Below are positions 1 through 64,000 of a DNA stretch of 64,000 nucleotides, piece after piece. Within the stretch, counting starts at the first letter, position 1. The number at the start of each line of letters is the position of its first letter. The stretch comes from Methyloferula stellata AR4 (lineage in GTDB: Bacteria; Pseudomonadota; Alphaproteobacteria; Rhizobiales; Beijerinckiaceae). The position numbers were made by a program, and so were the translations under genes. Below the pieces are notes generated by a model that was not told the origin of the DNA, made no database searches, and was given only the letters and a program-made list of their open reading frames with translations. The stretch spans positions 3,612,001-3,676,000 of the forward strand of contig NZ_ARWA01000001.1 of NCBI RefSeq assembly GCF_000385335.1, read 5' to 3'.

Positions 1-1070
1 TCGCGCCACCAGGTGTCGAGATGCACTGGGTCGGCCTTATAGCCGCGGTGGCGCCACACTTCGATCATCTGCTGAAGCACATGCGTGCAATCGCCGATGA
101 TGCCGAGATCGACCTTCACGTTCTTATTGATCGAGGACGGGTCGATATCGATATGAATCTTGCGCGATCCCGGCGAAAAGGCATCGAGCCTGCCGGTGAT
201 GCGATCGTCGAAGCGCGCACCGACCGCGATCATCAAATCGCAATCATGCATGGCATTATTGGCTTCATAGGTGCCGTGCATGCCGAGCATGCCGAGCCAG
301 TTCTTGCCAGACGCCGGATAGGCGCCAAGACCCATCAGCGTCGAAGTGATCGGAAAGCCCGTCAGCGCGACGAGTTCGCGCATGAGTTTCGAGGCCTCGA
401 GCCCCGAATTGATGATGCCGCCGCCCGTATAGAAGACCGGCCGCCGCGCCACGGCCATCATGGCGACCGCCTGTTCGATCTTGGCCGAGTCGCCGAAAAG
501 CTGCGGCTTATAGGTGCGATGCTCGATATGCTGCGGCCCGATATAGGCGCCCGTGGCGAATTGCACGTCCTTCGGAATATCGATGACGACCGGCCCCGGA
601 CGGCCGTTCTGCGCGACGTAGAAGGCCTCGTGCAACACGCGGGGCAAATCCTCGATCGAGCGGACGAGATAATTGTGCTTGGTGCAATGGCGGGTGATAC
701 CGACCGTATCGCATTCCTGAAAAGCATCGGAGCCGATGAGATGCGTCGGAACCTGCCCCGTGATGCAGATCAACGGAATGGAATCCATCAAGGCGTCGGT
801 CAGGCCGGTGATCGTATTTGTCGCACCGGGTCCCGACGTCACAAGGAGTACGCCGACCTTGCCGCTCGAGCGCGCATAGCCTTCCGCCGCATGTGCCGCA
901 CCCTGCTCGTGCCGCACGAGGATGTGCCGGACATGATTCTGCTGAAACAAGGCATCGTAAATCGGCAGAACCGCGCCGCCCGGATAGCCGAACAGACAGT
1001 CGACGTCCTGATCCTTCAGGGCTTCGACCACCATCTCGGCTCCGGTCATTTCTTTCGCCATCTCGCTCAT
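1..1070 (-). CDS. ilvI: Acetolactate synthase large subunit, 5' part (gene runs off the left edge)
   Basis: Thiamine-diphosphate enzyme that makes acetolactate or acetohydroxybutyrate, the first common step of valine, leucine and isoleucine synthesis. Reading the minus strand from 1070 gives an open frame to base 1 starting MSEMAKEMTGAEMVVEAL, with the family motifs FGYPGGAVLPIYDALF, the ThDP glutamate in VRHEQGAAHAAEGYARSSG, and later RKIHIDIDPSSINKNVKVD. About 356 codons are present; the family is usually near 590, so the ThDP pyrophosphate-binding C-terminus lies outside the window. Start choice: ATG at 1070, 1061 and 1049 are all in frame. A GGAG sits 9 nt before the ATG at 1061 but touches the one at 1070, so 1061 may be the true start. 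The small subunit ilvH would be expected further downstream. An attenuator-like leader precedes it (1129-1277). Confidence 0.95.
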   Translation of the reverse strand, partial: MSEMAKEMTGAEMVVEALKDQDVDCLFGYPGGAVLPIYDALFQQNHVRHILVRHEQGAAHAAEGYARSSGKVGVLLVTSGPGATNTITGLTDALMDSIPLICITGQVPTHLIGSDAFQECDTVGITRHCTKHNYLVRSIEDLPRVLHEAFYVAQNGRPGPVVIDIPKDVQFATGAYIGPQHIEHRTYKPQLFGDSAKIEQAVAMMAVARRPVFYTGGGIINSGLEASKLMRELVALTGFPITSTLMGLGAYPASGKNWLGMLGMHGTYEANNAMHDCDLMIAVGARFDDRITGRLDAFSPGSRKIHIDIDPSSINKNVKVDLGIIGDCTHVLQQMIEVWRHRGYKADPVHLDTWWR

Positions 1071-1128
1071 CTCCGAGAATTCAACAGGTTAGCATGGTTC
1101 GACGCAGAAGCGTTCAGAGCAATAAAAA

Positions 1129-1144
1129 AGGCCCCTGAGGGCCT
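1129..1144 (-). terminator. Intrinsic terminator or attenuator hairpin in the ilvI leader
   Basis: On the minus strand a perfect 6-bp stem AGGCCC / GGGCCT with a 4-nt loop is followed at once by six T residues. It lies about 60 nt upstream of the ilvI start and downstream of a possible promoter, so it would terminate leader transcripts before ilvI. A second small hairpin (CGGAG / CTCCG) lies just upstream and contains the leader peptide stop codon in its loop. Confidence 0.75.
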
Positions 1145-1174
1145 CGGATATGCGCCAGTTCGGGAAGCCGGAGC

Positions 1175-1231
1175 CTATCTCCGTCCCGTCCCCAGCGCTA
1201 TGGATACGATCAACGTAATGTGCAAAGTCAA
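1175..1231 (-). CDS. Putative branched-chain leader peptide of ilvI
   Basis: Starting at TTG 1231 the minus strand reads fM-TLHITLIVSIALGTGRR-stop (18 residues). Three Leu, three Ile and one Val codons lie between residues 3 and 13. The TTG is preceded by GGCGGGA. The frame ends about 30 nt before the terminator hairpin, inside the loop of a small upstream hairpin. This is the arrangement expected for ribosome-mediated attenuation by branched-chain aminoacyl-tRNA. The non-ATG start and the brevity keep this tentative. Confidence 0.5.
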   Translation of the reverse strand: MTLHITLIVSIALGTGRR

Positions 1232-1248
1232 TATCCCGCCATCAATAT

Positions 1249-1277
1249 ATTCTACTGAGATAGATGTAACCGAACAA
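1249..1277 (-). promoter_or_regulatory. Candidate sigma-70-type promoter for the ilvI leader
   Basis: On the minus strand TTGTTC (1277-1272) and TAGAAT (1254-1249) are separated by exactly 17 bp. A transcript from here would begin roughly 10 nt before the leader peptide start and about 100 nt before the attenuator hairpin, which fits an attenuation leader. Confidence 0.45.
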
Positions 1278-1503
1278 ACTCGCAGGGTCAACCGGAGCCT
1301 GCACAAGCTTTAGCCGGAATTTTTCCACGTCCGTCCAAGCTTGTTTGCATCTGGTTGTTTTTGCGAAAAAACCCTAACGTGGCGCCCTGCATGTTTTAGT
1401 AGCTCACGTTCCGTTTATCGGGCAAGCTGGGACTTCACAAAATCACCCGCCGGCCTCCCGGTCGGATGCCAAGGTTCAAATGGTCGTCAGATCCTGGACC
1501 ATC

Positions 1504-1530
1504 TTGTCCCAAGACGGAATTTTGGGACAA
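1504..1530. repeat. Perfect 9-bp inverted repeat upstream of the glycosyltransferase
   Basis: TTGTCCCAA (1504-1512) and TTGGGACAA (1522-1530) are perfect inverted copies separated by 9 bp. They end 18 nt before the proposed TTG start at 1549. It could be an operator for a dimeric repressor or a 5' UTR stem-loop; it has no T-tract, so a terminator is unlikely. Confidence 0.7.
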
Positions 1531-1548
1531 AATTTCTTGGAGACAAAA

Positions 1549-2922
1549 TTGAGAGACGCGGAAGCAACAGGCTTGAACATTGTTTCGGCCCAGGGTTCCG
1601 AGAGCGCACCGGCCGATCGTCAGGCACCAGATGGCACGAAGCGCGATGCGACGCGGCCCATGGAAGTGATCGTGCTGGACAATGGCCTGATCGGACGCGG
1701 TAGCCACTCTTATCATTTGGCCAAGGAAGTCATCCGATCGCTGTCTTCGCGCAATCTCCCCTATCGGCTCTTCGGCACTAAAGCGGTCGAGAAGCAGATC
1801 GTCGCCGAGACGGGTGCAATCCCGCATTTCGGCTGGTCGCTTTACGATCATTCGGGCCTGGTCGATATTCTAGGCTTCGTTCATCGCGCGACGGCATTCG
1901 GCGGCGATAAACCGACCTGGGGCCTATCCTGGACCGAACTCAAAATCGTGAATTTCCTCAATTGGCGATTTCAAAAGGATCTCGCAAGGCTGCCCGCCGA
2001 CATCTGGAACCGCGATAATATCGTCGTCATTCCGGGCATATCGCAGAATCAGATCTTCGGACTTTTGAGCCATTTGAAGGCGCTGCCGCCGGATCAACGC
2101 CCCTCCGTGATCTGCCAATTGATGTTTCCGCCGAGTTGGACTCCTTGGAACGGCATATCGATCCATGGCGAGCGGCTTTATCGCGAAGCCTTCGATCGGG
2201 CCGCACCGCTGACCAATCAATGTCTCTTCTTCATGACGGACAATAACGTCCAGCATGATCTGTTTCTCAAGGAATTTGCCATCGAGACAGATTGGCTGCC
2301 GATTCCATTCGCTATCGGGACGCCGGCGGTGAAGACGCCTCCAGCCGAGAACGCGCCGATCAAACTCGGCTTCTTCGGCTATTCGAAAACCGAAAAAGGC
2401 TTTCATCTTCTGCCCGACACGATCGAGGCCTGCCGGCAGCAGCATCAGAATGTGGAATTCGTTATCCAGATCCAGCACGGCATGTGGGAGCGCAGCACGA
2501 TCGAGACGGAACAGACACTGCGCAAGATGGAGGGCATCAAGCTTCTCGAAGGCGTCATGAGCAGCGACGATTATTATCGCGAAATGAACGAGGTCGATGT
2601 TCTGCTCTTGCCCTACGATCCCGCGGTTTACGGCTCGCGCGGTTCGGCGATTTATACGGAATCGGTCGCAGCCGGGCGTCCGGTCGTTGCAACGGCCATG
2701 ACATCGATCGGTCAAAGCATCCTGCATGGCGACGCCGAAGGTGAAACCTTCGAGACTTACACGAGCGCAGGATTTGCGACTGCGATCCAAAGCCTGGTGT
2801 CGCGTTTTGCCGACTGCAAGACCCGCGCGATGCAGCGCGCCGCGTCTTTCGCGCAAAAACACAGCGGCGATTCCTATGTCGATGTCCTGCTTGAAACCCA
2901 TGCCAAGCGGCATCAGGGATAG
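1549..2922 (+). CDS. Glycosyltransferase (GT4-like, GT-B fold)
   Basis: Predicted cytosolic or membrane-peripheral sugar transferase. The first recognisable segment is MEVIVLDNGLIGRGSHSYHL (from base 1660). The C-terminal half shows a nucleotide-sugar-binding Rossmann domain: IKLGFFGYSKTEKGFHLLPD, then DVLLLPYDPAVYGSRGSAIY and ESVAAGRPVVAT, the acidic/glycine region typical of GT4 enzymes. Start choice: TTG 1549 has GGAG six nt upstream. ATG 1480 lies before the inverted repeat and has no good ribosome site; ATG 1660 is the conservative alternative. It precedes gmd and fcl in the same direction (180-nt gap), so it may transfer fucose or a related sugar into a surface glycan. The acceptor and sugar are not readable from sequence. 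Confidence 0.8.
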   Translation: MRDAEATGLNIVSAQGSESAPADRQAPDGTKRDATRPMEVIVLDNGLIGRGSHSYHLAKEVIRSLSSRNLPYRLFGTKAVEKQIVAETGAIPHFGWSLYDHSGLVDILGFVHRATAFGGDKPTWGLSWTELKIVNFLNWRFQKDLARLPADIWNRDNIVVIPGISQNQIFGLLSHLKALPPDQRPSVICQLMFPPSWTPWNGISIHGERLYREAFDRAAPLTNQCLFFMTDNNVQHDLFLKEFAIETDWLPIPFAIGTPAVKTPPAENAPIKLGFFGYSKTEKGFHLLPDTIEACRQQHQNVEFVIQIQHGMWERSTIETEQTLRKMEGIKLLEGVMSSDDYYREMNEVDVLLLPYDPAVYGSRGSAIYTESVAAGRPVVATAMTSIGQSILHGDAEGETFETYTSAGFATAIQSLVSRFADCKTRAMQRAASFAQKHSGDSYVDVLLETHAKRHQG

Positions 2923-3102
2923 GCTCGGCTGAGGCGACCCGGGTTTGACATTTTCGCCGGCAAGACTTGCACAGCCGTAAAGAAGCGGCTTTATCTCCGG
3001 CGGAAGAACGGCTTTAAAGGCGCAATGGACGCGACCATCCGCAAATTTCTCTCATATTCATGCCACGCAGGCGGTTGCCAACAGATAAGGACATAGAGCG
3101 AA

Positions 3103-4161
3103 ATGAGCGCTCCGAAAGTCGCATTGATCACCGGTGTCACCGGCCAGGATGGCGCTTATCTCGCCGAATTGCTGATCGCGAAGGGCTATATCGTTCACGG
3201 CGTGAAGCGGCGCGCGTCGCTTATCAATACCGATCGCGTCGATCATCTCTACCAGGATCCGCATACGCCCGATCTGCGTTTCTTTCTGCATTATGGCGAT
3301 GTGACGGATTCGACCAATCTCATCCGCCTGATCCAGGAGGTGAAGCCCGACGAGATCTATAATCTCGCCGCACAAAGCCATGTGCTCGTCAGCTTCGAGA
3401 CGCCGGAATATACGGCCAATGCCGACGGGCTCGGCACCTTGCGCCTATTGGAAGCCATCCGCATTCTCGGCATGGAGAAGACATGCCGCTTCTATCAGGC
3501 CTCGACCTCGGAACTCTACGGCAAGGTGCAGGCCGTGCCGCAGAACGAGACCACGCCTTTCTATCCGCGCTCGCCCTATGGCGTGGCGAAACTCTATGCC
3601 TATTGGATCACGGTCAATTACCGCGAGGCCTACGGCATGCATGCCTCGAACGGCATTTTGTTCAATCACGAAGGCCCGACGCGGGCGGAGACTTTCGTCA
3701 CGCGCAAGATCACCCGGGCGGTGGCGGCGATCGAGTTGGGCCTGCAGGAGAAGCTCTTTCTCGGCAATCTCGATGCCAAGCGCGACTGGGGCCATGCGCG
3801 CGATTATGTCGAGGGCATGTGGCGCATCGTGCAGCAGGCGGAGCCGGACGATTATGTTCTGGCGACCGGCGAAACCCATTCGGTGCGCGAATTCACCGAG
3901 CTCGCCTTCAAGGAAGTCGGGCGCGAGATCGCCTGGAAGGGCGAAGGCGCCGATGAGCATGGCATCGACATGAAGAGCGGCAAAGTCGTCGTGGAGATCG
4001 ACAAGCGCTATTTCCGGCCGACGGAGGTCGATCTTCTGATCGGCGATCCGACCAAGGCCTTTACCAAACTCGGCTGGAAACATCAGACAACATTCCAGGA
4101 GCTTGTCGCGGAAATGGTCGCCAATGATCTCGTCGTCATGAAAAAGCGCGGCTTCGCTTAA
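3103..4161 (+). CDS. gmd: GDP-mannose 4,6-dehydratase
   Basis: Converts GDP-D-mannose to GDP-4-keto-6-deoxy-D-mannose, the first step to GDP-L-fucose and related deoxysugars. This is a short-chain dehydrogenase fold of 352 residues, the normal family length. The NADP-binding glycine motif is [14 protein letters not shown] near the N-terminus. The active site shows [10 protein letters not shown] and the YxxxK pair in [25 protein letters not shown] and [16 protein letters not shown] are family hallmarks. The ATG start has a purine-rich stretch (AGGACATAGAGCGAA) upstream. fcl follows 92 nt downstream, so the two probably form one transcription unit. Confidence 0.97.
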
Positions 4162-4253
4162 TGCGCTCCGCCGCTTCCTTCGGCCTTTGTTATAACGCAT
4201 CATCCCATCCGGAAACGCTGCATTTTTCAGGATCGTGATTTAAGGATCGAAGG

Positions 4254-5198
4254 GTGACGCACGATCTCAAATCCGAAACCATTCTGGTCACCGGCTCGGG
4301 CGGCGTGCTCGGCACCGCGCTTTTGCAAAGCCTGCGGCAGCGCGGCATCGAGAAGGTCTTCGCACCGGGCCGGGCTGACTGCGACCTTTTGAGCGAATCC
4401 GACGTCCGCCGTTTTTTCGCCACTGCGCGCCCGACGCTCGTGATCCATCTCGCTGGCTGGGTCGCCGGCGTCCAGGGCAATCTGAATTTTCCCGCAGATG
4501 CGCTCTATGCCAACGCCAGAATCAATTTGAACGTCATCGACGCCGCGCGCGAAACGGGCGTCAAAAAGATCATCTGCGCCGGCACCACCGCGATCTATTC
4601 GGATCAAGTGCCAAAGCCGATGCGCGAGGACGATCTTTGGCAGGGCGCTCCGCATGGATCGGAAGCCCCCTATGGTCACGCCAAGCGCTTCATGCTCGCG
4701 CAGCTCGAAGCCTATCGCCAGCAACATGGTATCGATTTCGCCTATCTGATCTGTACCAATCTCTATGGTCAAAACGACCGCTTCGATCAAAAGCATGGGC
4801 ATGTCGTGCCATCGCTGATCGCGCGCTTTCACCAGGCCTGCGCGGACAAGAGTCCCGAAATTATGATTTGGGGCGACGGGACGCCGACACGGGACTTTCT
4901 TTATTCGGATGACGCAGCGGAAGGTTTCCTCGCGGCGGCGGAAAAGGGCAGCGGCATTTACAATCTTGCGACCGGCCGCAATCGGACGATCCGCCTGCTC
5001 GCCGAAACATTGAAAGAGGTCACCGGCTTTGCCGGAAAGATCGTGTGGGATACGTCGAAACCGCTCGGCCAGCTCGACCGCAGTTATGATGTCACGAGGC
5101 TGCAGGGCCTCGGCTGGAAGGCCAAGACGGAATTGCCGGAAGGATTGAAGGCGACATTCGATTGGTATGCCGCCAATCAGGATAAGATCCGGCGGTAG
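4254..5198 (+). CDS. fcl: GDP-L-fucose synthase (3,5-epimerase/4-reductase)
   Basis: Epimerises and reduces the Gmd product to GDP-L-fucose using NADPH. It starts at GTG 4254 (MTHDLKSETILVTGSGGVLG), which places the GxxGxxG nucleotide-binding motif at residues 14-20. The catalytic residues are seen in AGTTAIYSD and in YGHAKRFML (YxxxK). Later LYGQNDRFDQKHGHVVPSLI and WGDGTPTRDFLYSDDAAEG are diagnostic of the family. The 314-residue length is normal. It follows gmd and is convergent with the phosphoribosyltransferase, whose stop lies only 3 nt away, so no separate terminator fits between them. Confidence 0.95.
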   Translation: MTHDLKSETILVTGSGGVLGTALLQSLRQRGIEKVFAPGRADCDLLSESDVRRFFATARPTLVIHLAGWVAGVQGNLNFPADALYANARINLNVIDAARETGVKKIICAGTTAIYSDQVPKPMREDDLWQGAPHGSEAPYGHAKRFMLAQLEAYRQQHGIDFAYLICTNLYGQNDRFDQKHGHVVPSLIARFHQACADKSPEIMIWGDGTPTRDFLYSDDAAEGFLAAAEKGSGIYNLATGRNRTIRLLAETLKEVTGFAGKIVWDTSKPLGQLDRSYDVTRLQGLGWKAKTELPEGLKATFDWYAANQDKIRR

Positions 5199-5201
5199 TA
5201 T

Positions 5202-5708
5202 TTAATGGCCATCCACCAGCGGCGGTTCGAAGCGCAAGCCGAGATCCCAGGGGAAATAGATCCAGGTCTCCTGCGGCACTTCCGTCACGAATGTATCGAC
5301 CAGCGGCTTGCCGGCGGGCTTGACGTAAAGCGTCGCCACATGGGCCGAGGGCAGGATCTGGCGCACAAGCTTCAGCGTCTCGCCCGTATCGGCGAGGTCG
5401 TCGATCACCAGCACTTTGGCGCCCACGGCGGCCGCGATGAAGGCCGGTGCGATCTCCTTGACGACCCGGCCATCGCCCTGAACCGTTTCAGCCACATAGC
5501 TCGCAACCGAAATCGTTTCGATGCAGCGCAGATCGAGTTCGCGCGCGACAATGGCCGCGGGCGTCAGGCCGCCGCGGGTGACGGCGACCAGACTCGAAAA
5601 AGGGCCGGCGGCGCGCAGCAGCGCCGCGAGCGCACGGGCATCGCGATGAAACTGGTCCCAGGAAATCGTCAGAGTGTTTTTTGCCGGCTGATCGGATGCC
5701 ATAAGCAT
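5202..5708 (-). CDS. gpt: Xanthine (guanine) phosphoribosyltransferase
   Basis: Purine salvage enzyme that transfers phosphoribosyl from PRPP to xanthine or guanine in the cytosol. The product is 168 residues. The PRPP-binding loop is VLVIDDLADTGET, the N-terminal base/PRPP region is VAVTRGGLTPAAIVAREL, and the C-terminal YFPWDLGLRFEPP resembles the substrate-closing segment of Gpt. Start choice: ATG 5708 overlaps the TGA of the upstream gene as TGATG, indicating translational coupling. A second ATG at 5702 is possible. A longer open frame extends upstream in this register but overlaps the cinA-like gene and is not coding. Confidence 0.92.
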   Translation of the reverse strand: MLMASDQPAKNTLTISWDQFHRDARALAALLRAAGPFSSLVAVTRGGLTPAAIVARELDLRCIETISVASYVAETVQGDGRVVKEIAPAFIAAAVGAKVLVIDDLADTGETLKLVRQILPSAHVATLYVKPAGKPLVDTFVTEVPQETWIYFPWDLGLRFEPPLVDGH

Positions 5709-6457
5709 CACACCCGTTCGGCGTGCAAGCGCGACACGAATGTGCTGATGACGGCGACCGCTTCCGCCACCAAAGCACCGTCCTTGCCGCGCACGACGAT
5801 CTGATTGTGGAATTTGCCGTCGACGACGGACGGATAGGACCCGATCGACAAGGCCGGGTTCGATATGGCAACGGCAGCCAGTTCGGCCGCGTAAGTGCCT
5901 TCCGGCAGATTGCCCACCTCGATCGTCTCGGCGATCGTCAAAGCGCCGGTCGAAAGGCGCGGTCCGACATCTTCGAGCATGGCCTGCACAACGGAGGGCA
6001 CGCCCGCCATGACGATCACGTTTTCGATCCAAAAGCCCGGCGCTTTCGAGACCCTGTTCATAACGAGATCGGCGCCGCGCGGGATGCGTGCCATGCGGCG
6101 GCGCGCCTCGTTCAAATTTTCGGGCTTGATGAATTGCAGCAGAAGCTCGATGGCGCGCGGGTCCTCGTAAATCTCGACGCCGAAGGCGGCGGCCATCGCG
6201 TCGGCCGTGATATCGTCATGCGTCGGCCCGATGCCGCCGGTCGTAAACACATAATCATAGCGGGTGCGCAGCGCATTGACGGCCGCGACGATAGCCTCCG
6301 TCACGTCCGGGACGATCCGCACTTCGCGCAGATCAAGGCCAATATTCGTGCAAAAATCGGCGATTGCGCCGATATTTTTGTCCTTCGTGCGTCCCGACAG
6401 GATCTCGTCGCCTATGACGAGAGCCGCCGCGGTCACGATGGTCGCCGCCTGCGTCAT
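5708..6457 (-). CDS. CinA/MoaB-type molybdopterin-binding domain protein
   Basis: Stand-alone MoCF_biosynth (MoaB/Mog-like) domain protein of 249 residues, usually annotated as competence/damage-inducible protein A. It contains VIGDEILSGRTKDKN, the conserved phosphate loop FTTGGIGPTHDDITAD, and VMAGVPSVVQAM. The C-terminal nicotinamide-nucleotide amidase domain of full-length CinA is absent, as in many alphaproteobacterial versions, so a pyrophosphatase-type activity on a nucleotide cofactor is more likely than deamidation. It overlaps gpt by its stop codon and is probably co-transcribed with it. The true substrate is not certain. Confidence 0.88.
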   Translation of the reverse strand: MTQAATIVTAAALVIGDEILSGRTKDKNIGAIADFCTNIGLDLREVRIVPDVTEAIVAAVNALRTRYDYVFTTGGIGPTHDDITADAMAAAFGVEIYEDPRAIELLLQFIKPENLNEARRRMARIPRGADLVMNRVSKAPGFWIENVIVMAGVPSVVQAMLEDVGPRLSTGALTIAETIEVGNLPEGTYAAELAAVAISNPALSIGSYPSVVDGKFHNQIVVRGKDGALVAEAVAVISTFVSRLHAERV

Positions 6458-6586
6458 GAATAGATCTCCGGACGTTTGCTAGCATAAAATAGTCCGGGAT
6501 TCGACCCCTTCAAATTCAATACGATAGAGCCCAAGGCTGCTTAGGAAAGACGCATTTGCCGAAGTTGTGAATAGAGCTGATTCGGC

Positions 6587-7303
6587 TCAATCGGTCGTGC
6601 GCGAGGTCCAGGTCGCATAGGCGACGCCGGGCGCCTCTTCCAGAGCCGTCGTGATGGCGTCGAGTTCGCCGGCATCGACACTCGTAGGGGCAAGGGTCGC
6701 GATCAATTCGACCTCGTCTTCGCCGCGTTCGAGAACTTCTATCTCCCGGACCGGATAGGCCGCGGCATCGAGCTTTTCGACGAGCAGATCGCGCACATCG
6801 TCGCGCATCTCCTGATTCACCGTTACATGCACTTGATAGGTGGCTTCCGCCGCCTTCTCGTTGATCGGAATGCGCTCGATGAAATTGACGAGCGGCCGCA
6901 AGAACGTGTTGACGGCGAGAACGAACATAGTGAGCACGATGGCCTCCGCCACCCTGTCGGCCCCGGCGCATCCCCCGACCGCGGCGGAACACCAAACCGT
7001 CGCCGCTGTATTGAGGCCGCGCACATTCGTTCCTTCTTTGAGGATCACGCCTGCGCCCAGAAAGCCGACACCGGATACCACATAGGCCAAAACCTGCGTC
7101 GCGCCGGGATTGCCGTTGATGTCCATAGCCAGATCGACGAAGGCCGCCGCGCCGACCGCGATCAGGGCGTTGGTGCGTAAGCCCGCCGTGCGCTGGCGAT
7201 ATTGCCGCTCCGCGCCGATCACGGTGCCGAGCACGAAAGCCGAGGCCAGCGACACGAATGTGTCGGCCATGTCGCCCAGATGGAACGTCGCCAAGCTTTG
7301 CAA
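6587..7303 (-). CDS. mgtC: MgtC/SapB family membrane protein
   Basis: Integral membrane protein of 238 residues. Members modulate Mg2+ homeostasis, membrane potential or F-ATPase in other bacteria. The family signature GTVIGAERQYRQRTAGLRTN is followed by four to five hydrophobic segments (GVGFLGAGVILKEG, NTAATVWCSAAVG). Residues about 150-238 form an ACT-like soluble tail with alternating strands. The start is TTG 7303 because a TGA lies two codons upstream; ATG 7270 is the alternative. It stands alone between the cinA-like unit and the divergent dipeptide epimerase. Confidence 0.92.
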   Translation of the reverse strand: MQSLATFHLGDMADTFVSLASAFVLGTVIGAERQYRQRTAGLRTNALIAVGAAAFVDLAMDINGNPGATQVLAYVVSGVGFLGAGVILKEGTNVRGLNTAATVWCSAAVGGCAGADRVAEAIVLTMFVLAVNTFLRPLVNFIERIPINEKAAEATYQVHVTVNQEMRDDVRDLLVEKLDAAAYPVREIEVLERGEDEVELIATLAPTSVDAGELDAITTALEEAPGVAYATWTSRTTD

Positions 7304-7449
7304 ACCTCATCCTCGCCAGCCGCCGCGCGGTCACAGAGGAGGCGCGAATCGATAGCATTTCCGGTCAGCATGCACTTTCAAGGCTGGCCGGGAAACAGCG
7401 GTCCGATTATACAAGATTTGTAACAGTTATATTTTGAATCGAGCCCCTC

Positions 7450-8445
7450 TTGTCACACAGCTTGGCCCGCAAGCTCGCTCTCTGCGTCGAGCATTATCCC
7501 ATCGCGGGCGCCTTCGTTATCGCCCGCGGCGCCAAGACGGAGGCCGTCGTGGTTGTCGCGGCAATCTCGCAAGGTGAAGCGAGGGGGCGCGGCGAATGCG
7601 TGCCTTATGCCCGCTATGGCGAAAGCGTCGAGAGCGTCATGGCCCAAATCGAAAGCCTTCGCGGTGCGATCGAAGACGGCCTCGAGCGGCAAGCGCTCCA
7701 GGCGCTTCTGCCGCCCGGCGCAGCGCGCAATGCGGTGGATTGCGCTTTATGGGATCTCGAAGCCAAGATCGCTGGCGTAGCCGCCTTTACCCTCGCCGGA
7801 CTCGATAGGCTCTCGCCCGTCACGACGGCTTTCACCATATCGGTTGGTACCCCGGAAGCGATGGCGGCAGCAGCGCGCGCGGCAAGCCATCGCCCGCTGC
7901 TCAAAATCAAGCTCGCAGGCGACGGCGATCCCGCGCGCATCGCGGCGGTGCATGGCGCCGCGCCGGAGAGTGCCCTCATCGTCGATGCGAACGAGGCCTG
8001 GACGCCTGCCAATCTTGGACAAAATCTGGAGGCTTGTGCCAAAGCGGACGTGCGCCTCGTCGAACAACCTTTACCCGCGGACGACGATAGCGCACTCGAA
8101 AAAATCGAGCGCATCGTGCCAGTCTGCGCCGACGAAAGCGTGCATGACCGGCATGGGCTGGAGGCTTTGCGCGCGCGCTATGATGCGATCAATATCAAGC
8201 TCGACAAGACCGGCGGTCTCACCGAGGCGTTTCTGCTTGCCGACGCGGCGGAGGCTTTGGGCTTCGGCCTCATGATCGGCTGCATGGTGTCGACCTCGCT
8301 CGCCATGGCGCCGGCGCTTCTTCTGGCGCCTCGGGCAAGATTCGTCGATCTCGACGGGCCTTTGCTGCTTGCGCAGGACCGGCCGCATGGGCTGAAATAT
8401 GAGGGCTCAATCCTCTATCCGCCGACAGCCGATTTATGGGGGTAA
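7450..8445 (+). CDS. dgcA: L-Ala-D/L-Glu epimerase (enolase superfamily dipeptide epimerase)
   Basis: Cytosolic enzyme that epimerises L-Ala-D-Glu from peptidoglycan turnover to L-Ala-L-Glu so that it can be degraded. Enolase-superfamily features are present: the catalytic lysine pair in KIKLAGDGD, the metal ligands in LIVDANEAW, EQPLP and CADES, and the C-terminal lysine in INIKLDKTGGL. The 331-residue length is right. The start is TTG 7450 (SHSLARKLAL); no better ATG lies nearby. It is transcribed alone and divergently from mgtC. Confidence 0.9.
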   Translation: MSHSLARKLALCVEHYPIAGAFVIARGAKTEAVVVVAAISQGEARGRGECVPYARYGESVESVMAQIESLRGAIEDGLERQALQALLPPGAARNAVDCALWDLEAKIAGVAAFTLAGLDRLSPVTTAFTISVGTPEAMAAAARAASHRPLLKIKLAGDGDPARIAAVHGAAPESALIVDANEAWTPANLGQNLEACAKADVRLVEQPLPADDDSALEKIERIVPVCADESVHDRHGLEALRARYDAINIKLDKTGGLTEAFLLADAAEALGFGLMIGCMVSTSLAMAPALLLAPRARFVDLDGPLLLAQDRPHGLKYEGSILYPPTADLWG

Positions 8446-8464
8446 AGCATCATATTTCCGACGC

Positions 8465-8555
8465 GTCATGCGCGGGCTTGACCCGCGCATCCAGGCGCAA
8501 GTGCCAGGAATGAAACTATCTGTGCTTGGATGCCCGGCTCAAGGCCGGGCATGAC
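8465..8555. repeat. Palindromic repeat pair (REP/BIME-like)
   Basis: Two hairpins in inverted arrangement: TGCGCGGG..CCCGCGCA and TGCCCGG..CCGGGCA, bordered by GTCATG on the left and CATGAC on the right. It sits between the convergent dgcA and MFS genes. A close relative occurs at 32788-32870. It may also terminate transcription from both sides. Confidence 0.75.
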
Positions 8556-8575
8556 AAACCTCCCTAGATCATGCG

Positions 8576-9781
8576 TCAAAATTTGAGCCTTTTGCGGATC
8601 GCGCCGCTCCACAGCGCAAAGACCAAGCCGCACCCTGCAAGACACGCCATTGCGAGATAGGCGCCCGTGCCGTATCGGCTCGTCAGCCAGCCGCAGGCCA
8701 CCGTCGAAAGCGCCATCGAGAGCGCGGAGACGGTCGAATACCAGCCCTGCATCCGCGCGCGATGGTTTCGCCCCGCGAGACTGCCGATCAACAACACGGT
8801 GCCGAGGTACGTCGAGGCGAAACTGAACGCATGCATGGCCTGCAACGCGAGCACGACGGGCGCCGACGGATGCAGCGCCATCACGCTCCAGCGCAGCATG
8901 GCGCCGGCCGCGCCCAGCACCAGAAAACGCGCGGCATTCTTCGCGCCGCCGAGGTAGTGTTCGGCGGTGAAGAATAAAACGCATTCGGCCGCGACTCCGA
9001 TCGCCCAAGCCACGCCGACGAAAGATGGCGAAAAGCCTTGCGCTTCCCAAAGCAAGGTGCCGAAAGAATAGATTTCGGCATGGCTCGCCTGCGTCAGGGA
9101 CCCTGCCGCGATGCAGATGATCGCGAGCCGCAGATCCGCCGGATCTTCGGTCAGGCCGCCGGCGGCCTTCGGATCGAATCTGAATCTGCGCATGGTGAGT
9201 CCGGCCCAGGCGGCAGCACCCGCCGCCGCAAGCGCCAAACAGATCATGGCAAGGATGATCCGCTCGCCCGGAAAGACCGCGACGACCGCGCCGGATAAAA
9301 GCATCATCGTTAGCGCGCTCAGCGAAGCGCCCATACGCACACGGCCATAGCGCACCGGCGGCTGACGGGCTTTTTCAAGACGGCGGATTTCCGAAAGGCT
9401 CAGCGCGTCGGCCAGCGACGGCATCGTGCCTTGCGCCGAAATGGCGAGGAGCGCCCCCAGAAAAATCGGCACAAAGCCTCTGACGAAACCGAGCGCGGCA
9501 TAGCCCGCAAACATCGCCGTGGCACAGACGGCGAGCGTCACGGCGATCCCGCGCTTGTCGGCGATAAAGGCAATTAAAGGCGTTGCGAGGACGCGCAAGA
9601 CGAAGGGCGCGCCGGTAACGAGAGCGATCTCGCTGTCGTCCAACCCGGCTGCTGCGAGCCATACTGGAAAATAGGTGAGATAAAGCCCGATCGGCAGAAA
9701 CAGCGCGGCGGAGAGAAAATAAAGCCGCCACGCGGCCCTGTTTCTGATCCGCAGCGCGGCGCGGCTCACCCACCTATCCAA
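8576..9781 (-). CDS. MFS transporter, PPP (phenylpropionate permease)-like
   Basis: Inner-membrane permease of 401 residues with about twelve hydrophobic segments, starting AAWRLYFLSAALFLPIGLYL. The overall pattern (two six-helix halves, ADKRG loop after TM2, long TM4-TM5) fits the MFS_1-like/PPP family, whose members include 3-phenylpropionate and LacY-type carriers. The substrate cannot be assigned. It is followed 90 nt upstream by the XRE-cupin regulator gene in the same direction, so the regulator may control it. The C-terminus ends in a short basic tail. Confidence 0.85.
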   Translation of the reverse strand: MDRWVSRAALRIRNRAAWRLYFLSAALFLPIGLYLTYFPVWLAAAGLDDSEIALVTGAPFVLRVLATPLIAFIADKRGIAVTLAVCATAMFAGYAALGFVRGFVPIFLGALLAISAQGTMPSLADALSLSEIRRLEKARQPPVRYGRVRMGASLSALTMMLLSGAVVAVFPGERIILAMICLALAAAGAAAWAGLTMRRFRFDPKAAGGLTEDPADLRLAIICIAAGSLTQASHAEIYSFGTLLWEAQGFSPSFVGVAWAIGVAAECVLFFTAEHYLGGAKNAARFLVLGAAGAMLRWSVMALHPSAPVVLALQAMHAFSFASTYLGTVLLIGSLAGRNHRARMQGWYSTVSALSMALSTVACGWLTSRYGTGAYLAMACLAGCGLVFALWSGAIRKRLKF

Positions 9782-9871
9782 GACGTGCTCTGACTGAAAA
9801 CACGCTCATGAGTCGTTTGTTTGATCGCACTTCCGGGCGCAAACCGGTACCCACTTTTGCTGAAAACGCTT

Positions 9872-10489
9872 TCATTCCATGACGGCGGCTTTGAGAATGC
9901 ACACCATCATGGCGGAGGCGGGCTCGCTCGAAACATTGCGGATCGTATGCGGCCGGTCGCAGCGATAGCGCAAGGTTTCCCCTGCCCTCGCGCGCTCGAC
10001 CGTGCCCGCAACCTCGACCTCGATCTCGCCAAGGTTCACCGACAAGCATTCGACCGAACCGCGCTGATGCGCCTCTGAGTCCAAAACGCCGCCGGGGTCG
10101 GCCGAGAACTCATACCATTGCAGCCATTCGACCGTCTTGATCCAGCCGATGATCGCAAGCCTGCATTTGCCGTCGTCCGACATCAGAATCGGCGTATCGC
10201 CCTTCGAGCATTTTTCCAAAAAAGGCTCGTCTTCGGCGGCTTGCAAAACGCGCTCGATCGAGACATCGAGCGCATGCGCGAGCCGCCAGATCGTCGCCAA
10301 GGTGGGATTGGTCTCGTTGCGCTCGATCTGGCTGATGATCGATTTCGCAACGCCGGATTGTTCGGACAATTCCGACAGCGAAAGATTATAGGCCTTGCGC
10401 AGGCGCTGTACCGTCTTGCCGAGCTGACCGGATAGGGCGACCGCGCCTGCCTCAAGCGCCTTCGCCTTGTCGCGACCCTCTACGCCCAT
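9872..10489 (-). CDS. XRE-family transcriptional regulator with cupin sensor domain
   Basis: DNA-binding regulator of 205 residues. Residues about 22-78 form a helix-turn-helix of the XRE type (LRKAYNLSLSELSEQSGVAKSIISQIERNETNP, read in two parts). Residues about 115-200 form a small cupin barrel (GSVECLSVNLGEIEVEVAG, RYRCDRPHTIRNV), the usual ligand-sensing module of SutR/PuuR-like regulators. The gene lies upstream of the MFS permease on the same strand, suggesting that it regulates permease expression. The ligand is not identifiable. Confidence 0.9.
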   Translation of the reverse strand: MGVEGRDKAKALEAGAVALSGQLGKTVQRLRKAYNLSLSELSEQSGVAKSIISQIERNETNPTLATIWRLAHALDVSIERVLQAAEDEPFLEKCSKGDTPILMSDDGKCRLAIIGWIKTVEWLQWYEFSADPGGVLDSEAHQRGSVECLSVNLGEIEVEVAGTVERARAGETLRYRCDRPHTIRNVSSEPASAMMVCILKAAVME

Positions 10490-10567
10490 GCTCTGCTCTC
10501 AGGTGGGGAAAAACTGTTTGAGATAATAACCGATTTCGTTTGAAATATCGAACGGTTCTTGGCCGAT

Positions 10568-11254
10568 TCAGGAAAAAAGCGCGAGTTTTTCGGCTAAAGA
10601 GAGCCGATCGAGCGCGGCAAGCGCCGCCAGACGCGGATCGTCCGTGCCTGGAACCTGCAACGGTGTCGCTCGCGGCAGCGAGGGGGCCGGAGGCGGCGCG
10701 GGTGGTGCGACAAGCTGCGTGGCAAGTGGCGGGACAAGTGGCGCTGCGAGTTTGGCCGCCTCCTTCATGGGCGCCTGCGGCGGTTCCCTCGACTGGTCCC
10801 GCGATGAATCTTGAGGCGCTTCCAGAGCGGGTTTGGCTTTCGCCGCGATGGGGCGCGGCGCTGCGGGCGGGGCCGGCATCGGCTCGGCACCCGGCGCTTT
10901 CGGCAGGCCGGCGATGGCGCGGGCCTGGGTATCGAGATCGTCGCAGAGATAGGCATCGGCGCCGCTCTCGCGCAGCTCCTCGATAATATCGGCGAGCCGC
11001 GTCGCGATCTCATCGGCACGCTGCGTCAAAAGCCGCAGGTGCGGCGAGACATCGGGTGGCGGCAAGGCGCGCTGGCTTATGACGACGGTCTCGAGCCGGC
11101 CGATGGCCGCGAGCATCTCTTGCACTTCCTCGACTCGGTTGCGCCGCGCATATTCGGTGAGGAACCAGCGGCCACGCACCGTCTCGACGACGGCCGCATG
11201 GATTGCGTCGTAATCTTCTTCAGTCATGCCTTCCGGCGGCGGAGTGGCAACCAT
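10568..11254 (-). CDS. Hypothetical protein, Pro/Ala-rich linker with conserved ends
   Basis: Protein of 228 residues with no catalytic motif that I recognise. The N-terminal ~95 residues are helical and contain VRGRWFLTEYARRNR, a motif that recurs in uncharacterised Hyphomicrobiales proteins. Then follow an acidic patch (YLCDDLDTQ), a low-complexity Pro/Ala segment (residues ~115-195), and a short C-terminal helix (LAALAALDRLSLAEKLALFS). No signal peptide or TM segment is present, so it is probably cytosolic. The layout (two conserved ends joined by a flexible linker) suggests a protein-protein adaptor. Both its upstream neighbour kinase and its downstream regulator are signalling genes. Confidence 0.75.
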   Translation of the reverse strand: MVATPPPEGMTEEDYDAIHAAVVETVRGRWFLTEYARRNRVEEVQEMLAAIGRLETVVISQRALPPPDVSPHLRLLTQRADEIATRLADIIEELRESGADAYLCDDLDTQARAIAGLPKAPGAEPMPAPPAAPRPIAAKAKPALEAPQDSSRDQSREPPQAPMKEAAKLAAPLVPPLATQLVAPPAPPPAPSLPRATPLQVPGTDDPRLAALAALDRLSLAEKLALFS

Positions 11255-11424
11255 CTCGTGCTCTGGCCTTACGGAGACGAATCATCACGCAGGAGTGTGC
11301 GGCATGGCGACAAGAAGGCAAGCCATCAGCCCTATATTCATCGCGCCTCTTTGGATTAAGCTGCGTGCAATACCAACCGCGCCGTTAAGATTAACGCTCA
11401 GCCGAAACAGCCATAGAGGCACCT

Positions 11425-12954
11425 TTGACACTTGGATCGCCGATGATGCCTATGCCGCGCTACGGGATGCCGAGCTCTCAAAGCGCCTTCTTCCGATCGA
11501 CGGCTATTGCCATTCTCATCGGATTGGCGGCGCTCGTCGCGATCGTCGCGGCCACGCTATGGCTTGTCGGCGAGACCCACATCTATTCCGACAGTCTGGA
11601 CCGCGCCCGCCAGCAGCGAGCGGCCGTGGCCGCTCTCCATATCCTCATCCTGCAGGCGGAAACGAGTCAGCGCGGCTATTTGCTGGCCGGCAATGAAAGC
11701 TATCTCGAGCCCTATGATTCAGCCGTCGCGAAGATCGGCCCGCAGCTCGATCGCGTCCGCTCGATGCTGACCGGCGCCGATGCCGCGCCGACGGCTGGCC
11801 GTCTTGTCGCCACCGTCGACGGCGTTCTCGCCAAGCTGAAGGAAACGATCGATCTTGCCCGGATCGACGGCCGCCGCGACGCAGCGATGGCGCTTTTCAG
11901 CAGCAATGACGAACGCGAGCTGATGGTGGATGAGCAAAAGGCCTTCCTGGATCTCGTCGCACAAGCCGACCACAACATCAGTCAGAGCGTGGAGCGGCAG
12001 CAAATTGCCATATCGCGGCTGCGCTTTGTGATTTTCGGCGGAGCACTCATCATTATTGCCGTCACGGTCGGAAACGCCTTTGTCGTCTTGCGCTACACAA
12101 GACGGCTCGCCACGGCCCAGCGCGAGGTCCAGGAGCTCAACGCCGGACTGGAAGAGCGCGTACGTGAGCGAACCTCCGATCTCGGCCGCGCCAATGAAGA
12201 GGTCCAGCGCTTTGCCTATATCGTGACGCATGACTTGCGGGCGCCGCTCGTCAACATCATGGGCTTCACAAGCGAATTGGAAACAAGCCTTGCGCCGGTC
12301 CAGGCCTTCATCGGGCGGGCAGACGAGACCAATGATCCCGTCGTCAAAAATGCACGCCTGGCGGCGCTCGAAGATCTTCCGGAAGCCATCGGCTTCATCC
12401 GGTCCTCGACGCGCAAGATGGACGGGCTGATCAATGCCATCCTTAAACTGTCCCGCGAGGGGCGCCGCACGTTAAAGCCAGAGCCTGTCGATCTCGGTAC
12501 GCTGTTGCAGGCCGCCGTGGAAAGCGTCCGGCATCAAATCATCGATGCCGATGGTACGGTTACGATCGAAGGCAAGGTTAATCCCATTATTTCGGATAAG
12601 CTGGCGCTCGATCAAATTTTTGGTAATCTTCTGGACAATGCGGTGAAATACCGCGACCCGGCCCGGCCGCTGTCTATCAAAATCCGCATCGGCAAAGAGT
12701 ATGGGCGGACCATATCCGTCGCCATAGAAGACAATGGACGCGGCATCGCCAAACAGGATCACGAACGCGTCTTCGAGCTTTTCCGCCGCTCAGGCGTGCA
12801 AAACCAGCGCGGCGAAGGTATCGGCCTTGCCCATGTCCGCGCCATGGTCCGGAATTTGGGCGGCGACATTACGCTTTCATCCGAACTGGGATATGGAACG
12901 ACATTCAAGGTCATTCTTCCGAAAGATTTACGCACAGTAACCGGAGCGGACTGA
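11425..12954 (+). CDS. Sensor histidine kinase with CHASE3 periplasmic domain
   Basis: Membrane kinase of about 509 residues. TM1 is at ~25-47, a CHASE3-type extracytoplasmic helical domain follows (QAETSQRGYLLAGNESYLEPY), TM2 is at ~203-225, then a coiled coil (LNAGLEERVRERTSDLGRA). The HisKA phosphoacceptor is in AYIVTHDLRAPLVNI. The ATPase boxes are N (FGNLLDNAVKY), G1 (IEDNGRGI) and G2 (GEGIGLAHVRAM). TTG 11425 has GAGG 5 nt upstream; ATG 11443 is the alternative. The receiver gene begins 1 nt after its stop, and these two plus the third gene form one operon. This kinase type usually phosphorylates a partner Rcp1-like receiver. Confidence 0.9.
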   Translation: MTLGSPMMPMPRYGMPSSQSAFFRSTAIAILIGLAALVAIVAATLWLVGETHIYSDSLDRARQQRAAVAALHILILQAETSQRGYLLAGNESYLEPYDSAVAKIGPQLDRVRSMLTGADAAPTAGRLVATVDGVLAKLKETIDLARIDGRRDAAMALFSSNDERELMVDEQKAFLDLVAQADHNISQSVERQQIAISRLRFVIFGGALIIIAVTVGNAFVVLRYTRRLATAQREVQELNAGLEERVRERTSDLGRANEEVQRFAYIVTHDLRAPLVNIMGFTSELETSLAPVQAFIGRADETNDPVVKNARLAALEDLPEAIGFIRSSTRKMDGLINAILKLSREGRRTLKPEPVDLGTLLQAAVESVRHQIIDADGTVTIEGKVNPIISDKLALDQIFGNLLDNAVKYRDPARPLSIKIRIGKEYGRTISVAIEDNGRGIAKQDHERVFELFRRSGVQNQRGEGIGLAHVRAMVRNLGGDITLSSELGYGTTFKVILPKDLRTVTGAD

Positions 12955-12955
12955 C

Positions 12956-13393
12956 GTGAGCGAAAATGCAAAGCCAGTGAAAATCGTCATGATCGAGGAT
13001 GATGAGGGCCATGCGCGTCTGATCGAAAAAAACATCAGGCGTGCCGGTGTCAGCAATGAGATCATCCCATTCACGAACGGAACCGATGCGCTCGGCTTTC
13101 TCTTCGGCGGAAGCCATCCGGAAAAAGGCAGCCATCTTCTCGTTCTTCTCGATTTGAATCTGCCGGACATGACCGGCATCTCTATTCTTGAGAGGATCAA
13201 ATCCGACGCTGCGACGCGGAGGCTGCCCGTCGTCGTGCTGACGACGACGGATGACGCGCGCGAAATCCAACGCTGTTACGATCTCGGCGCCAATGTCTAT
13301 ATTACCAAGCCGGTCGATTACGAAGGCTTCGCCAATGCCATCCGTCAGCTCGGTCTCTTCTTTACCGTCATGCAGGTTCCGGAAGCCAATTGA
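12956..13393 (+). CDS. Single-domain response regulator (Rcp1-like)
   Basis: CheY-like receiver of 145 residues without an output domain. The acidic pair is MIEDDEGHARL, the phosphoacceptor Asp is in LVLLDLNLPDMTG, and the conserved Lys is in VYITKPVDYEGF. It starts with GTG one nt after the kinase stop and ends 3 nt before the next ATG. The tight spacing suggests that it passes phosphate between the upstream kinase and the downstream receiver-kinase. Confidence 0.93.
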   Translation: MSENAKPVKIVMIEDDEGHARLIEKNIRRAGVSNEIIPFTNGTDALGFLFGGSHPEKGSHLLVLLDLNLPDMTGISILERIKSDAATRRLPVVVLTTTDDAREIQRCYDLGANVYITKPVDYEGFANAIRQLGLFFTVMQVPEAN

Positions 13394-13396
13394 TCT

Positions 13397-14431
13397 ATGC
13401 CGCCCTCGCCCGTCTCCGTTCTTTATGTCGATGATGATCCGGGCTTGACCCGCCTGATCCAGAGGACGCTCGGCCGGCGTGGTTATAGCGTGGAAATCGC
13501 CTCTACAACGGAAGAAGGGCTCGAGCGGATCGCGAAAGGCGGCGTCGATGTCGTCGCGCTCGACCATTTTCTGCCGACCGGCACGGGTCTCGATTTTCTG
13601 GCGGCGATGCGCGGCCTCACTGCACTGCCCGCCGTCGTCTATGTCACGGGCACCGACGAAACGGCCGTGGCGATCGCAGCGCTCAAGGCCGGCGCTTCAG
13701 ATTATGTCTTAAAAACCGTCGGCGAAGAATTTTTCGAGCTTCTTGGAACCGCCATCGATCAGGCCGTCGAGAAGGTGCGCCTGGAACGCGAACGCGACCG
13801 CGCCTTGGAAGACATGCGGCAAGCACGCGACCGCGCCGAGATCCTGCTCAATGAAGTCAATCATCGCGTCGCTAACAGCCTCTCCCTGATTGCCGGACTC
13901 GTCCGGATGCAGGCGCGCACGCATGACGATCCATCCGTCAAATCCGCGTTGGAAGAAGTGCAATCGCGGATTTCCGCCATCGCCGGCGTGCATCGGCGCC
14001 TCTATACGTCGGAGGATGTCCGCTACGTCGAACTTTCGGGCTATCTTGGAAGCCTTCTCGAAGAATTGGGCGCGACGCTCAAGGCCACAGGACACGCCTC
14101 CAAGGTTCGGTTCACCGCCGATCCCATCACCGTCCAGACCGACAAAGCCATCTGGATCGGCATCGTCATTACGGAACTCGTCACAAACGCATTCAAATAT
14201 GCCTATCCCGAAATGGAGCCGGGCGAGATCCGCGTGCAGTTCCGCGAAGTGGGTCCGCGCCGCGTGCATCTGTCGGTCGAAGACGATGGGATCGGGTGGA
14301 AAGGCGAAGGCCCCGCGAAGGGTACGGGCCTCGGCAGCCGCATTGTGAGCACAACGGCGCGAAGCCTCGGCTCTTCCGTCGCCTATGAGGGCACGGGAGG
14401 CTGCCGCGTCAGCCTCGAATTCGAGCTGTAA
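13397..14431 (+). CDS. Response regulator/histidine kinase (receiver plus HisKA_2)
   Basis: Soluble two-domain signalling protein of 344 residues. The N-terminal receiver (residues ~5-120) has YVDDDPGLT and the phosphoacceptor in VVALDHFLPTGTG. A coiled linker leads to a HisKA_2 phosphoacceptor helix (LLNEVNHRVANSLSLI). The C-terminal HATPase has LVTNAFKYAYPEMEPG, VEDDGIGW and GTGLGSRIV. This architecture is common in Hyphomicrobiales and often feeds the general stress response or a phosphorelay. It is the last gene of the operon and is convergent with srfC, 29 nt away. Confidence 0.92.
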   Translation: MPPSPVSVLYVDDDPGLTRLIQRTLGRRGYSVEIASTTEEGLERIAKGGVDVVALDHFLPTGTGLDFLAAMRGLTALPAVVYVTGTDETAVAIAALKAGASDYVLKTVGEEFFELLGTAIDQAVEKVRLERERDRALEDMRQARDRAEILLNEVNHRVANSLSLIAGLVRMQARTHDDPSVKSALEEVQSRISAIAGVHRRLYTSEDVRYVELSGYLGSLLEELGATLKATGHASKVRFTADPITVQTDKAIWIGIVITELVTNAFKYAYPEMEPGEIRVQFREVGPRRVHLSVEDDGIGWKGEGPAKGTGLGSRIVSTTARSLGSSVAYEGTGGCRVSLEFEL

Positions 14432-14460
14432 TCGGCGCACCTCGTCGCGGCAAAAATCTC

Positions 14461-17043
14461 TCACTCCGCCGCTGTGACAGACGCTCCCAGGCTCTGAATG
14501 ATCTGGCCAAGCAGAAAATTCTGTTCTGGATTATGCACGAGCCCATCGGCCGATTGGGCATTGGATTGCACATGCGCATAAAAGGTCCTGAGCCAGCGCA
14601 AGACGAAATCCTGCTGCACCGCCACGGGCTCCATGCCGATGCCGCTCGCATCATAGGCCACCGGCATTTCCGGCGGCTCCGCGCCGAGCGTGGCGACAAA
14701 GCGATTGATGTGGCGTTCAGCGACGATCGTTGCTTTGGCCGCGCCCTGCTCAGCCGTCTCGATATGAGAGATCGCATTGAGCGATGTGCAGATCGCGTCT
14801 TCGAGGCGCAGCCGGCGCGAGGTCGCGAGCACTTCGGTTGCAACCTCGCGCAAAGAGGTGCGTGAGACGCCGATTTCGCTCACGAAGAAACTATCCTCGA
14901 CCGTCTCGTGCAAGGACCGCGACCAGACCTGCAGCGCATGACGCGCCAGAATATCGCGGCGGTTGGGCCGCGGCGCGGGCGGCGGCGGGGGCGCGGAAGA
15001 CCGCCCCCCGGCACCGCCCTTTACAGCGTCGAGAATGCTGCTGCGCTTTTTCGGCGCCGCCTGTTCCAATTGTCCGGCATCTGCCTCTTCCGTCAGGCCG
15101 CGCGTGCGGGCTTCATAAAGCGCATCGGCGAGCCTTTCGCGATCGAGGCACATGCCGCGCAGGAACGTTCCGAATTTTTGCCGCTCTATACATTCTTCGA
15201 ATTCGGAGATCACCTGTTCCGCCATCGCCGTGCGCTCAGCTACGCGCTGCGCGGAATCGGTCGGAATGAAATAGGGGCTCAAGGCCTGCATGAGATGCGT
15301 GCGCAAGTCGCCAAGCCGCGCTTTGACCTGCGCCTGCTTCATACCCGGCTGACAGACGTGGGCGAGATTTTCGGCGAGATAGGAAATGCCACCGTCATTC
15401 AGCCGCATCACCTCGTCGAAAGCCCGCAACGGATCGCGGAAATGCGCATTGACCTCCGGCACTTTCGTATAGGCCTCGCGCAGCTCGGCGATGCGCGGGA
15501 CCTTTTGCGGCAGAACGCTCATTTCCGTGCGGCCGGAATAGCGGATGACGCCTTCGGCCTTATAATTGGGATTGCGGATCCAATAGCAATTCTTGAACGG
15601 CGCGTCGGGCGTCCATTTCAAGGGCCAGGCCGTCGGCACTTTCGCAAAAGGCTTCAACAGCGAGGCTTCAAGACGCGTCTGAAAGCGCAATCCCGGATCG
15701 GTGCCCTCGTCGCTGACCTTTTCCGACAAATGCTGATCGAACATGGTCATCAAGAAGAACAATAGCACCGGACGCCCGACGCGTTCTTCGGGCGTGCGTC
15801 CATGCGTGACGCCGATCCATTCCTCGATCACGCTCGGCAATGTCGTCACATCGAGATTGCTCGGCCGCAGGCAGAGCAGCATGCTCGTCAATTCCTGCTC
15901 CGCCGTATAGCGCTGAAAGAGATAATCGACCTTGCCACGCAGGAACAATTCTTTGAGCGCCGTGCCTTTGGCCTCGGCCAGGAATTTCGCAAGCCTATGT
16001 GGCGTGCGGTTGCGATAGCCGGGAAAATCGAGAAGGTCCGTATGTTCGAAGAAGGGCCAGGGGCTTTCCTTCAAGACCATTCGCAATTCGGCGGCAAGCG
16101 CGGTCAAGACCGGCCGCGGCAATTGCACCGTCGAATGATCCGGGCACATGATCGTCAGCTTGTCGGCATTGGGATCGTCGATACCAGCCAAAGTCTCGAC
16201 ATTCAAAATGCCATGCGTCGCCGGGATCAAGGCATCGAGCGGACAAAAGGCTTCTTCGGCGAAATCCATCTTTTCGAGCGCGCCGACAAGCGTCAGATAA
16301 AGTCCGGTCAAAGGCTCATGACGGCCCCAGAAGATCGAAAACAGTTCGGCACGCTCCCGCAGGCCGAGGCGCGGCGCGGCTTTGGCAACGCGATCCCAGA
16401 ACGGTGCGAAGACGCGGGTTTCCGTGCGCCTGATCTGGGTCAGAAAATATTCCTCTATATCCCAAATGTCTTCTTCGCGCAGCGTATCGACATAGGAGCC
16501 GGATAACCGCGTTTCGAATTTGGCGATATGCTGATCGATGTCTTCGGGTGAGAGGATCGTCTCGTCTTGAAGATCGGTGTCGAAGAAATAGGAGTTCGCG
16601 AGAATCTTGAAAATATCGGTCTGCGTCAAAAGCCGCAGCGCCACCGGATAGCCGGGCGGCGTCTGGGTTTTATGGATCGAAAAGCGCGTGACGAGACCGG
16701 TCGCTTCCTTGTCGCCATAAGGATTGATCTCCTTGATGAAGTCGATCTCCGGCCGCGCCGGATCGGCAAAGAGCGCCGTCAATGTCTCGCCTTTGCGAGC
16801 CAGCACGGAAACGAGGTAGGATTTGCCCGCTTGGCTCGGCCCGAACACGCCGATGCACATCGGGCGCTCGACGGAACGCGCCAGCCTCTTTGCCTGATAG
16901 GCGTGGTTGCGCAGATTGCGCTCGAGATAGGCGCGGTCCTGTCCGATGCGCGGATCGTTCTTCGGATCCGAGATCCAATCCAAAGCCTGTTGCGCCGCGA
17001 GCGCGGTAGATTCGCAAGCTTTGACGAGCGTGGCCTCGTTCAT
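14461..17043 (-). CDS. srfC: SrfC-like dynamin-type GTPase
   Basis: Large protein of 860 residues matching the putative virulence factor SrfC family. Walker A is GPSQAGKS (68-75); a G3-like HTDLLDFPGYRNR lies at 334-346; LLFFLMTMFDQ (~427-437) is in the position of a G4 element. The long insertion between Walker A and G3 and the helical C-terminal half resemble dynamin-like or membrane-associated GTPases. A short Pro-rich stretch (~695-705) separates the last helical domain. No signal peptide or TM is seen, so it is cytosolic or membrane-peripheral. A GGAG lies 9 nt before the start. It follows srfB by 16 nt, the order known from enterobacterial srfABC. Molecular function is unproven. Confidence 0.85.
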   Translation of the reverse strand: MNEATLVKACESTALAAQQALDWISDPKNDPRIGQDRAYLERNLRNHAYQAKRLARSVERPMCIGVFGPSQAGKSYLVSVLARKGETLTALFADPARPEIDFIKEINPYGDKEATGLVTRFSIHKTQTPPGYPVALRLLTQTDIFKILANSYFFDTDLQDETILSPEDIDQHIAKFETRLSGSYVDTLREEDIWDIEEYFLTQIRRTETRVFAPFWDRVAKAAPRLGLRERAELFSIFWGRHEPLTGLYLTLVGALEKMDFAEEAFCPLDALIPATHGILNVETLAGIDDPNADKLTIMCPDHSTVQLPRPVLTALAAELRMVLKESPWPFFEHTDLLDFPGYRNRTPHRLAKFLAEAKGTALKELFLRGKVDYLFQRYTAEQELTSMLLCLRPSNLDVTTLPSVIEEWIGVTHGRTPEERVGRPVLLFFLMTMFDQHLSEKVSDEGTDPGLRFQTRLEASLLKPFAKVPTAWPLKWTPDAPFKNCYWIRNPNYKAEGVIRYSGRTEMSVLPQKVPRIAELREAYTKVPEVNAHFRDPLRAFDEVMRLNDGGISYLAENLAHVCQPGMKQAQVKARLGDLRTHLMQALSPYFIPTDSAQRVAERTAMAEQVISEFEECIERQKFGTFLRGMCLDRERLADALYEARTRGLTEEADAGQLEQAAPKKRSSILDAVKGGAGGRSSAPPPPPAPRPNRRDILARHALQVWSRSLHETVEDSFFVSEIGVSRTSLREVATEVLATSRRLRLEDAICTSLNAISHIETAEQGAAKATIVAERHINRFVATLGAEPPEMPVAYDASGIGMEPVAVQQDFVLRWLRTFYAHVQSNAQSADGLVHNPEQNFLLGQIIQSLGASVTAAE

Positions 17044-17059
17044 GATCTTACACTCCGAT

Positions 17060-20000
17060 TCAGATGACGTTCAAAATTCCGCTATCGAGCCAATAGACTT
17101 CTTCATTTGCCAAAGTATCGAGAAAGAGCCCGAAGGAGCGCGTGACATTGGCGCCGTCCCGAGCGGTCGCCTCGACAATGCGTATTTCTTCCTTCTGCGC
17201 CTCGGCAGCCGAGAAATTGCGGTTGTCGTAATCGAGAAGCTCTTCCGGCAATTCGCGTTCGAGCACGATCGTCACCGGCTTTTGGATCGCCTGCAGCGAT
17301 GAACTGCCGACCGGCTTGATGCGATACATCGGGGTTGCGATCCAGCGCTCCAGCGGCAATTGCCGGAAACCGAGGGGCATGGGAGCGAACCAATCGACCT
17401 GCGCGGTTTGCGGCGTTTTCGTCGAGGCATTCGTCATATTGGAGAAAAGAACATTTTGCTCGCGCATCTTGCCGTCGCGCTCGAGCACCCCGATGAAATT
17501 GGCGGTCGAGCGCATCGTGATGCGATCGGCATAAAGCGTGAAATTGGTGATCTGCGCTTCCGCCAAGGCGCAGAGCATGCCGCCGACGACGGTGGCGGTT
17601 TTCGGATCTTCGATTCGAAACCGCGATTGTCCGCCGAACGGATACCAGTTGCCGGCCGGATAATTCGACAAAGGGATCACGCGGTCGGGCGACACCGCGA
17701 GCTTGTTGATGAAGAGATCGATGGTCGCAGGCAGCCGCGACGGCCGCCCTGAGAGAAGCACGATATCGCAATCGAAATGATGCACAGCTTCGGCGATATT
17801 CTCGAAGACCTCGCCAAGCGCACCTTCGACCGCCCCGCGGATGCGGTCGAAATCCAGCGTGACATCGACATTGGCCAGACGAAAATCCTTTGCGCCCCAG
17901 GACGCCGCGGTCTTATCGACATAGTCGATGATCCGCCCGCCAAGCGAGGCATTGATGAGGTCGGAGAGTTTACGCGTTTCCGGCAGGCTGCCCGCGGGGG
18001 CCTGTTCGTAGATCGAGAGCAGCGCGAGGCCCGCGGGCTTTAAAACCCGCAGCACGAATTGGCGACGGAAATGCTTGTCTTGCTGCGCCATATTCGCGCG
18101 ATCGGCACCGAAGCGGTCGACGAGAAATTCGCGCGCGGTGGCAAGGCCGCAAGCCCGCAAATGCTCGGCGATCGCAGGCAAGACGACTTGCTGGATCACT
18201 TCGCGCAACACATCCTCGCCGGCGATGCGAAAACCCTCACGGAAGGTCTGGCTCGGCACGATGGCGCGATTGGCCTCGGCATAATAAGTGGCGATCATCA
18301 GATCGGTCGTACCGCCGCCGACATCTATGCTGGCGATGCGGATCGACGGCTGTGGCGTGCCATGTGGGGGGCTCTGCGCCTCGGCATAAGCACGCGGCTT
18401 GCCGACAAGCTCCAAAAAGTCCGTGATGGCGCCGCCGAACTTATGCGCGATCTCGCTATAGAGATAGACGAATTGCGCGCAGCTAGCCTCGTCCCAGGCA
18501 GCATGAACTTCGGGAACCAGAACGCCCGGCGGTGGATTTTCCGCCCAGCCCATCAGATCCCAGACGAGTTTGACGCCCGCCTGCGCGCGGCTGCGCAATA
18601 ATCTTTGTTCGCGCACCGGCATCGCCGTCGGCAATGTGAAGATGATTCGGCGCAGGCGGCGCGGCGTGTCCTTCTCGCCGCGGCTGCCGCGCACTTGCGG
18701 GCTGTTGATGAGCGAAAGCGTCTGCATGAGAATTTCGGCGACGAGCAGCGTGAAAAACGACGAACGCGAGAAGGTGAGACGCACCGCCGGCTTTTCGAGT
18801 TCGGTGCGGTCGACCGCCGACGCCAAGCGATCGTAGAAACGCCGCTCGTCCAGAAGCTGACGCAAGACATCGCCGCGAAAATTCATGAAGCGCCGCGCGG
18901 CGAGATAGATCGTAGGCGGCGCGCCGTCGGCGCCATAGTCGCCCGGCTGAAACCGCCATTCCTGATTGACCGGCTCGACATCGCACAAATAGCGTTTCGG
19001 GCTCGACATGCCGCTCGTGCCTTCTGTCCCGTCGCCGCGCTCGCGATAGCGCGCCGCTTCCGGACCGACACGCACGAGGCTCGGCCAGAAGAAGGCGCGC
19101 GTGCGGCTCGACGCCCGCGACAGATGCTCCTTGCCGAATTGCGCCTGGACAAGCTGCACATCGCTTTCGAAAGGCTCTTTATAAAGCTGATGCGGTTCTT
19201 CGAGATCGCGCAATTGCAGAATGAACGAATTGCCGAGATCGATCTTCTGCTGGTTCGGAAAATTCTCGATCAGCATGCCGCATGTGCGGCTATTGCCTAT
19301 GTCGAGAACGAGATCCACATTGACCGGCTTGACCGTCGGCTCGCTCGACACCGTATCGATCAGTTTGATGCGCGGAACCGGGACAAAAGCATCGAGCAAT
19401 TGGATGAAGGCGACATAACGCGCCGCATGTTCGAGCGTCTCGCGATCTTCCGGCCGCAGCGCGCGGCCACCCCTTTGCGCGGTCTTGAAGGCGATGAAGA
19501 GTTCGTCCACCCAGCGGTCGACCCATTCCTGATAATCGATCTGATCGGCTCCGATCGTGCGCGGATCGGAGAGAAAGGCCGCGATGTCACGGAAGAGATA
19601 GGCAAGCGCGAATTCCTGTTCGGCGAAAGCATCCTGCGGGCTCGGAGCGACATAGGCCCGATTGGGCCGCCGCTCCAAAAGTTCCGTATCGAATGCGAAG
19701 ACGGCGCGATGCGTGGCGCCCGATTCTTGCGGCTGCTCGATCGGCGAGACGCGGACACGGCACCAATTGGTCGGGCCTTGATGGAAAAGATCGCGTCCCC
19801 ACGCATCGCGGCGCGGCTGAACGGCGAGGAAAGGCACAGGCACCCATTGCGAGAGAAAAGGCTCCAAGGCCTTTTGTTTCGAAAGATCGTAAGCGGCATC
19901 CGAGCCTTGGGCTTTGAATAGCGGCTCCGCGTCGAAATCGTCGTCGTTCCAGCCGGGACGCAATTCCACCGGATAGGTGCCGTCCGGTCCCATCTGCTCG

Positions 20001-20128
20001 ACTCTCTTATGTTCGATGAAGGGGCGCGAAAAGCGTGGTCCCTCGTCCAGATTGAACTCGAGAGCGAGAAACTGGATTCCGGAATGCGGAACGATTCGGA
20101 TAATCTCGGCGTTGGCACGGCTCGTCAT
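17060..20128 (-). CDS. srfB: SrfB-like actin/Hsp70-fold ATPase
   Basis: Protein of 1022 residues of the SrfB family. It carries the three nucleotide-binding signatures of the actin/Hsp70/FtsA superfamily: phosphate-1 VLDIGNSRTCGML (274-286), phosphate-2 IDVGGGTTDLMIA (601-613) and the adenosine motif VLLSGRPSRLP (790-800), with KTATVVGGML after it. About 270 residues precede the ATPase core and about 150 follow; both are mostly beta-rich and unassigned. No TM or signal peptide is present. AGAGG precedes the ATG by six nt. It lies 16 nt before srfC and 190 nt after the SrfA-like gene. ATP-driven conformational change or filament formation is a family-level expectation, not shown here. Confidence 0.87.
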   Translation of the reverse strand: MTSRANAEIIRIVPHSGIQFLALEFNLDEGPRFSRPFIEHKRVEQMGPDGTYPVELRPGWNDDDFDAEPLFKAQGSDAAYDLSKQKALEPFLSQWVPVPFLAVQPRRDAWGRDLFHQGPTNWCRVRVSPIEQPQESGATHRAVFAFDTELLERRPNRAYVAPSPQDAFAEQEFALAYLFRDIAAFLSDPRTIGADQIDYQEWVDRWVDELFIAFKTAQRGGRALRPEDRETLEHAARYVAFIQLLDAFVPVPRIKLIDTVSSEPTVKPVNVDLVLDIGNSRTCGMLIENFPNQQKIDLGNSFILQLRDLEEPHQLYKEPFESDVQLVQAQFGKEHLSRASSRTRAFFWPSLVRVGPEAARYRERGDGTEGTSGMSSPKRYLCDVEPVNQEWRFQPGDYGADGAPPTIYLAARRFMNFRGDVLRQLLDERRFYDRLASAVDRTELEKPAVRLTFSRSSFFTLLVAEILMQTLSLINSPQVRGSRGEKDTPRRLRRIIFTLPTAMPVREQRLLRSRAQAGVKLVWDLMGWAENPPPGVLVPEVHAAWDEASCAQFVYLYSEIAHKFGGAITDFLELVGKPRAYAEAQSPPHGTPQPSIRIASIDVGGGTTDLMIATYYAEANRAIVPSQTFREGFRIAGEDVLREVIQQVVLPAIAEHLRACGLATAREFLVDRFGADRANMAQQDKHFRRQFVLRVLKPAGLALLSIYEQAPAGSLPETRKLSDLINASLGGRIIDYVDKTAASWGAKDFRLANVDVTLDFDRIRGAVEGALGEVFENIAEAVHHFDCDIVLLSGRPSRLPATIDLFINKLAVSPDRVIPLSNYPAGNWYPFGGQSRFRIEDPKTATVVGGMLCALAEAQITNFTLYADRITMRSTANFIGVLERDGKMREQNVLFSNMTNASTKTPQTAQVDWFAPMPLGFRQLPLERWIATPMYRIKPVGSSSLQAIQKPVTIVLERELPEELLDYDNRNFSAAEAQKEEIRIVEATARDGANVTRSFGLFLDTLANEEVYWLDSGILNVI

Positions 20129-20318
20129 ATTTAGCCTCTTGCTCAGAGATAACTTGTCTGATCGGATCGTCGAGTCCTAAGACGCATAAGACCGATGGGC
20201 ATAAGTGTTAGGTCAGACCTTGAGGATGCCCTATTGGGACATGTCCGATCGCGAGATGCCGCTCCGCGCTCTTCATAGTCCCCATCGATCGCGCATGATG
20301 TTTGAAAAGTCACATTGC

Positions 20319-21659
20319 TCACCTATGAAAATTCACGACCTGCATCGGCGTTTTCGGCTGCTGAATTTGACCCTTATATTCGCGCTGGCCGGTCGGATCG
20401 CGAAGGATCACGTTGAACGGAATGTTGCGCGGCGGCAGTTCGTAGCGATCGAACAAGACGACTTCGACGCGATAATCGCCTGGGGGTGGATCGTCTTGCC
20501 AGCCGATATGTTCGACAGGATTGTCGATCGCCTCGCTTTTCTTCGAATTGCGATCGATATCCAGTATGCCGCCGCAGCCTGACCGGCTGCCGTAAAATAT
20601 ATGCCCATCGGCGCAAAAGACGTGAAGGTCGAGATCTTCGCGACCGTTCCAGACCAAGGTGATGTCGAATTTGCTCTCGTTCGACACATTCGCCTGCTGG
20701 ACCCGCTCCTCCGCGTCTTTGAGGCTTGGCGGATTGGTCTGCTGATTGTCCAGGAGGCTGTCTTTTTGCGCCGTGCAGGCCCCGCGATTTTGCGCGACTT
20801 GGAGTTCGGCAGCGGAGATCGCATCGCGCAACGACGCGTTTTTAATGCGCTCGGCGGCGAGATCCGCTTTCTCCGCATAGCGGCACTGATTGGAAAGGCT
20901 CGAGGCAAAGGGCAGATTCAATCCGCAGGCCGGAAGCAACGTATAATAGGCCAGCAAAACGAGGATGCCGAAAAGTGTCCATAAGAGCGCTGCCGGCCAA
21001 AGCGGGCCGCGCGGCTCGATGACGGCTGCAGCCACCGCACCCGTTGCGGCGGAAGAGGCTTCAATGCCGGGCCCCTCTGGTCCGGCCGATGCGCCCGGCG
21101 CGGCGCCGTCCGGCGGACCGCCGATCGGCCGGTTGCTCGAGCCGATGATTGAGGCGGCACCTCCGTCGCCGAGCAGGCTCGCATCAGAACGGCGTTTGAC
21201 GAAACGCTGAACGCCCGGCTGCGCGAGAATGTCAGTCGCACGTCCCCAAGCCGTCAACACAGGCTTGCCGTCGGCCGACCACACATGCGCCCTTTCATCG
21301 GGAACAGCGAGAATCGTGCGCAAGGCCGCGGCCAGACGCAGGTTCGGATCGCCGCCCTGCGCTTCCGTTTGCGCGGCAAATTGCAGGATTTCCTGGCGTC
21401 TTGCGTCGAGTCTTGCGAGCAATCTGTCTTGCTCGTCTTCGCTGAGCGCCGAGATCGGCTGCGGGTCATCCTGGGATGTAACGTGCCAATGGGTCTGACC
21501 CCGCAGGTCATCGTGGATGGGCTCGGCGAGAAGCCCCGCCGCCTCGGCTGACACGCCGCGTGCCAAAACCTCGGTCAACCGGTCCCAGCTCAGACCAGGC
21601 CCGAGTTCCGGCGGCGGCAGATCGCGATCATTGGTCGTGCAGACACGAACGCTATACAT
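20319..21659 (-). CDS. SrfA-like N-terminal domain, TM segment and YfaP/DUF2135-like C-terminal domain
   Basis: Protein of 446 residues, predicted single-pass inner-membrane. Residues ~25-150 resemble the cytosolic part of SrfA: THWHVTSQDDPQPISALS and HVWSADGKPVLTAWGRA. A Gly/Ala/Pro linker (160-215) is followed by TM ~222-242 (LLWTLFGILVLLAYYTLLPAC), then Cys-bearing and coiled residues (~258-325). The C-terminal ~115 residues start LVWNGREDLDLHVFCADG, a pattern of YfaP/DUF2135-like beta-sandwich domains, here expected in the periplasm. The TM-plus-coil part is recognisably related to the two small membrane proteins at 25911-27454. It starts 9 nt after the protease gene stops, so the two are translationally close. 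Confidence 0.75.
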   Translation of the reverse strand: MYSVRVCTTNDRDLPPPELGPGLSWDRLTEVLARGVSAEAAGLLAEPIHDDLRGQTHWHVTSQDDPQPISALSEDEQDRLLARLDARRQEILQFAAQTEAQGGDPNLRLAAALRTILAVPDERAHVWSADGKPVLTAWGRATDILAQPGVQRFVKRRSDASLLGDGGAASIIGSSNRPIGGPPDGAAPGASAGPEGPGIEASSAATGAVAAAVIEPRGPLWPAALLWTLFGILVLLAYYTLLPACGLNLPFASSLSNQCRYAEKADLAAERIKNASLRDAISAAELQVAQNRGACTAQKDSLLDNQQTNPPSLKDAEERVQQANVSNESKFDITLVWNGREDLDLHVFCADGHIFYGSRSGCGGILDIDRNSKKSEAIDNPVEHIGWQDDPPPGDYRVEVVLFDRYELPPRNIPFNVILRDPTGQREYKGQIQQPKTPMQVVNFHR

Positions 21660-21668
21660 GTCTCTCGC

Positions 21669-23510
21669 CTATTTCGGCGCTTGCGGCGGCGGCGCGACGG
21701 GCGGCGGCGGAATGGTCTGCGGCGCAACAGGCGGCGTCTGCGCGAGCGTAGGGCCGTTTGAGCAAGCGCTGTCATCGCTCTTGAAACTGATGTTGCGATC
21801 CTTGAGGAAGCTCCTCAGGATCGACGCATCCTGCGCGACGTTTGCTTGTTGCGGCCCATCCTCGGGACGTATGTCCCAGGAATTTATGCCGTCTAGGCGT
21901 CCGCAGGCATCGACGAGCGGACCGCCACTGTGACCCGGCGCCAATTGCATATCGTGCAGGATGATGGGAAGGGCATCCGAACCCGACCTGATGATATTGT
22001 TGACGCGTCCATAGCGCATGTCCGGACTTGGCATGGTGACGTCGGAAGACTTGCCGGCATTGGGGTCGTTCGGATTCTCCGACAGCTTGCGGACAAAATT
22101 ATCGAAGGCCACATCCTTTTCGGTGATGAAGCCCGGAAAGCCGGCAATATAGACCGTCGACAGTTTCGCAGGAGTGGTGCCGAGCGCAAGCGAGGTCCGG
22201 TTCGCAACAGGTTCGACTTCGAGAACCGCCAGATCGACATTGATCGAATTGTCTTCCTTTTTGGGCGCCGATGTCGCGACAAGCCGGGCGCGTTTGACGC
22301 CGCCAAGCGACCGGCTCGCGACGACGATTCCGCCGTCTTTGCTGTTTTCCACGACATGCCTATTGGTGACGATGTTGCGGTCGTTGATGAAAAAGCCCGT
22401 GCCTTGGGTGCCGCTATCCTCGGTCTTCGCCGCGAAGACCAGAACGGTCGCAGCATCGAGCAGGCTGGCGATCGTCGCGGAATCGGGAGTGCCTTTATTG
22501 GCTTGGCCCGGCAGAGGCACTTGGTCCGGCGGCCGCGGCAAAAGCTCCATCTTTGACGGTGGATCGCTTGGGCCCGTGCCCGGGACTTGCACGACCGGAT
22601 CGCCCGCTCGGCACACGCGTTCACCCGCAACCGTCTGCAGTGCCTTGAGCTGCGACTCCAACGACTCGTTGCTCGCGTGCAGTCTCTCAAATTCCAGCGC
22701 CTCGTGATCGACGGTGCTCTTGGAGGGGAATTTTAAAACGCCCGGCAAAAGCAAAATGATCAAACCGATGGCGGCGACCCCGCAAGCGATGAGAGGCGCG
22801 AGCCATGGCCCCGGCCGGCCCGCGGCGGCCTGGATCGGCGGCGGCAAGGGCGGCGGTGGCGGCGAGGACGCTCCCATGTGCGGCGCTGGATCTGTCACGG
22901 CGGGTTTCTCCGGAATGGGCGTGGGCGGCGGCGACAAGACTTTCGTTCTCTCATTGGAATCGGGCGGCGCTGAATCTTCCGCCACCGCATGCGCCTCTAC
23001 GGGCGGCAGGCTCAAACCCGGCGCGAAACGCCCAAGCGTGCGAGCGAAATGATCGTTGCGCGCCAGAGGCTCAGTCACGACGCCTGCCGGCAGAAAGCCC
23101 CAATCGACAAAAATCGGTTCGCCGCCGACCGAAATAATATCGGATGGGGCGGCGATGTTCAGCCAGGTTCCAAATGCCTCACCGATGCTGCGATCACGCA
23201 GCGCTGGCGAAAGCGCGTGAAGCCGCGCCGACAATTTTTCAGCGACCGGCCTGCGCGCGATCTCATCGATCGCATCGAGCGCGATGACCGCTCCTTCAAA
23301 GGCGCAATACCAGGATATCGTCGTCGCTATGCGCGCCCCGCCGCCCGGCAGAACGGGCTCGGCGAACAGCGACGCGGCATCGCGTCCGGCCAAAGCTTCG
23401 ACGCGATCAATCAGAGCGCGATAATGATTGACGGCCGGAGCTCCGCCAATCCGCGCCGGTTCGCGTCCAGAAATATCCGTGCTGCAAACGAAATGGCGAT
23501 TCTCGCGCAT
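21669..23510 (-). CDS. Membrane-anchored trypsin-like serine protease with SrfA-like N-terminal domain
   Basis: Protein of 613 residues. Residues ~30-145 look like the same SrfA N-terminal domain as the neighbour (TTISWYCAFEGAVIALDA; GGEPIFVDWGF). A Pro-rich linker (~190-225) precedes TM ~236-257, a short coil (EFERLHASNESLESQLKAL) and Cys300. Residues ~350-575 form a chymotrypsin-fold protease: His385 in VTNRHVVEN, Asp426 in NVDLAVLEV, Ser528 in GHSGGPLVD. The tail is Pro-rich. With the N-terminus in the cytosol the protease faces the periplasm. First gene of the minus-strand run protease, SrfA-like, srfB, srfC; two Pho-box-like sites lie upstream. Cutting a cluster partner is one possible role, but no substrate is evident. 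Confidence 0.8.
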   Translation of the reverse strand: MRENRHFVCSTDISGREPARIGGAPAVNHYRALIDRVEALAGRDAASLFAEPVLPGGGARIATTISWYCAFEGAVIALDAIDEIARRPVAEKLSARLHALSPALRDRSIGEAFGTWLNIAAPSDIISVGGEPIFVDWGFLPAGVVTEPLARNDHFARTLGRFAPGLSLPPVEAHAVAEDSAPPDSNERTKVLSPPPTPIPEKPAVTDPAPHMGASSPPPPPLPPPIQAAAGRPGPWLAPLIACGVAAIGLIILLLPGVLKFPSKSTVDHEALEFERLHASNESLESQLKALQTVAGERVCRAGDPVVQVPGTGPSDPPSKMELLPRPPDQVPLPGQANKGTPDSATIASLLDAATVLVFAAKTEDSGTQGTGFFINDRNIVTNRHVVENSKDGGIVVASRSLGGVKRARLVATSAPKKEDNSINVDLAVLEVEPVANRTSLALGTTPAKLSTVYIAGFPGFITEKDVAFDNFVRKLSENPNDPNAGKSSDVTMPSPDMRYGRVNNIIRSGSDALPIILHDMQLAPGHSGGPLVDACGRLDGINSWDIRPEDGPQQANVAQDASILRSFLKDRNISFKSDDSACSNGPTLAQTPPVAPQTIPPPPVAPPPQAPK

Positions 23511-23715
23511 GAATTTTCCGGCTACGTCGGCCGATCAAACGACGCTTCATGGTGCAATAGGTTTTACAATCGCAGTCTATAGACTCGATCCTGCGATGAC
23601 CAAGTGACTAAGTACACATCGCCTCTGATTGGCCGCGTTTTTCTTTCGCAAGATGAGGCACGAAGATCGCTTTGCGCGACCGAGAGTGCCGTCGCGAGAC
23701 GTTCAAGGATCTCAT

Positions 23716-23733
23716 ATGACAATTAGATGACGA
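23716..23733 (-). promoter_or_regulatory. Pho-box-like site 1
   Basis: On the plus strand ATGACAA-TTAG-ATGACGA; read on the minus strand this is TCGTCAT-CTAA-TTGTCAT. Two 7-mers 11 bp apart, matching the consensus CTGTCAT-4-CTGTCAT at 5/7 and 6/7 positions. It lies 206 nt upstream of the protease start and is oriented towards it. It also shares a 12-bp direct repeat (CATATGACAATT) with site 2. Confidence 0.45.
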
Positions 23734-23802
23734 TACCCTCGGACCAAGGCTTAGCGTAGGCTTACGGCCCTATTCGCCTTCGGTCCGCAGGGCCTAAGAC
23801 AT

Positions 23803-23820
23803 ATGACAATTTTATAACAA
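23803..23820 (-). promoter_or_regulatory. Pho-box-like site 2
   Basis: Plus strand ATGACAA-TTTT-ATAACAA; on the minus strand TTGTTAT-AAAA-TTGTCAT, again two 7-mers with a 4-bp spacer. It is 80 nt upstream of the plus-strand gene at 23901, in the same intergenic region as site 1. The 391-nt divergent region 23511-23900 also holds an imperfect inverted repeat (GGACCAAGGC at 23741, GCCTTCGGTCC at 23776). Confidence 0.45.
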
Positions 23821-23900
23821 TGGCTGAAAGCTCATCGTCGTGAGAGCGTGACAGCGGCCATCTAGTTATATATGCGACAGCGTTCGCTGGGAGATAAGAG

Positions 23901-25868
23901 ATGCGCTTGCGAGTGTTGGACGATCTTCGCCCAGGCTACGCTCAATTAGCATTCGACGGTCCACTGACCCAACCGACGCTTCATCTGTCGGTGCGCTCTC
24001 AGCAAGAAGGCGGCTTTCTGGGACCGGATGGTTCGTGGCAGAAATCGGCGCATTACTTCACGGCATCGCGCATCGAAGGCGATGACCGTTCGACAGTCTA
24101 TCGGGTCGGCCCGGAGATCGTGAATCATCTGCGCGAACTCGACACCGTCGAATTTGCAAATGACGACGGATCTTTGCGCTTCGAGACGACATGGGAAAAT
24201 GCCGTCCCGCAAATGCCCAAGATACCCGGCGGACGTCCGGGGCATTCGATCTACGGCGTGCAATCGCAGCCGTTGGAATCCCCGCAAGCGATTGCCACAC
24301 CCGAGCCCACATCGGGCGGGGATGCAGTCCCAGAGCAGCAATCGCAAGATTATTACGAGGCGGAACAAGAGGCCGAGCCAGGGCTTCAAACGTCCACGCC
24401 GCCGCCGCTGGATGAGGAAGCCACGACGTTGGAAACGCGCGCGGATACGCAGCGTTCGCGACAGGATCGAGACGATGGAACCGGCGGTGGCTCCGGGCGG
24501 CGCGGATTTCTTCTGCCTTTGCTCTTAGGTCTCATAGTCTTGGCCGGTGCCGGCTTTACCGCCTATAAATTCGTGCCTTGCGATTGGCTGCCCCAAGGCT
24601 ATTGCCCGGTCGACAAGAATGAGGTCGAGGCGCTGCAAAAAGCCAGGGTTTGCGCCTTTTACAAATCGCAAGGCGGGCTTGATTGCGATGTCGCCAAAGA
24701 TTGCGTCGAACCCTATATCACCGCCTATCCGAAAGGGCCGTCGCGGCCTGAGCTCGAGGCAAAAGCCAAAACGTCCAACGATGTCTGCAAACAAATGGTC
24801 GATGCGGCGCAAACCGCCTTCACCTGTATCGACGATTTGAAAAAGCGCGGGCGGTCGCGCTGCGACGTTCAGGTGGCCTGCACGCGGACGTTTCAGTCGC
24901 TTTATTCGATTGGCCCCATGCGCCGCAAAATCGACGATGCCGCGCAGCAGGCACAAGTCGATTGCGAATGCGAAAGCAAGCCCCTGTCCTGCGAAAATGG
25001 CTCACAGTCCGAACCCAAGCAACCCGAGGTCAATCCGAAAGATGCCGAGGAAGATAAGGCCTGGCAAGAGTCCAATCAATGTGCGCACGACAACGCCCGC
25101 AAATGCGCATCGCCCGGATGTTATGCGGATTATCTGAACACATTCGCGTCGGGCCTGCATAGGAGCGAAGCCCAAACCGACGCCGAGACCATCGCGAAGA
25201 GCTGCTCCAATGCCGATGAACAAGCGGCGCTGCAAGCAGCACGCGAATGCGCGCGCGGTCCAAGACGCTGCACCGCGCATTGCTATTCTTCCTATCTCTC
25301 CAAATATCGAACTTCGGACCAGAACGGCTCCGACGCGCAAAGCGAATCCGCGCAAATCGACAATGAATGCAAGAGCGCCCATGACGAGGACGATGCTTGG
25401 CTCGCCGCCAAACGATGCGCCGCCGCGGCGACGGCCTGCAATGTGGAGGCCTGCTATAGGGGTTCTTATTTGACGCGATATGGCGCGTCAGGATCGCACA
25501 GAGCCGATGCGGATGTCGAAATTTCGCGGGCGAAGATCGCCTGTCAAAAACTTTCGCAGCAGCAGACCGTTGTCGCGGAGGGAAAATATTGGGGCCGTTC
25601 GCTTGCCGCCTGCGGCGCCAAAACGGATTTCGGCATCAACGTCGAGGTGAAAGGCAACCGCATCAATTGGGAGCATGATTTCCTCGGCGTCAAATACCAA
25701 TGGGACGGCACCATCGACCCCTCCGGAAATGTCTTGGCGAAAGTCCAAAATACGCCCGGCGCCACGGCCACAGGCGTCATCTCCGAAGCCGAAAAGATCA
25801 TTCAGATGAAATATCCGCAATGCACGTCGGGCCCGGTGCAGCTCGAGATCCGGGGAAAGATGGAATAA
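23901..25868 (+). CDS. Single-pass membrane protein with five cysteine repeats
   Basis: Protein of 655 residues I cannot assign to a named family. Residues 1-~110 form a compact, beta-rich putative cytosolic domain (AQLAFDGPLTQPTLHLSVRS). An acidic, Pro/Gln-rich linker follows, then TM ~202-221 (FLLPLLLGLIVLAGAGF). The periplasmic part has five ~45-residue repeats (from Cys251, 309, 394, 450, 506) of the form C-x(6-11)-C-x(3-5)-C-Y-x-x-Y-L-x-x-Y...C. The last ~95 residues (KYWGRSLAACGAK to end) look like a separate lipocalin-like or beta domain. The Cys are evenly paired, suggesting disulfides. Divergent from the protease/srf run, convergent with the two small membrane proteins. Confidence 0.8.
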   Translation: MRLRVLDDLRPGYAQLAFDGPLTQPTLHLSVRSQQEGGFLGPDGSWQKSAHYFTASRIEGDDRSTVYRVGPEIVNHLRELDTVEFANDDGSLRFETTWENAVPQMPKIPGGRPGHSIYGVQSQPLESPQAIATPEPTSGGDAVPEQQSQDYYEAEQEAEPGLQTSTPPPLDEEATTLETRADTQRSRQDRDDGTGGGSGRRGFLLPLLLGLIVLAGAGFTAYKFVPCDWLPQGYCPVDKNEVEALQKARVCAFYKSQGGLDCDVAKDCVEPYITAYPKGPSRPELEAKAKTSNDVCKQMVDAAQTAFTCIDDLKKRGRSRCDVQVACTRTFQSLYSIGPMRRKIDDAAQQAQVDCECESKPLSCENGSQSEPKQPEVNPKDAEEDKAWQESNQCAHDNARKCASPGCYADYLNTFASGLHRSEAQTDAETIAKSCSNADEQAALQAARECARGPRRCTAHCYSSYLSKYRTSDQNGSDAQSESAQIDNECKSAHDEDDAWLAAKRCAAAATACNVEACYRGSYLTRYGASGSHRADADVEISRAKIACQKLSQQQTVVAEGKYWGRSLAACGAKTDFGINVEVKGNRINWEHDFLGVKYQWDGTIDPSGNVLAKVQNTPGATATGVISEAEKIIQMKYPQCTSGPVQLEIRGKME

Positions 25869-25910
25869 AAATGCAATAGAGCACCGGAGCCGAGGCCGGA
25901 ATCTCCCCGC

Positions 25911-26648
25911 TCAACCGTTCCAGCCGCAATATTCGTCGCTGACGTGCTTGAACTGCTCGGTGATCTTATCTCGAATCTCTCCCAGATTTTGTATTTCGCA
26001 TTCCGTCTGCTCGCTTTGGGAGTTGCCACACCTTATGTCGGCTGCGACATAAAATGGATGCCTGCGGCAGCTGGCCCTTTCATGGTGCATGAACAGCTGA
26101 CCCGGTAGGATACGGGCAAAGAGATCGGCGCGGCATGTGTCGCCGTCCGTGAAGCGCACTTGCACTTGACCCCGGCCGTTGCTCCGGAAACAAAAGCAAA
26201 TCCGCGCCTGGCCCAAAGGCTTTCGCTCCGCATCGTCCGACGCCATGTCAATATCGCCGTGCGCCGATTGCCAGCATCCTTTCAGATCCTCGATTTTCTT
26301 CGGAACTTCGAGGGTTTGCACCGGCGCGGGATTGGCGACGGGCAGCTTTGGATCGGGAACCTTCACCGGCAAGGGCTGCGGCTGCGGCTGTGGGAGCGGA
26401 ACGGGTTTGGGACAGGCCGGCAAAAGTGCGAAATGGATTTCGGCAGCGTGAATGCGCGATTGCAATTGCACCTCCCGCGCGCGTTCGGTCTCAAGCGCCG
26501 CCTTCGCCTCCGGCACCTGACAGGCGCTTGATCCAAACAGAGGGCGGATGCCCAAGTCACAAGCGTTCAGCGCGGCATAGGCGCCGATCGAGATCAAAAT
26601 CCCGAAGGCGCTCCAGAGAAAAATGTTGAGACCCCGGCGCATTCCCAT
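25911..26648 (-). CDS. SrfA C-terminal-domain membrane protein, copy 2
   Basis: Protein of 245 residues: a short N-terminus MGMRRGL, one TM (~8-28, IFLWSAFGILISIGAYAAL), then NACDLGIRPLFGSSACQ, a coil (AALETERAREVQLQSRI) and a Pro/Gln linker. The C-terminal ~120 residues (IEDLKGCWQSAHGDID ... ICFCFRSNGRGQVQVRF) are the domain I recognise from the end of enterobacterial SrfA proteins. Many Cys suggest an oxidising periplasmic location. The neighbouring gene upstream is a paralog of the same length, so this is a tandem duplication. A GGAGAG directly precedes the ATG. Confidence 0.78.
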   Translation of the reverse strand: MGMRRGLNIFLWSAFGILISIGAYAALNACDLGIRPLFGSSACQVPEAKAALETERAREVQLQSRIHAAEIHFALLPACPKPVPLPQPQPQPLPVKVPDPKLPVANPAPVQTLEVPKKIEDLKGCWQSAHGDIDMASDDAERKPLGQARICFCFRSNGRGQVQVRFTDGDTCRADLFARILPGQLFMHHERASCRRHPFYVAADIRCGNSQSEQTECEIQNLGEIRDKITEQFKHVSDEYCGWNG

Positions 26649-26716
26649 CTCTCCGGCACGTTTGGCCCAGCGGCAGTTTTATCGAAGCGCGATCGAAACT
26701 ACGGTCCTCGGCCTGC

Positions 26717-27454
26717 TCAGCCGTCCCAATTGCAATAATCATCCGTCACTCGGACGAATTGTTCCACTCGTCTTATGTAGGTTTTGCCGCGCGATATGAT
26801 TTCGCAGGTTGTCTTATCGGATTGATTGCCGCCACACGTAATATCATGCACGACGTAATCGCGATGTTTGCGGCAGGAAATCACGTCATGCCGCATGAAC
26901 ACCTGATCGGGCGAAATCCGGGCGACGAGTCTGGCCCGGCAAGCGGCACCGTCCGAATAGGAAATCTGCGCCACCCCTTCGCCATTGCTGCCAAAACAAT
27001 AACACAGCCGCGCCTTGCCGACCGGCAGATGCTGCGCGTCATCGGTCAGAATATCAATATCGCCGCGCGCCGACTGCCAGCATCCTTTCAGATCCTCGAG
27101 TTTCTTCGGAACTTCGAACGCTTGCTTAGGCTCCGGCTCGATCCGCAGCGGCGGATCTGGAATTTTCACCACCGGCAAGGGCTCGGGCTGAAGCGGCTGA
27201 GGCTTAGGACCAGGTTTAGGACAGGCTGGCAGAAGGGCTAAGCGGATTTCCTCGGCGTGAATGCGCGACTGCAATTGCGCTTCTTGCGCACGTTCGGATT
27301 CGAGAGCCACACTTGCCGCCCGCGCTTGACAGGCGTTCGAGGCAAAAAGCGAGCGGAGGCCGAGATCGCAAGCGTTCAGCGCGACATAAGCACCAAGCAG
27401 GATCATAATCCCGAAGGCGCTCCAAAGTAGAGCATTCAGCCCGAACCGACGCAT
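26717..27454 (-). CDS. SrfA C-terminal-domain membrane protein, copy 1
   Basis: Starting at ATG 27454 (MRRFGLNALLWSAFG) the product has 245 residues, the same length as its paralog 68 nt downstream. A longer frame from GTG 27496 adds 14 unsupported residues; GGAAGCAAAGAG before ATG 27454 favours the shorter form. The layout is identical: TM, NACDLGLRSLFASNACQ, a coil, a Pro-rich linker, then LEDLKGCWQSARGDIDILTD and CYCFGSNGEGVAQISY. The paralogs match closely in the TM-coil part and diverge more in the C-terminal domain. Predicted inner-membrane, periplasmic C-terminus. Confidence 0.78.
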   Translation of the reverse strand: MRRFGLNALLWSAFGIMILLGAYVALNACDLGLRSLFASNACQARAASVALESERAQEAQLQSRIHAEEIRLALLPACPKPGPKPQPLQPEPLPVVKIPDPPLRIEPEPKQAFEVPKKLEDLKGCWQSARGDIDILTDDAQHLPVGKARLCYCFGSNGEGVAQISYSDGAACRARLVARISPDQVFMRHDVISCRKHRDYVVHDITCGGNQSDKTTCEIISRGKTYIRRVEQFVRVTDDYCNWDG

Positions 27455-27647
27455 TCTCTTTGCTTCCGGCTGCAACAGCGCGCGATCGCAGATCACTTCA
27501 TCCAGATCACATCGCGTATATTAAATCGCGCGCGACATCAGCATAAGTCTTGCCTGCATATGAGTCGGTGACGCGCCTCACAGAAAAACAGCGCGAAGGC
27601 TGATATCTACGACCTCGTTGAACGTCGTCGGATGCGCGCGATGGCCT

Positions 27648-27676
27648 GTGTCATGTGATCGTCGTGCAATCGTCAT
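27648..27676 (+). promoter_or_regulatory. Pho-box-like site 3 (three half-sites)
   Basis: GTGTCAT-GTGA-TCGTCGT-GCAA-TCGTCAT: three 7-mers with 4-bp spacers, GTCAT/GTCGT/GTCAT repeating every 11 bp. It is oriented towards the phosphate-binding/OmpA gene, 128 nt upstream of its start. The rest of the 350-nt region 27455-27804 shows no other convincing element. Confidence 0.5.
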
Positions 27677-27804
27677 ATCCATTGCGGCTCGCAAAGCTGC
27701 CTTTGGGATTGACGGCTTGCGTGCTAATTTTTACAGGCGTCAACGCAGTGCCACTTCTTTCAAAGATAGTCTGGTTCGATTGATCACAAATCATTGGAGG
27801 AACG

Positions 27805-29433
27805 ATGGTCGGGTTCAAAAATCCCAAGAGCGCCCTGCTCGTTACGGCGATGGGGATTTGCTTCTTCCCGCAAATCGGCATGGCCCAGCAGCAAAGCATC
27901 TTTTGCTTGGAGGGCGGTGTTCAGATCGGCGTCGAGCGATTTGAAACGCGGGATAACAAGTTCTTTCTTTATGTGCCGGGCAGCAGTTCGCCGCTCGAAT
28001 ATCCGGCGAGCTCCGTCAAGGGCATAAATGTTCCATGCCAGGCAGCGGGATCGTCAAACACGCAAAACACCCAAAGCAACGCGTCTACGAGTTCGAATGA
28101 ATTCGGCGTTCAAGGTTCGAACACGATCGGCGAGCGCCTCATGCCCATGCTGATCGAAGCCTATGGCACGAAGAAGTTCGGGGTCAAACCGGCGAACAAA
28201 CTGATCGGCAACGAAGAAGAGCAGATCACCCTCAAGAACTCGTCGGGTGCGAGCACTGTGATCGATCTGCAGTCGCATGGCTCGGGCACGGCGACACCGG
28301 GATTGCTGGAAGGCAAAGCCATCATCGGCATGGCCTCACGCCGGTTGACGGCCGACGAGCAGAAGAAACTGAGCGATAAATATAACGTGAACATTCTTGC
28401 TCCGGGCAACGAACATGTTCTCGCTCTCGACGGCCTGGCGGTCATCGTCAACCCGACCAATTCGGTGAAGCAATTGTCGCTCGATCAGATCGCGCAAATC
28501 TTCTCGGGCGAGATCACCAATTGGCACGATGTCGGCGGCGCGGATCTGCCGATCAATGTGTACCGCCGCGATAATAAATCCGGCACCTTCGATACATTCA
28601 AGAGCCTGGTCCTGCAGCCGAGCGGCGGCACCAAGCGCGACATTTCTCCGCAAGCCAAACCGTTCGAGTCGAGCGAATCCTTGTCCGACGAAGTGGCGCA
28701 TGATCCGAAGGGCATTGGCTTCATCGGCCTGCCCTATATCGGCAAGAACAATGCGCTCTCGATTTCGTCTCCTTGCGGGATCGCAAGCAGCCCTTCGAAG
28801 TTCACGGTCAAGAACGAAGAATATCCGCTGGCACGGCGGCTTTATCTCTATACGCTTGGCGCACCGGCCAATCCGACAGCGCGCGAGCTTCTCGAATTCG
28901 CTCTGTCCGACGATGCGCAGGCAACCGTGACCGATGCCGAATTCGTCAATCAGGCGATCGATTTCGAAGATGACGACCTACAAAGCCGCTGGACGCAGGA
29001 TGTCCTCAACAATTCCTCACGGACGCTTGGATATGACAAGCCGATACCGGCGTCGGTTGCGAGTTCCTTCAGCCGCGCCATGGGTCAAACGCATCGCACG
29101 ACGATTGCATTCCGTTTCGAAAAGGGCAGCGCCCAGCTTGACAATCGCGCTCTGCAAGATGTCGCGAGACTGAGCCGCTACCTGGCTTCGCCCGCCATGT
29201 CCAACAAACGCTTCTACCTCATCGGCTTTGCCGATTCCTCCGGCGGCTGGGCGTCCAATCAGAATCTCGCCACGCAGCGTGCAGTGGCGGTGGGCCTCGA
29301 ATTGCAGAAGACGGGCCTTCGCGTGACGCGAGACAATATCTCGGCTTTCTCTTACCTGGCGCCGGTCGCCTGTAACGAGAGCGATGCCGGAGCTGCCAAG
29401 AACAGGCGCGTCGAAGTTTGGATCGAACGATAG
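27805..29433 (+). CDS. Phosphate-binding (PstS-like) protein fused to OmpA peptidoglycan-binding domain
   Basis: Exported protein of 542 residues. A signal peptide lies at ~1-27 (LLVTAMGICFFPQIGMAQ). A small N-terminal domain (~30-80) precedes a PstS-type substrate-binding domain (~98-385): GSNTIGERLMPML, HGSGTATPGLLEG, IFSGEITNWHDVGG, RRDNKSGTFDTFKSLV. The C-terminal ~110 residues are OmpA-like (AFRFEKGSAQLDNRALQD ... GFADSSGG ... NRRVEVWIER) and would anchor it to peptidoglycan. No PstABC permease genes are nearby, so sensing or scaffolding is more likely than transport. GGAGG precedes the ATG by 4 nt. A Pho-box-like triplet lies upstream. Confidence 0.88.
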   Translation: MVGFKNPKSALLVTAMGICFFPQIGMAQQQSIFCLEGGVQIGVERFETRDNKFFLYVPGSSSPLEYPASSVKGINVPCQAAGSSNTQNTQSNASTSSNEFGVQGSNTIGERLMPMLIEAYGTKKFGVKPANKLIGNEEEQITLKNSSGASTVIDLQSHGSGTATPGLLEGKAIIGMASRRLTADEQKKLSDKYNVNILAPGNEHVLALDGLAVIVNPTNSVKQLSLDQIAQIFSGEITNWHDVGGADLPINVYRRDNKSGTFDTFKSLVLQPSGGTKRDISPQAKPFESSESLSDEVAHDPKGIGFIGLPYIGKNNALSISSPCGIASSPSKFTVKNEEYPLARRLYLYTLGAPANPTARELLEFALSDDAQATVTDAEFVNQAIDFEDDDLQSRWTQDVLNNSSRTLGYDKPIPASVASSFSRAMGQTHRTTIAFRFEKGSAQLDNRALQDVARLSRYLASPAMSNKRFYLIGFADSSGGWASNQNLATQRAVAVGLELQKTGLRVTRDNISAFSYLAPVACNESDAGAAKNRRVEVWIER

Positions 29434-29452
29434 AACGGCAGAGGGCCAAGTC

Positions 29453-29596
29453 GTCATGAGCGAAGCGAAGCAATCCCGAGACAACCGCTCAAGCGGCGGC
29501 ATGGATTGCTTCGGAGCCATAGCTCGGCTTTTAGCCGAGCGTATTTTCAGCCTTCGACGGGCGCGCTAAGCGCGCCCTATGGCTTCTCACAATGAC
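29453..29596. repeat. Composite palindromic repeat with nested hairpins
   Basis: Bordered by GTCATGAG on the left and AATGAC on the right. It contains GAAGCAATCC/GGATTGCTTC inverted arms and two perfect hairpins (AGCTCGGC..GCCGAGC and GGGCGCGC..GCGCGCCC). It shares the GAAGCAATCC core with the element at 38628-38763. Situated between convergent genes, where it may also terminate transcription. Confidence 0.65.
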
Positions 29597-29629
29597 GGCT
29601 CACAACCGGTTCTTCGCTCGCCTCTAGCT

Positions 29630-31429
29630 TTAGAACTCTTCCCAGTCCTCTTGCGCGGCTTTCGGCTTTCGCGCGGCGCCGCCCGCACCCATGACCTTCA
29701 TCGCAGACACAGTCTTGGGCGCGGCGGAGGCCGGGCGCGCAGGTGCTTGCGACGAATTGGTTTTGGCCATGCCATTATCCGCGGCCACGCGGAATCCCGC
29801 AATCAATTTGAACAATTGCGCGATTTCTTCGGCAAGGCCATGCGTTGCCGCGGTCGATTCCTCGACCATGGCAGCATTCTGCTGGGTCATATGATCCATC
29901 TGGTTGATGGCCGTGTTGACTTGCGCGAGCGCGGTCGATTGCTCCTGTGCCGACACTGCGATCGTCTCGATGATGCTATTGATCTCCGTCACCTGCCCGA
30001 CGATCTGCGTCAGGGCATTGCCGGTCTGGCCCACAAGATCGACGCCTTCTTCGACATGACCTTTGGAGGCGAGGATCAATGCCTTGATCTCCTTTGCCGC
30101 TTCTGCCGAGCGTTGCGCCAAGGCGCGTACCTCGGAGGCGACCACCGCGAAGCCGCGGCCGGCATCACCGGCGCGGGCTGCTTCCACGCCCGCGTTCAAA
30201 GCCAGCAGATTTGTCTGGAACGCGATCTCGTCGATGACGCTGATGATCTGGCTGATCTGACCTGAGGACTTCTCGATGCTGTTCATGGCATTGACGGCGC
30301 GGCGCACGACCTCGCCTGACCGCTCCGCACCGACCTTTGCGCCGCCGACCACTTCGCAGGCATGTTTGGCGCCAGCCGCCGTCGTGCGGACGGTCGCAGT
30401 GATCTCGTCGAGCGCGGCCGCTGTCTCTTCCAGATTGGCGGCCTGCTGTTCGGTCCGCTTCGAGAGCTCATCTGCCGAGCTCTGAATTTCGCCGGTGCTT
30501 TTTTGAATGGCGAGCGCGGTTCCACCGACATCCCACATCGCTTGCTTGAGCGTACTGCGGGCGTGATTGAAATCTATCCGCAGCTTTTCTAAAGCGGGGA
30601 CAACTGGATTCTCAATTTTCCAGAACAGATCGCCCTTGGACAGATGTTCCAAGGCCGTTCCAATCTCATTTACGTCGCGGACGCGATCCGTGACATTGGT
30701 TGCGAATTTGACGACCTTCGTCACTTTGCCGTTCTGGTCGAAGACCGGATTATAGGAGGCCTCGATCCAGACTTCCTTGCCGCCCTTGCCGATCCTCTTG
30801 AACTCTTGCGCCACATATTCGCCGCGGCCGAGCTTCGCCCAAAACTCGCGGTAATCGGCAGATTGCGCAAAGGCCGGCTCGACGAACATGCTGTGATGGC
30901 GGCCCTCGATCTCATCGAGCCTATATCCGAGCGTCTGAAGAAAATTTTCATTCGCCGCAAGGACTCGCCCATCGGGGGTGAATTCGATCACCGCCTGCAC
31001 CCGCGAGATGGCGTCGAGCTTGCCGGTATTCTCAATCGTCTTGAGCTTTTCAGCCGTCACGTCGCTTGCGATTTCGACGATTTTCGTGACCTGGCCCTTG
31101 GCGTTCACGACCGGACTGTAGGAGGCTTGAATCCAGACTTCCTTGCCGCCCTTGCCGATCCGCTTGAATTCGCCGACCACATGGTCGCCGTGGCCGAGCT
31201 TGGCCCAAAAATCCTTATAGGCAGCGCTGCGGGCATAGTCGGCTTCGACGAAGAGACTGTGATGTTTTCCGGCGATCTCGTTTGGATCGTAACCCAGCAG
31301 CGCGCAAAGATTTTTATTAGCCGTGAGGATGTGGCCGTCGAGATCCAATTCGCTCATGGCGAGCGACTTGCTGATGGCTGTCAATACAGCTTTTGGTTCA
31401 GCACTCGAGTCGAAAAGCTTCGATATCAT
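29630..31429 (-). CDS. Soluble methyl-accepting chemotaxis protein with two PAS domains
   Basis: Chemoreceptor of 599 residues without a TM segment, so cytosolic. Two tandem PAS domains (residues ~15-130 and ~135-255) contain near-identical segments (GKHHSLFVEADYARSAAYK; GRHHSMFVEPAFAQSADYR). A HAMP-like linker follows, then the signalling hairpin with its tip in IDEIAFQTNLLALNAGVEAA. The C-terminus ends in EDWEEF, a pentapeptide tether (xWxxF) for CheR/CheB binding. PAS domains of this type often bind haem or FAD to sense redox or oxygen; the cofactor is not readable. No che genes are adjacent. The gene is monocistronic. Confidence 0.93.
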   Translation of the reverse strand: MISKLFDSSAEPKAVLTAISKSLAMSELDLDGHILTANKNLCALLGYDPNEIAGKHHSLFVEADYARSAAYKDFWAKLGHGDHVVGEFKRIGKGGKEVWIQASYSPVVNAKGQVTKIVEIASDVTAEKLKTIENTGKLDAISRVQAVIEFTPDGRVLAANENFLQTLGYRLDEIEGRHHSMFVEPAFAQSADYREFWAKLGRGEYVAQEFKRIGKGGKEVWIEASYNPVFDQNGKVTKVVKFATNVTDRVRDVNEIGTALEHLSKGDLFWKIENPVVPALEKLRIDFNHARSTLKQAMWDVGGTALAIQKSTGEIQSSADELSKRTEQQAANLEETAAALDEITATVRTTAAGAKHACEVVGGAKVGAERSGEVVRRAVNAMNSIEKSSGQISQIISVIDEIAFQTNLLALNAGVEAARAGDAGRGFAVVASEVRALAQRSAEAAKEIKALILASKGHVEEGVDLVGQTGNALTQIVGQVTEINSIIETIAVSAQEQSTALAQVNTAINQMDHMTQQNAAMVEESTAATHGLAEEIAQLFKLIAGFRVAADNGMAKTNSSQAPARPASAAPKTVSAMKVMGAGGAARKPKAAQEDWEEF

Positions 31430-31758
31430 CTGGGAAAGACCCTTATCTAGGTCGGCAGGATCTCCTCTTGTTCAATTCAGGAGGAGTTTTCTTTAAGATT
31501 AACAAAGATCATGTCCGCATAAGTTTTAATAAATCTTATATGGAGCGAAATTTTCTCCGAAGTTCTACTTACGGACGGGGCCGCTGCTATATCGCATTTG
31601 GACAGGCTTCCGGCGCGCTGCACTCAACTTTAAATTGTCAAGTTACAGCTAGGAGCCTTACCGCCAAGCCTAGCCGCTCAATTAGACGATTGTCTAAATA
31701 TCCCTCTTAAACGCAGCGCGGCCGATACCTATCTTTCCCTCCAGATAGGAAACCTGCC
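31430..31758. other. Intergenic region between chemoreceptor and HtrA-type protease
   Basis: 329 nt without a gene. It is AT-richer than its surroundings and holds a CTCCTC/GAGGAG hairpin (31462-31486) followed by a short T run, and the perfect palindrome at 31682-31697. It presumably carries both divergent promoters, but no clear -35/-10 pair was recognised. Confidence 0.5.
31682..31697. promoter_or_regulatory. Perfect palindrome upstream of the protease gene (operator candidate)
   Basis: TTAGAC-GATT-GTCTAA, 6-bp arms and 4-bp spacer, 61 nt before the ATG at 31759. Size and position suit a dimeric repressor or activator; the protein is unknown. Confidence 0.4.
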
Positions 31759-32766
31759 ATGTACGAAGACCACTCAACTTCCTTCATCCTCGACGAGACG
31801 CCGCACGAGTCCCCTGAGCCTGTGACGCTCAGCGCAGAGGACGATGCCGCACTTCTCGATGCCTATTCTCAGGCCGTGACCGACATCGTCGATCGCGTCG
31901 GACCGAGCGTCGTGCGGATCGATATCCGCCGCAACGGCAAGCCGGCCGGCTCCGGCTCGGGCGTCATCGTCTCGCCCGACGGGCTTGTGCTGACGAATAG
32001 CCATGTTGTGCAAGGTGCCAAGCGCGCCGAAGTCACGACGCTCGATGGCCGTTCGCTCTCGGGCCGGGTGCTCGGCGACGATCCGGACACGGATCTCGCG
32101 CTGATCCGGATCGACGAAGACGTGCTCTTGCCTTCGGCGCGGCTCGGCGATTCGAAAAAGCTGCGGCGTGGCGAGATCGCGATTGCGATCGGCAATCCGC
32201 TCGGCTTCGATGCGACGGTGACGGCCGGCGTCATCTCGGCGCTCGGACGCTCGCTGCGTTCGAAGAACGGCCGTCTCATCGATAATGTGATCCAGACGGA
32301 CGCGGCGCTGAACCCCGGCAATTCGGGCGGACCGCTCGTTTCTTCGCGCGGCGAAGTCATCGGCATCAACACCGCGATCATCACCGGCGCGCAGGGCATA
32401 TGTTTCGCCGTCGCGGCGAATACGGCAAGCTTCGTGCTGGGAGAGATCGTCCGGCACGGGCGGGTGCGCCGCGCCCATCTCGGCATTGGCGCCGGCACGA
32501 TTCCCCTGCCCCGCAGGATCGCGCTGCGCCTTGGCCTCAACCAGGCGACGGGCGCCGTCGTGACGGCGGTCGAACCGGATGGACCCGCCGATCACGCCGG
32601 TCTGCTCACCGGCGATATTCTGCTCGCGATCGACGGCGCGCCAGTCTCGGGTGCTGACGATCTCGTCCGGCTGCTTGATGCCGACAAGATCGAACGGACG
32701 ATCCCGCTCGATTTTCTGCGCCGCTCGGATCAACGCCGCGTCTGGGTCGCCTTGCGCGAGCGGTAA
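31759..32766 (+). CDS. HtrA/DegQ-type serine protease with one PDZ domain, no signal peptide
   Basis: S1C-family protease of 335 residues. Catalytic triad: His in LTNSHVVQG, Asp in DPDTDLALIR, Ser in LNPGNSGGPLV. One PDZ domain follows (~230-330; VEPDGPADHAGLLTGDILLAIDG). The N-terminus (MYEDHSTSFILDETPHES) is acidic and hydrophilic, with no signal peptide or TM, unlike periplasmic Deg proteases. It is therefore predicted to be cytosolic. An AGGAAACCTGCC precedes the ATG. It is transcribed alone. Confidence 0.92.
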   Translation: MYEDHSTSFILDETPHESPEPVTLSAEDDAALLDAYSQAVTDIVDRVGPSVVRIDIRRNGKPAGSGSGVIVSPDGLVLTNSHVVQGAKRAEVTTLDGRSLSGRVLGDDPDTDLALIRIDEDVLLPSARLGDSKKLRRGEIAIAIGNPLGFDATVTAGVISALGRSLRSKNGRLIDNVIQTDAALNPGNSGGPLVSSRGEVIGINTAIITGAQGICFAVAANTASFVLGEIVRHGRVRRAHLGIGAGTIPLPRRIALRLGLNQATGAVVTAVEPDGPADHAGLLTGDILLAIDGAPVSGADDLVRLLDADKIERTIPLDFLRRSDQRRVWVALRER

Positions 32767-32787
32767 GAAAGCGCCCTGCGAATAAGC

Positions 32788-32870
32788 ATCATGCCCGGCT
32801 TTATGCCGGGCATGTCGTTTTTAAAGGATGGTATTCGCGCGGATGGCCGGACAAGTCCGGCCATGACGAC
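32788..32870. repeat. Palindromic repeat pair (REP/BIME-like)
   Basis: CATGCCCGGC..GCCGGGCATG and GGCCGGAC..GTCCGGCC hairpins in tandem, ending CATGACGACG. Related to 8465-8555 (shared TGCCCGGC core and GTCATG/CATGAC borders). It lies between the convergent protease and rhodanese genes. Confidence 0.7.
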
Positions 32871-32886
32871 GAACCCAGATGGCGTT

Positions 32887-33210
32887 TTAAAGTTCGACCT
32901 TTTCGCCAGCCTGGATCCAGGCCTGCATGCCGCCCGGATAATGCGCCTTGATATCGCTGCGGCCTGCCGCCTGCGCCGCTTCGAGCGCTTTTAACGAACG
33001 GCCGCCGGCACGGCAGGACAGCACCACTTTCTTGCCCTCGGGCGCGGTCGGAATATCGGCCGGCTTGAAGCTCTGCAGCGGATTGAGGATCGCGCCGGGC
33101 ATATGGCCTTCCTTGAATTCGTTCGGCTCGCGTACGTCGACCAGGATGATCGAGCCATCTGCCAGACCCGCCTTCAATTCGTCCAAACTCACGTTTTCGA
33201 CAACCGCCAT
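32887..33210 (-). CDS. Rhodanese-like sulfurtransferase domain protein
   Basis: Single-domain cytosolic rhodanese of 107 residues. The active-site loop is LSCRAGGRS, with the catalytic Cys; the CH2A-type VDVREPNEFKEGHMPGAI is present. It may move sulfane sulfur or act as a redox switch. The start is ATG 33210 (MAVVENVSL); the longer frame to 33339 reads low-complexity sequence without homology to the family. Confidence 0.9.
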   Translation of the reverse strand: MAVVENVSLDELKAGLADGSIILVDVREPNEFKEGHMPGAILNPLQSFKPADIPTAPEGKKVVLSCRAGGRSLKALEAAQAAGRSDIKAHYPGGMQAWIQAGEKVEL

Positions 33211-33318
33211 GTCACTACCCCATCCTGCATAAAGACTTTCGCGGCTAAGATAGCCGTTCAGGCCGGATGGGCCAAGCGCCTCGCTTGACGCGGGGCCCGC
33301 CGCACCCGACAAGGACGT

Positions 33319-33358
33319 TTCCCCAAGGGGTCTTCCCAAAGGGTCTTCCCAAGGGGTT
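33319..33358. repeat. Three 13-14 bp tandem repeats before phzF
   Basis: Units TTCCCCAAGGGGTC, TTCCCAAAGGGTC and TTCCCAAGGGGTT in direct tandem. The last one contains AAGGGG just ahead of the TTG start at 33365 and may serve as its ribosome-binding site. Copy-number variation here could change translation. Confidence 0.65.
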
Positions 33359-33364
33359 TTCCGT

Positions 33365-34267
33365 TTGAAACGGCCCTATTACCTTCTCGACGTCTTTACG
33401 GACGTGCCGCTCGCGGGCAATCCGCTCGCTGTCGTGCTTGAGAGTTCGGGCCTCGATACGGAGCGCATGCAGAAAATCGCGCGCGAGTTCAATTTGTCGG
33501 AGACGGTTTTCATCCTCGACCCTCACGATCCGGTGAACACGGCGCGGCTGCGGATCTTCACCACCGTCAAGGAGCTGCCTTTTGCCGGTCACCCAACCGT
33601 GGGAACAGCGGCGCTGCTGGCCGAATTGCGGGCGCCGGAGCATTTGAAAAGTCGTCATGTCGGCGTGGTTCTGGAAGAGCCGATCGGCATCGTGTCCTGC
33701 ACGGTGCGGCGCCCGCAAGGGAGCGCCACATTGGCGCATTTCGACCTGCCGAAATTGCCGGAACAAGCCGGCACCACGGCCCCCAAATTCAGGATCGCGG
33801 CGGCGCTCGGCCTGGCCGAGGCCGATCTCGGATTTGGCGCGCATCAGCCGGCGCTCTATTCTGCGGGCCTGCCGTCGATGCTCGTTCCAGTGAAGGATCT
33901 CGCGACGATCGCGCGGGCGCGGCCTGATCTCTCGCTCTTTGGCGAGATCTTCGGCGAAACGGCCGTCTATCTCTACACGACCGAGACTTGCGAAAAGGAA
34001 AACGATCTTCATGCGCGCATGTTCGGACCGGCCTTGGGCGTTTTCGAAGATCCGGCGACGGGCGCCGCGGCCGCGGCCTTGGCGGGCGCATTGATGATCT
34101 TCGAAAAGCCCGAGAACGGCGACCATACCGTGCGCATCGAACAAGGTTTCGAGATGGGCCGTCCGAGCCTCATTGTGCTCGGCATGACCGTAGCCGACGG
34201 CGTTTTGCAAAATGCCTCGATCGGCGGACCCGTCGTCGTCATCGGCCAAGGCACGATCGACTTATGA
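33365..34267 (+). CDS. PhzF-family isomerase/epimerase-like protein
   Basis: Protein of 300 residues with the two-domain diaminopimelate-epimerase fold. The family signatures are LLDVFTDVPLAGNPLAVV at the start (with the catalytic Glu in FNLSETVFIL), LPFAGHPTVGTAALLAE, and EDPATGAAAAALAGAL. Function varies in the family (phenazine synthesis, sugar or other isomerisation); no phenazine genes are present. It starts at TTG 33365, preceded by AAGGGG in the last tandem repeat. Its TGA overlaps the next ATG as ATGA. Confidence 0.9.
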   Translation: MKRPYYLLDVFTDVPLAGNPLAVVLESSGLDTERMQKIAREFNLSETVFILDPHDPVNTARLRIFTTVKELPFAGHPTVGTAALLAELRAPEHLKSRHVGVVLEEPIGIVSCTVRRPQGSATLAHFDLPKLPEQAGTTAPKFRIAAALGLAEADLGFGAHQPALYSAGLPSMLVPVKDLATIARARPDLSLFGEIFGETAVYLYTTETCEKENDLHARMFGPALGVFEDPATGAAAAALAGALMIFEKPENGDHTVRIEQGFEMGRPSLIVLGMTVADGVLQNASIGGPVVVIGQGTIDL

Positions 34268-34983
34268 CCTGGGGCGAGCCGCGCATCGAAACCGTCGCCG
34301 GCATCGATTACGTCCTCGATCAGGGGCCATGGTCGTTTCTGGAAGACCGTGCCGACGCGATCGATGCGCATTGGGCAAACCTTTGCGCCGCCAAGCCAAG
34401 CCTCTTCAATGGCCGCGTCATGATGATGCGCAGCTATCGGATCGAAGACAATGCGCAAGGACGGATCTTGCGGGCGACGGCGTTCGAGACCGACTACAAA
34501 GCGTTCCTCGCCTGGCGCGACTTCGGCTTCCCCGACGAGAATGTGATGAATTGCTTCGCCATGGCGGCGCTGCGCGCGGCCGATGGGGCCTTCATCCTCG
34601 GCCGCATGGGCGATCATACCGCGGCAGGGGGCCGCATTTATTTTCCATCGGGCACGCCCGACCCCGACGATCTGAAGGAAGGTACCATCGATCTCGAAGC
34701 CAGCGCCTTGCGCGAACTCGCCGAGGAAACCGGCATGACCGCCGATGAACTGACGATCTCGCCGGAATGGACATTGGTGTTCGATGGGCCGCGGCTCGCC
34801 TGCATGAAGCCGATGCAGGCGCGGCTCGGAGCGTCGGCAATCGTCACGCGCTGCGCGGCTTTTCTAGCGCAGGACAAAGAGCCCGAGCTGACGGGTCTCG
34901 TGCCGGTCTTCTCGGAAGCGGATTTCGACCCGGCGCATATGCCGGGTTTCATGCTCACCTATCTGCGCTACGTACTTGGTTAG
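34264..34983 (+). CDS. NUDIX hydrolase
   Basis: Protein of 239 residues. The NUDIX box core is ALRELAEETGM at residues ~158-168, but the first glutamate of the canonical GX5EX7REUXEEXGU pattern is not aligned, so the box is degenerate. The N-terminal ~100 residues (GQGPWSFLEDRADAIDAHW region) carry a domain seen in larger NUDIX proteins. The start ATG overlaps the phzF stop (ATGA), showing translational coupling and one operon. The substrate, perhaps a CoA or nucleotide derivative, is unknown. Confidence 0.85.
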   Translation: MTWGEPRIETVAGIDYVLDQGPWSFLEDRADAIDAHWANLCAAKPSLFNGRVMMMRSYRIEDNAQGRILRATAFETDYKAFLAWRDFGFPDENVMNCFAMAALRAADGAFILGRMGDHTAAGGRIYFPSGTPDPDDLKEGTIDLEASALRELAEETGMTADELTISPEWTLVFDGPRLACMKPMQARLGASAIVTRCAAFLAQDKEPELTGLVPVFSEADFDPAHMPGFMLTYLRYVLG

Positions 34984-35023
34984 ATCCCAGGGAGAGGACC
35001 GATCCCTCACCCTGAGGAGGTTT

Positions 35024-35371
35024 TCAAGCGTGATAGCCGTGCCGTGCTTTCGAACTCTGGATGAGCGAGATCGCCTCGCCGCCGCGCCCGGACGCGCAGG
35101 CCGCCGCCGCCCGCGAGATTTCATCCTCAATCTGATGATAGACGGATTGATTGACATTGCCGGTATCGGCGTCGTGCTGGACGACGGTATGATAGCGGCC
35201 GATCGCGTCCGTGCAGGGCGCGCCCGGCGGCAGGCCGCCCAGCACAGGCCCCGCGGACGCGCCGGGCGGCGGTCCCGGCGGGGCGGCGGCGACGGGTCGC
35301 GACGTTTCATTGCAAGCCGACAGGAGAAGAGCCGCGGCGACGAGAGCCCCCGGCAAAGCCAAACTGCGCAT
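35024..35371 (-). CDS. Hypothetical lipoprotein
   Basis: Small secreted protein of 115 residues. The signal peptide MRSLALPGALVAAALLLSAC ends in a lipobox (LLSAC), so the mature protein starts with a lipidated Cys. A Pro/Gly/Ala-rich stretch follows, then a conserved-looking C-terminal region (CTDAIGRYHTVVQHDADTG; YHQIEDEISRAAAACASG) with two more Cys. ATG 35371 is chosen over 35392 because the signal peptide starts there. Function unknown. Confidence 0.78.
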   Translation of the reverse strand: MRSLALPGALVAAALLLSACNETSRPVAAAPPGPPPGASAGPVLGGLPPGAPCTDAIGRYHTVVQHDADTGNVNQSVYHQIEDEISRAAAACASGRGGEAISLIQSSKARHGYHA

Positions 35372-35576
35372 AGGCGTCTCCGAATGAATCAAGAGAATCG
35401 TCGCGCGATGATCATCAGCTATACGGCAGCGTCAAGCGGAAAGCGTTCACCTTGACCGCGCTTTGTGAAAGACGCCCGGACGGACGAAAAACCGGCTTCC
35501 CCTTTTTCTGGCCTCGCTTTTGGGAGCCAAAGCCCGTCAAATGGGATAGGTTCGCTGCCATATCGTGGAGGTCCCG

Positions 35577-35909
35577 ATGAGCGAAGCCGACGGCAATCTT
35601 TTCCAGGCGCTTCAAGGCCCTTCACCCGAAGAAGATTTCCTGACCCTCGTCTCGGCGCCGGGCGTCACCATCGAGCGCATTGTATCGATCGGTCAGGCGA
35701 GCCCGCCGGATGTCTGGTTCGATCAGCCCCTGACCGAATGGGTCATGGTCGTCACGGGTGCGGCCGAGGTGCTCTTCGAGGGTGAAGAGGAGCCGGTGAG
35801 CCTCAAATCCGGCGATTATATCCTGATCCCGCCGCATCTGCGCCACCGCGTCGCCTGGACCGACCCCGGCCAGCCGACTGTCTGGCTCGCCGTGCATTTC
35901 AAGGAGTGA
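35577..35909 (+). CDS. Cupin-domain protein
   Basis: Small cupin barrel of 110 residues. The second cupin motif is LKSGDYILIPPHLRHRVAW and the first is seen around DVWFDQPLTEWVMVVTG, with an intact metal-binding His pair. GGAGG lies six nt before ATG 35577. Its TGA overlaps a GTG (GTGA), and the SnoaL-like gene follows, so both are in one operon. Substrate unknown. Confidence 0.88.
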   Translation: MSEADGNLFQALQGPSPEEDFLTLVSAPGVTIERIVSIGQASPPDVWFDQPLTEWVMVVTGAAEVLFEGEEEPVSLKSGDYILIPPHLRHRVAWTDPGQPTVWLAVHFKE

Positions 35910-35971
35910 GGCCGGCGGCTAAGCCCTTTTTCCAGTTGATTTCGGGCGGTATTTCCGGCACCTCACAGGCC

Positions 35972-36376
35972 ATGAACGAGAGAGAAGCCATCCTCGCCGT
36001 CAACGCAGCCTATTATACCGCGTTCATGGCCGGCGATTTTCCGAAAATGAGCAGCATCTGGGCCGATGACGACGTGTCATGCGTGCATCCCGGATGGCCG
36101 GTGCTGATCGGCCGCCAGCCGATCCTCGAATCCTATGCCAATATCCTGCGCAATCCGAGCCAGGAACCGGTTGAGCATCACAATGATACCGCGCTGATCT
36201 CGGGCAATGACGGCCGCGTCTTTTGTGTCGAGATCGTCGGCGGCATGGCGCTCGCGGTCACCAATTGGTTCCGCCGCGTCGACGGTGCTTGGCGAATGAT
36301 CCACCATCAGGCAAGCCCGATTTCGACTCTGATGGTCGAAGAGGATTCGGACGTCCCGCCAGGCCGGCTGAATTAA
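35972..36376 (+). CDS. SnoaL/NTF2-like domain protein
   Basis: Cone-shaped NTF2-like fold of 134 residues: MNEREAILAVNAAYYTAFMAGDF, SIWADDDVSCVHPGWPVLIG, EIVGGMALAVTNWFRRVDG, IHHQASPIS. Such proteins bind small hydrophobic ligands or act as isomerases. A longer frame starts at GTG 35906, overlapping the cupin stop, but the added 22 residues look unrelated to the family, so the ATG is preferred. It is co-transcribed with the cupin gene. Confidence 0.85.
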   Translation: MNEREAILAVNAAYYTAFMAGDFPKMSSIWADDDVSCVHPGWPVLIGRQPILESYANILRNPSQEPVEHHNDTALISGNDGRVFCVEIVGGMALAVTNWFRRVDGAWRMIHHQASPISTLMVEEDSDVPPGRLN

Positions 36377-36465
36377 GCTGTGAATCCATAACTTGGGAGT
36401 GGCCGAGATGGCGGGACACCGAACGGCCGCTATCTGGCAAGCGGCTCTCCTGATACGATAGGGGA

Positions 36466-36873
36466 ATGCTCAACCTCTCCTGCCTCTGCGGCCAAGTCCG
36501 CATCAAAATCCCGAAGCGACCGGACTTCATCAACGAGTGCAACTGCACGCTCTGCAGCAAGTCGGGCGCCCGTTGGGCCTATTTCCATCCCTCGGAAATA
36601 GGCGTCGAGGGAACGACGAAGGGATATAGCCGGAGAGACAAACAAGACCCGGCCGCGGAAATCCGGTTCTGTGCAAATTGCGGATCAACGACGCACTTTA
36701 TTCTGACCGCGAGCGCCGTATCGAAGTTCGGGAACGTCCAGATGGGCGTCAACATGCGTCTAGCGGACGAGAAAGATCTCGCCGGAATAGAGTTGCGTTA
36801 TCCTGACGGACGCGCCTGGTCGGGCAAGGGCGGCTTCGGCTATGTGCAGGAGGCTCGCATCATTGGCCAATGA
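36466..36873 (+). CDS. GFA-family (CENP-V/S-formylglutathione-type) zinc protein
   Basis: Protein of 135 residues with the zinc-binding cysteines of the glutathione-dependent formaldehyde-activating family: SCLCGQVRI, CNCTLCSKSG and FCANCGS. Family members activate formaldehyde with glutathione or bind other thiol adducts; many are of unknown function. It is monocistronic and lies convergent to the monooxygenase gene at 36950. Confidence 0.9.
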   Translation: MLNLSCLCGQVRIKIPKRPDFINECNCTLCSKSGARWAYFHPSEIGVEGTTKGYSRRDKQDPAAEIRFCANCGSTTHFILTASAVSKFGNVQMGVNMRLADEKDLAGIELRYPDGRAWSGKGGFGYVQEARIIGQ

Positions 36874-36949
36874 GCGGCTTCGAAATGACCGCTTGCGATG
36901 AGTGCCGACCTGCCGGAGCGTTGCGGACTGCGCGCCACATATTATAACA

Positions 36950-38053
36950 TCAGTCAGACGTAACGCCGCGATTTTCAAAGAACTCGAGCATCCGCCGCGG
37001 GGCGTCCGGTTCGAAGGCGATGTCCAGGTTTGCGGCGGATTCCGCCGCGGCCACCCGCGCACGCGGGAACATCGTGGCCTCGAAGGCTGCAAAGGCGCTT
37101 TCGACGTCATTTGGATGCGCGATAATCGCGTTGGCGAGGTCGGCTCCATCGATCATGGCCAGATTGGCCCCCTCTCCGGCGAAGGGCGACATGAGATGCG
37201 CCGCGTCGCCAAGAAGAGTCACACCTTGCGTGCGCGGCCAGCTATGCCCCACCGGCAACATATAAATCGGCCTGGGCAGGAGATCGCCGTCGCTCTTGGC
37301 CAGCAGTTCGTGAAAGTCCGCATGCCAACTGGCGAAATGTTCTTGCAGCAAAGCGCGGGACATCGGCTGCTTCGCCCAATCCGCCGGAACCTTGAGAGCT
37401 GCATAAACGCATAATTCGTTGTTGGGCTCGCGATGCCCGATCAAGCCCCGCTCGTCCGAGAACGCGAACATCAGTCCCTTGCCGACCAGAGCCGCCGCCA
37501 TCGGATGATTTCGATCGGCATCGAGATAGCGCAATTCGACAAAGCTGATGCCGGCATAGGTCGGGTTCGCGTCCGAAACGAGCGGGCGGATTTTCGACCC
37601 CGCCCCATCGGCTCCGACGAGGATGTCCGCCGTCGTGACGCTGCCATCGGCAAAGGAGAGCTTAAATCCGTTGTCCGCCCTGCCGATGCCCGTCACGCGC
37701 GCGTTCCAATGAACAATGCCCGGCGGCAAGGTAGATAAAAGGAGATCCCGCAGGACGCCCCTTTCGATTTCCGGTCGCGACCCATCGCCATCATGGGTCA
37801 GGAGCACGGCGCCGGTCTTGTCCAGAATGCGCAAGGCATCGCCGTTTTCCAGGATCAGCTTGCTGAAAGCCTCGAGCAGACCGGCGGCCTGCAAGGCCGC
37901 CTGCCCGGTCTCTTGATGAATATCGAGCATGCCGCCCTGGTGACGGGATGTCGCCGAGAGATCGGCATCGTAGATGACTGATGCGATGCCGTTTTTATGA
38001 AGCACGCTCGCCAGGGTGAGACCGCCCAGTCCGGCACCGATAATCGTGATCAT
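36950..38053 (-). CDS. FAD-dependent monooxygenase (TetX/PHBH class A)
   Basis: Flavoprotein hydroxylase of 367 residues. The Rossmann FAD motif is IIGAGLGGLTLASVLHKNG at the N-terminus, a DG-type motif is VGADGAGSKIR, and the second FAD motif is LLGDAAHLMSPFAGEGANLA. It resembles TetX-like and aromatic-ring hydroxylases, which may detoxify an antibiotic or phenolic. A divergent MarR regulator with two operator-like palindromes lies directly upstream, so expression is probably induced by the compound it acts on. Substrate unknown. Confidence 0.9.
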   Translation of the reverse strand: MITIIGAGLGGLTLASVLHKNGIASVIYDADLSATSRHQGGMLDIHQETGQAALQAAGLLEAFSKLILENGDALRILDKTGAVLLTHDGDGSRPEIERGVLRDLLLSTLPPGIVHWNARVTGIGRADNGFKLSFADGSVTTADILVGADGAGSKIRPLVSDANPTYAGISFVELRYLDADRNHPMAAALVGKGLMFAFSDERGLIGHREPNNELCVYAALKVPADWAKQPMSRALLQEHFASWHADFHELLAKSDGDLLPRPIYMLPVGHSWPRTQGVTLLGDAAHLMSPFAGEGANLAMIDGADLANAIIAHPNDVESAFAAFEATMFPRARVAAAESAANLDIAFEPDAPRRMLEFFENRGVTSD

Positions 38054-38109
38054 GGTTCTTCTCCCCTCCGAGACAGGCCAACTTGCGCGTGCTCAGAGTG
38101 GTTTGATAT

Positions 38110-38142
38110 ATAGGATGCTATAGGTTTTGTATAGGAGCCTAT
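38110..38142. promoter_or_regulatory. Double MarR-type operator in the divergent promoter
   Basis: Two palindromes ATAGGATGCTAT (38110-38121) and ATAGGAGCCTAT (38131-38142) with centres exactly 21 bp apart, two helical turns. They lie between the monooxygenase and marR starts and probably bind the MarR protein cooperatively, repressing both genes. Confidence 0.65.
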
Positions 38143-38156
38143 GTAAGAGGAATATA

Positions 38157-38603
38157 ATGCCAAAATGGGCGCTGCACGAACGGCCGGGTCATCTCACGAT
38201 CAGGGCGTCGAGATTGTTTCTCCGCTTGGCGGAGACCAAATTCCGGGAATTCGGACTTGGCGTGGCCAGCTTCCCAGTTCTGAACATGTTGAGGGCTGGA
38301 GAAAAGCGTTCGCAAAAAGACCTGGCGCAATGCGCCCAGATCGAGCAACCGAGCATGGCTCAACTGCTGGCGCGCCTGGAACGGGACGGTATGATCAAAC
38401 GCAGTCCCGATCCCAATGACGGCCGCAGCAGCCTGATCTCGCTCACGCGCAAAGCGCTGGCCATACTTCCCGAAATCGATGAGATGGTCGATGCCGGCAA
38501 TGATGAGGCCGTTGCCGGGATGAGCGAGCAAGAGATCAAAATCCTGATCGATTTATTGCAGCGCCTGATTGCCAATTTGGAAGCGCTCGCCAAGCGCGAC
38601 TAG
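38157..38603 (+). CDS. MarR-family transcriptional regulator
   Basis: Winged-helix regulator of 148 residues: LRLAETKFREFGLGVASFPV, QKDLAQCAQIEQPSMAQLLARL as recognition helix region, RSPDPNDGRSSLISLT as the wing. The start is ATG 38157 with AAGAGG six nt upstream. It is divergent from the monooxygenase gene; the two operator-like palindromes between them indicate local, ligand-responsive control. Confidence 0.92.
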   Translation: MPKWALHERPGHLTIRASRLFLRLAETKFREFGLGVASFPVLNMLRAGEKRSQKDLAQCAQIEQPSMAQLLARLERDGMIKRSPDPNDGRSSLISLTRKALAILPEIDEMVDAGNDEAVAGMSEQEIKILIDLLQRLIANLEALAKRD

Positions 38604-38627
38604 CGCGATGGATTTATCGTGGTCTGG

Positions 38628-38763
38628 GGTCGGGACCTAAAAATTCGCAGCCTGCCGTCATTGCGAGGAGCAGAGCGACGAAGCAATCCAGGAGCAAAGG
38701 AGCGTTTGCCCTGGATTGCTTCGCTGCGCTCGCAATGACGATCGAATAATTGAGTCCCGATCC
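38628..38763. repeat. Large imperfect palindrome with nested inverted repeat
   Basis: Outer arms GGTCGGGACC...AATT (38628-38645) and AATT..GTCCCGATCC (38748-38763); inner arms GTCATTGCGAG (38657-38667) and CTCGCAATGAC (38729-38739), plus GAAGCAATCCAGG/CCTGGATTGCTTC. The same GAAGCAATCC core appears at 29453-29596. It fills the gap between marR and tauE and ends inside the tauE stop codon. Confidence 0.75.
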
Positions 38764-39569
38764 TAGCTGAACGCGGCCCAAAGCAAAGCCACGCCCGCGC
38801 CAAACAGCATCACGTCCATGAGGCGCTCGAAGGTCTCAAGGCTCATGCGCTGGACGGCTATTTTCCCGACGAAAGTGCCGATCATGACGGCGGATCCTAT
38901 GATGAAGCCCTGCAGGATCGCGGGCCACGGCAGCGCGCCCAATTGCTGAAACGTGGTCACTTTGCTGACCATCAACGCCAGCGAACTGACCGCCTCCGTC
39001 GATAGAAAAGCGCCTCTCGTTAAACCGTAGGATGTAAAGGCCGGAACGCTGAGCGGCCCGGTCGAGAGGACGATCCCGGTGACGAAGCCGATCAACGCGC
39101 CTGCCAGCGCCAATTGCCAAAGCCCAATATGGAAATGGCGGCTATGCAACCAGCGCCGCGTCGGAATCATGGCCAGGAAAAACGCACCGAGCGCGATATC
39201 GACGACATGCGACGGCAGCACCAGAAGCGTGCGGGCGCCGAGCGCGGCGGCGGGGACGCCCGGGATCGAATAGGCGGCAAAAGCGCGCCAGTCGACCTCG
39301 CGCCACCAAGCCATCACTTTCGCGACATTCGACATCAGCGCCGCGATCGCCATGATCGGCACCGCCTGCTTCGGACCATATTGAAAGACCAGAACGGGCA
39401 GAAGCAGGATGGAGGCGCCGGTGCCGATCACGCCGCTGATGGCACCCGCCGCAAGACCGATGAGCAGGACGAAAGCATAGGCCAGTGGTGATTCCCCTCT
39501 TAGGCGCCGCCATGCTTGCCTTAGCCCCTCAAAAAGGCTATTTCTATCGCCTTGATGCATTAGAGGCAT
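38763..39569 (-). CDS. TauE/SafE-family sulfite/anion exporter
   Basis: Inner-membrane protein of about 268 residues with eight hydrophobic segments. The family repeat GxxxGxGxxxxLxP is in AISGVIGTGASILLLPVL and later in LIGFVTGIVLSTGPLSVP. It exports sulfite or small organosulfur anions in relatives. The start is ATG 39569 (MPLMHQGDRN) with AAGGA six nt upstream. The open frame continues to 39785, but those residues are charged low-complexity sequence overlapping the divergent leuA leader, so they are not included. Confidence 0.88.
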   Translation of the reverse strand: MPLMHQGDRNSLFEGLRQAWRRLRGESPLAYAFVLLIGLAAGAISGVIGTGASILLLPVLVFQYGPKQAVPIMAIAALMSNVAKVMAWWREVDWRAFAAYSIPGVPAAALGARTLLVLPSHVVDIALGAFFLAMIPTRRWLHSRHFHIGLWQLALAGALIGFVTGIVLSTGPLSVPAFTSYGLTRGAFLSTEAVSSLALMVSKVTTFQQLGALPWPAILQGFIIGSAVMIGTFVGKIAVQRMSLETFERLMDVMLFGAGVALLWAAFS

Positions 39570-39632
39570 TTCGTGTCCTTCGACGCCATTTTGACGCAAG
39601 GGTCCCATGATGGACTGAAGCCGGCAGCGCCT

Positions 39633-39704
39633 TTGCCTGCCGCGGCGTCGCTTTGCGTCTGCGTGAGCCTCCTTACCGGGCTTCTTCTCCTTAGCCGCCC
39701 CTGA
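39633..39704 (+). CDS. leuL: Leucine-rich leader peptide of leuA
   Basis: TTG 39633 (or GTG 39663) reads ...VSLLTGLLLLSRP-stop; six of eight consecutive residues are leucine (CTC CTT ACC GGG CTT CTT CTC CTT). The TGA stop lies within the 5' arm of the hairpin at 39698-39737. It is 80 nt upstream of leuA. This is the classical layout of leucine-tRNA-dependent attenuation. Neither start has a strong ribosome site, so the exact N-terminus is open. Confidence 0.65.
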   Translation: MPAAASLCVCVSLLTGLLLLSRP

Positions 39705-39737
39705 CGGCCGGCCGGGCTTCGCCTTGGCCTTCAGGGG
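39698..39737 (+). promoter_or_regulatory. Leader hairpin upstream of leuA
   Basis: CCCCTGA (39698-39704) pairs with TCAGGGG (39731-39737); GGCC (39706-39709) pairs with GGCC (39726-39729), with one mismatch between. A ribosome that stops at the leader TGA would melt the outer stem. No T-tract follows, so it may work by Rho, by alternative pairing, or by masking the leuA start. Confidence 0.6.
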
Positions 39738-39784
39738 ACCAAGCGCGAATTGAAATCCGGACCCACTTCCTTCAGGATCATGCA

Positions 39785-41383
39785 ATGACCCAAGACACCT
39801 CAGCTCCCGGCCAGGCTATGCCGTCGGCGCCTGCTTCCATCGCCAATACGAATCAAGTTCTGATCTTCGACACGACGCTGCGTGACGGCGAGCAATCGCC
39901 CGGCGCCTCGATGACGTTGGAGGAAAAGCTCGAAGTCGCCGAACTCCTCGACACCATGGGCGTCGACATCATCGAAGCGGGCTTTCCCGTGACATCCGAG
40001 GGCGATTTCGAAGCCGTCTCGGAAATCTCGCGGCGCGCCAAACGCGCGACCATCGCCGGCCTCGCACGCTTGGCCGCCAAGGACATCGACCGCTGCGCCG
40101 AAGCCGTGCGCCACGCCCGGCATCCGCGCATTCATGTCTTCGTCTCCACCTCGCCGCTCCACATGAAATACAAGCTCAACAAAGAGCCGGAGCAGGTTTT
40201 GGAGATGATCAAGGTGAATGTCGCGCGGGCTCGCAATCTCGTCGGCGATATCGAATGGTCGGCTGAGGACGGCACCCGCAGCGAGATCGACTTTCTCTGC
40301 CGTTGCGTCGAGGCCGCGATCAACGCCGGTGCCACGACGATCAATATTCCAGATACGGTCGGCTATGCGGTGCCGGACGAGTATCGCCGCATCTTCGAAA
40401 CCGTGCGCGAACGCGTCCCGAATTCCGACAAGGCGATCTTCTCGGTCCATTGCCACAATGATTTGGGCCTCGCGGTCGCCAATACGCTCGCAGGCGTCGC
40501 CGGCGGCGCACGGCAGATCGAATGCACGGTCAACGGGCTCGGCGAACGCGCCGGCAATGCGGCACTTGAAGAGGTCGTGATGGCCTTGCGCGTGCGCGGC
40601 GACGCCATGCCCTATCATTCCGGCATCGATTCTTCGATGCTGGTGCGCGCGTCGAAGCTCGTCTCGGCGGTCTCGTCCTTTCCGGTGCAATATAACAAGG
40701 CGATCGTCGGACGGAACGCCTTCGCGCATGAGAGCGGCATCCATCAGGACGGCATGCTGAAGAACGCCCAGACCTACGAGATCATGACGCCCGAAAGCGT
40801 CGGCGTGAACAAGACCTCGCTCGTCATGGGCAAACATTCCGGCCGTCATGCCTTCAAGGAGAAGCTGAAGGAACTCGGCTATGATTTGGGCGACAATGCG
40901 CTCGAAGAGGCTTTCGCGCGGTTCAAGGATTTGGCCGACCGCAAGAAGATCGTCTATGACGAGGATCTGATCGCGCTCGTCGACGACGAGATCGGCCATC
41001 AGCACGAGCATATCAAGCTCGTGTCCCTCTCCGTCATGGCCGGCACGCGTGGTCCGCAATCGGCGGCTCTGACGCTCGAGGTCAATGGCGAGCAGAAGAC
41101 GCATCAGGCGACCGGCAACGGCCCGATCGACGCGATCTTCAACGCCATCATGGCGCTGGTGCCACATGGCGCGGTGCTCGAACTCTATCAGGTCCATGCC
41201 GTGACGCAGGGAACCGACGCACAGGCCGAAGTCTCGGTGCGGCTCGCCGAGGACGGCAAATCCGTCACCGCCAAGGGCGCCGATCCGGATACATTGGTGG
41301 CCTCGGCGCGGGCCTATATAGCGGCGCTCAACAAGCTGATGGTGAAGCGCGGCAAATCGCGGCCCGAGACGCTGGCCGGCTAG
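39785..41383 (+). CDS. leuA: 2-Isopropylmalate synthase
   Basis: First committed enzyme of leucine synthesis; condenses acetyl-CoA with 2-oxoisovalerate. Length is 532 residues. The catalytic TIM barrel shows [41 protein letters not shown] and [15 protein letters not shown] linker follows ([14 protein letters not shown], the metal/His region), then the LeuA dimer allosteric domain from about residue 400 ([16 protein letters not shown]), which confers leucine feedback inhibition. CAGGA precedes the ATG. The Leu-rich leader and hairpin upstream point to attenuation as well. Confidence 0.97.
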
Positions 41384-41548
41384 CTTCAAGAGGAGAAGCG
41401 CGGCGGAGCTGTTTCGCGCGTCATTTCGAAGTCTCCGACTTTTCAGAATGATGCGCGAAAAGCTGGACAGGTGCCGCCGCGTTTGCTACACGCCCTCACT
41501 CGCCCATGCGGCAGGGCCCTCCCCTGCTGATCGAGCGGTCATTTCGAT

Positions 41549-41624
<76 letters not shown>

Positions 41625-41739
41625 TCGGAATCAATGGCCTAGCTCATTTGCGGGGAACAAATCGCTTCGGTTTGCAAACGGTTTGCAATTTCTGAGCGCT
41701 TTTCGGGTTCTTCGGGCTTCAAATAGCCGCTTTAGCGAG

Positions 41740-41910
41740 TCAGGCATCGCGGCTCGAATCCTTCTCCGAAATCTCTTGAATCGTCTTCAACGAGCGCCCA
41801 GCAATGGTCGCGATTTGCGGCACCGTGCCGCCTGCCAAGGCCAGGCGCGTCATGGCCGTGTCCCGCTGAGTGTAGAAACGAAGATCATCATCAGCCGGAT
41901 ATATGTGCCG
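41740..41910 (-). pseudogene. Tyrosine recombinase (integrase) C-terminal remnant
   Basis: Read on the minus strand, a frame ending at the stop 41740-41742 gives DDLRFYTQRDTAMTRLALAG and GTVPQIATIAGRSLKTIQE, which aligns with the conserved HxLR..TA...LALAG..VPEIA.I.GHSL end of phage integrases. Only about 55 codons remain; an in-frame TGA lies just upstream, and the catalytic Tyr and other boxes are missing. It lies behind the tRNA-Lys gene, the usual place for such genes. Confidence 0.75.
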
Positions 41911-42062
41911 TCATAGGCTGACGACCCGAGTTTGAGACAGCCGCCCTCGCGCCGCGCTCCATAACACCATGATTGCAGCGACGCCGACATGAGACGGTGT
42001 GGACTCAAAGAGCTTGGCAACAAGCCGCCGTTCGAAGCCGATCTGCAAACTCGTCGCGAACT

Positions 42063-42302
42063 TTAGAAGTTCGCGTGCAGCCATTTGTCTTCGAGCGCTT
42101 CAATCGGCAGATCGCCGAACTCATCTTCGATCAGCTTCACCATATGAATTGTAAGCGCGCTTCGATCCGGAAGTCGCGGATAGGCGTTCCACACAAACGA
42201 TGAAAGCGTTGCTGCGGTTCTGCAACCAGTCCGAGCAAGGAGTTGCTCCAGCTGATCCGGTCTCATCCCAATCAATCGATTCAAATTGAATCTGCCACGC
42301 AT
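42063..42302 (-). CDS. Small hypothetical protein, possibly a remnant
   Basis: 79 codons, product with MRPDQLEQLLARTGCRTAATL and LPDRSALTIHMVKLIEDEFG. The composition is protein-like, with a helical C-terminal half, but no domain is recognised. It lies within the integrase-remnant region 41625-42441, so it may be leftover coding sequence from a lost element. The rest of this region shows no gene. Confidence 0.35.
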   Translation of the reverse strand: MRGRFNLNRLIGMRPDQLEQLLARTGCRTAATLSSFVWNAYPRLPDRSALTIHMVKLIEDEFGDLPIEALEDKWLHANF

Positions 42303-42338
42303 GCGATACCGGCCTGTTCGCTCTTATGCCGAAGCTTT

Positions 42339-42356
42339 CATCACACACACGTGATG
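42339..42356. promoter_or_regulatory. Perfect palindrome upstream of the oxalate cluster
   Basis: CATCAC-ACACAC-GTGATG, 6-bp arms, 86 nt before the first oxalate gene. A possible operator, for example for a GntR-type or LysR-type regulator; no regulator gene is adjacent. Confidence 0.4.
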
Positions 42357-42441
42357 CGTATCAGTGGTTCAGATTGACCGAAATCAACCTCACTTTTCTT
42401 GGCGGTACTACCGTTCGCGCGGGCCGAGAGAGAGTGAAAAG

Positions 42442-43617
42442 ATGTCGTCTAACAAAACTGAAAAAACTCTGGGACCTTTCTCAAATATACTCGTCATCGA
42501 TCTGACGCATGTGCTGAACGGCCCGTTCGGTACGACGATCCTGAGCGATCTCGGGGCACGCGTCATCAAGGTCGAACCGCCGGGACATGGCGACGATACG
42601 CGGACCTACGGTCCCTTTTACAAAGAGCAATCGCTCTATTTCAGTTTCGTCAATCGCGGCAAAGAAAGCATCGTCCTCAATTTGAAGGATGAGGCCGACA
42701 AAGCGATCTTTCTCAACATGGTCCGCGAAGCGGACGTGCTTACCGAGAATTTTCGTCCGGGCACGATGAAGCATTTGGGTCTGTCTTATGACGACCTCAT
42801 CAAGATCAATCCCCGCCTGATCTACGCCTCCTCTTCCGGCTTCGGCCAGACCGGGCCGTTCGCCGCCTATCCGGCCTATGACACCATCATCCAGGCGATG
42901 AGCGGTATCATGAGCATGACGGGATTCCCGGATGGTCCGGCGACACGCGTCGGAACCTCCATCTCCGATCTTTGCGCCGGGGTGTTCATGTTCTGCGGCA
43001 TAGCGAGCGCGCTTTACGCCCGCGAAAAGACCGGCAAAGGTGCCTCTGTCGATGTGGCGATGTTCGACTCGACACTCGCTTTTCTCGAGCACGGTCTCAT
43101 GGAGTTCGTCGCGACCGGAAAGCCGCTTCAACGGATCGGCAATCGTCATCCGTTCATGACACCCTTCGACGTGTTTCAGTCGGCGGATAAGGACTTCGTC
43201 ATTTGCTGCGGAAACGACCATCTTTTCGCCGAACTCTGCAAAGTGATCGGGCAGCCCAATCTTATCACCGACAAGCGTTTCCTATCGAACCAGGATCGCA
43301 CCGAGAACAATGCCGCTCTGAAAGATGAGCTTGAGGCGATATTCAAGAAAGAACCAGCTGCGCATTGGTTGGATGTCATTCATGCCGCCGGTGTCCCAGT
43401 TGGACCATTGCTCAATGTAGCGGAGGCCGCGGTGCATCCGCAGACCGTCGCCCGCAATATGTTGATCGAGGCAGGCGGCGTCCGCATGCCCGGCAACCCG
43501 GTGAAAATCTCGGGATACGAAGATCCCTCCGTGCGCGTTGGAGCGCCAACACTCAATCAACATGGCGATGCGCTGCGGCGTGAGTTCGCGGTGCCTGCAA
43601 AGGCCGCTGCCGAATAA
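42442..43617 (+). CDS. Class III (CaiB/BaiF) CoA-transferase, oxalate-cluster member
   Basis: CoA-transferase of 391 residues. The family N-terminus is LVIDLTHVLNGPFGTTILSDLGA; the catalytic Asp lies in GTSISDLCAG (Asp176); TGPFAAYPAYDTIIQAMSG is typical. It differs clearly from Frc (no GGGGQ loop), so it may be the acetyl-CoA:oxalate (YfdE-like) or another dicarboxylate CoA-transferase. It starts at ATG 42442 after a purine-rich stretch, and is the first gene of the oxalate operon. It would supply oxalyl-CoA from another CoA donor when formyl-CoA is scarce; this is inference. Confidence 0.88.
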   Translation: MSSNKTEKTLGPFSNILVIDLTHVLNGPFGTTILSDLGARVIKVEPPGHGDDTRTYGPFYKEQSLYFSFVNRGKESIVLNLKDEADKAIFLNMVREADVLTENFRPGTMKHLGLSYDDLIKINPRLIYASSSGFGQTGPFAAYPAYDTIIQAMSGIMSMTGFPDGPATRVGTSISDLCAGVFMFCGIASALYAREKTGKGASVDVAMFDSTLAFLEHGLMEFVATGKPLQRIGNRHPFMTPFDVFQSADKDFVICCGNDHLFAELCKVIGQPNLITDKRFLSNQDRTENNAALKDELEAIFKKEPAAHWLDVIHAAGVPVGPLLNVAEAAVHPQTVARNMLIEAGGVRMPGNPVKISGYEDPSVRVGAPTLNQHGDALRREFAVPAKAAAE

Positions 43618-43690
43618 GCGGCGTCGGCGAGGACTGAACGCCGGTCCTTCCGGCAACGATGACCATCCATTTCGAATTGGAGAAAGACCA

Positions 43691-45028
43691 ATGAGTCCGA
43701 CTGCAATCCCGATGTCCGCCGCTTCAGTTCAGCCTAGCCACGAACGATGGCGGCATCTGATCCTCGGCGTCGTCTGCATGATCTTGATCGCCAATTTCCA
43801 ATATGGATGGTCGGTCTTCGTCCTTCCTTTGCAGAATGCACATGGCTGGTCGGTCGCCAATATTCAGTTCGCCTTCACGCTTTTCGTAGCACTGGAAACC
43901 TGGGCGACCCCGCTGAATGGCTGGCTCGCCGACAGACTGGGGCCACACTTTGGTCCGCGCATTGTCATGGGCGCAGGTGGCCTTCTCGTCGGATTGGGCT
44001 GGATGATCGATGGCTATGCCACGTCATTGCCGGTGTTATATCTCGGGGGCGCCCTGTCCGGTCTCGGTTCCGGTGCCATTTACTGCGTGGCCGTCGGCAC
44101 GGCGGTCAAATGGTTCAAGGACCATCGAGGCTTGGCGGTGGGTCTGGTGGCTGGCGGCTTTGGCGCCGGTGCGGCGCTCACCATTATCCCGATCCGAATG
44201 GTCATCGAAGCCAATGGCTACGCAGCCGCGTTCTTCTGGTTTGGCCTGATCCAGGGTGGCGCCGTTGTCGTCATATCGCAATTCATCCGAAATCCGAATC
44301 CCGGCGAAGCCCCTGTGGTGGCGGAGATTAAGGTGCAGCAGACAAGCCGCAGCTACACGGCGCGCGAAGTGCTGAGCAGCCGCGTCTTCTGGGTGCTTTA
44401 TGTGCTGGACGTGCTGATGTGCGCTGGCGGTTTGGTTGTGACAGCCTATCTCGCACCGATCGCGACATCCTACGGCATCTCCAACACCGTGGTCTTCCTG
44501 AGCGCCACAACGCTTTCCGTCGCTCTCGTCTTTGCCAATGTCATGAATGGTGTCGCACGGCCGCTGTTTGGCTGGGTGTCCGATCACATCGGCCTCTGGC
44601 AGACTATGGCAATCGCCTTCACTCTCGGCGCCGGGAGCTATTTCATGCTCTATGTGGTTGGCAGCCATCCATGGGGATTCATCTTCTTCGTCGGCATGGT
44701 GTTCTTTTGCTGGGGCAACATCTTCAGCCTGTTCCCATCCATGTGCACGGATCTGTTCGGGGCGAAATATGCCACCACGAATACATCCATGCTCTACACC
44801 GCGAAGGGTGCCGCGGCCTTCCTCGTGCCGCTCGGAGCCCTCGCGGCGACGGCGACCGGCAATTGGAACGACGTCCTCTTTCTTGCAACCGGCATCAATG
44901 TCCTTGCCGTCTTCCTAGTGCTCTTCGTTCTGCGTCCGGCGGCGAACCGCCACCACGCCGAAGATGTCCTCGAGGAACCTGCCTCAAAGGCTGGTTCGAG
45001 CCCCTTACCACTTCAAGCCGCACAGTGA
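43691..45028 (+). CDS. oxlT: MFS oxalate/formate antiporter-like transporter
   Basis: Inner-membrane carrier of 445 residues with twelve TM segments, related to OxlT. TM1 is GVVCMILIANFQYGWSVFVL; the A-type loop is NGWLADRLGPHFGPR; TM11 includes MLYTAKGAAAFLVPLGAL with the Lys that corresponds to the substrate-binding Lys of OxlT. In this operon it would import oxalate and export formate. GGAG lies about ten nt before ATG 43691. Neighbours on both sides are CoA-transferases of the same pathway. Confidence 0.88.
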   Translation: MSPTAIPMSAASVQPSHERWRHLILGVVCMILIANFQYGWSVFVLPLQNAHGWSVANIQFAFTLFVALETWATPLNGWLADRLGPHFGPRIVMGAGGLLVGLGWMIDGYATSLPVLYLGGALSGLGSGAIYCVAVGTAVKWFKDHRGLAVGLVAGGFGAGAALTIIPIRMVIEANGYAAAFFWFGLIQGGAVVVISQFIRNPNPGEAPVVAEIKVQQTSRSYTAREVLSSRVFWVLYVLDVLMCAGGLVVTAYLAPIATSYGISNTVVFLSATTLSVALVFANVMNGVARPLFGWVSDHIGLWQTMAIAFTLGAGSYFMLYVVGSHPWGFIFFVGMVFFCWGNIFSLFPSMCTDLFGAKYATTNTSMLYTAKGAAAFLVPLGALAATATGNWNDVLFLATGINVLAVFLVLFVLRPAANRHHAEDVLEEPASKAGSSPLPLQAAQ

Positions 45029-45047
45029 ACCATAGGAGATATTGATC

Positions 45048-46343
45048 ATGAGACTACCGCTCGAAGGAATCAAAATCATCGACTTCACCGGTGTGCAGGC
45101 AGGCCCCGCTTGTACGCAATTGCTGGCCTGGTTTGGCGCCGACGTGACCAAGGTGGAGCGTCCTGGCGGCGGCGACGTCACGCGGCATCAGTTGCGTGAC
45201 ATCCCGGGTGCCGACGCACTCTATTTCACGATGCTCAACAGCAACAAGAAATCACTCGTGCTGAATACCAAGACTCCCGAAGGCAAAGAGGTCATGGAAC
45301 GCATGATCCGCGAATCCGACGTCCTGGTCGAAAACTTCGCCCCCGGCGCGATGGACCGCATGGGATTCTCCTGGGAGCGCATCCAGGAGCTCAATCCGAG
45401 GATCATCTTCGGTTCGGTCAAGGGATTTAGCGACAACTCACCCTACGCCGACGTCAAGGTCTACGAGAATGTCGCGCAATGCGCCGGCGGCGCGGCATCG
45501 ACCACTGGCTTTTGGGACGGACCGCCGACCATCAGCGCCGCAGCTCTGGGCGACAGCAATACGGGCATGCATCTCGCGATCGGTATTCTGACGGCCTTGA
45601 TCGGCCGGGCGGCTACCGGCAAGGGGCAAAAAGTCGCCGTCTCCATGCAAGACGCCGTGCTCAATTTGTGCCGCGTCAAACTGCGCGATCAGCAACGTCT
45701 CGACCGCGTCGGCTATCTTGAAGAATATCCGCAATATCCGATCCGCGCGGATGGCAAATACGGCACGTTCAGCGATGCGGTGCCGCGTGGCGGCAATGCG
45801 GGTGGCGGCGGCCAGCCGGGCTGGGTGCTCAAATGCAAGGGTTGGGAGAAAGATCCGAACGCCTACATCTATTTCACGATCCAAGAACAGAACTGGGGCC
45901 CGACCTGCAAGGCCATCGGCAAGCCCGAATGGATCAGCGATCCGGCTTATGCCACGGCTCTCGCGCGCCAGTCTCATATCTTCGATATCTTCAAGGAAAT
46001 CGAGACCTGGCTGGCCGACAAGACGAAGTTCGAAGCCGTCAATATCCTCAAGAAGTTCGAAGTGCCTTGTGCGCCCGTGCTTTCGATGAAGGAAATCGAG
46101 CACGATGCGGCCTTGCGTGAGGCAGGAACCGTCGTGGAGGTTCCGCATAAGGAACGCGGCACCTATCTCACCGTCGGCAGCCCGATGAAATTCTCGGAGT
46201 TCACGCCAAAAATCACCGCTTCGCCGCTGCTCGGCGAGCACACGGACTCGGTATTGGCGGGGCTGGGCTATAGCGCCGCGGAAATCGCGAAACTGCACGA
46301 GGCAAAAGTCGTCGAAAGCCATGTCGTGAAGGAATTGGCTTAG
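45048..46343 (+). CDS. frc: Formyl-CoA:oxalate CoA-transferase
   Basis: Class III CoA-transferase of 431 residues that activates oxalate to oxalyl-CoA, recycling CoA from formyl-CoA. The start [20 protein letters not shown], the catalytic Asp169 in LGDSNTGMH, the glycine loop [10 protein letters not shown] and [19 protein letters not shown] are diagnostic. The numbering matches known Frc enzymes. AGGAG lies nine nt before ATG 45048. It sits between the antiporter and oxc. Confidence 0.96.
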
Positions 46344-46433
46344 CACTACGCCCGCTTTAACGGCCATGGGTCTTGCGGCCCATGGTCATCACCCAAAGCC
46401 CTACAATTAACGAAAACCGTGGAGGACGAAGAG

Positions 46434-48134
46434 ATGGACGAGCGAGTGAGCGTGACCGATGGATTCCACCTCGTTGTGGATGCTCTGAAACTCAACGGAA
46501 TCGACACCATCTTTGGTGTCGCCGGCATTCCGATCACCGATTTGGCCCGCTTGGCGCAAGCAGAGGGCATGAATTACGTGGGGTTCCGGCACGAACAGAG
46601 CGCCGGCAATGCCGCAGCGATCTCAGGCTATCTCACCCAGAAGCCTGGCATCTGTCTGACGGTCTCCGCGCCGGGCTTTCTGAACGGCATGGTGGCGCTC
46701 GCCAATGCCACCACCAATTGCTTCCCGATGATCTTGATCAGCGGGTCGAGCGACAGGGCGATCGTCGACCTCGAACAAGGCGACTACGAAGAACTCGATC
46801 AGATGAATGCCGCCAAGCCTTATGCCAAGGCGGCGTTTCGTATCAACAAGGCGGAAGATATCGGCATAGGCATCGCGCGCGCGATTCACGCGGCCGTTTC
46901 GGGCCGGCCCGGCGGCGTCTACCTCGACATAACCGCGGTGACACTCAGCGAGGTTATCGACGCGGAGATAGGCCGTAAATCCCTAGTGAAGATTGTCGAT
47001 CCTGCACCGAAACAGATCCCCGCGCCTGAAAATATCTCGCGTGCTCTCGCCTTGCTCGCATCGGCCAAACGGCCGCTGATCATTCTCGGCAAGGGCGCCG
47101 CTTATGCGCAGGCCGACAAGGACATCAGATCATTTATCGAAACGACCGGCATCCCCTTCCTGCCCATGTCCATGGCGAAAGGGCTTCTGCCCGACAATCA
47201 TCCGCAATCGGCGGCAACGGCGCGCTCCTTTGCTATAGGCCAGGCCGATGTCGTGATGCTGATCGGCGCACGGCTCAACTGGCTTCTGTCGCATGGCAAG
47301 GGCCCGCTATGGTCGGACACCACGCAATTCGTTCAGCTCGATGTCTCGCCGACTGAAATAGACAGCAACCGGCCGATCGCCGCGCCTGTCGTCGGTGATA
47401 TCAAATCGTCTATTGCGGCGCTGCTTACGGCGCTCAAGCCCGGCCAGATCAAGGCGGGCGCCGAGTGGCTCGCGGCGCTTGCCGAGCACGAGAAGAAGAA
47501 TATCGACAGCATGACAAAACGCCTTGCCGCCGATCCGCATCCGATGAACTTCTCAAGCGCGCTACGCGCTGTTCGTGACGCTCTCGCTGGCCGGCCCGAC
47601 ATCTATATCGTCAACGAAGGCGCCAATACCCTCGATTTCGCGCGCAACATTATCGACATGTACGAGCCCCGCAAACGTCTCGACAGCGGGACATGGGGCG
47701 TGATGGGCATCGGCATGGGCTATGCGATCGGCGCGGCCGTCGTGAGCGGCAAACCCGTCGTCGCCATTGAAGGCGACAGCGCCTTTGGGTTCAGCGGAAT
47801 GGAAATCGAAACGATCTGCCGCTACCATCTGCCGGTCGTCATCGTGATTCTTAACAACGGCGGCATTTATCACGGCGATGCACCAGACGCGCCTCCATCG
47901 CCGACCGGCTTCATCCCGCATGCACGCTACGACAAACTCATCGAGGCCTTTGGCGGCGCCGCTTATCATGTGGAAGATACATCGAGCCTGACCAAGGCTC
48001 TGACGGGCGCGCTCGCCGCGGGACGGCCAGCCATTATCGACTGTGTTATCGATCCAAAAGCCGGCACTGAGAGCGGCCACATCCAAAATCTTAACCCGAA
48101 AACAAGCGTCGCAGCAGGCCCGGCTCGGACGTGA
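46434..48134 (+). CDS. oxc: Oxalyl-CoA decarboxylase
   Basis: ThDP-dependent enzyme of 566 residues that decarboxylates oxalyl-CoA to formyl-CoA and CO2. The ThDP glutamate is in FRHEQSAGNAAAI; the ThDP/Mg motif is GDSAFGFSGMEIETICRY followed by VVIVILNNGGIYHGD; VNEGANTLDFARNI and SGTWGVMGIGMGYAIG are family marks. GGAGG before the ATG. With Frc it forms the cycle that regenerates formyl-CoA for oxalate activation. Last gene of the oxalate cluster. Confidence 0.97.
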   Translation: MDERVSVTDGFHLVVDALKLNGIDTIFGVAGIPITDLARLAQAEGMNYVGFRHEQSAGNAAAISGYLTQKPGICLTVSAPGFLNGMVALANATTNCFPMILISGSSDRAIVDLEQGDYEELDQMNAAKPYAKAAFRINKAEDIGIGIARAIHAAVSGRPGGVYLDITAVTLSEVIDAEIGRKSLVKIVDPAPKQIPAPENISRALALLASAKRPLIILGKGAAYAQADKDIRSFIETTGIPFLPMSMAKGLLPDNHPQSAATARSFAIGQADVVMLIGARLNWLLSHGKGPLWSDTTQFVQLDVSPTEIDSNRPIAAPVVGDIKSSIAALLTALKPGQIKAGAEWLAALAEHEKKNIDSMTKRLAADPHPMNFSSALRAVRDALAGRPDIYIVNEGANTLDFARNIIDMYEPRKRLDSGTWGVMGIGMGYAIGAAVVSGKPVVAIEGDSAFGFSGMEIETICRYHLPVVIVILNNGGIYHGDAPDAPPSPTGFIPHARYDKLIEAFGGAAYHVEDTSSLTKALTGALAAGRPAIIDCVIDPKAGTESGHIQNLNPKTSVAAGPART

Positions 48135-48352
48135 TTTGCGGCGCCGATGGCTTGCCGTGATTATGTCTAGGGTATCGATGTCCAAGTCAGCAAGACGGGG
48201 GCGGAGCGACTCTGCTCCCGCAGGTTGATAGATATCGCGAAGCGCATCATTATCCGCCTAATTACACTGGCGTACTCCACGGCCATGCAGCACATTAGAG
48301 CGATGATCATATCGCTATCTCTGAGCGCACCCATGATTCGACGGGTCAACAC

Positions 48353-49696
48353 TTGGCAACGCGCGGTGTCGGCCGGGTGAGGGCGCGCCTGCGGAAGCTG
48401 CTCAGCACCCTAGGCGACACCTTCTGGATCGTTCCCGGACTGATTATCTTCGCGGGGATACTCCTCGCTGTGGGATTGGTCAGCCTCGACCGAAGCGGGA
48501 TCGTCCCGCAAGCGCTTCTGGAGAGCGAATGGCTCTATAACGGCGGAGGTACTGGCGCCCGAACCCTGCTCGGCGCGGTCGCCTCCTCTACGATCGGTGT
48601 CGCAGGCACGGTGTTCTCCATTACTATCGCGGCTCTTTCGCTCGCGGCCGGCCAGATGGGCCCGCGTTTGCTGCGCAACTTCACCAAGGATCGCGGCAAC
48701 CAGATCACGCTCGGGATTTTCCTCGGAACGTTCTCCTATGCATTGATGGTCTTGCGCAGCGTGCGAACTCAAAGCGAAGGGGGGTTCGTCCCCCATCTGT
48801 CTCTTAGCGTTGGCATCCTGCTGGCTTTTGTATGCGTGGCCACGCTGGTGTTCTTCGTGAATCATATGGCGGGACGCATCAACGTCGATACGGTCATCGA
48901 GCTGGTGAGCCAGGACGTCTCCGCTGCCCTTGACCGGCTGGGCACGGACGAGCCGGGACCCGCGCCGCCGCACCCCGAAACTTGGCGCAACGCGGAGCCT
49001 GTCGTCGATCAGAGACGTGGTTACCTCCAACAGCTCGATGAGGAGGGTCTCGCGACCTGGGCGGCGGAACACAAAGCCAACATCCGTCTGCTGGCACGGC
49101 CGGGCGACTATGTCTTTCCTGGCGCTCCGATCGCGCTCGTCACGCCCATGGTCGAAGGCGTCGCCACCGCCATTCAGAAAGCCACCGCTCTTGGCCCTCA
49201 GCGGATAAGCTCTGCTGACCTCGAATTCGCGGTCCGGCAACTGGTGGAGGTCGCGGTTCGCGCCTTATCGCCCGGCATCAACGACCCCCACACGGCTATG
49301 AGCGTTCTTGAGCGCCTGGGCGCTGCCCTGTGCAAGCTGGCTCCACGCCATCTGGCGAGCGGGGTGTCGATAAAAGATGGAAGGCCTGTCCTGGTGGTGC
49401 CCCGCGTCGACTACGACGGTTTGACCGACACCATGTTCCACATGATCCGGCAGAATGCTGCCGGCAGTTCCGCCGTCCTCATCCGCATGCTTGAGGTGCT
49501 CACGGCTGTCGTAAGCTGCGAGCGTGAACCGAAGCGCATCGCGAGCTTGCAACGCCACGTCGACCTTGTGCTGGGCGATGGCGAGCGCAGCATCAAGACG
49601 CCGGCCGATCTCGACGATCTTCGCAAGCGGCATCGCCGATTTGGCTTGATGCGGCAGGGTGGTCCGGCGGCCTGCGTAGATGGGTCAGACGGTTAA
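48353..49696 (+). CDS. DUF2254 membrane protein
   Basis: Membrane protein of 447 residues of the uncharacterised DUF2254 family. Two N-terminal TM segments (FWIVPGLIIFAGILLAVGL; VFSITIAALSLAAGQMGPR) are followed by two more (FLGTFSYALMVL; VGILLAFVCVATLVFFVNHM). A cytosolic C-terminal domain (GRINVDTVIELV, VEVAVRALSPGINDPHTA) has a conserved DPHTA segment. The TTG start is the best in frame but has no clear ribosome site. It is followed 66 nt downstream by an Na+/H+ antiporter gene, so the two may share a role in ion or pH homeostasis. Confidence 0.87.
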   Translation: MATRGVGRVRARLRKLLSTLGDTFWIVPGLIIFAGILLAVGLVSLDRSGIVPQALLESEWLYNGGGTGARTLLGAVASSTIGVAGTVFSITIAALSLAAGQMGPRLLRNFTKDRGNQITLGIFLGTFSYALMVLRSVRTQSEGGFVPHLSLSVGILLAFVCVATLVFFVNHMAGRINVDTVIELVSQDVSAALDRLGTDEPGPAPPHPETWRNAEPVVDQRRGYLQQLDEEGLATWAAEHKANIRLLARPGDYVFPGAPIALVTPMVEGVATAIQKATALGPQRISSADLEFAVRQLVEVAVRALSPGINDPHTAMSVLERLGAALCKLAPRHLASGVSIKDGRPVLVVPRVDYDGLTDTMFHMIRQNAAGSSAVLIRMLEVLTAVVSCEREPKRIASLQRHVDLVLGDGERSIKTPADLDDLRKRHRRFGLMRQGGPAACVDGSDG

Positions 49697-49762
49697 GGTG
49701 AGGCCTTTGAACGAACCCTCGTCGCGTTTACTGGGTCCTCGGATAAACCAGGGCTTTGCGCC

Positions 49763-51010
49763 ATGGCCCTGATGCCGTTCGATGTCGCCGCGATCCTTAT
49801 CGTCCTCGCCGCGACCTTCGGTTACCTGAACTATCGCTTTGTCCGACTTCCCGCCTCGGCTGGACTGACCTTGATGGGGGCTATCTCCTCAGCGATCATC
49901 CTGGGTTTGGACTGGCTTTTTCCGATGAGCCGCACCGCGGACAGCCTCATCGGGTTGATCACTAGCATCAACTTTCACCAGACACTGATGAATGGCATGC
50001 TGTCGTTTCTTCTGTTTGCAGGTGCCCTGCACGTCGATTGGAGCGAGATGCGGCGAGGCCGCTGGCCGATTCTGGTCCTCAGCACAATAGGCGTTCTAAT
50101 CTCCACGGCGCTGATCGGTGGCGGTTTCTTCCTGTTCTCCGCCTGGCTCGGGAGCCCCGTTCCGCTCATCTGGTGCCTGGTTTTTGGCTCCCTGATCAGC
50201 CCGACCGATCCCGTCGCGGTCATGGGCGTCTTGAAGCGGACGAGCGTGTCGCCGACGTTACAGGCCACTGTCGCCGGCGAAAGCCTGTTCAACGACGGCG
50301 TCGGCGTCGTAATGTTCTCAATCCTGCTCGCGGCCGCAATCGGGAGCGATGCTTTCTCCTTGCCGCACGCTGTCGAACTCTTCGCCGTCGAGGCGGGAGG
50401 CGGCGTCTTGCTAGGTCTGGTGATCGGCTGGATCGGGTTCAGGGCGATGCGATCCATAGACGATTACAACGTCGAGGTGATGATCAGTCTCGCCGTTGTC
50501 ATGGGCGGCTATGCCCTCGCCAGCCATATCGGGGTCAGCGGGCCTGTCGCCATGGCGGTAGCGGGCATCTTGATCGGTAACCATGGCGTCGCTCAGGCCA
50601 TGAGCGATACGACGAAAGACTATCTGCTCAAGTTCTGGTCCCTGATCGACGAAATCCTCAACGCCGTCCTGTTCCTGCTGATAGGCTTGGAAGTCATCAC
50701 GGTCTCGCACAACCTACGCGTCCTCGCGCTCGGTGCCGTGGCGATCCCGCTCGCGCTGGGCGCGCGCGCAATCTCAGTGCTGCTACCACTGGCTGCCCTT
50801 CGGCACGTCCTTCGCCTTGGCCCCCAGGCCCCCATGACCCTGATCTGGGGTGGACTGAGGGGCGGCATCTCGGTCGCTCTCGCGTTGAGCCTTCCGGAGA
50901 CGCCGTTCCGCTCGACTTCCCTAGCGGCGACCTATGCTGTCGTCCTCTTCGCCGTCATCGTCCAGGGCGTCACGATAGAGAGGGTGCTGGCTAGAGGGCA
51001 GAAGTTCTAA
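49763..51010 (+). CDS. nhaP: CPA1-family Na+/H+ antiporter (NhaP-like)
   Basis: Integral inner-membrane antiporter of 415 residues. The core ion-binding helices are GSLISPTDPVAVMGVL and AGESLFNDGVGVVMFS (the ND pair). HIGVSGPVAMAVAGILIGN and TLIWGGLRGGISVALALSLP are family features. It exchanges Na+ or K+ for protons and protects against salt or alkaline stress. ATG 49763 is the start. It follows the DUF2254 gene. Confidence 0.94.
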   Translation: MALMPFDVAAILIVLAATFGYLNYRFVRLPASAGLTLMGAISSAIILGLDWLFPMSRTADSLIGLITSINFHQTLMNGMLSFLLFAGALHVDWSEMRRGRWPILVLSTIGVLISTALIGGGFFLFSAWLGSPVPLIWCLVFGSLISPTDPVAVMGVLKRTSVSPTLQATVAGESLFNDGVGVVMFSILLAAAIGSDAFSLPHAVELFAVEAGGGVLLGLVIGWIGFRAMRSIDDYNVEVMISLAVVMGGYALASHIGVSGPVAMAVAGILIGNHGVAQAMSDTTKDYLLKFWSLIDEILNAVLFLLIGLEVITVSHNLRVLALGAVAIPLALGARAISVLLPLAALRHVLRLGPQAPMTLIWGGLRGGISVALALSLPETPFRSTSLAATYAVVLFAVIVQGVTIERVLARGQKF

Positions 51011-51144
51011 GATCTGATTTACGAGCAAACCGTGCATTCGGCCCGCAGCTCTTTTCATCTCCCTGGCGGCGGCCTGCTTGGCGCTGGCACTGATCGATCG
51101 ATACTCGTCAGAAGGGCTGCGGCATCGCCTTAATAGACCAGACA

Positions 51145-51510
51145 TCAAGATATGGCCGCGGCATCAAAAGCGCGTTGAATAGCCAAGACAAGCTCAGATT
51201 CGCGAAAGGGCTTCTGGATCACCACAGAGCTGGGTCTATGGACCATAATGCTGGTGGGATCGCCGGTGACGAAGACGTGCGGGACAAATCCTGTGCGAAG
51301 TATTTCATCGACGGCAGAGATGCCACTTCCATCGGCCAGTCGTACATCCACAATCATGAGGTCGGGTCTGCATCGGATAGCAGCTCCCACCACGTTGGTT
51401 GCGGTGGCCTCGATCGCGCAAATGTCGTGACCCATCTCTTCGAGCACCTGGGCGAGCAATAAGCCAATCAGGGCATCATCCTCGGCAACAAGGATGCGGA
51501 GTCCTTTCAT
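51145..51510 (-). CDS. Single-domain response regulator
   Basis: CheY-like receiver of 121 residues with no output domain: LVAEDDALIGLLLAQVLEE, phosphoacceptor Asp in LMIVDVRLADGSG, Lys in SVVIQKPFRESEL. It is divergent from the giant kinase fusion at 51848, so it may be a phosphate sink or partner for it. Confidence 0.92.
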   Translation of the reverse strand: MKGLRILVAEDDALIGLLLAQVLEEMGHDICAIEATATNVVGAAIRCRPDLMIVDVRLADGSGISAVDEILRTGFVPHVFVTGDPTSIMVHRPSSVVIQKPFRESELVLAIQRAFDAAAIS

Positions 51511-51847
51511 CAGTTATTTTACCTTCAATCTTAAATTGACTCACGGCTTCGGCACAATCGCTTGCGCCGACGTGATACGGCATGGGTCCAGTCATTTGAA
51601 AGAGGGACGCTAAGTTCTGCCGACTATAAACCATAACGATAAAGGACAGTCGAAGACAGGCTCGGAAACTACTCAGCATTGGCTCCCTCCGCCTCGCTCG
51701 GCCTAAGAGTTTAACGTGAGGTGAGCCAGATCAATGAAGGCCACGGCCTATAGCATAACCTTTGAAATGCAACTGTCGGGCATTGCCAATGGGATGTAAA
51801 ATTTTGATATCGTAATATATATTGAGTTCAGCTTCCTTCGGAAGCAG
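51511..51847. other. Divergent intergenic region
   Basis: 337 nt without a gene between the receiver and the giant kinase. It contains TCGGAAACTACTCAG at 51662-51676, which recurs with one change at 56320-56334 after the kinase gene. No convincing -35/-10 pair was seen. Confidence 0.5.
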
Positions 51848-54800
51848 TTGTTTGAGCAGAAATGTAAAATGCAGGAGTTTCACCCGCGTCAGGCCAAATT
51901 GGCCAAACCGCAAAAGAGCCTGCGTCCTGCGCCGGTTCGCGATCCGCCGCTCGATTCGAACGATTTCCAAGTTGTCGGAATAGGTGCGTCGGCGGGCGGC
52001 CTCGACGCTTGTCTAAAGTTTGTAAGTGCGTTGCCTGCCGAAACTGGCATGGCCTTTATCCTCGTTCAGCACCTTGATCCGACTCATAAAAGCATGCTGG
52101 TCGATCTGCTCAGCGGTCATTCGTCCCTGATCGTGTTGCAAGCAGCAAATGGAATGCCGATCGAGCGCGAGCATCTCTATGTGATTCCACCTGGAACCTA
52201 TCTCTCTGTCGGTAATGGGACTCTGCGTCTCTCGCAACCGCAAGCACATCATGGTGCGCGCCTGCCGTTCGATTTCTTACTCAACTCGTTGGCGGAAGAG
52301 TGCGATGCACGCGCAATTTGCGTGATCCTTTCCGGGACAGGGGCTGACGGCAGCCTCGGTCTAAAGGCCATCAAGGACAAAGGCGGCCTTGTCGCGGCGC
52401 AGGATCCCAACGAAGCCGGCTATGACGGCATGCCCCGGAGCGCCATTGCGACCGGCGCAGTGAATCTTGTGCTGCCGGTTGCAAAGATTCCCGAAGCGCT
52501 CATCGAATACAGCCGGGGCAGACCTTCTATTCTCGGACGCGCTGATTCTGTCCCGAAGGAAAAAACGCATGATTGGCTGCCAGAGATCATCGATCTCCTT
52601 CGCACAAAAACCGCTCATGATTTCACGCTCTACAAGCAAGGTACGCTGCAACGCCGGATCGAACGGCGCGTAGGAATGGTCGGGATCGCGACCGACAATA
52701 TAGCTCGCTATCTCGATATGCTGCGGAGCGACCCCAAAGAGCTCGAGCTCCTTGCCAAGGACCTGCTTATCAACGTCACGGATTTCTTCCGTGATCCGAA
52801 AACGTTCGATCTCTTGGCGGAAAAGATCATTCCCGACCTGGTCAGATGCCAACCCGAGGATCATCCCCTCCGCATCTGGATTGCCGGGTGCAGTACGGGC
52901 GAGGAGGCTTATTCCCTCACTATGCTGTTTCGTGAGGAAATCTCGGCTCAAAAACGCAGCATCAAGTTGCAGGTCTTTGCGTCCGATGTCGATCCGGATG
53001 CCGTCACTGCCGCCCGCGTGGGCCTGTATCCGGAAACGATCGAAGCGCATGTCTCGCAGGCGAGACTTACCCGTTTCTTCTCCAAAGAAGAGCATAATTA
53101 CAGGGTTTCGCCGGAGCTGCGCGCGGCTGTTGTCTTCACGGTTCAGGATCTGCTGAGCGACCCGCCGTTCTCACGCCTCGATCTGGTGTCCTGCCGCAAC
53201 CTTCTCATCTATTTGCATCCCGAGGCGCAGGCCAAGGCAATATCGCTATTCCATTTTGCATTGCGCGAGGGCGGCATTCTCCTTCTCGGAAGTTCCGAAA
53301 CGATCGGCAATTCAGACGGCCGTTTCGAGGTGATCTCCAAGTCCGAACGGCTCTATCGTCACATCGGCCGTTCGCGCCCGGGCGAGCTCGGCTTGATGAT
53401 GAGTCCCAGTGATGGAGCGCGCGTTTCAGCGCATTCGGGCCAGGGCCAAGCGCCTTCGCGCCAAACGGTTCTTGCCGACTTGTGCCGGCGGCTCGTGATG
53501 GAGACCTATGCACCGGCGGCGGTCCTGATCGACCACAAGCATGAGTGTCTCTACTCCTTGGGACCGACGGATCGCTATTTGCGCGTGGCACCGGGTGCTC
53601 CGACATATGATCTGTTTGCCATGGCGCGTGAAGGCTTGCGCACCAAGCTTCGCTCGGCGATCCAGCAGGCCGGTCAGGAGAAGGCACGTATTGTCGTTGC
53701 AGGCGGCAGAACCGACCATGACGGTGCTCCACGTTCATTCAGCATCGCCGTTCAGCCGGTCCTCAGCGACGGTGAAGAGCTTTGGCTGATTTGCTTCATC
53801 GACGATGTAAAACAGGACCACAAGCCGGGGCGTTCGACGACCGCAAAGGATGTGACGCGGATCGCGACGCTTGAGCAGGAACTCGAAGCTACAAAAACCG
53901 AACTCGAGGGAGCCATTCGAAACCTCGAGGTTTCGAGTGAGGAGCAGAAGGCGATCAACGACGAAGCATTGTCGATTAACGAGGAATTTCAGTCGACAAA
54001 CGAGGAGCTGCTTACCTCCAAGGAGGAATTGCAGTCACTCAACGAAGAACTGACAGCCCTCAACAGTCAGCTCCAAGAGACCCTAGAACGGCAGCGCACG
54101 ACCTCCAATGATCTCCAAAATGTCCTGTACAGTACCGACGTTGCGACGCTTTTCCTGGATACAAATCTCGATATCCGCTTCTTCACGCCGGCGACAAAAT
54201 CACTCTTCAATGTCATTCCAAGCGACATAGGCCGTCCGCTCGCCGACCTCAACTCGCTGGCTCCAGATGCCACGCTTTTGACCGATGCGCGAAAGGTATT
54301 GAGTGACCTCGCACCAATCGAGCGGGAGATCGAAGCCCAAAACGGCGCCTGGTACATCCGCCGCATATTGCCCTATCGTACCCTGGAGAACCAGATCGAG
54401 GGGGTCGTAATTACCTTTGCCGATCATACGGAACGCAAACGCACGGCGAATGCTTTAGAAGCAGCCAAGCGTCAGGCAGAGCTCGCGACCGTCGCAAAAT
54501 CGCGTTTTCTCGCCGCGGCGAGCCATGACCTTCGTCAGCCGCTGCAAGTCCTCAGCCTGATGCGAAGCGTTCTGACCAAAAGAATCAAAGACGACAAGAA
54601 AGACGAAGCGCTAGAACTCATTGCACGGCTTGACGAGACCGCCACCGCTATGTCGGGCATGCTGAACACGCTGCTCGACATAAACCAGATCGAGGCCGGT
54701 ACCGTCCACGTCGAAAAGGTCAATTTTCCAATCAACGATCTGCTCGTGCGGTTGAGGGATGAGTTCACTTATCATGCGCAAGCACAGAAACTTGTCTTGT

Positions 54801-56284
54801 GTGTCGTACCGTGCGGACTGTCCATTCGTAGCGACCCGCGTCTACTCGATCAGATGCTCCGCAACCTTGTCGCGAACGCTTTGAAATATACGAAGCGCGG
54901 TAAGGTTCTGCTCGGTTGCCGTCGGCATCATGGAATGCTGAGCATCGAAATTTGGGATACCGGGATTGGCATTCCGGAGAAGGAACTTCACGCAATTTTC
55001 GAAGAATATCATCAACTCGACAATGCCGCGCGCGAAAGAAGTCATGGTCTTGGTCTCGGCCTTTCCATCGTGCAGCGGCTGGGAGATTTGCTGGACCATC
55101 GGATCGGTGTCCGCTCCCGGCTCGGCAAGGGCTCGGTCTTTACCATCGAGGTCCCACTCGCATCGAAAGATGAATCGTTACCGCTGGACGTGCATCGGCG
55201 CGGAAGAGATGATGAGGTCGCTGCCGAAGGCACCCGGCGCACGGGTATGGTCTTAGTCGTCGAAGACGATCCCGAAGTCCGGGATCTTCTCGAGCATCTC
55301 CTTACGGACGAAGGCTATAGTGTGACAGCGGCACCCGATGGCGTCGCAGCTCTGGAACTGGTGGCGCCAGGGATAATTCAACCAGACCTCATCCTGGCTG
55401 ACTATAACCTCCCAAGAGGGATGAACGGACTTCAGGTGAGCGCGAAGCTCCAGGAAAAACTTCATCGCGAAGTCCCGGTCATCATGCTGACGGGCGATAT
55501 ATCGACTGCGACCTTGCGCGATATCGCACGCCTGAACTGCGTCCAACTCAACAAGCCGGTCAAATTGGAGGAATTGACGGGAGCCATTGGGCGCCTTCTC
55601 CCAAGCCCGCTACCGGTATTGCATGAACCCGTGCCGCATCGTGCCGTAATGGCCAGCGCTTCGGAGCTACCTGTGATCTTCGTCGTCGACGACGATAGCC
55701 AGGTTCGTGACACAATAAGCGCGATGGTTAAAGAAGGCGGCCGGACCGTCGAGGCCTTCTCGACCTGCGAGGCTTTCCTCGATGCCTATCGTCCCGGCCG
55801 CCGCGCCTGTCTCTTGATTGATGCCTACCTTCCCGGGTTGAGCGGCCTCGAATTGCTGCAACGACTCAGGGACGCAGGCGATCGCCTACCTGCCATTATG
55901 ATCACCGGCAACAGTGACGTCCCGGTAGCTGTTCAAGCTATGAAGGCAGGTGCCTTGGACTTCATCGAGAAACCTGTAGGCGGTGATGAACTGCTTGCCA
56001 GCATCGAGCGCGCACTTGAACTCGCGGGAGACTCGTCCAGACTATCGGCAAGGCAAGAAGAAGCAAAAACGCGCGTGGCGGCCCTGACCTTGCGGCAGCG
56101 TGAGATTATGGATCTGATCCTCGCCGGTCACCCTAACAAAAATATCGCCGCGGATCTCGGCATCAGCCAGCGCACCGTCGAGAATCATCGGGCTGCCATC
56201 ATGATAAAGACCGGCACGAAATCTCTTCCCGCATTGGCTCGGCTCGCGCTTGCCGCAGTCGCGAATACGCGCAATCTTGCGTAA
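51848..56284 (+). CDS. CheB-CheR-PAS-histidine kinase-REC-REC-LuxR fusion
   Basis: Cytosolic signalling protein of 1478 residues. Domains in order: CheB methylesterase (~40-225; GIGASAGG Ser48, VQHLDP His75, GTGADGS Asp), CheR methyltransferase (~238-490; RIWIAGCSTGEEAYSL), a coiled coil (~675-755), PAS (~755-865), HisKA (SHDLRQPLQVL, ~892), HATPase (NALKYTKRG; WDTGIGIP; GLGLGLSIV), receiver 1 (LVVEDDPEVRD; ADYNLPRG), receiver 2 (FVVDDDSQVRD; IDAYLPGLSG) and a LuxR helix-turn-helix (~1412-1475; NKNIAADLGISQRTVENH). The last two resemble FixJ, so it may bind DNA directly. TTG 51848 is used; ATG 51869 is equally plausible. No chemoreceptor is adjacent. Confidence 0.93.
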   Translation: MFEQKCKMQEFHPRQAKLAKPQKSLRPAPVRDPPLDSNDFQVVGIGASAGGLDACLKFVSALPAETGMAFILVQHLDPTHKSMLVDLLSGHSSLIVLQAANGMPIEREHLYVIPPGTYLSVGNGTLRLSQPQAHHGARLPFDFLLNSLAEECDARAICVILSGTGADGSLGLKAIKDKGGLVAAQDPNEAGYDGMPRSAIATGAVNLVLPVAKIPEALIEYSRGRPSILGRADSVPKEKTHDWLPEIIDLLRTKTAHDFTLYKQGTLQRRIERRVGMVGIATDNIARYLDMLRSDPKELELLAKDLLINVTDFFRDPKTFDLLAEKIIPDLVRCQPEDHPLRIWIAGCSTGEEAYSLTMLFREEISAQKRSIKLQVFASDVDPDAVTAARVGLYPETIEAHVSQARLTRFFSKEEHNYRVSPELRAAVVFTVQDLLSDPPFSRLDLVSCRNLLIYLHPEAQAKAISLFHFALREGGILLLGSSETIGNSDGRFEVISKSERLYRHIGRSRPGELGLMMSPSDGARVSAHSGQGQAPSRQTVLADLCRRLVMETYAPAAVLIDHKHECLYSLGPTDRYLRVAPGAPTYDLFAMAREGLRTKLRSAIQQAGQEKARIVVAGGRTDHDGAPRSFSIAVQPVLSDGEELWLICFIDDVKQDHKPGRSTTAKDVTRIATLEQELEATKTELEGAIRNLEVSSEEQKAINDEALSINEEFQSTNEELLTSKEELQSLNEELTALNSQLQETLERQRTTSNDLQNVLYSTDVATLFLDTNLDIRFFTPATKSLFNVIPSDIGRPLADLNSLAPDATLLTDARKVLSDLAPIEREIEAQNGAWYIRRILPYRTLENQIEGVVITFADHTERKRTANALEAAKRQAELATVAKSRFLAAASHDLRQPLQVLSLMRSVLTKRIKDDKKDEALELIARLDETATAMSGMLNTLLDINQIEAGTVHVEKVNFPINDLLVRLRDEFTYHAQAQKLVLCVVPCGLSIRSDPRLLDQMLRNLVANALKYTKRGKVLLGCRRHHGMLSIEIWDTGIGIPEKELHAIFEEYHQLDNAARERSHGLGLGLSIVQRLGDLLDHRIGVRSRLGKGSVFTIEVPLASKDESLPLDVHRRGRDDEVAAEGTRRTGMVLVVEDDPEVRDLLEHLLTDEGYSVTAAPDGVAALELVAPGIIQPDLILADYNLPRGMNGLQVSAKLQEKLHREVPVIMLTGDISTATLRDIARLNCVQLNKPVKLEELTGAIGRLLPSPLPVLHEPVPHRAVMASASELPVIFVVDDDSQVRDTISAMVKEGGRTVEAFSTCEAFLDAYRPGRRACLLIDAYLPGLSGLELLQRLRDAGDRLPAIMITGNSDVPVAVQAMKAGALDFIEKPVGGDELLASIERALELAGDSSRLSARQEEAKTRVAALTLRQREIMDLILAGHPNKNIAADLGISQRTVENHRAAIMIKTGTKSLPALARLALAAVANTRNLA

Positions 56285-56366
56285 GAGCGTCGGCATTGCT
56301 TGAACTCCGGTTCTGAGATTCGGAAACTACTTAGATCCGAACAACTCATCATCACGTGAATTTTCG

Positions 56367-56391
56367 GAACTTAGCAGTCCGCCGCATGTTC
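56367..56391 (+). promoter_or_regulatory. Candidate EcfG-type (general stress) promoter
   Basis: GGAAC (56367-56371), a 16-bp spacer, then TGTT (56388-56391), one base off the consensus GGAAC-N16-CGTT. It is 92 nt upstream of the Spy-like gene at 56484. Confidence 0.35.
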
Positions 56392-56483
56392 ACTACAGGT
56401 CATCGCCTAAAGCGCGATCCATGATTTCCGCGCTGCCCGTGCATCATCATCGGCGCAGCCCGAGATTTTTCCGGCGGACAAAA

Positions 56484-57002
56484 ATGAACAAGTTACTGAT
56501 CATCGGGCTATCGAGCGCCGCACTCTTAGGTGTAACCCACGTCGATCATTCGTATGCGGAGACAAACGACAATCCTCCTCCCGCGCAATCCGAGTCGAAG
56601 GCGGATCCGGCAGTGCGAGCGCAACGCACGGGGCCGTCGGATAACCAGATTGCGAACGACGTTGATGCAAGGATCGCCCGGCTGAAGGCAGACCTTCAAC
56701 TGACATCCGACCAGGAAAAGACTTGGTCAGGATTGCAGACCGCGCTTCATGACTACGGTGTGGGAGAATTTAAGACCGTAGTGGCCGGCAGGAGTTCCCG
56801 TATAGATCGCGAAGGTCAGAGTCAGCGCAACGATCATCCCAACGATATCGCCATGATGCGGGATGAGGCGGCCGAGCTCAGTTCAAAGGCGGCATCCTTG
56901 AAGAAACTCGCCGATGCGGCTGAACCGCTTTACGGCAGCTTGGATGATCGCCAGAAGCACAAATTGGTTCAATTCATGAAGGCCCAAATCGAACATCGTT
57001 GA
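56484..57002 (+). CDS. Spy/CpxP-like periplasmic protein
   Basis: Exported protein of 172 residues. The signal peptide (~1-23) is MNKLLIIGLSSAALLGVTHV and onwards. The mature part is helical and charged, with LKADLQLTSDQEKTWSGLQ, the LTxxQ-type segment of Spy/CpxP chaperones. Family members bind unfolded proteins in the periplasm. A longer frame starts at 56421, but the signal peptide begins at ATG 56484, preceded by GGCGGACAAAA. A possible stress-sigma promoter lies upstream. Confidence 0.8.
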   Translation: MNKLLIIGLSSAALLGVTHVDHSYAETNDNPPPAQSESKADPAVRAQRTGPSDNQIANDVDARIARLKADLQLTSDQEKTWSGLQTALHDYGVGEFKTVVAGRSSRIDREGQSQRNDHPNDIAMMRDEAAELSSKAASLKKLADAAEPLYGSLDDRQKHKLVQFMKAQIEHR

Positions 57003-57075
57003 GCTGGCAATGCCTCTGGCTAAGGCTTGACTCAAGTTCGCACGGCCTCGCCGCTGAACCTATGGAGAGAAGGCA

Positions 57076-57234
57076 ATGAGCACTATTCTTATTATCGTGA
57101 TTCTTCTTCTGCTGTTTGGCGGCGGAGGCTTCGGCTATAGCCGCTACGGCGGCGCTGGGCTGGGCGGAGTGCTCGGCCTCGTGCTCGTCATTGTCGTCGT
57201 GCTCTGGCTAGTTGGTGGCCTCCACATATCGTGA
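57076..57234 (+). CDS. DUF3309-family small membrane protein
   Basis: 52-residue hydrophobic protein: MSTILIIVILLLLFGGGGF, a Gly-rich turn (YGGAGLGGVLG) and a second TM (LVLVIVVVLWLVGGLHIS). Two-TM peptides of this kind are common in alphaproteobacteria, often near stress genes; function unknown. GGAGAGAAGGCA precedes the ATG. Confidence 0.85.
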   Translation: MSTILIIVILLLLFGGGGFGYSRYGGAGLGGVLGLVLVIVVVLWLVGGLHIS

Positions 57235-57265
57235 ACCTAGAGCGTCTAAGCTTGGCGAATAGCTG

Positions 57266-57511
57266 ATGGCCGTCCGTGTCTCAATCTGGCTCGCTGCCAT
57301 GATCGTCTTATTGACAGGTAGCGCGATTGCCGCTTCGCCGGCGGATCGCCCGGGCGATGCACCTGTGACGACAGAGCCCTCGCTTCCGAGCAAAAGTCGA
57401 TCAGACAGTTCGAACTGTGCTGACCTGCATATGGGTCAGTCATTCAACGGCGATGAAGTCCGCGGCCCGCTGCAGAGCGGATGTTCTCAAACCGGAGCTA
57501 AGCCAGACTGA
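57266..57511 (+). CDS. Small secreted hypothetical protein
   Basis: 81 residues. A signal peptide (MAVRVSIWLAAMIVLLTGSA, cleavage near AIA-AS) is followed by a Ser/Pro-rich, hydrophilic segment with two Cys in the C-terminal half (SNCADLHMGQ; QSGCSQTG) that could form a disulfide. No known domain. It lies 31 nt after the DUF3309 gene and could be co-transcribed. Confidence 0.6.
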   Translation: MAVRVSIWLAAMIVLLTGSAIAASPADRPGDAPVTTEPSLPSKSRSDSSNCADLHMGQSFNGDEVRGPLQSGCSQTGAKPD

Positions 57512-57874
57512 TCATTGGGCCGCTACTATCTCGCGACAAAGAAATCGCAGCGCAAAGCCCGTGATCTCTGCCTGGCTGCGAAGAAATGGATCGATGCTCT
57601 TGTATTGCTAAGTAAGAGAAGCCATGTGCTTCAATGCACCAACCAATTGAAGCGGTTGAAAGTTAACGGTCTGCAGACTGCTTTAGCGCGTCGTAAAAAC
57701 AGCACGATGCCATGTCGCCGCTCCCTCGATCGTTCTTCAGATCAGTTCTAAGTGTGTTTGTTGCCTTGCTGCATCGCGGGCAAGGACGTGATGATCGCGC
57801 GGTATCTGGTTTGGTTCGCCTGCCGAACGAAGGTGACGTGCAACCCGAGGAAGACCATCCAATTGGAAACCGCC
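57512..57874. other. Intergenic region, no supported gene
   Basis: 363 nt. A frame of 78 codons (57515-57751) has no start context, homology or signal and is not accepted. No terminator or operator was recognised. Confidence 0.5.
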
Positions 57875-58117
57875 ATGCCCAATCATATCTATTCGATCGG
57901 AACGACTGTCATTTTCAGACCGACCCCTGCAACCTTCTCTGCAGCGGCAGGTGGAACTTTCACCGTTAAGGCTCAAATGCCCGCACTGGGAGAATCGCTG
58001 CAATACCGAATTAAGCGTGATTCGGAGACGTTCGAGCGGGTTGTGTTGGAGGATCAGCTCAGTCCCGTAGCATCGACCAAAAAATCCAATCAGGACTTTT
58101 TTCGGTTTCGACCCTGA
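57875..58117 (+). CDS. Conserved hypothetical alphaproteobacterial protein
   Basis: 80 residues: MPNHIYSIGTTVIFRPTPAT, then FTVKAQMPALGESLQYRIKR and VVLEDQLSPVA. The pattern (a short beta-barrel-like domain with an SxQYRIK segment) occurs in many small uncharacterised proteins of this class. The longer frame from 57752 lacks support. Function unknown. Confidence 0.7.
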   Translation: MPNHIYSIGTTVIFRPTPATFSAAAGGTFTVKAQMPALGESLQYRIKRDSETFERVVLEDQLSPVASTKKSNQDFFRFRP

Positions 58118-58450
58118 TATCCGCTGCGTGCGTGCGGATAATCGTTGCATTCAATCGGCGCGGCGCTTTCAACGGCTTATTTGCCGCTCGCCTGTAATGC
58201 CTCTTTAGCTGCTTTAATGAAATATAATCCCGCACCCTTATGTAAGGTGCTAGGGTTTTTCATGCACGGGCGTTCCGTCGTCATTCGCCTCTGTGGTTGC
58301 TGCTTTTGTACAGTTCGTCTAACGCATTAGAATTAATGCGCGCGTGCGCAGACTGAGTGATCTTCGATTTGATCGCCTTATCCTGCCTCAAGCAATTCCC
58401 GCATTTTCCAACCGCTGTGGTTGCGATGCCAATTATGACGCAAGGAAATC
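58118..58450. other. Intergenic region upstream of the glycosyltransferase
   Basis: 333 nt without a gene, AT-richer than the surroundings. It contains the hairpin at 58232-58260; the rest shows no clear element. Confidence 0.5.
58232..58260 (+). terminator. Possible intrinsic terminator
   Basis: GCACC(C)TTA / TAAGGTGC hairpin with a bulged C, followed within five nt by a run of five T. It would end transcription from the 57875 gene. Moderate support. Confidence 0.5.
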
Positions 58451-59509
58451 ATGCGAATTGCTCAGATCGCTCCGCTCGCGGAGACAGTACCGCCCAAACT
58501 TTACGGTGGTACGGAACGCGTCGTCTCTTGGCTCACGGAAGAACTCGTCAGGCAAGGGCATGATGTCACCCTCTTTGCGGCGGGCGGCTCGGAGACCGCC
58601 GCGAAGCTCGTCACAGGTTGCGACAAAGGCCTGCGTCCGCAGGGCATAGGCGATCATACCGCCAGCAATCTCGTGATGCTCGACAAGGTCAGGCGTCAAG
58701 CCGAGCGGTTCGATATTATTCACTGCCATATCGATCTTCTGCAATATCCTCTCTTCCAGGATTTGAGCCACAAATTCGTGACGACCTTGCATGGCCGCCT
58801 TGATTTGCCTGACTTCTGGCCTGCCTACAAAGCCTATCCGCATATGCCGCTCATTTCGATCTCGGATGTGCAGCGGGAGCCGATGCCGTTGGGACTCAAC
58901 TGGCTTGCAACTGTCTATAACGGCCTGCCGGCGGAGGCGTGTCCCTTCAGTGCTGCCGGTGGCGATTACCTCGCCTTTCTTGGACGGATCTCGCCGGAGA
59001 AAGGTCCTGATCGCGCCATCGAGATTGCTAAAAGAGCCGGCGTCAAGCTGAAGATCGCGGCAAAGGTCGATAAGGCCGATCTCGGTTATTTCAAAGAGGT
59101 CATCCAACCGATGCTGGATCATCCTCTGATCGAATTCGTCGGCGAGATCGATGATAGTCAAAAATGTGCCTTCCTCGGGAATGCACGCGCGCTCCTCTTT
59201 CCCATCGATTGGATCGAGCCTTTCGGGCTGGTCATGATCGAGGCCATGTCGGCTGGAACGCCGGTTATCGCCTGGCGAAACGGTTCGGTACCCGAAATCA
59301 TCGAGGACGGCATCAGCGGACTTATCGTCGATTCAATCGACATGGCAGTCGAAGCCGTTCACCGGATCAAATCGATCGACCGAATGGCTGTCCGGCGCTC
59401 CTACGAATCAAGGTTTACGGAAAAGCACATGGCTCGCGGCTACGTCGCAGCTTATCAAAAGCTCATCAGCAAGCCGCAATCGCGGCTTAAGCTGGTAAAT
59501 GTGGAATAG
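58451..59509 (+). CDS. Glycosyltransferase family 4
   Basis: GT-B enzyme of 352 residues: MRIAQIAPLAETVPPKLYGG and GTERVVSWLTEELVRQGHDV in the N-terminal domain, FLGRISPEKGPDRAIEIAKR and PFGLVMIEAMSAGTPVIAW in the C-terminal nucleotide-sugar domain (E-x7-E motif). Neighbouring debranching-type enzyme suggests a storage or osmotic glucan. ATG 58451 is the start. In alphaproteobacteria this pair is often near stress genes; the product is unproven. Confidence 0.88.
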   Translation: MRIAQIAPLAETVPPKLYGGTERVVSWLTEELVRQGHDVTLFAAGGSETAAKLVTGCDKGLRPQGIGDHTASNLVMLDKVRRQAERFDIIHCHIDLLQYPLFQDLSHKFVTTLHGRLDLPDFWPAYKAYPHMPLISISDVQREPMPLGLNWLATVYNGLPAEACPFSAAGGDYLAFLGRISPEKGPDRAIEIAKRAGVKLKIAAKVDKADLGYFKEVIQPMLDHPLIEFVGEIDDSQKCAFLGNARALLFPIDWIEPFGLVMIEAMSAGTPVIAWRNGSVPEIIEDGISGLIVDSIDMAVEAVHRIKSIDRMAVRRSYESRFTEKHMARGYVAAYQKLISKPQSRLKLVNVE

Positions 59510-59650
59510 CCGGGCCTGCGCAGGCTTTGCCCACAGACAATAAGCATCAAGCAATATTGCTATGGTGTGTTCTTCTCCAGCGTCTTGTGAACGTCTTCTG
59601 AAAAATTGAAGGCGGCTCAGGCGCATTCCAGCCAAGCTGAAAGACTGATC

Positions 59651-61843
59651 ATGACGAAGGCCATCGCCCGCGAGGGCGCAGTCGAGGCCCCATTCGAAGA
59701 GGTCTCCGACTATTATATCGAACCACAAACCTCGCTTGTTGAGCGTCCGCTGCGGGCGCTCAAGCATGGTGATATCTTCGCCGTGCTTGACAGCTATGGC
59801 GACATCGGCATCGGCCCCGATGGACCCGAAGGCGTGTTTCTGCGAGACACAAGATATCTCTCGAAGTTCGATTTGAGATTTGAAGGCAAACGGCCACTTT
59901 TGCTCGGGTCGGTCGTCGAGGACGACAATGCCTCGCTGTCTGCGAACTCTAGCAACCCAGACATCCATGATGGCGGAAGCATTTCCATTCCACGCGATAT
60001 GATCGCGATGGAGCGCACCAAGCTACTCTTCGAGGGCGGATGTTACGAGCGTATCGGCTTCTTCAATTACGATCGCCGGCAAAGAGCTTTTCATATCACG
60101 ATCCACTTCGACGCGGATTTCCGCGATCTGTTCGAGGTTCGCGGAGCCCGCCGAAAGGCAAGAGGTACGCGGAGCGCACGTATCGTCAGCCCGGAGCGCG
60201 TCGAACTTAGATATGCAGGTCTCGACGGCGTCAGCCGATTTACGACTCTCAATTTCTCTCCCGCGCCGCAGCATCTCGACACGAATGTCGCGGAATTTGA
60301 TATCGTGCTGGCGCCCGGTGAAAATTGTTCGATTTTTGCCAGCGTCACCTGCGCAGAAGACCAGGCCGCCGAGCCGATGCATTTTTTGGCCGCCTATCGC
60401 GCCGCAAGACGCGGTCTCAGAGCGCTGACGCGCAACATCGCAACGGTCGAAAGCTCGAATGTGCTCTTCAATGAAATAGCCTGCCGTTCGACATCCGATA
60501 TTTACACGCTGGTCAGCCAGACCAAAAATGGTCTTTACCCCTATGCTGGCATTCCATGGTTCAGCACGGTCTTCGGCCGCGACGGCATCATCACCGCGAT
60601 GATGATGCTTTGGATCGATCCGATGATCGCGAAAGGTGTGCTCCTCTATCTCGCAGAAACACAGGCCCAGCATTTCGATTCCGAAGCCGATGCCCAGCCG
60701 GGCAAGATCCTGCATGAGGTGCGGCACGGCGAAATGGCTCATCTCAAAGAAGTGCCATTCAGCCATTGCTACAGCACGGTCGACGCCACGCCGCTTTTCG
60801 TGATGCTGGCGGGACTTTATTTCGAACGAACCGGCGATAAAGCGACCATCGAGGCCATCTGGCCGAATATCGAGGCGGCGCTTTTATGGTGCGATACATT
60901 GGGCGACCGGGACGGCGACGGCTTCGTCGAATATTACCGCGAGACCGACTCCGGCCTCACAAACCAGGGATGGAAAGACAGTCAAGACTCGATCTTCCAC
61001 GCGGACGGAACAGAGGCGCATGGACCGATCGCCCTCTGCGAGGTTCAAAGCTATGTCTATGCCGCCAAGTGTGCCGCTGCGACATTATCCAAAATGCGCG
61101 GCGATATTTCTAAGGCTGAAGATCTTGATAGGCAGGCCGAGACGCTGCGGCTGCGGTTCCACGAGGCCTTCTGGTGCGAAGAGATCGGTACCTATGCACT
61201 GGCTCTGGACGGGGCCAAAAACCCATGCCGTGTGCGCTCTTCCAACGCCGGACATGCGCTTTTCGCCGGGATTGCCTATCCGGCTTACGCGGAGCGAGTC
61301 GCGGATTGCCTGACAAGCCCGGATGCCTTCAGCGGATGGGGCATTCGTACAATTTCGGCGGGGGAGAGTCGCTACAATCCATTATCCTATCACAATGGGT
61401 CGATCTGGCCGCACGATAATGCCCTCATCGTTTGGGGCCTCGGCCGCTATGGCCTGAAGGCGCAGGCGGCGAAAGTCTTTTCCGGCATGTTCGACGCCGC
61501 GAGCTATCAGGAACTGCGGCGCTTGCCCGAGCTTTTCTGCGGCTTCGGACGCCGACGCCGGCGTGGCCCGACTGCCTATCCGGTCGCCTGCGCGCCGCAA
61601 GCTTGGGCCTCGGCCGCACCTTTCGCGTTCCTCTCCGCTTGTATCGGATTGAGCTTGCGGCACGAAAGCAACGAAATCTATTTCACGGAGCCGCGATTGC
61701 CCGACTTCCTCGACGACTTGACGATTCGCAACTTGCGGCTCGGCGAGACGCGCGCCGATATCCGCCTGCGCCGCGATGGCGATGACGTCACCGTCCACGT
61801 GTTGTCGCGCGAGGGCACCGCTCGTATCGTTCAGAGTAAATGA
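59651..61843 (+). CDS. Amylo-alpha-1,6-glucosidase / glycogen-debranching-type enzyme
   Basis: Protein of 730 residues. An N-terminal beta-domain (GDE_N_bis-like, ~35-250; GPDGPEGVFLRDTRYLSKFD) precedes a GH13/GH63-like (alpha/alpha)6 barrel: YPYAGIPWFSTVFGRDGIIT, LTNQGWKDSQDSIFHADG, SYHNGSIWPHDNALIVWG. The acidic residues in FGRDGI and GWKDSQD are likely catalytic. It hydrolyses alpha-1,6 branches of a glucan or trims a related oligosaccharide. The start is ATG 59651. It is 141 nt downstream of the GT4 gene and probably in the same operon. Confidence 0.87.
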   Translation: MTKAIAREGAVEAPFEEVSDYYIEPQTSLVERPLRALKHGDIFAVLDSYGDIGIGPDGPEGVFLRDTRYLSKFDLRFEGKRPLLLGSVVEDDNASLSANSSNPDIHDGGSISIPRDMIAMERTKLLFEGGCYERIGFFNYDRRQRAFHITIHFDADFRDLFEVRGARRKARGTRSARIVSPERVELRYAGLDGVSRFTTLNFSPAPQHLDTNVAEFDIVLAPGENCSIFASVTCAEDQAAEPMHFLAAYRAARRGLRALTRNIATVESSNVLFNEIACRSTSDIYTLVSQTKNGLYPYAGIPWFSTVFGRDGIITAMMMLWIDPMIAKGVLLYLAETQAQHFDSEADAQPGKILHEVRHGEMAHLKEVPFSHCYSTVDATPLFVMLAGLYFERTGDKATIEAIWPNIEAALLWCDTLGDRDGDGFVEYYRETDSGLTNQGWKDSQDSIFHADGTEAHGPIALCEVQSYVYAAKCAAATLSKMRGDISKAEDLDRQAETLRLRFHEAFWCEEIGTYALALDGAKNPCRVRSSNAGHALFAGIAYPAYAERVADCLTSPDAFSGWGIRTISAGESRYNPLSYHNGSIWPHDNALIVWGLGRYGLKAQAAKVFSGMFDAASYQELRRLPELFCGFGRRRRRGPTAYPVACAPQAWASAAPFAFLSACIGLSLRHESNEIYFTEPRLPDFLDDLTIRNLRLGETRADIRLRRDGDDVTVHVLSREGTARIVQSK

Positions 61844-62247
61844 GGCTGGTTCGCCGAATGCACAGAGGTGCAGAATAGCCAAGAGCTCCTCGGCCATGCG
61901 TCAAGGAGCTCCGACTTTCCTTGATGCCATTCAACGCCTATCTACGCCGTTCCCTGGACGGAATACTGCTCGCAAATCCAGACGTTCGATGAACTGACAT
62001 CCGCAAACCGGCTTGCGACCAAATTCGGTATTTCCGGCGCCCAGCCCAACCAACGCTCCCGACGGGCTAGTCACTAAAAGGTCATAGCGCTGTCAAAAGC
62101 AGACATTGGACTGACTTCTTCCTTCAAAGCGAACATCGACACAACTGCAATCCGCACGACGATCGAAATCGAGTTTCCTTTTTGCTATTGTAGCTCTCCC
62201 GCCACGGCACGACATGTTGTCGGTAAGACGCGACCGCGGAGATCATC
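61844..62247. other. Intergenic region
   Basis: 404 nt without a gene. It holds the hairpin at 61883-61911. A frame of 73 codons (61776-61997) overlaps the debranching gene and is rejected. The stretch TTTTTGCTATTGTAGC near 62180 could be part of a promoter for the next gene. Confidence 0.5.
61883..61911 (+). terminator. Stem-loop after the debranching-enzyme gene
   Basis: GAGCTCCT / AGGAGCTC perfect 8-bp stem with a 13-nt loop, 40 nt after the stop codon. Only a weak T-rich stretch (CTTTCCTT) follows, so intrinsic termination is uncertain. Confidence 0.45.
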
Positions 62248-63033
62248 ATGCCTAGGACAAAACTGCAGGAACCGAGAACTGCTACGGCGATAAAGGACGA
62301 GACCGTTGAGCAACAAGCCGGGTCGAACTTAACCGATAAGATCACCGTCAATGCAGCTTTCTCGGGAGTCGGCGCTCCAAATGCTGTCGTGCGTTTCGCA
62401 ATAGACGGAAAGGCAGAAGCCACTACCGCCAACGCGGATGCGGTCGGAGTTTGGACCTTCATCTCGACCGGTCTCGCTGATGGGCAGCACACTGTCGTTG
62501 CCACCGAAACTGACGCGGCCGGCAATCACGGCACAGCTTCACTGACATTTTCGCTCGGCATAATTAAGTCCGCTATAACCCAGGGACCAGGCTCGGAGGA
62601 GACAGCGCAACAAGCAAGCAGCGATGCGCGTGATAAGGCGGATCGTCTCATCAAAATGTTTGTGGATGAAATTAAACGCTCTAATAAGCTGACCGGAGCA
62701 AACAGGCTCGAACTTCGACGAGAGTTACGTCAGCAATACGGAAAGAAAATTGCGCTCGAAATGATGCTTTTCAAAGGCACCAAACAAATATTTGATACCT
62801 ACTCAGTCCATCCGTTAGAGAGAAACTGGATAAAGTGTCGTCCACGCCGGGATAAAACAATCGAAAGACCTGGCACTGAACGAGATTTATCTGAATTGTT
62901 CTGTGTCAAAAACAGCGCAAACGTAACTGAAAATGACGTGCACGACATTGTCACAATGATCATCACCCAATGTGACCCAACACTCACCCGAAGAGACTCT
63001 CAACATAAGGAACTCAGGCCCGAACTGCAGTAA
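62248..63033 (+). CDS. Protein with a single Bap-type Ig-like domain and a helical C-terminus
   Basis: Protein of 261 residues with GGAG six nt before the ATG. Residues ~25-105 match one Ig-like repeat of large adhesins: GAPNAVVRFAIDGKA, GVWTFISTGLADGQHTVVA, TDAAGNHGTASLTF. No signal peptide is seen and the N-terminus is hydrophilic. The C-terminal ~150 residues are helical and charged (RDKADRLIKMFVDEIKRS) and unassigned. One repeat alone is unusual, since such repeats normally occur in tandem in proteins of more than 1000 residues. The GC is lower than in the neighbours, suggesting acquired or decaying sequence. Confidence 0.65.
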   Translation: MPRTKLQEPRTATAIKDETVEQQAGSNLTDKITVNAAFSGVGAPNAVVRFAIDGKAEATTANADAVGVWTFISTGLADGQHTVVATETDAAGNHGTASLTFSLGIIKSAITQGPGSEETAQQASSDARDKADRLIKMFVDEIKRSNKLTGANRLELRRELRQQYGKKIALEMMLFKGTKQIFDTYSVHPLERNWIKCRPRRDKTIERPGTERDLSELFCVKNSANVTENDVHDIVTMIITQCDPTLTRRDSQHKELRPELQ

Positions 63034-63367
63034 GCCTCCTGCGCGCGGATAGCCTCAGATAGGTCTCGATGGCCGTCCTTTTGTGGCATCGGCCGTCTCT
63101 TCAGATAGGCGTTGTCCGCCTCGCCGAGGATTTGACAAGCAGCTGGCGAAATGAACTGAAGCGGCATCGACATAATACCGAGGAGAAGTATCAGCCGCCG
63201 ACCTCCCGAGGCGCCAATACCGGCACTGCGAATCCTCCGAACGTGACATTTGGACAACACTGTCACGCACTCTTCAAGTTAGGCGAACACGCCCAGCACG
63301 TTCGCGCTCATTCATGCTAAATCGCCAATTGGCCCCTGTCACCACGCTTCTGGCTGGCGTTTCGGCA
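63034..63367. other. Intergenic region
   Basis: 334 nt without a supported gene. Several short frames on both strands lack start context. No terminator or operator recognised. Confidence 0.5.
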
Positions 63368-64000
63368 ATGATGTCAGCGCATTTTCTGCGTTTAGCTCTG
63401 ATCGGCACCTTAGCGCTTTCGGGGTGCGTATCTTACGAACCCGACCCGCTCGATCGGGCGCCGACACTTGCCTCTCATGTCTCGATGCTCTCGCAGGCAA
63501 GTGGCGGGGCGATCACCGTTCATGATCTCGATCGCTTGGTCCTTGCCAATAACCCCGATCTTCGCGCGGCGCGAGCGAAGGCCGGCATCGCCGAGGCGCA
63601 GATCATCGAAGCGGGGCTTCTGCCCAACCCTCAGGTTGCACTGTCCTATCCGTTCTTTGTGGCCGGTGCCGGTGGCACAAATGCTTTCAGTGCCGGTCTC
63701 GCGCAGGATTTAAAATCGATTCTGCTGCGACCCACCAAACGCGAGGCAGCGGAGAACGCCGCGGCAGAAATCAATGCCTCGCTGCTTTGGCAGGAGTGGC
63801 AGACAATCGGAAAGGCGCGGCTTCTTTTTGTAGATATCGTTTCAGGCGACAGGGCCGAAAAGCTTATCGAGCGCACACGCAAATTGCTGAGAGAGCGGTT
63901 CGATCTTACGTCGGCGGCGATCAACCAGGGCAATGCGACACTTGCCACCTTATCGCCCGATCTTGTCGCCGTCGGCGATGTTCAAAAGAGCTACGATGAT
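63368..64000 (+). CDS. Outer-membrane efflux lipoprotein (TolC/CusC-like), 5' part
   Basis: Open frame of 211 codons running off the right edge. The signal peptide MMSAHFLRLALIGTLALSGC ends in a lipobox (ALSGC), so it is a lipid-anchored outer-membrane channel. The mature part begins the OEP repeat: VHDLDRLVLANNPDLRAARA, AEAQIIEAGLLPNPQVALSY. ATG 63314 is in frame and could be the start of a longer leader. Periplasmic-adaptor and RND genes are expected further downstream, perhaps for metal or drug efflux. Confidence 0.85.
   Translation, partial: MMSAHFLRLALIGTLALSGCVSYEPDPLDRAPTLASHVSMLSQASGGAITVHDLDRLVLANNPDLRAARAKAGIAEAQIIEAGLLPNPQVALSYPFFVAGAGGTNAFSAGLAQDLKSILLRPTKREAAENAAAEINASLLWQEWQTIGKARLLFVDIVSGDRAEKLIERTRKLLRERFDLTSAAINQGNATLATLSPDLVAVGDVQKSYDD

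Follow-up and report, generated by a model that had tools for sequence, protein, structure and literature searches.

SrfB and SrfC carry an annotation as virulence factors and have no settled function. In the 64,000-nucleotide stretch of the Methyloferula stellata AR4 genome analysed here (hereafter the window), their genes are surrounded by genes for single-pass membrane proteins, and the locus raises the question of whether these proteins constitute one system and of what kind.

Organization of the srf cluster

The first-pass annotation had delimited eight open reading frames, and all their coordinates were confirmed. On the reverse strand, srfC (14461..17043, 860 aa) and srfB (17060..20128, 1022 aa) are separated by 16 bp, and the genes of the membrane proteins p3 (20319..21659, 446 aa) and p4 (21669..23510, 613 aa) adjoin them on the same strand. 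The gene of p5 (23901..25868, 655 aa) is on the forward strand, those of p6 (25911..26648, 245 aa) and p7 (26717..27496, 259 aa as listed, a later ATG being a possible start) are on the reverse strand, and that of p8 (27805..29433, 542 aa) is again on the forward strand. The intervals between the divergent genes of p4 and p5 (23511..23900) and of p7 and p8 (27497..27804) are putative promoter regions, likely so from the gene coordinates. In Methylocapsa acidiphila the block is kept and the flanking genes are different.

SrfB and SrfC

SrfB belongs to the family PF07520 (E 7e-270; 898.8 bits for a curated cut-off of 27.1). The three actin/Hsp70 motifs noticed previously are indeed present, namely D276-x-G-N (phosphate-1, residues 276-284), D602-x-GGGTTD (phosphate-2, residues 602-609) and G794-R-P (adenosine, residues 794-798), and their core residues are invariant in the 14 SrfB sequences of the alignment. 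A kinship with Hsp70 is thus suggested at the level of motifs. Profile comparison gave a weak link: hhalign reached 84% over 57 columns with an Hsp70-like frame of the same genome, 12.4% with DnaK and 0.5% with an ABC control, and hmmscan found no match to the HSP70 family in SrfB.

SrfC belongs to the family PF10139 (E 4e-222; 740.4 bits for a curated cut-off of 28.1). The Walker A motif and the G3-like motif reported in the first-pass annotation correspond to GPSQAGKS (G1, residues 68-75) and DFPG (residues 339-342), both near-invariant in 60 sequences (K74 in 58, S75 in 56, D339 in 56, P341 in 60 and G342 in 56). The other G motif positions are T115 and a G4 motif at residues 433-436, where T433 and D436 are each conserved in 58 of the 60 sequences and K434 in 42; in the SrfC of the window a methionine replaces this lysine (TMFD for TKxD). 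The structure of SrfC was predicted with a pLDDT of 89.5 and a pTM of 0.88, and the best fold matches of the model with Foldseek were dynamin-family GTPases (mitofusin, BDLP and SynDLP), with low TM-scores (0.20-0.26 for SynDLP and BDLP) and identities of 9-13%. The model suggests a dynamin-like fold for the GTPase domain and the helical trunk, and SrfC is predicted on this basis to be a dynamin-like GTPase. Here also the link by profile comparison was weak: hhalign gave 8.6% with dynamin profiles, over the P-loop only, and 89.9% for an ABC control (three dynamin-like frames were compared, which makes the test a weak one). A match to Dynamin_N (PF00350) was not detected in SrfC by hmmscan. SrfC shares with the bacterial dynamin-like proteins (BDLP, SynDLP, IniA, LeoA and the 5owv pair) and with mitofusins the predicted fold, a P-loop G1, a DxPG G3 and a TxxD G4. 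It differs from them by the lack of profile-level similarity and of a membrane segment of its own, and by its gene linkage to SrfB and to bitopic adaptors. No published statement that SrfC is dynamin-like was found in the literature. Searches of solved-structure sequences with SrfB and with SrfC returned one chance-level match each, and a Kyte-Doolittle scan detected no hydrophobic segment in either protein.

Membrane proteins related to SrfA

The description of p3 to p7 as five single-pass proteins holds, with one helix each at residues 224-242, 237-255, 203-221, 9-27 and 22-40, respectively (Kyte-Doolittle). What had been overlooked is that p3, p4, p6 and p7 all match parts of the NCBIfam SrfA_fam (NF040486), with partial scores of 40.3, 38.5, 52.3 and 44.8 bits for a curated cut-off of 150. 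From these sequence matches the four proteins are SrfA relatives outside the curated subfamily, in which the front and back parts of SrfA are distributed over separate genes with differing tips (protease, beta-sandwich, Cys-rich module). In p3, the SrfA N-domain (residues 25-140) precedes the membrane helix (221-241 in the domain assignment), which is followed by a long helix (265-308) and by a tip (331-446) that is a beta-sandwich in the structural model, with weak TerD-like fold matches (HMM architecture An-Ac-D21). In p4 (architecture An-pr; An E 1e-20), the N-domain and the helix are followed by a trypsin-like protease tip (PF13365, E 3e-20) with the candidate triad H385, D426 and S528, assigned from motifs. 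One membrane helix, a trypsin-like domain and the H/D/S motifs are also found in the inner-membrane-anchored proteases DegS/HtrA, from which p4 differs by a SrfA N-domain ahead of the helix and by the absence of a PDZ domain (hmmscan gave Trypsin_2/Trypsin matches only). The proteins p6 and p7 consist of a membrane helix and the SrfA C-terminal module (Ac); residues 10-222 of p6 and 13-232 of p7 align to positions 223-426 and 213-422 of the SrfA_fam profile. They are tandem copies with 61.4% identity, and M. acidiphila has only one protein of this type. Finally, p5 contains a second type of adaptor domain (Dn, residues 1-110), a membrane helix and a Cys-rich repeated C-terminal part.

Across the loci of relatives, cysteines are concentrated after the membrane helix (a count based on 141 of the 146 SrfA-N ORFs and 93 of the 97 Dn ORFs), which fits a periplasmic C-terminus; in p5 there are 26 cysteines after the helix and none before. 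The periplasmic location proposed previously for the C-termini is therefore supported over the loci as a whole. It is not supported by p4 of the window, which displays no bias (2 cysteines in 236 aa before the helix and 3 in 358 aa after) and where K/R are 2 after the helix and 1 before, opposite to the other four membrane proteins. An N-in/C-out topology is predicted.

Distribution of the cluster and of the relay genes

Carriers of SrfB are rare: over the cut-off, it was detected in 8 of the 297 genomes of the order, and in 22 of 385 and 21 of 398 in two further samples. The survey comprised 119 SrfB loci, which form 97 clusters at 95% SrfB identity; counts are given per cluster and required enough flanking sequence. 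The locus sample retained the best 80 of 501 SrfB matches of one search and so leans toward SrfB resembling that of the window. The SrfB genomes G651, G947, G900, G882 and G969 and three order-sample matches below the cut-off lie outside this set, two contigs shorter than 4.5 kb (L036 and L037) were excluded from the layout, and rows with X were excluded from the alignments.

HMMs of the SrfA N-domain seeded with p3, with p4 or with the protein in SrfA position of locus L077 recovered one identical set of 146 ORFs, spread over 80 of the 119 loci, and the Dn domain is present in 94 of the 119. Of the 70 distinct flanked loci, 66 contain one or both of the bitopic adaptor types, which bears out the expectation that the membrane proteins co-occur with SrfB and SrfC. 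The search detected no SrfA N-domain in 16 of 75 loci, no Dn domain in 14 of 84 and neither of them in 4 of 70. Within the order, the SrfA N-domain is found in 7 of the 297 genomes, six of them SrfB carriers and the seventh marginal.

In 37 of the 59 loci with enough sequence, the cluster continues with relay genes encoding an ABC ATPase, a four-TM permease-like protein, a SUMF1-like protein and a vWA protein. In the genome of the window there was no vWA match, and the permease profile gave a partial match (E 5e-9, 132 of 398 positions). The type VI sheath gene TssC (PF05943) was not found in this genome, the E. coli control being positive. TssC is present in 16 of 26 relay genomes and in 1 of 6 that lack the relay (genomes chosen by hand; Fisher p 0.076, relatedness ignored); the 10 relay genomes without TssC, some of which are drafts, indicate that the cluster does not generally depend on a type VI secretion system. 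The SrfB tree places the loci without relay inside groups of relay carriers. For this reason, and because the clusters of relatives contain more genes, the view of the window's cluster as expanded has to be abandoned; lacking relay and sheath gene, it is a reduced variant. This relay-less variant with several tips, whose nearest relatives by SrfB are Methylocapsa and its kin, points to a core of SrfB, SrfC and at least one adaptor, with the other inputs exchangeable.

Comparison with known srf neighbourhoods

The srfABC operon found in Salmonella, Xenorhabdus and further enterobacteria shares with the window the SrfB and SrfC families, a SrfA relative directly upstream and a tight gene order. 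In the family f242, presumably enteric, nine loci have a single SrfA protein and no Dn, and a tenth (L084) has two SrfA proteins, Dn and the relay. The window differs from the enterobacterial form in that the SrfA parts extend over four genes, the tips being a protease, a beta-sandwich and Cys-rich modules, and in the additional Dn protein.

Hap is a serine protease, and a Hap-like gene and further envelope genes accompany srfABC in another arrangement resembling that of the window. In host-associated Deltaproteobacteria, srfABC was published in 2013 with a Hap-like gene, tagQ, a gene annotated ppkA, ligA and mostly tagRST (PMC3608642). A neighbourhood of this type was thus already described, contrary to what had been supposed, and the novelty is limited to the present variant, with no relay in the genome, doubled Ac proteins and an adjoining PstS-OmpA gene, and to its mechanistic reading. 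The rickettsial SrfB and SrfC were taken as namesakes, being secreted effectors of other sizes according to PMC11258249.

Possible function of the cluster

Observed directly are which genes make up the cluster and that they recur, that four of its membrane proteins are akin to SrfA, the motifs, and the excess of cysteines behind the helix over the loci; the dynamin-like fold of SrfC, the beta-sandwich tip of p3 and the N-in/C-out topology are predictions. With a probability that we place a little short of even, SrfB, SrfC and the two types of single-pass adaptors form an envelope-spanning assembly whose periplasmic tips would control inner-membrane remodelling. In such an assembly, the conserved N-domains (SrfA-N, Dn) would dock on SrfB/SrfC, the ATPase cycle of SrfB would load or release a SrfC assembly, and each tip, whether protease, beta-sandwich or Cys-rich module, would sense or process envelope damage. 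The vWA/ABC/SUMF1 relay of 37 of 59 relatives would add a further signal; this input is missing in the window's genome, where its role may fall to the two Ac proteins encoded in tandem, perhaps together with the PstS-OmpA protein of the adjacent gene. Several results speak against the machine: the missing profile link between SrfC and dynamins, the low TM-scores and identities of its fold matches, the methionine at its G4 lysine position, the motif-level kinship of SrfB with Hsp70, the cysteine and K/R counts of p4, the loci in which one or both adaptor types were not detected, and the rarity of SrfB carriers. A more specific version, which we regard as somewhat doubtful, makes SrfABC a bacterial dynamin system gated across the membrane: exchangeable periplasmic tips (protease, metal-binding-like, disulfide-repeat) would act as the switch of an actin/Hsp70-like ATPase, this ATPase would load a mitofusin-like GTPase, and the inner membrane would be remodelled or repaired exactly at the envelope damage. 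Should SrfC prove to be a dynamin-like GTPase that SrfA-type adaptors keep at the membrane, the virulence name is misleading and the function becomes directly testable.

The relay of the relatives resembles TagRST and, in its four components, TagQRST/PpkA (the H1 type VI threonine-phosphorylation pathway). In a signalling switch of this type, the periplasmic sensors might pass signals from the surface or from contact on to SrfB/SrfC, with a cytosolic output (motility, secretion or cell-surface change) and no membrane remodelling, which we consider rather unlikely. It would agree with the joint presence of vWA and permease-like genes in all 37 relay loci and of SUMF1 in 37 of the 59, with the TssC counts, with the TagQRST module upstream of PpkA in P. 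aeruginosa (PMC6657622) and with the Salmonella srfB/srfC mutants, which according to PMC4219756 are impaired in swarming with swimming unaffected. However, the window's genome retains SrfBC and adaptors without relay or TssC, 10 of 26 relay genomes also have no TssC, no kinase domain was seen in the one vWA protein scanned (L012), and a switch of this kind leaves the predicted dynamin fold of SrfC unused.

Bacterial dynamins have protective roles, and membrane sensors could instead detect damage by phages or competitors, with the dynamin-like GTPase and the protease sealing or sacrificing the cell. The sporadic distribution of SrfB, the block kept between differing flanks in M. acidiphila, and the PADLOC matches of the p4 protease domain to RT-Protease_XI (E 2e-12) and others and of the OmpA part of p8 to ZorB (E 1e-7) are in line with such a defence, which is nonetheless improbable: SrfB, SrfC, p3, p5, p6 and p7 have no PADLOC match, by-eye inspection of the ORFs between 9 and 36 kb of the window showed no defence genes, and nine loci of f242 have the plain three-gene srfABC form. 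A secreted or injected tripartite toxin, as proposed for Xenorhabdus SrfABC, whose three proteins are reported to be cytotoxic to HeLa and insect cells and to form a heteromeric complex (PMC6950479), is very improbable here. SrfB and SrfC have no hydrophobic segment, the proteins akin to SrfA span the membrane once and, taken over the loci, have rear parts rich in cysteine, and no sheath gene of a type VI system was found in the genome. Moreover, the nearest named SrfB relatives among the best 80 of 501 matches (Methylocapsa, Rhodoblastus and Methylobacterium) are to our knowledge not pathogens.

The PstS-OmpA protein

The identification of p8 as a secreted phosphate-binding/OmpA protein was corroborated, with a PstS-type PBP_like_2 domain (PF12849, E 5e-27) and an OmpA domain (PF00691, E 6e-12). 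Beyond the window's genome, 10 of the 297 encode a strong relative (E 4e-54 or better; in one case split between two contigs). Nine of these 10 are without SrfB, and six such sites gave no match to any of the eight other srf-cluster HMMs. The PstS-OmpA protein is mostly independent of Srf; this distribution does not support it as a core part, and its membership in the system is uncertain. In both genomes of the order sample where the two genes are present, the p8-type gene and srf are clustered, and in M. acidiphila the PstS-OmpA gene also lies within the srf cluster.

Composition and topology of the srf cluster

The eight genes of the cluster were all recovered where the first-pass annotation had placed them. 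Its identification of SrfC and SrfB was confirmed by Pfam (PF10139, E 4e-222; PF07520, E 7e-270), as were the trypsin-like domain of p4 (613 aa) and the domains PBP_like_2 and OmpA of p8 (542 aa). The proteins p3 (446 aa), p5 (655 aa), p6 (245 aa) and p7 (259 aa) had no Pfam match up to E 0.1. A kinship absent from that annotation is the partial match of p3, p4, p6 and p7 with the NCBIfam profile SrfA_fam (38-52 bits for a cut-off of 150). The profile ranges matched are 31-139 by p3, 38-304 by p4, 223-426 by p6 and 213-422 by p7, so that p3 and p4 contain the SrfA front (SrfA-N) and p6 and p7 the SrfA membrane helix and back (Ac). Since p6 shares 61% identity with p7, and a single protein of this type is encoded at the M. 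acidiphila locus, the pair looks like a tandem copy that arose in the lineage of the window.

All three actin/Hsp70 motifs of SrfB have invariant core residues. With hhalign, SrfB reached 84% across 57 columns with an Hsp70-like frame from its own genome, versus 12% with DnaK of this genome and 0.5% with an ABC control. The SrfC of the window and those of several near relatives (L088, L090-L093, L109) have another residue in place of the G4 lysine (residue 434), a substitution that may alter the nucleotide preference. A sensor kinase, a response regulator and a second receiver/kinase gene, recognized from their translations (11425-14431, forward strand), converge on the end of srfC.

One hydrophobic helix was found in each of p3 to p7, as first proposed, and none in SrfB and SrfC. 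Over the loci compared, cysteines per 100 aa increase from 0.28 before the helix to 1.65 after it in 141 SrfA-N proteins, and from 0.27 to 1.37 in 93 proteins with the second adaptor domain Dn (p5 in the window). The corresponding numbers of cysteines in the window are 1 and 5 (p3), 0 and 26 (p5), 0 and 11 (p6), and 1 and 11 (p7). Only p4 departs from this pattern, with 2 cysteines in the 236 aa in front of the helix and 3 in the 358 aa behind it. The 15 residues on each side of the helix contain, before and after, 1 and 0 Lys/Arg in p3, 1 and 2 in p4, 3 and 1 in p5, 2 and 1 in p6 (8 residues before) and 4 and 1 in p7. A front part in the reducing cytosol and a rear part in the oxidising periplasm would fit four of the five membrane proteins, and the same topology would fit p4 by kinship and by its protease domain. 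The protease motifs of p4 containing His, Asp and Ser begin at 382, 425 and 526; from family knowledge, the catalytic residues are presumably H385, D426 and S528.

Recurrence of the srf genes

SrfB above the cut-off is rare, with 8 of the 297 genomes of the order of Methyloferula, 22 of 385 of the class and 21 of 398 of the phylum. Stretches of at most 20 kb around most of these carriers were combined with 80 named loci (the best 80 of 501), and 119 loci, including the window, were mapped with HMMs made from window and neighbour proteins. Three different SrfA-N seeds converge on 146 ORFs in 80 of these loci, and three Dn seeds recover, depending on the seed, 92 to 97 ORFs from 89 to 94 loci. 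In its long form, the cluster is usually arranged as [Ac] - SrfA-N/protease - SrfA-N/Ac/beta-sandwich - SrfB - SrfC - Dn - vWA - ABC ATPase - permease-like - SUMF1, the last four genes forming a relay that resembles TagRST.

Loci were grouped into 97 clusters at 95% SrfB identity and counted where enough flank was available. SrfC is present in 82/84 clusters, Dn in 70/84, SrfA-N in 59/75 (two or three such proteins in 45/75), the protease in 38/75 and a lone Ac in 17/75. The vWA gene occurs in 37/59 clusters, accompanied every time by the permease-like gene, and SUMF1 in 37/59. At least one adaptor (SrfA-N or Dn) was detected in 66/70, the exceptions being L073, L074, L145 and L151. With at most 15 candidates scored per genome, the SrfA-N profile matches seven of the 297 genomes of the order. 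All but one of them carry SrfB, and the remaining one matches at E 9e-4, so that the domain seems to be reserved for Srf. In this search, no SrfA-N match was obtained for G200 and G257, which are among the eight SrfB carriers of the order.

Several loci depart from the usual content. The Rhodoblastus locus L089, with four Dn proteins and an additional Ac/beta-sandwich protein, is an extreme of tip diversification. L017 and L018, from the order, are minimal systems in which SrfC is accompanied by a SrfB of reduced length (875-913 aa) and a single Dn protein, which carries a Sel1 repeat; SrfA-N was not found there. SrfC was not detected in the stretches fetched around L138, L141, L145, L147, L151 and L163, some on short contigs. 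Five of these six belong to records of Competibacteraceae or Gammaproteobacteria, and a related locus, L139, has its SrfC at a distance of 5 kb.

The block p8-Ac-p5-p4-p3-SrfB-SrfC is common to the window and M. acidiphila, with no matching ORF outside it. Identities are 66% for SrfB, 62% for SrfC, 56% for p8, 43% for p4, 36% for p3, 36% for p6/p7 and 29-30% for p5; the tips thus diverge more than the NTPases.

Relay genes and type VI secretion

The vWA profile had no match in the genomes of the window, M. acidiphila, the Rhodoblastus MAG, Methylobacterium Leaf125, Rhizobium C4, Sinorhizobium terangae and the MAG of L111. The permease profile gave only partial matches in these seven genomes (E 5e-10 or weaker), whereas three relay carriers in the same search reached E 4e-88 or better with both profiles. 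A quickly built SrfB tree (80 rows, LG+G4) shows at least eight changes of the relay state, and the window falls within a group of 12 in which carriers also occur. Although the tree itself cannot separate gain from loss, repeated loss is likelier because the same gene order exists outside the class (L077, L081, L084). The type VI sheath protein TssC was not found in the genome of the window; among 32 hand-picked genomes, drafts included, it occurs in 16/26 with the relay versus 1/6 without (p 0.076, kinship ignored).

The first-pass view that this kind of cluster was undescribed does not hold, since the srfABC-tag neighbourhood already appears in PMC3608642. There, srfABC of host-associated Deltaproteobacteria is accompanied by a Hap-like gene, tagQ, ppkA, ligA and mostly tagRST, and only one of these bacteria has type VI machinery. 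TagQRST is described in PMC6657622.

Proposed mechanism

SrfB and SrfC, both cytosolic, have NTPase motifs, and SrfC is predicted to be dynamin-like; they co-occur with dedicated front domains, which are joined through one helix to variable rear tips. In the simplest working model, envelope damage would be sensed or processed by the tips and signalled through the helix to SrfB, which would control how SrfC assembles on the inner membrane. Docking, direction and output are inferred in this model. The main rival is a pure signalling role of the Srf system. Mutual binding of SrfA, SrfB and SrfC, a trio named a toxin, has been reported (PMC6950479), as has impaired swarming in srf mutants of Salmonella (PMC4219756). 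No report linking SrfC to dynamin was found in a library of open-access journal papers.

The PstS-OmpA protein and its neighbourhood

Strong relatives of p8, the secreted PstS-OmpA protein, were found in 10 other genomes of the order (one split over two contigs), nine of them without SrfB. Six places with such relatives had no match to any of eight other srf-cluster HMMs. The genome of the window and G200 are the only ones of the order sample with both SrfB and p8, and the genes lie in one cluster, as they do in M. acidiphila. This adjacency is suggestive, and p8 may be a member of the Srf system. In three of the six p8-relative loci examined (L222, L223, L227), PstS-OmpA is preceded by another secreted-looking protein of 271-285 aa. 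In the window, it adjoins a gene (29630-31429, reverse strand) whose translation reads as a methyl-accepting chemotaxis protein and contains two PAS-like repeats.
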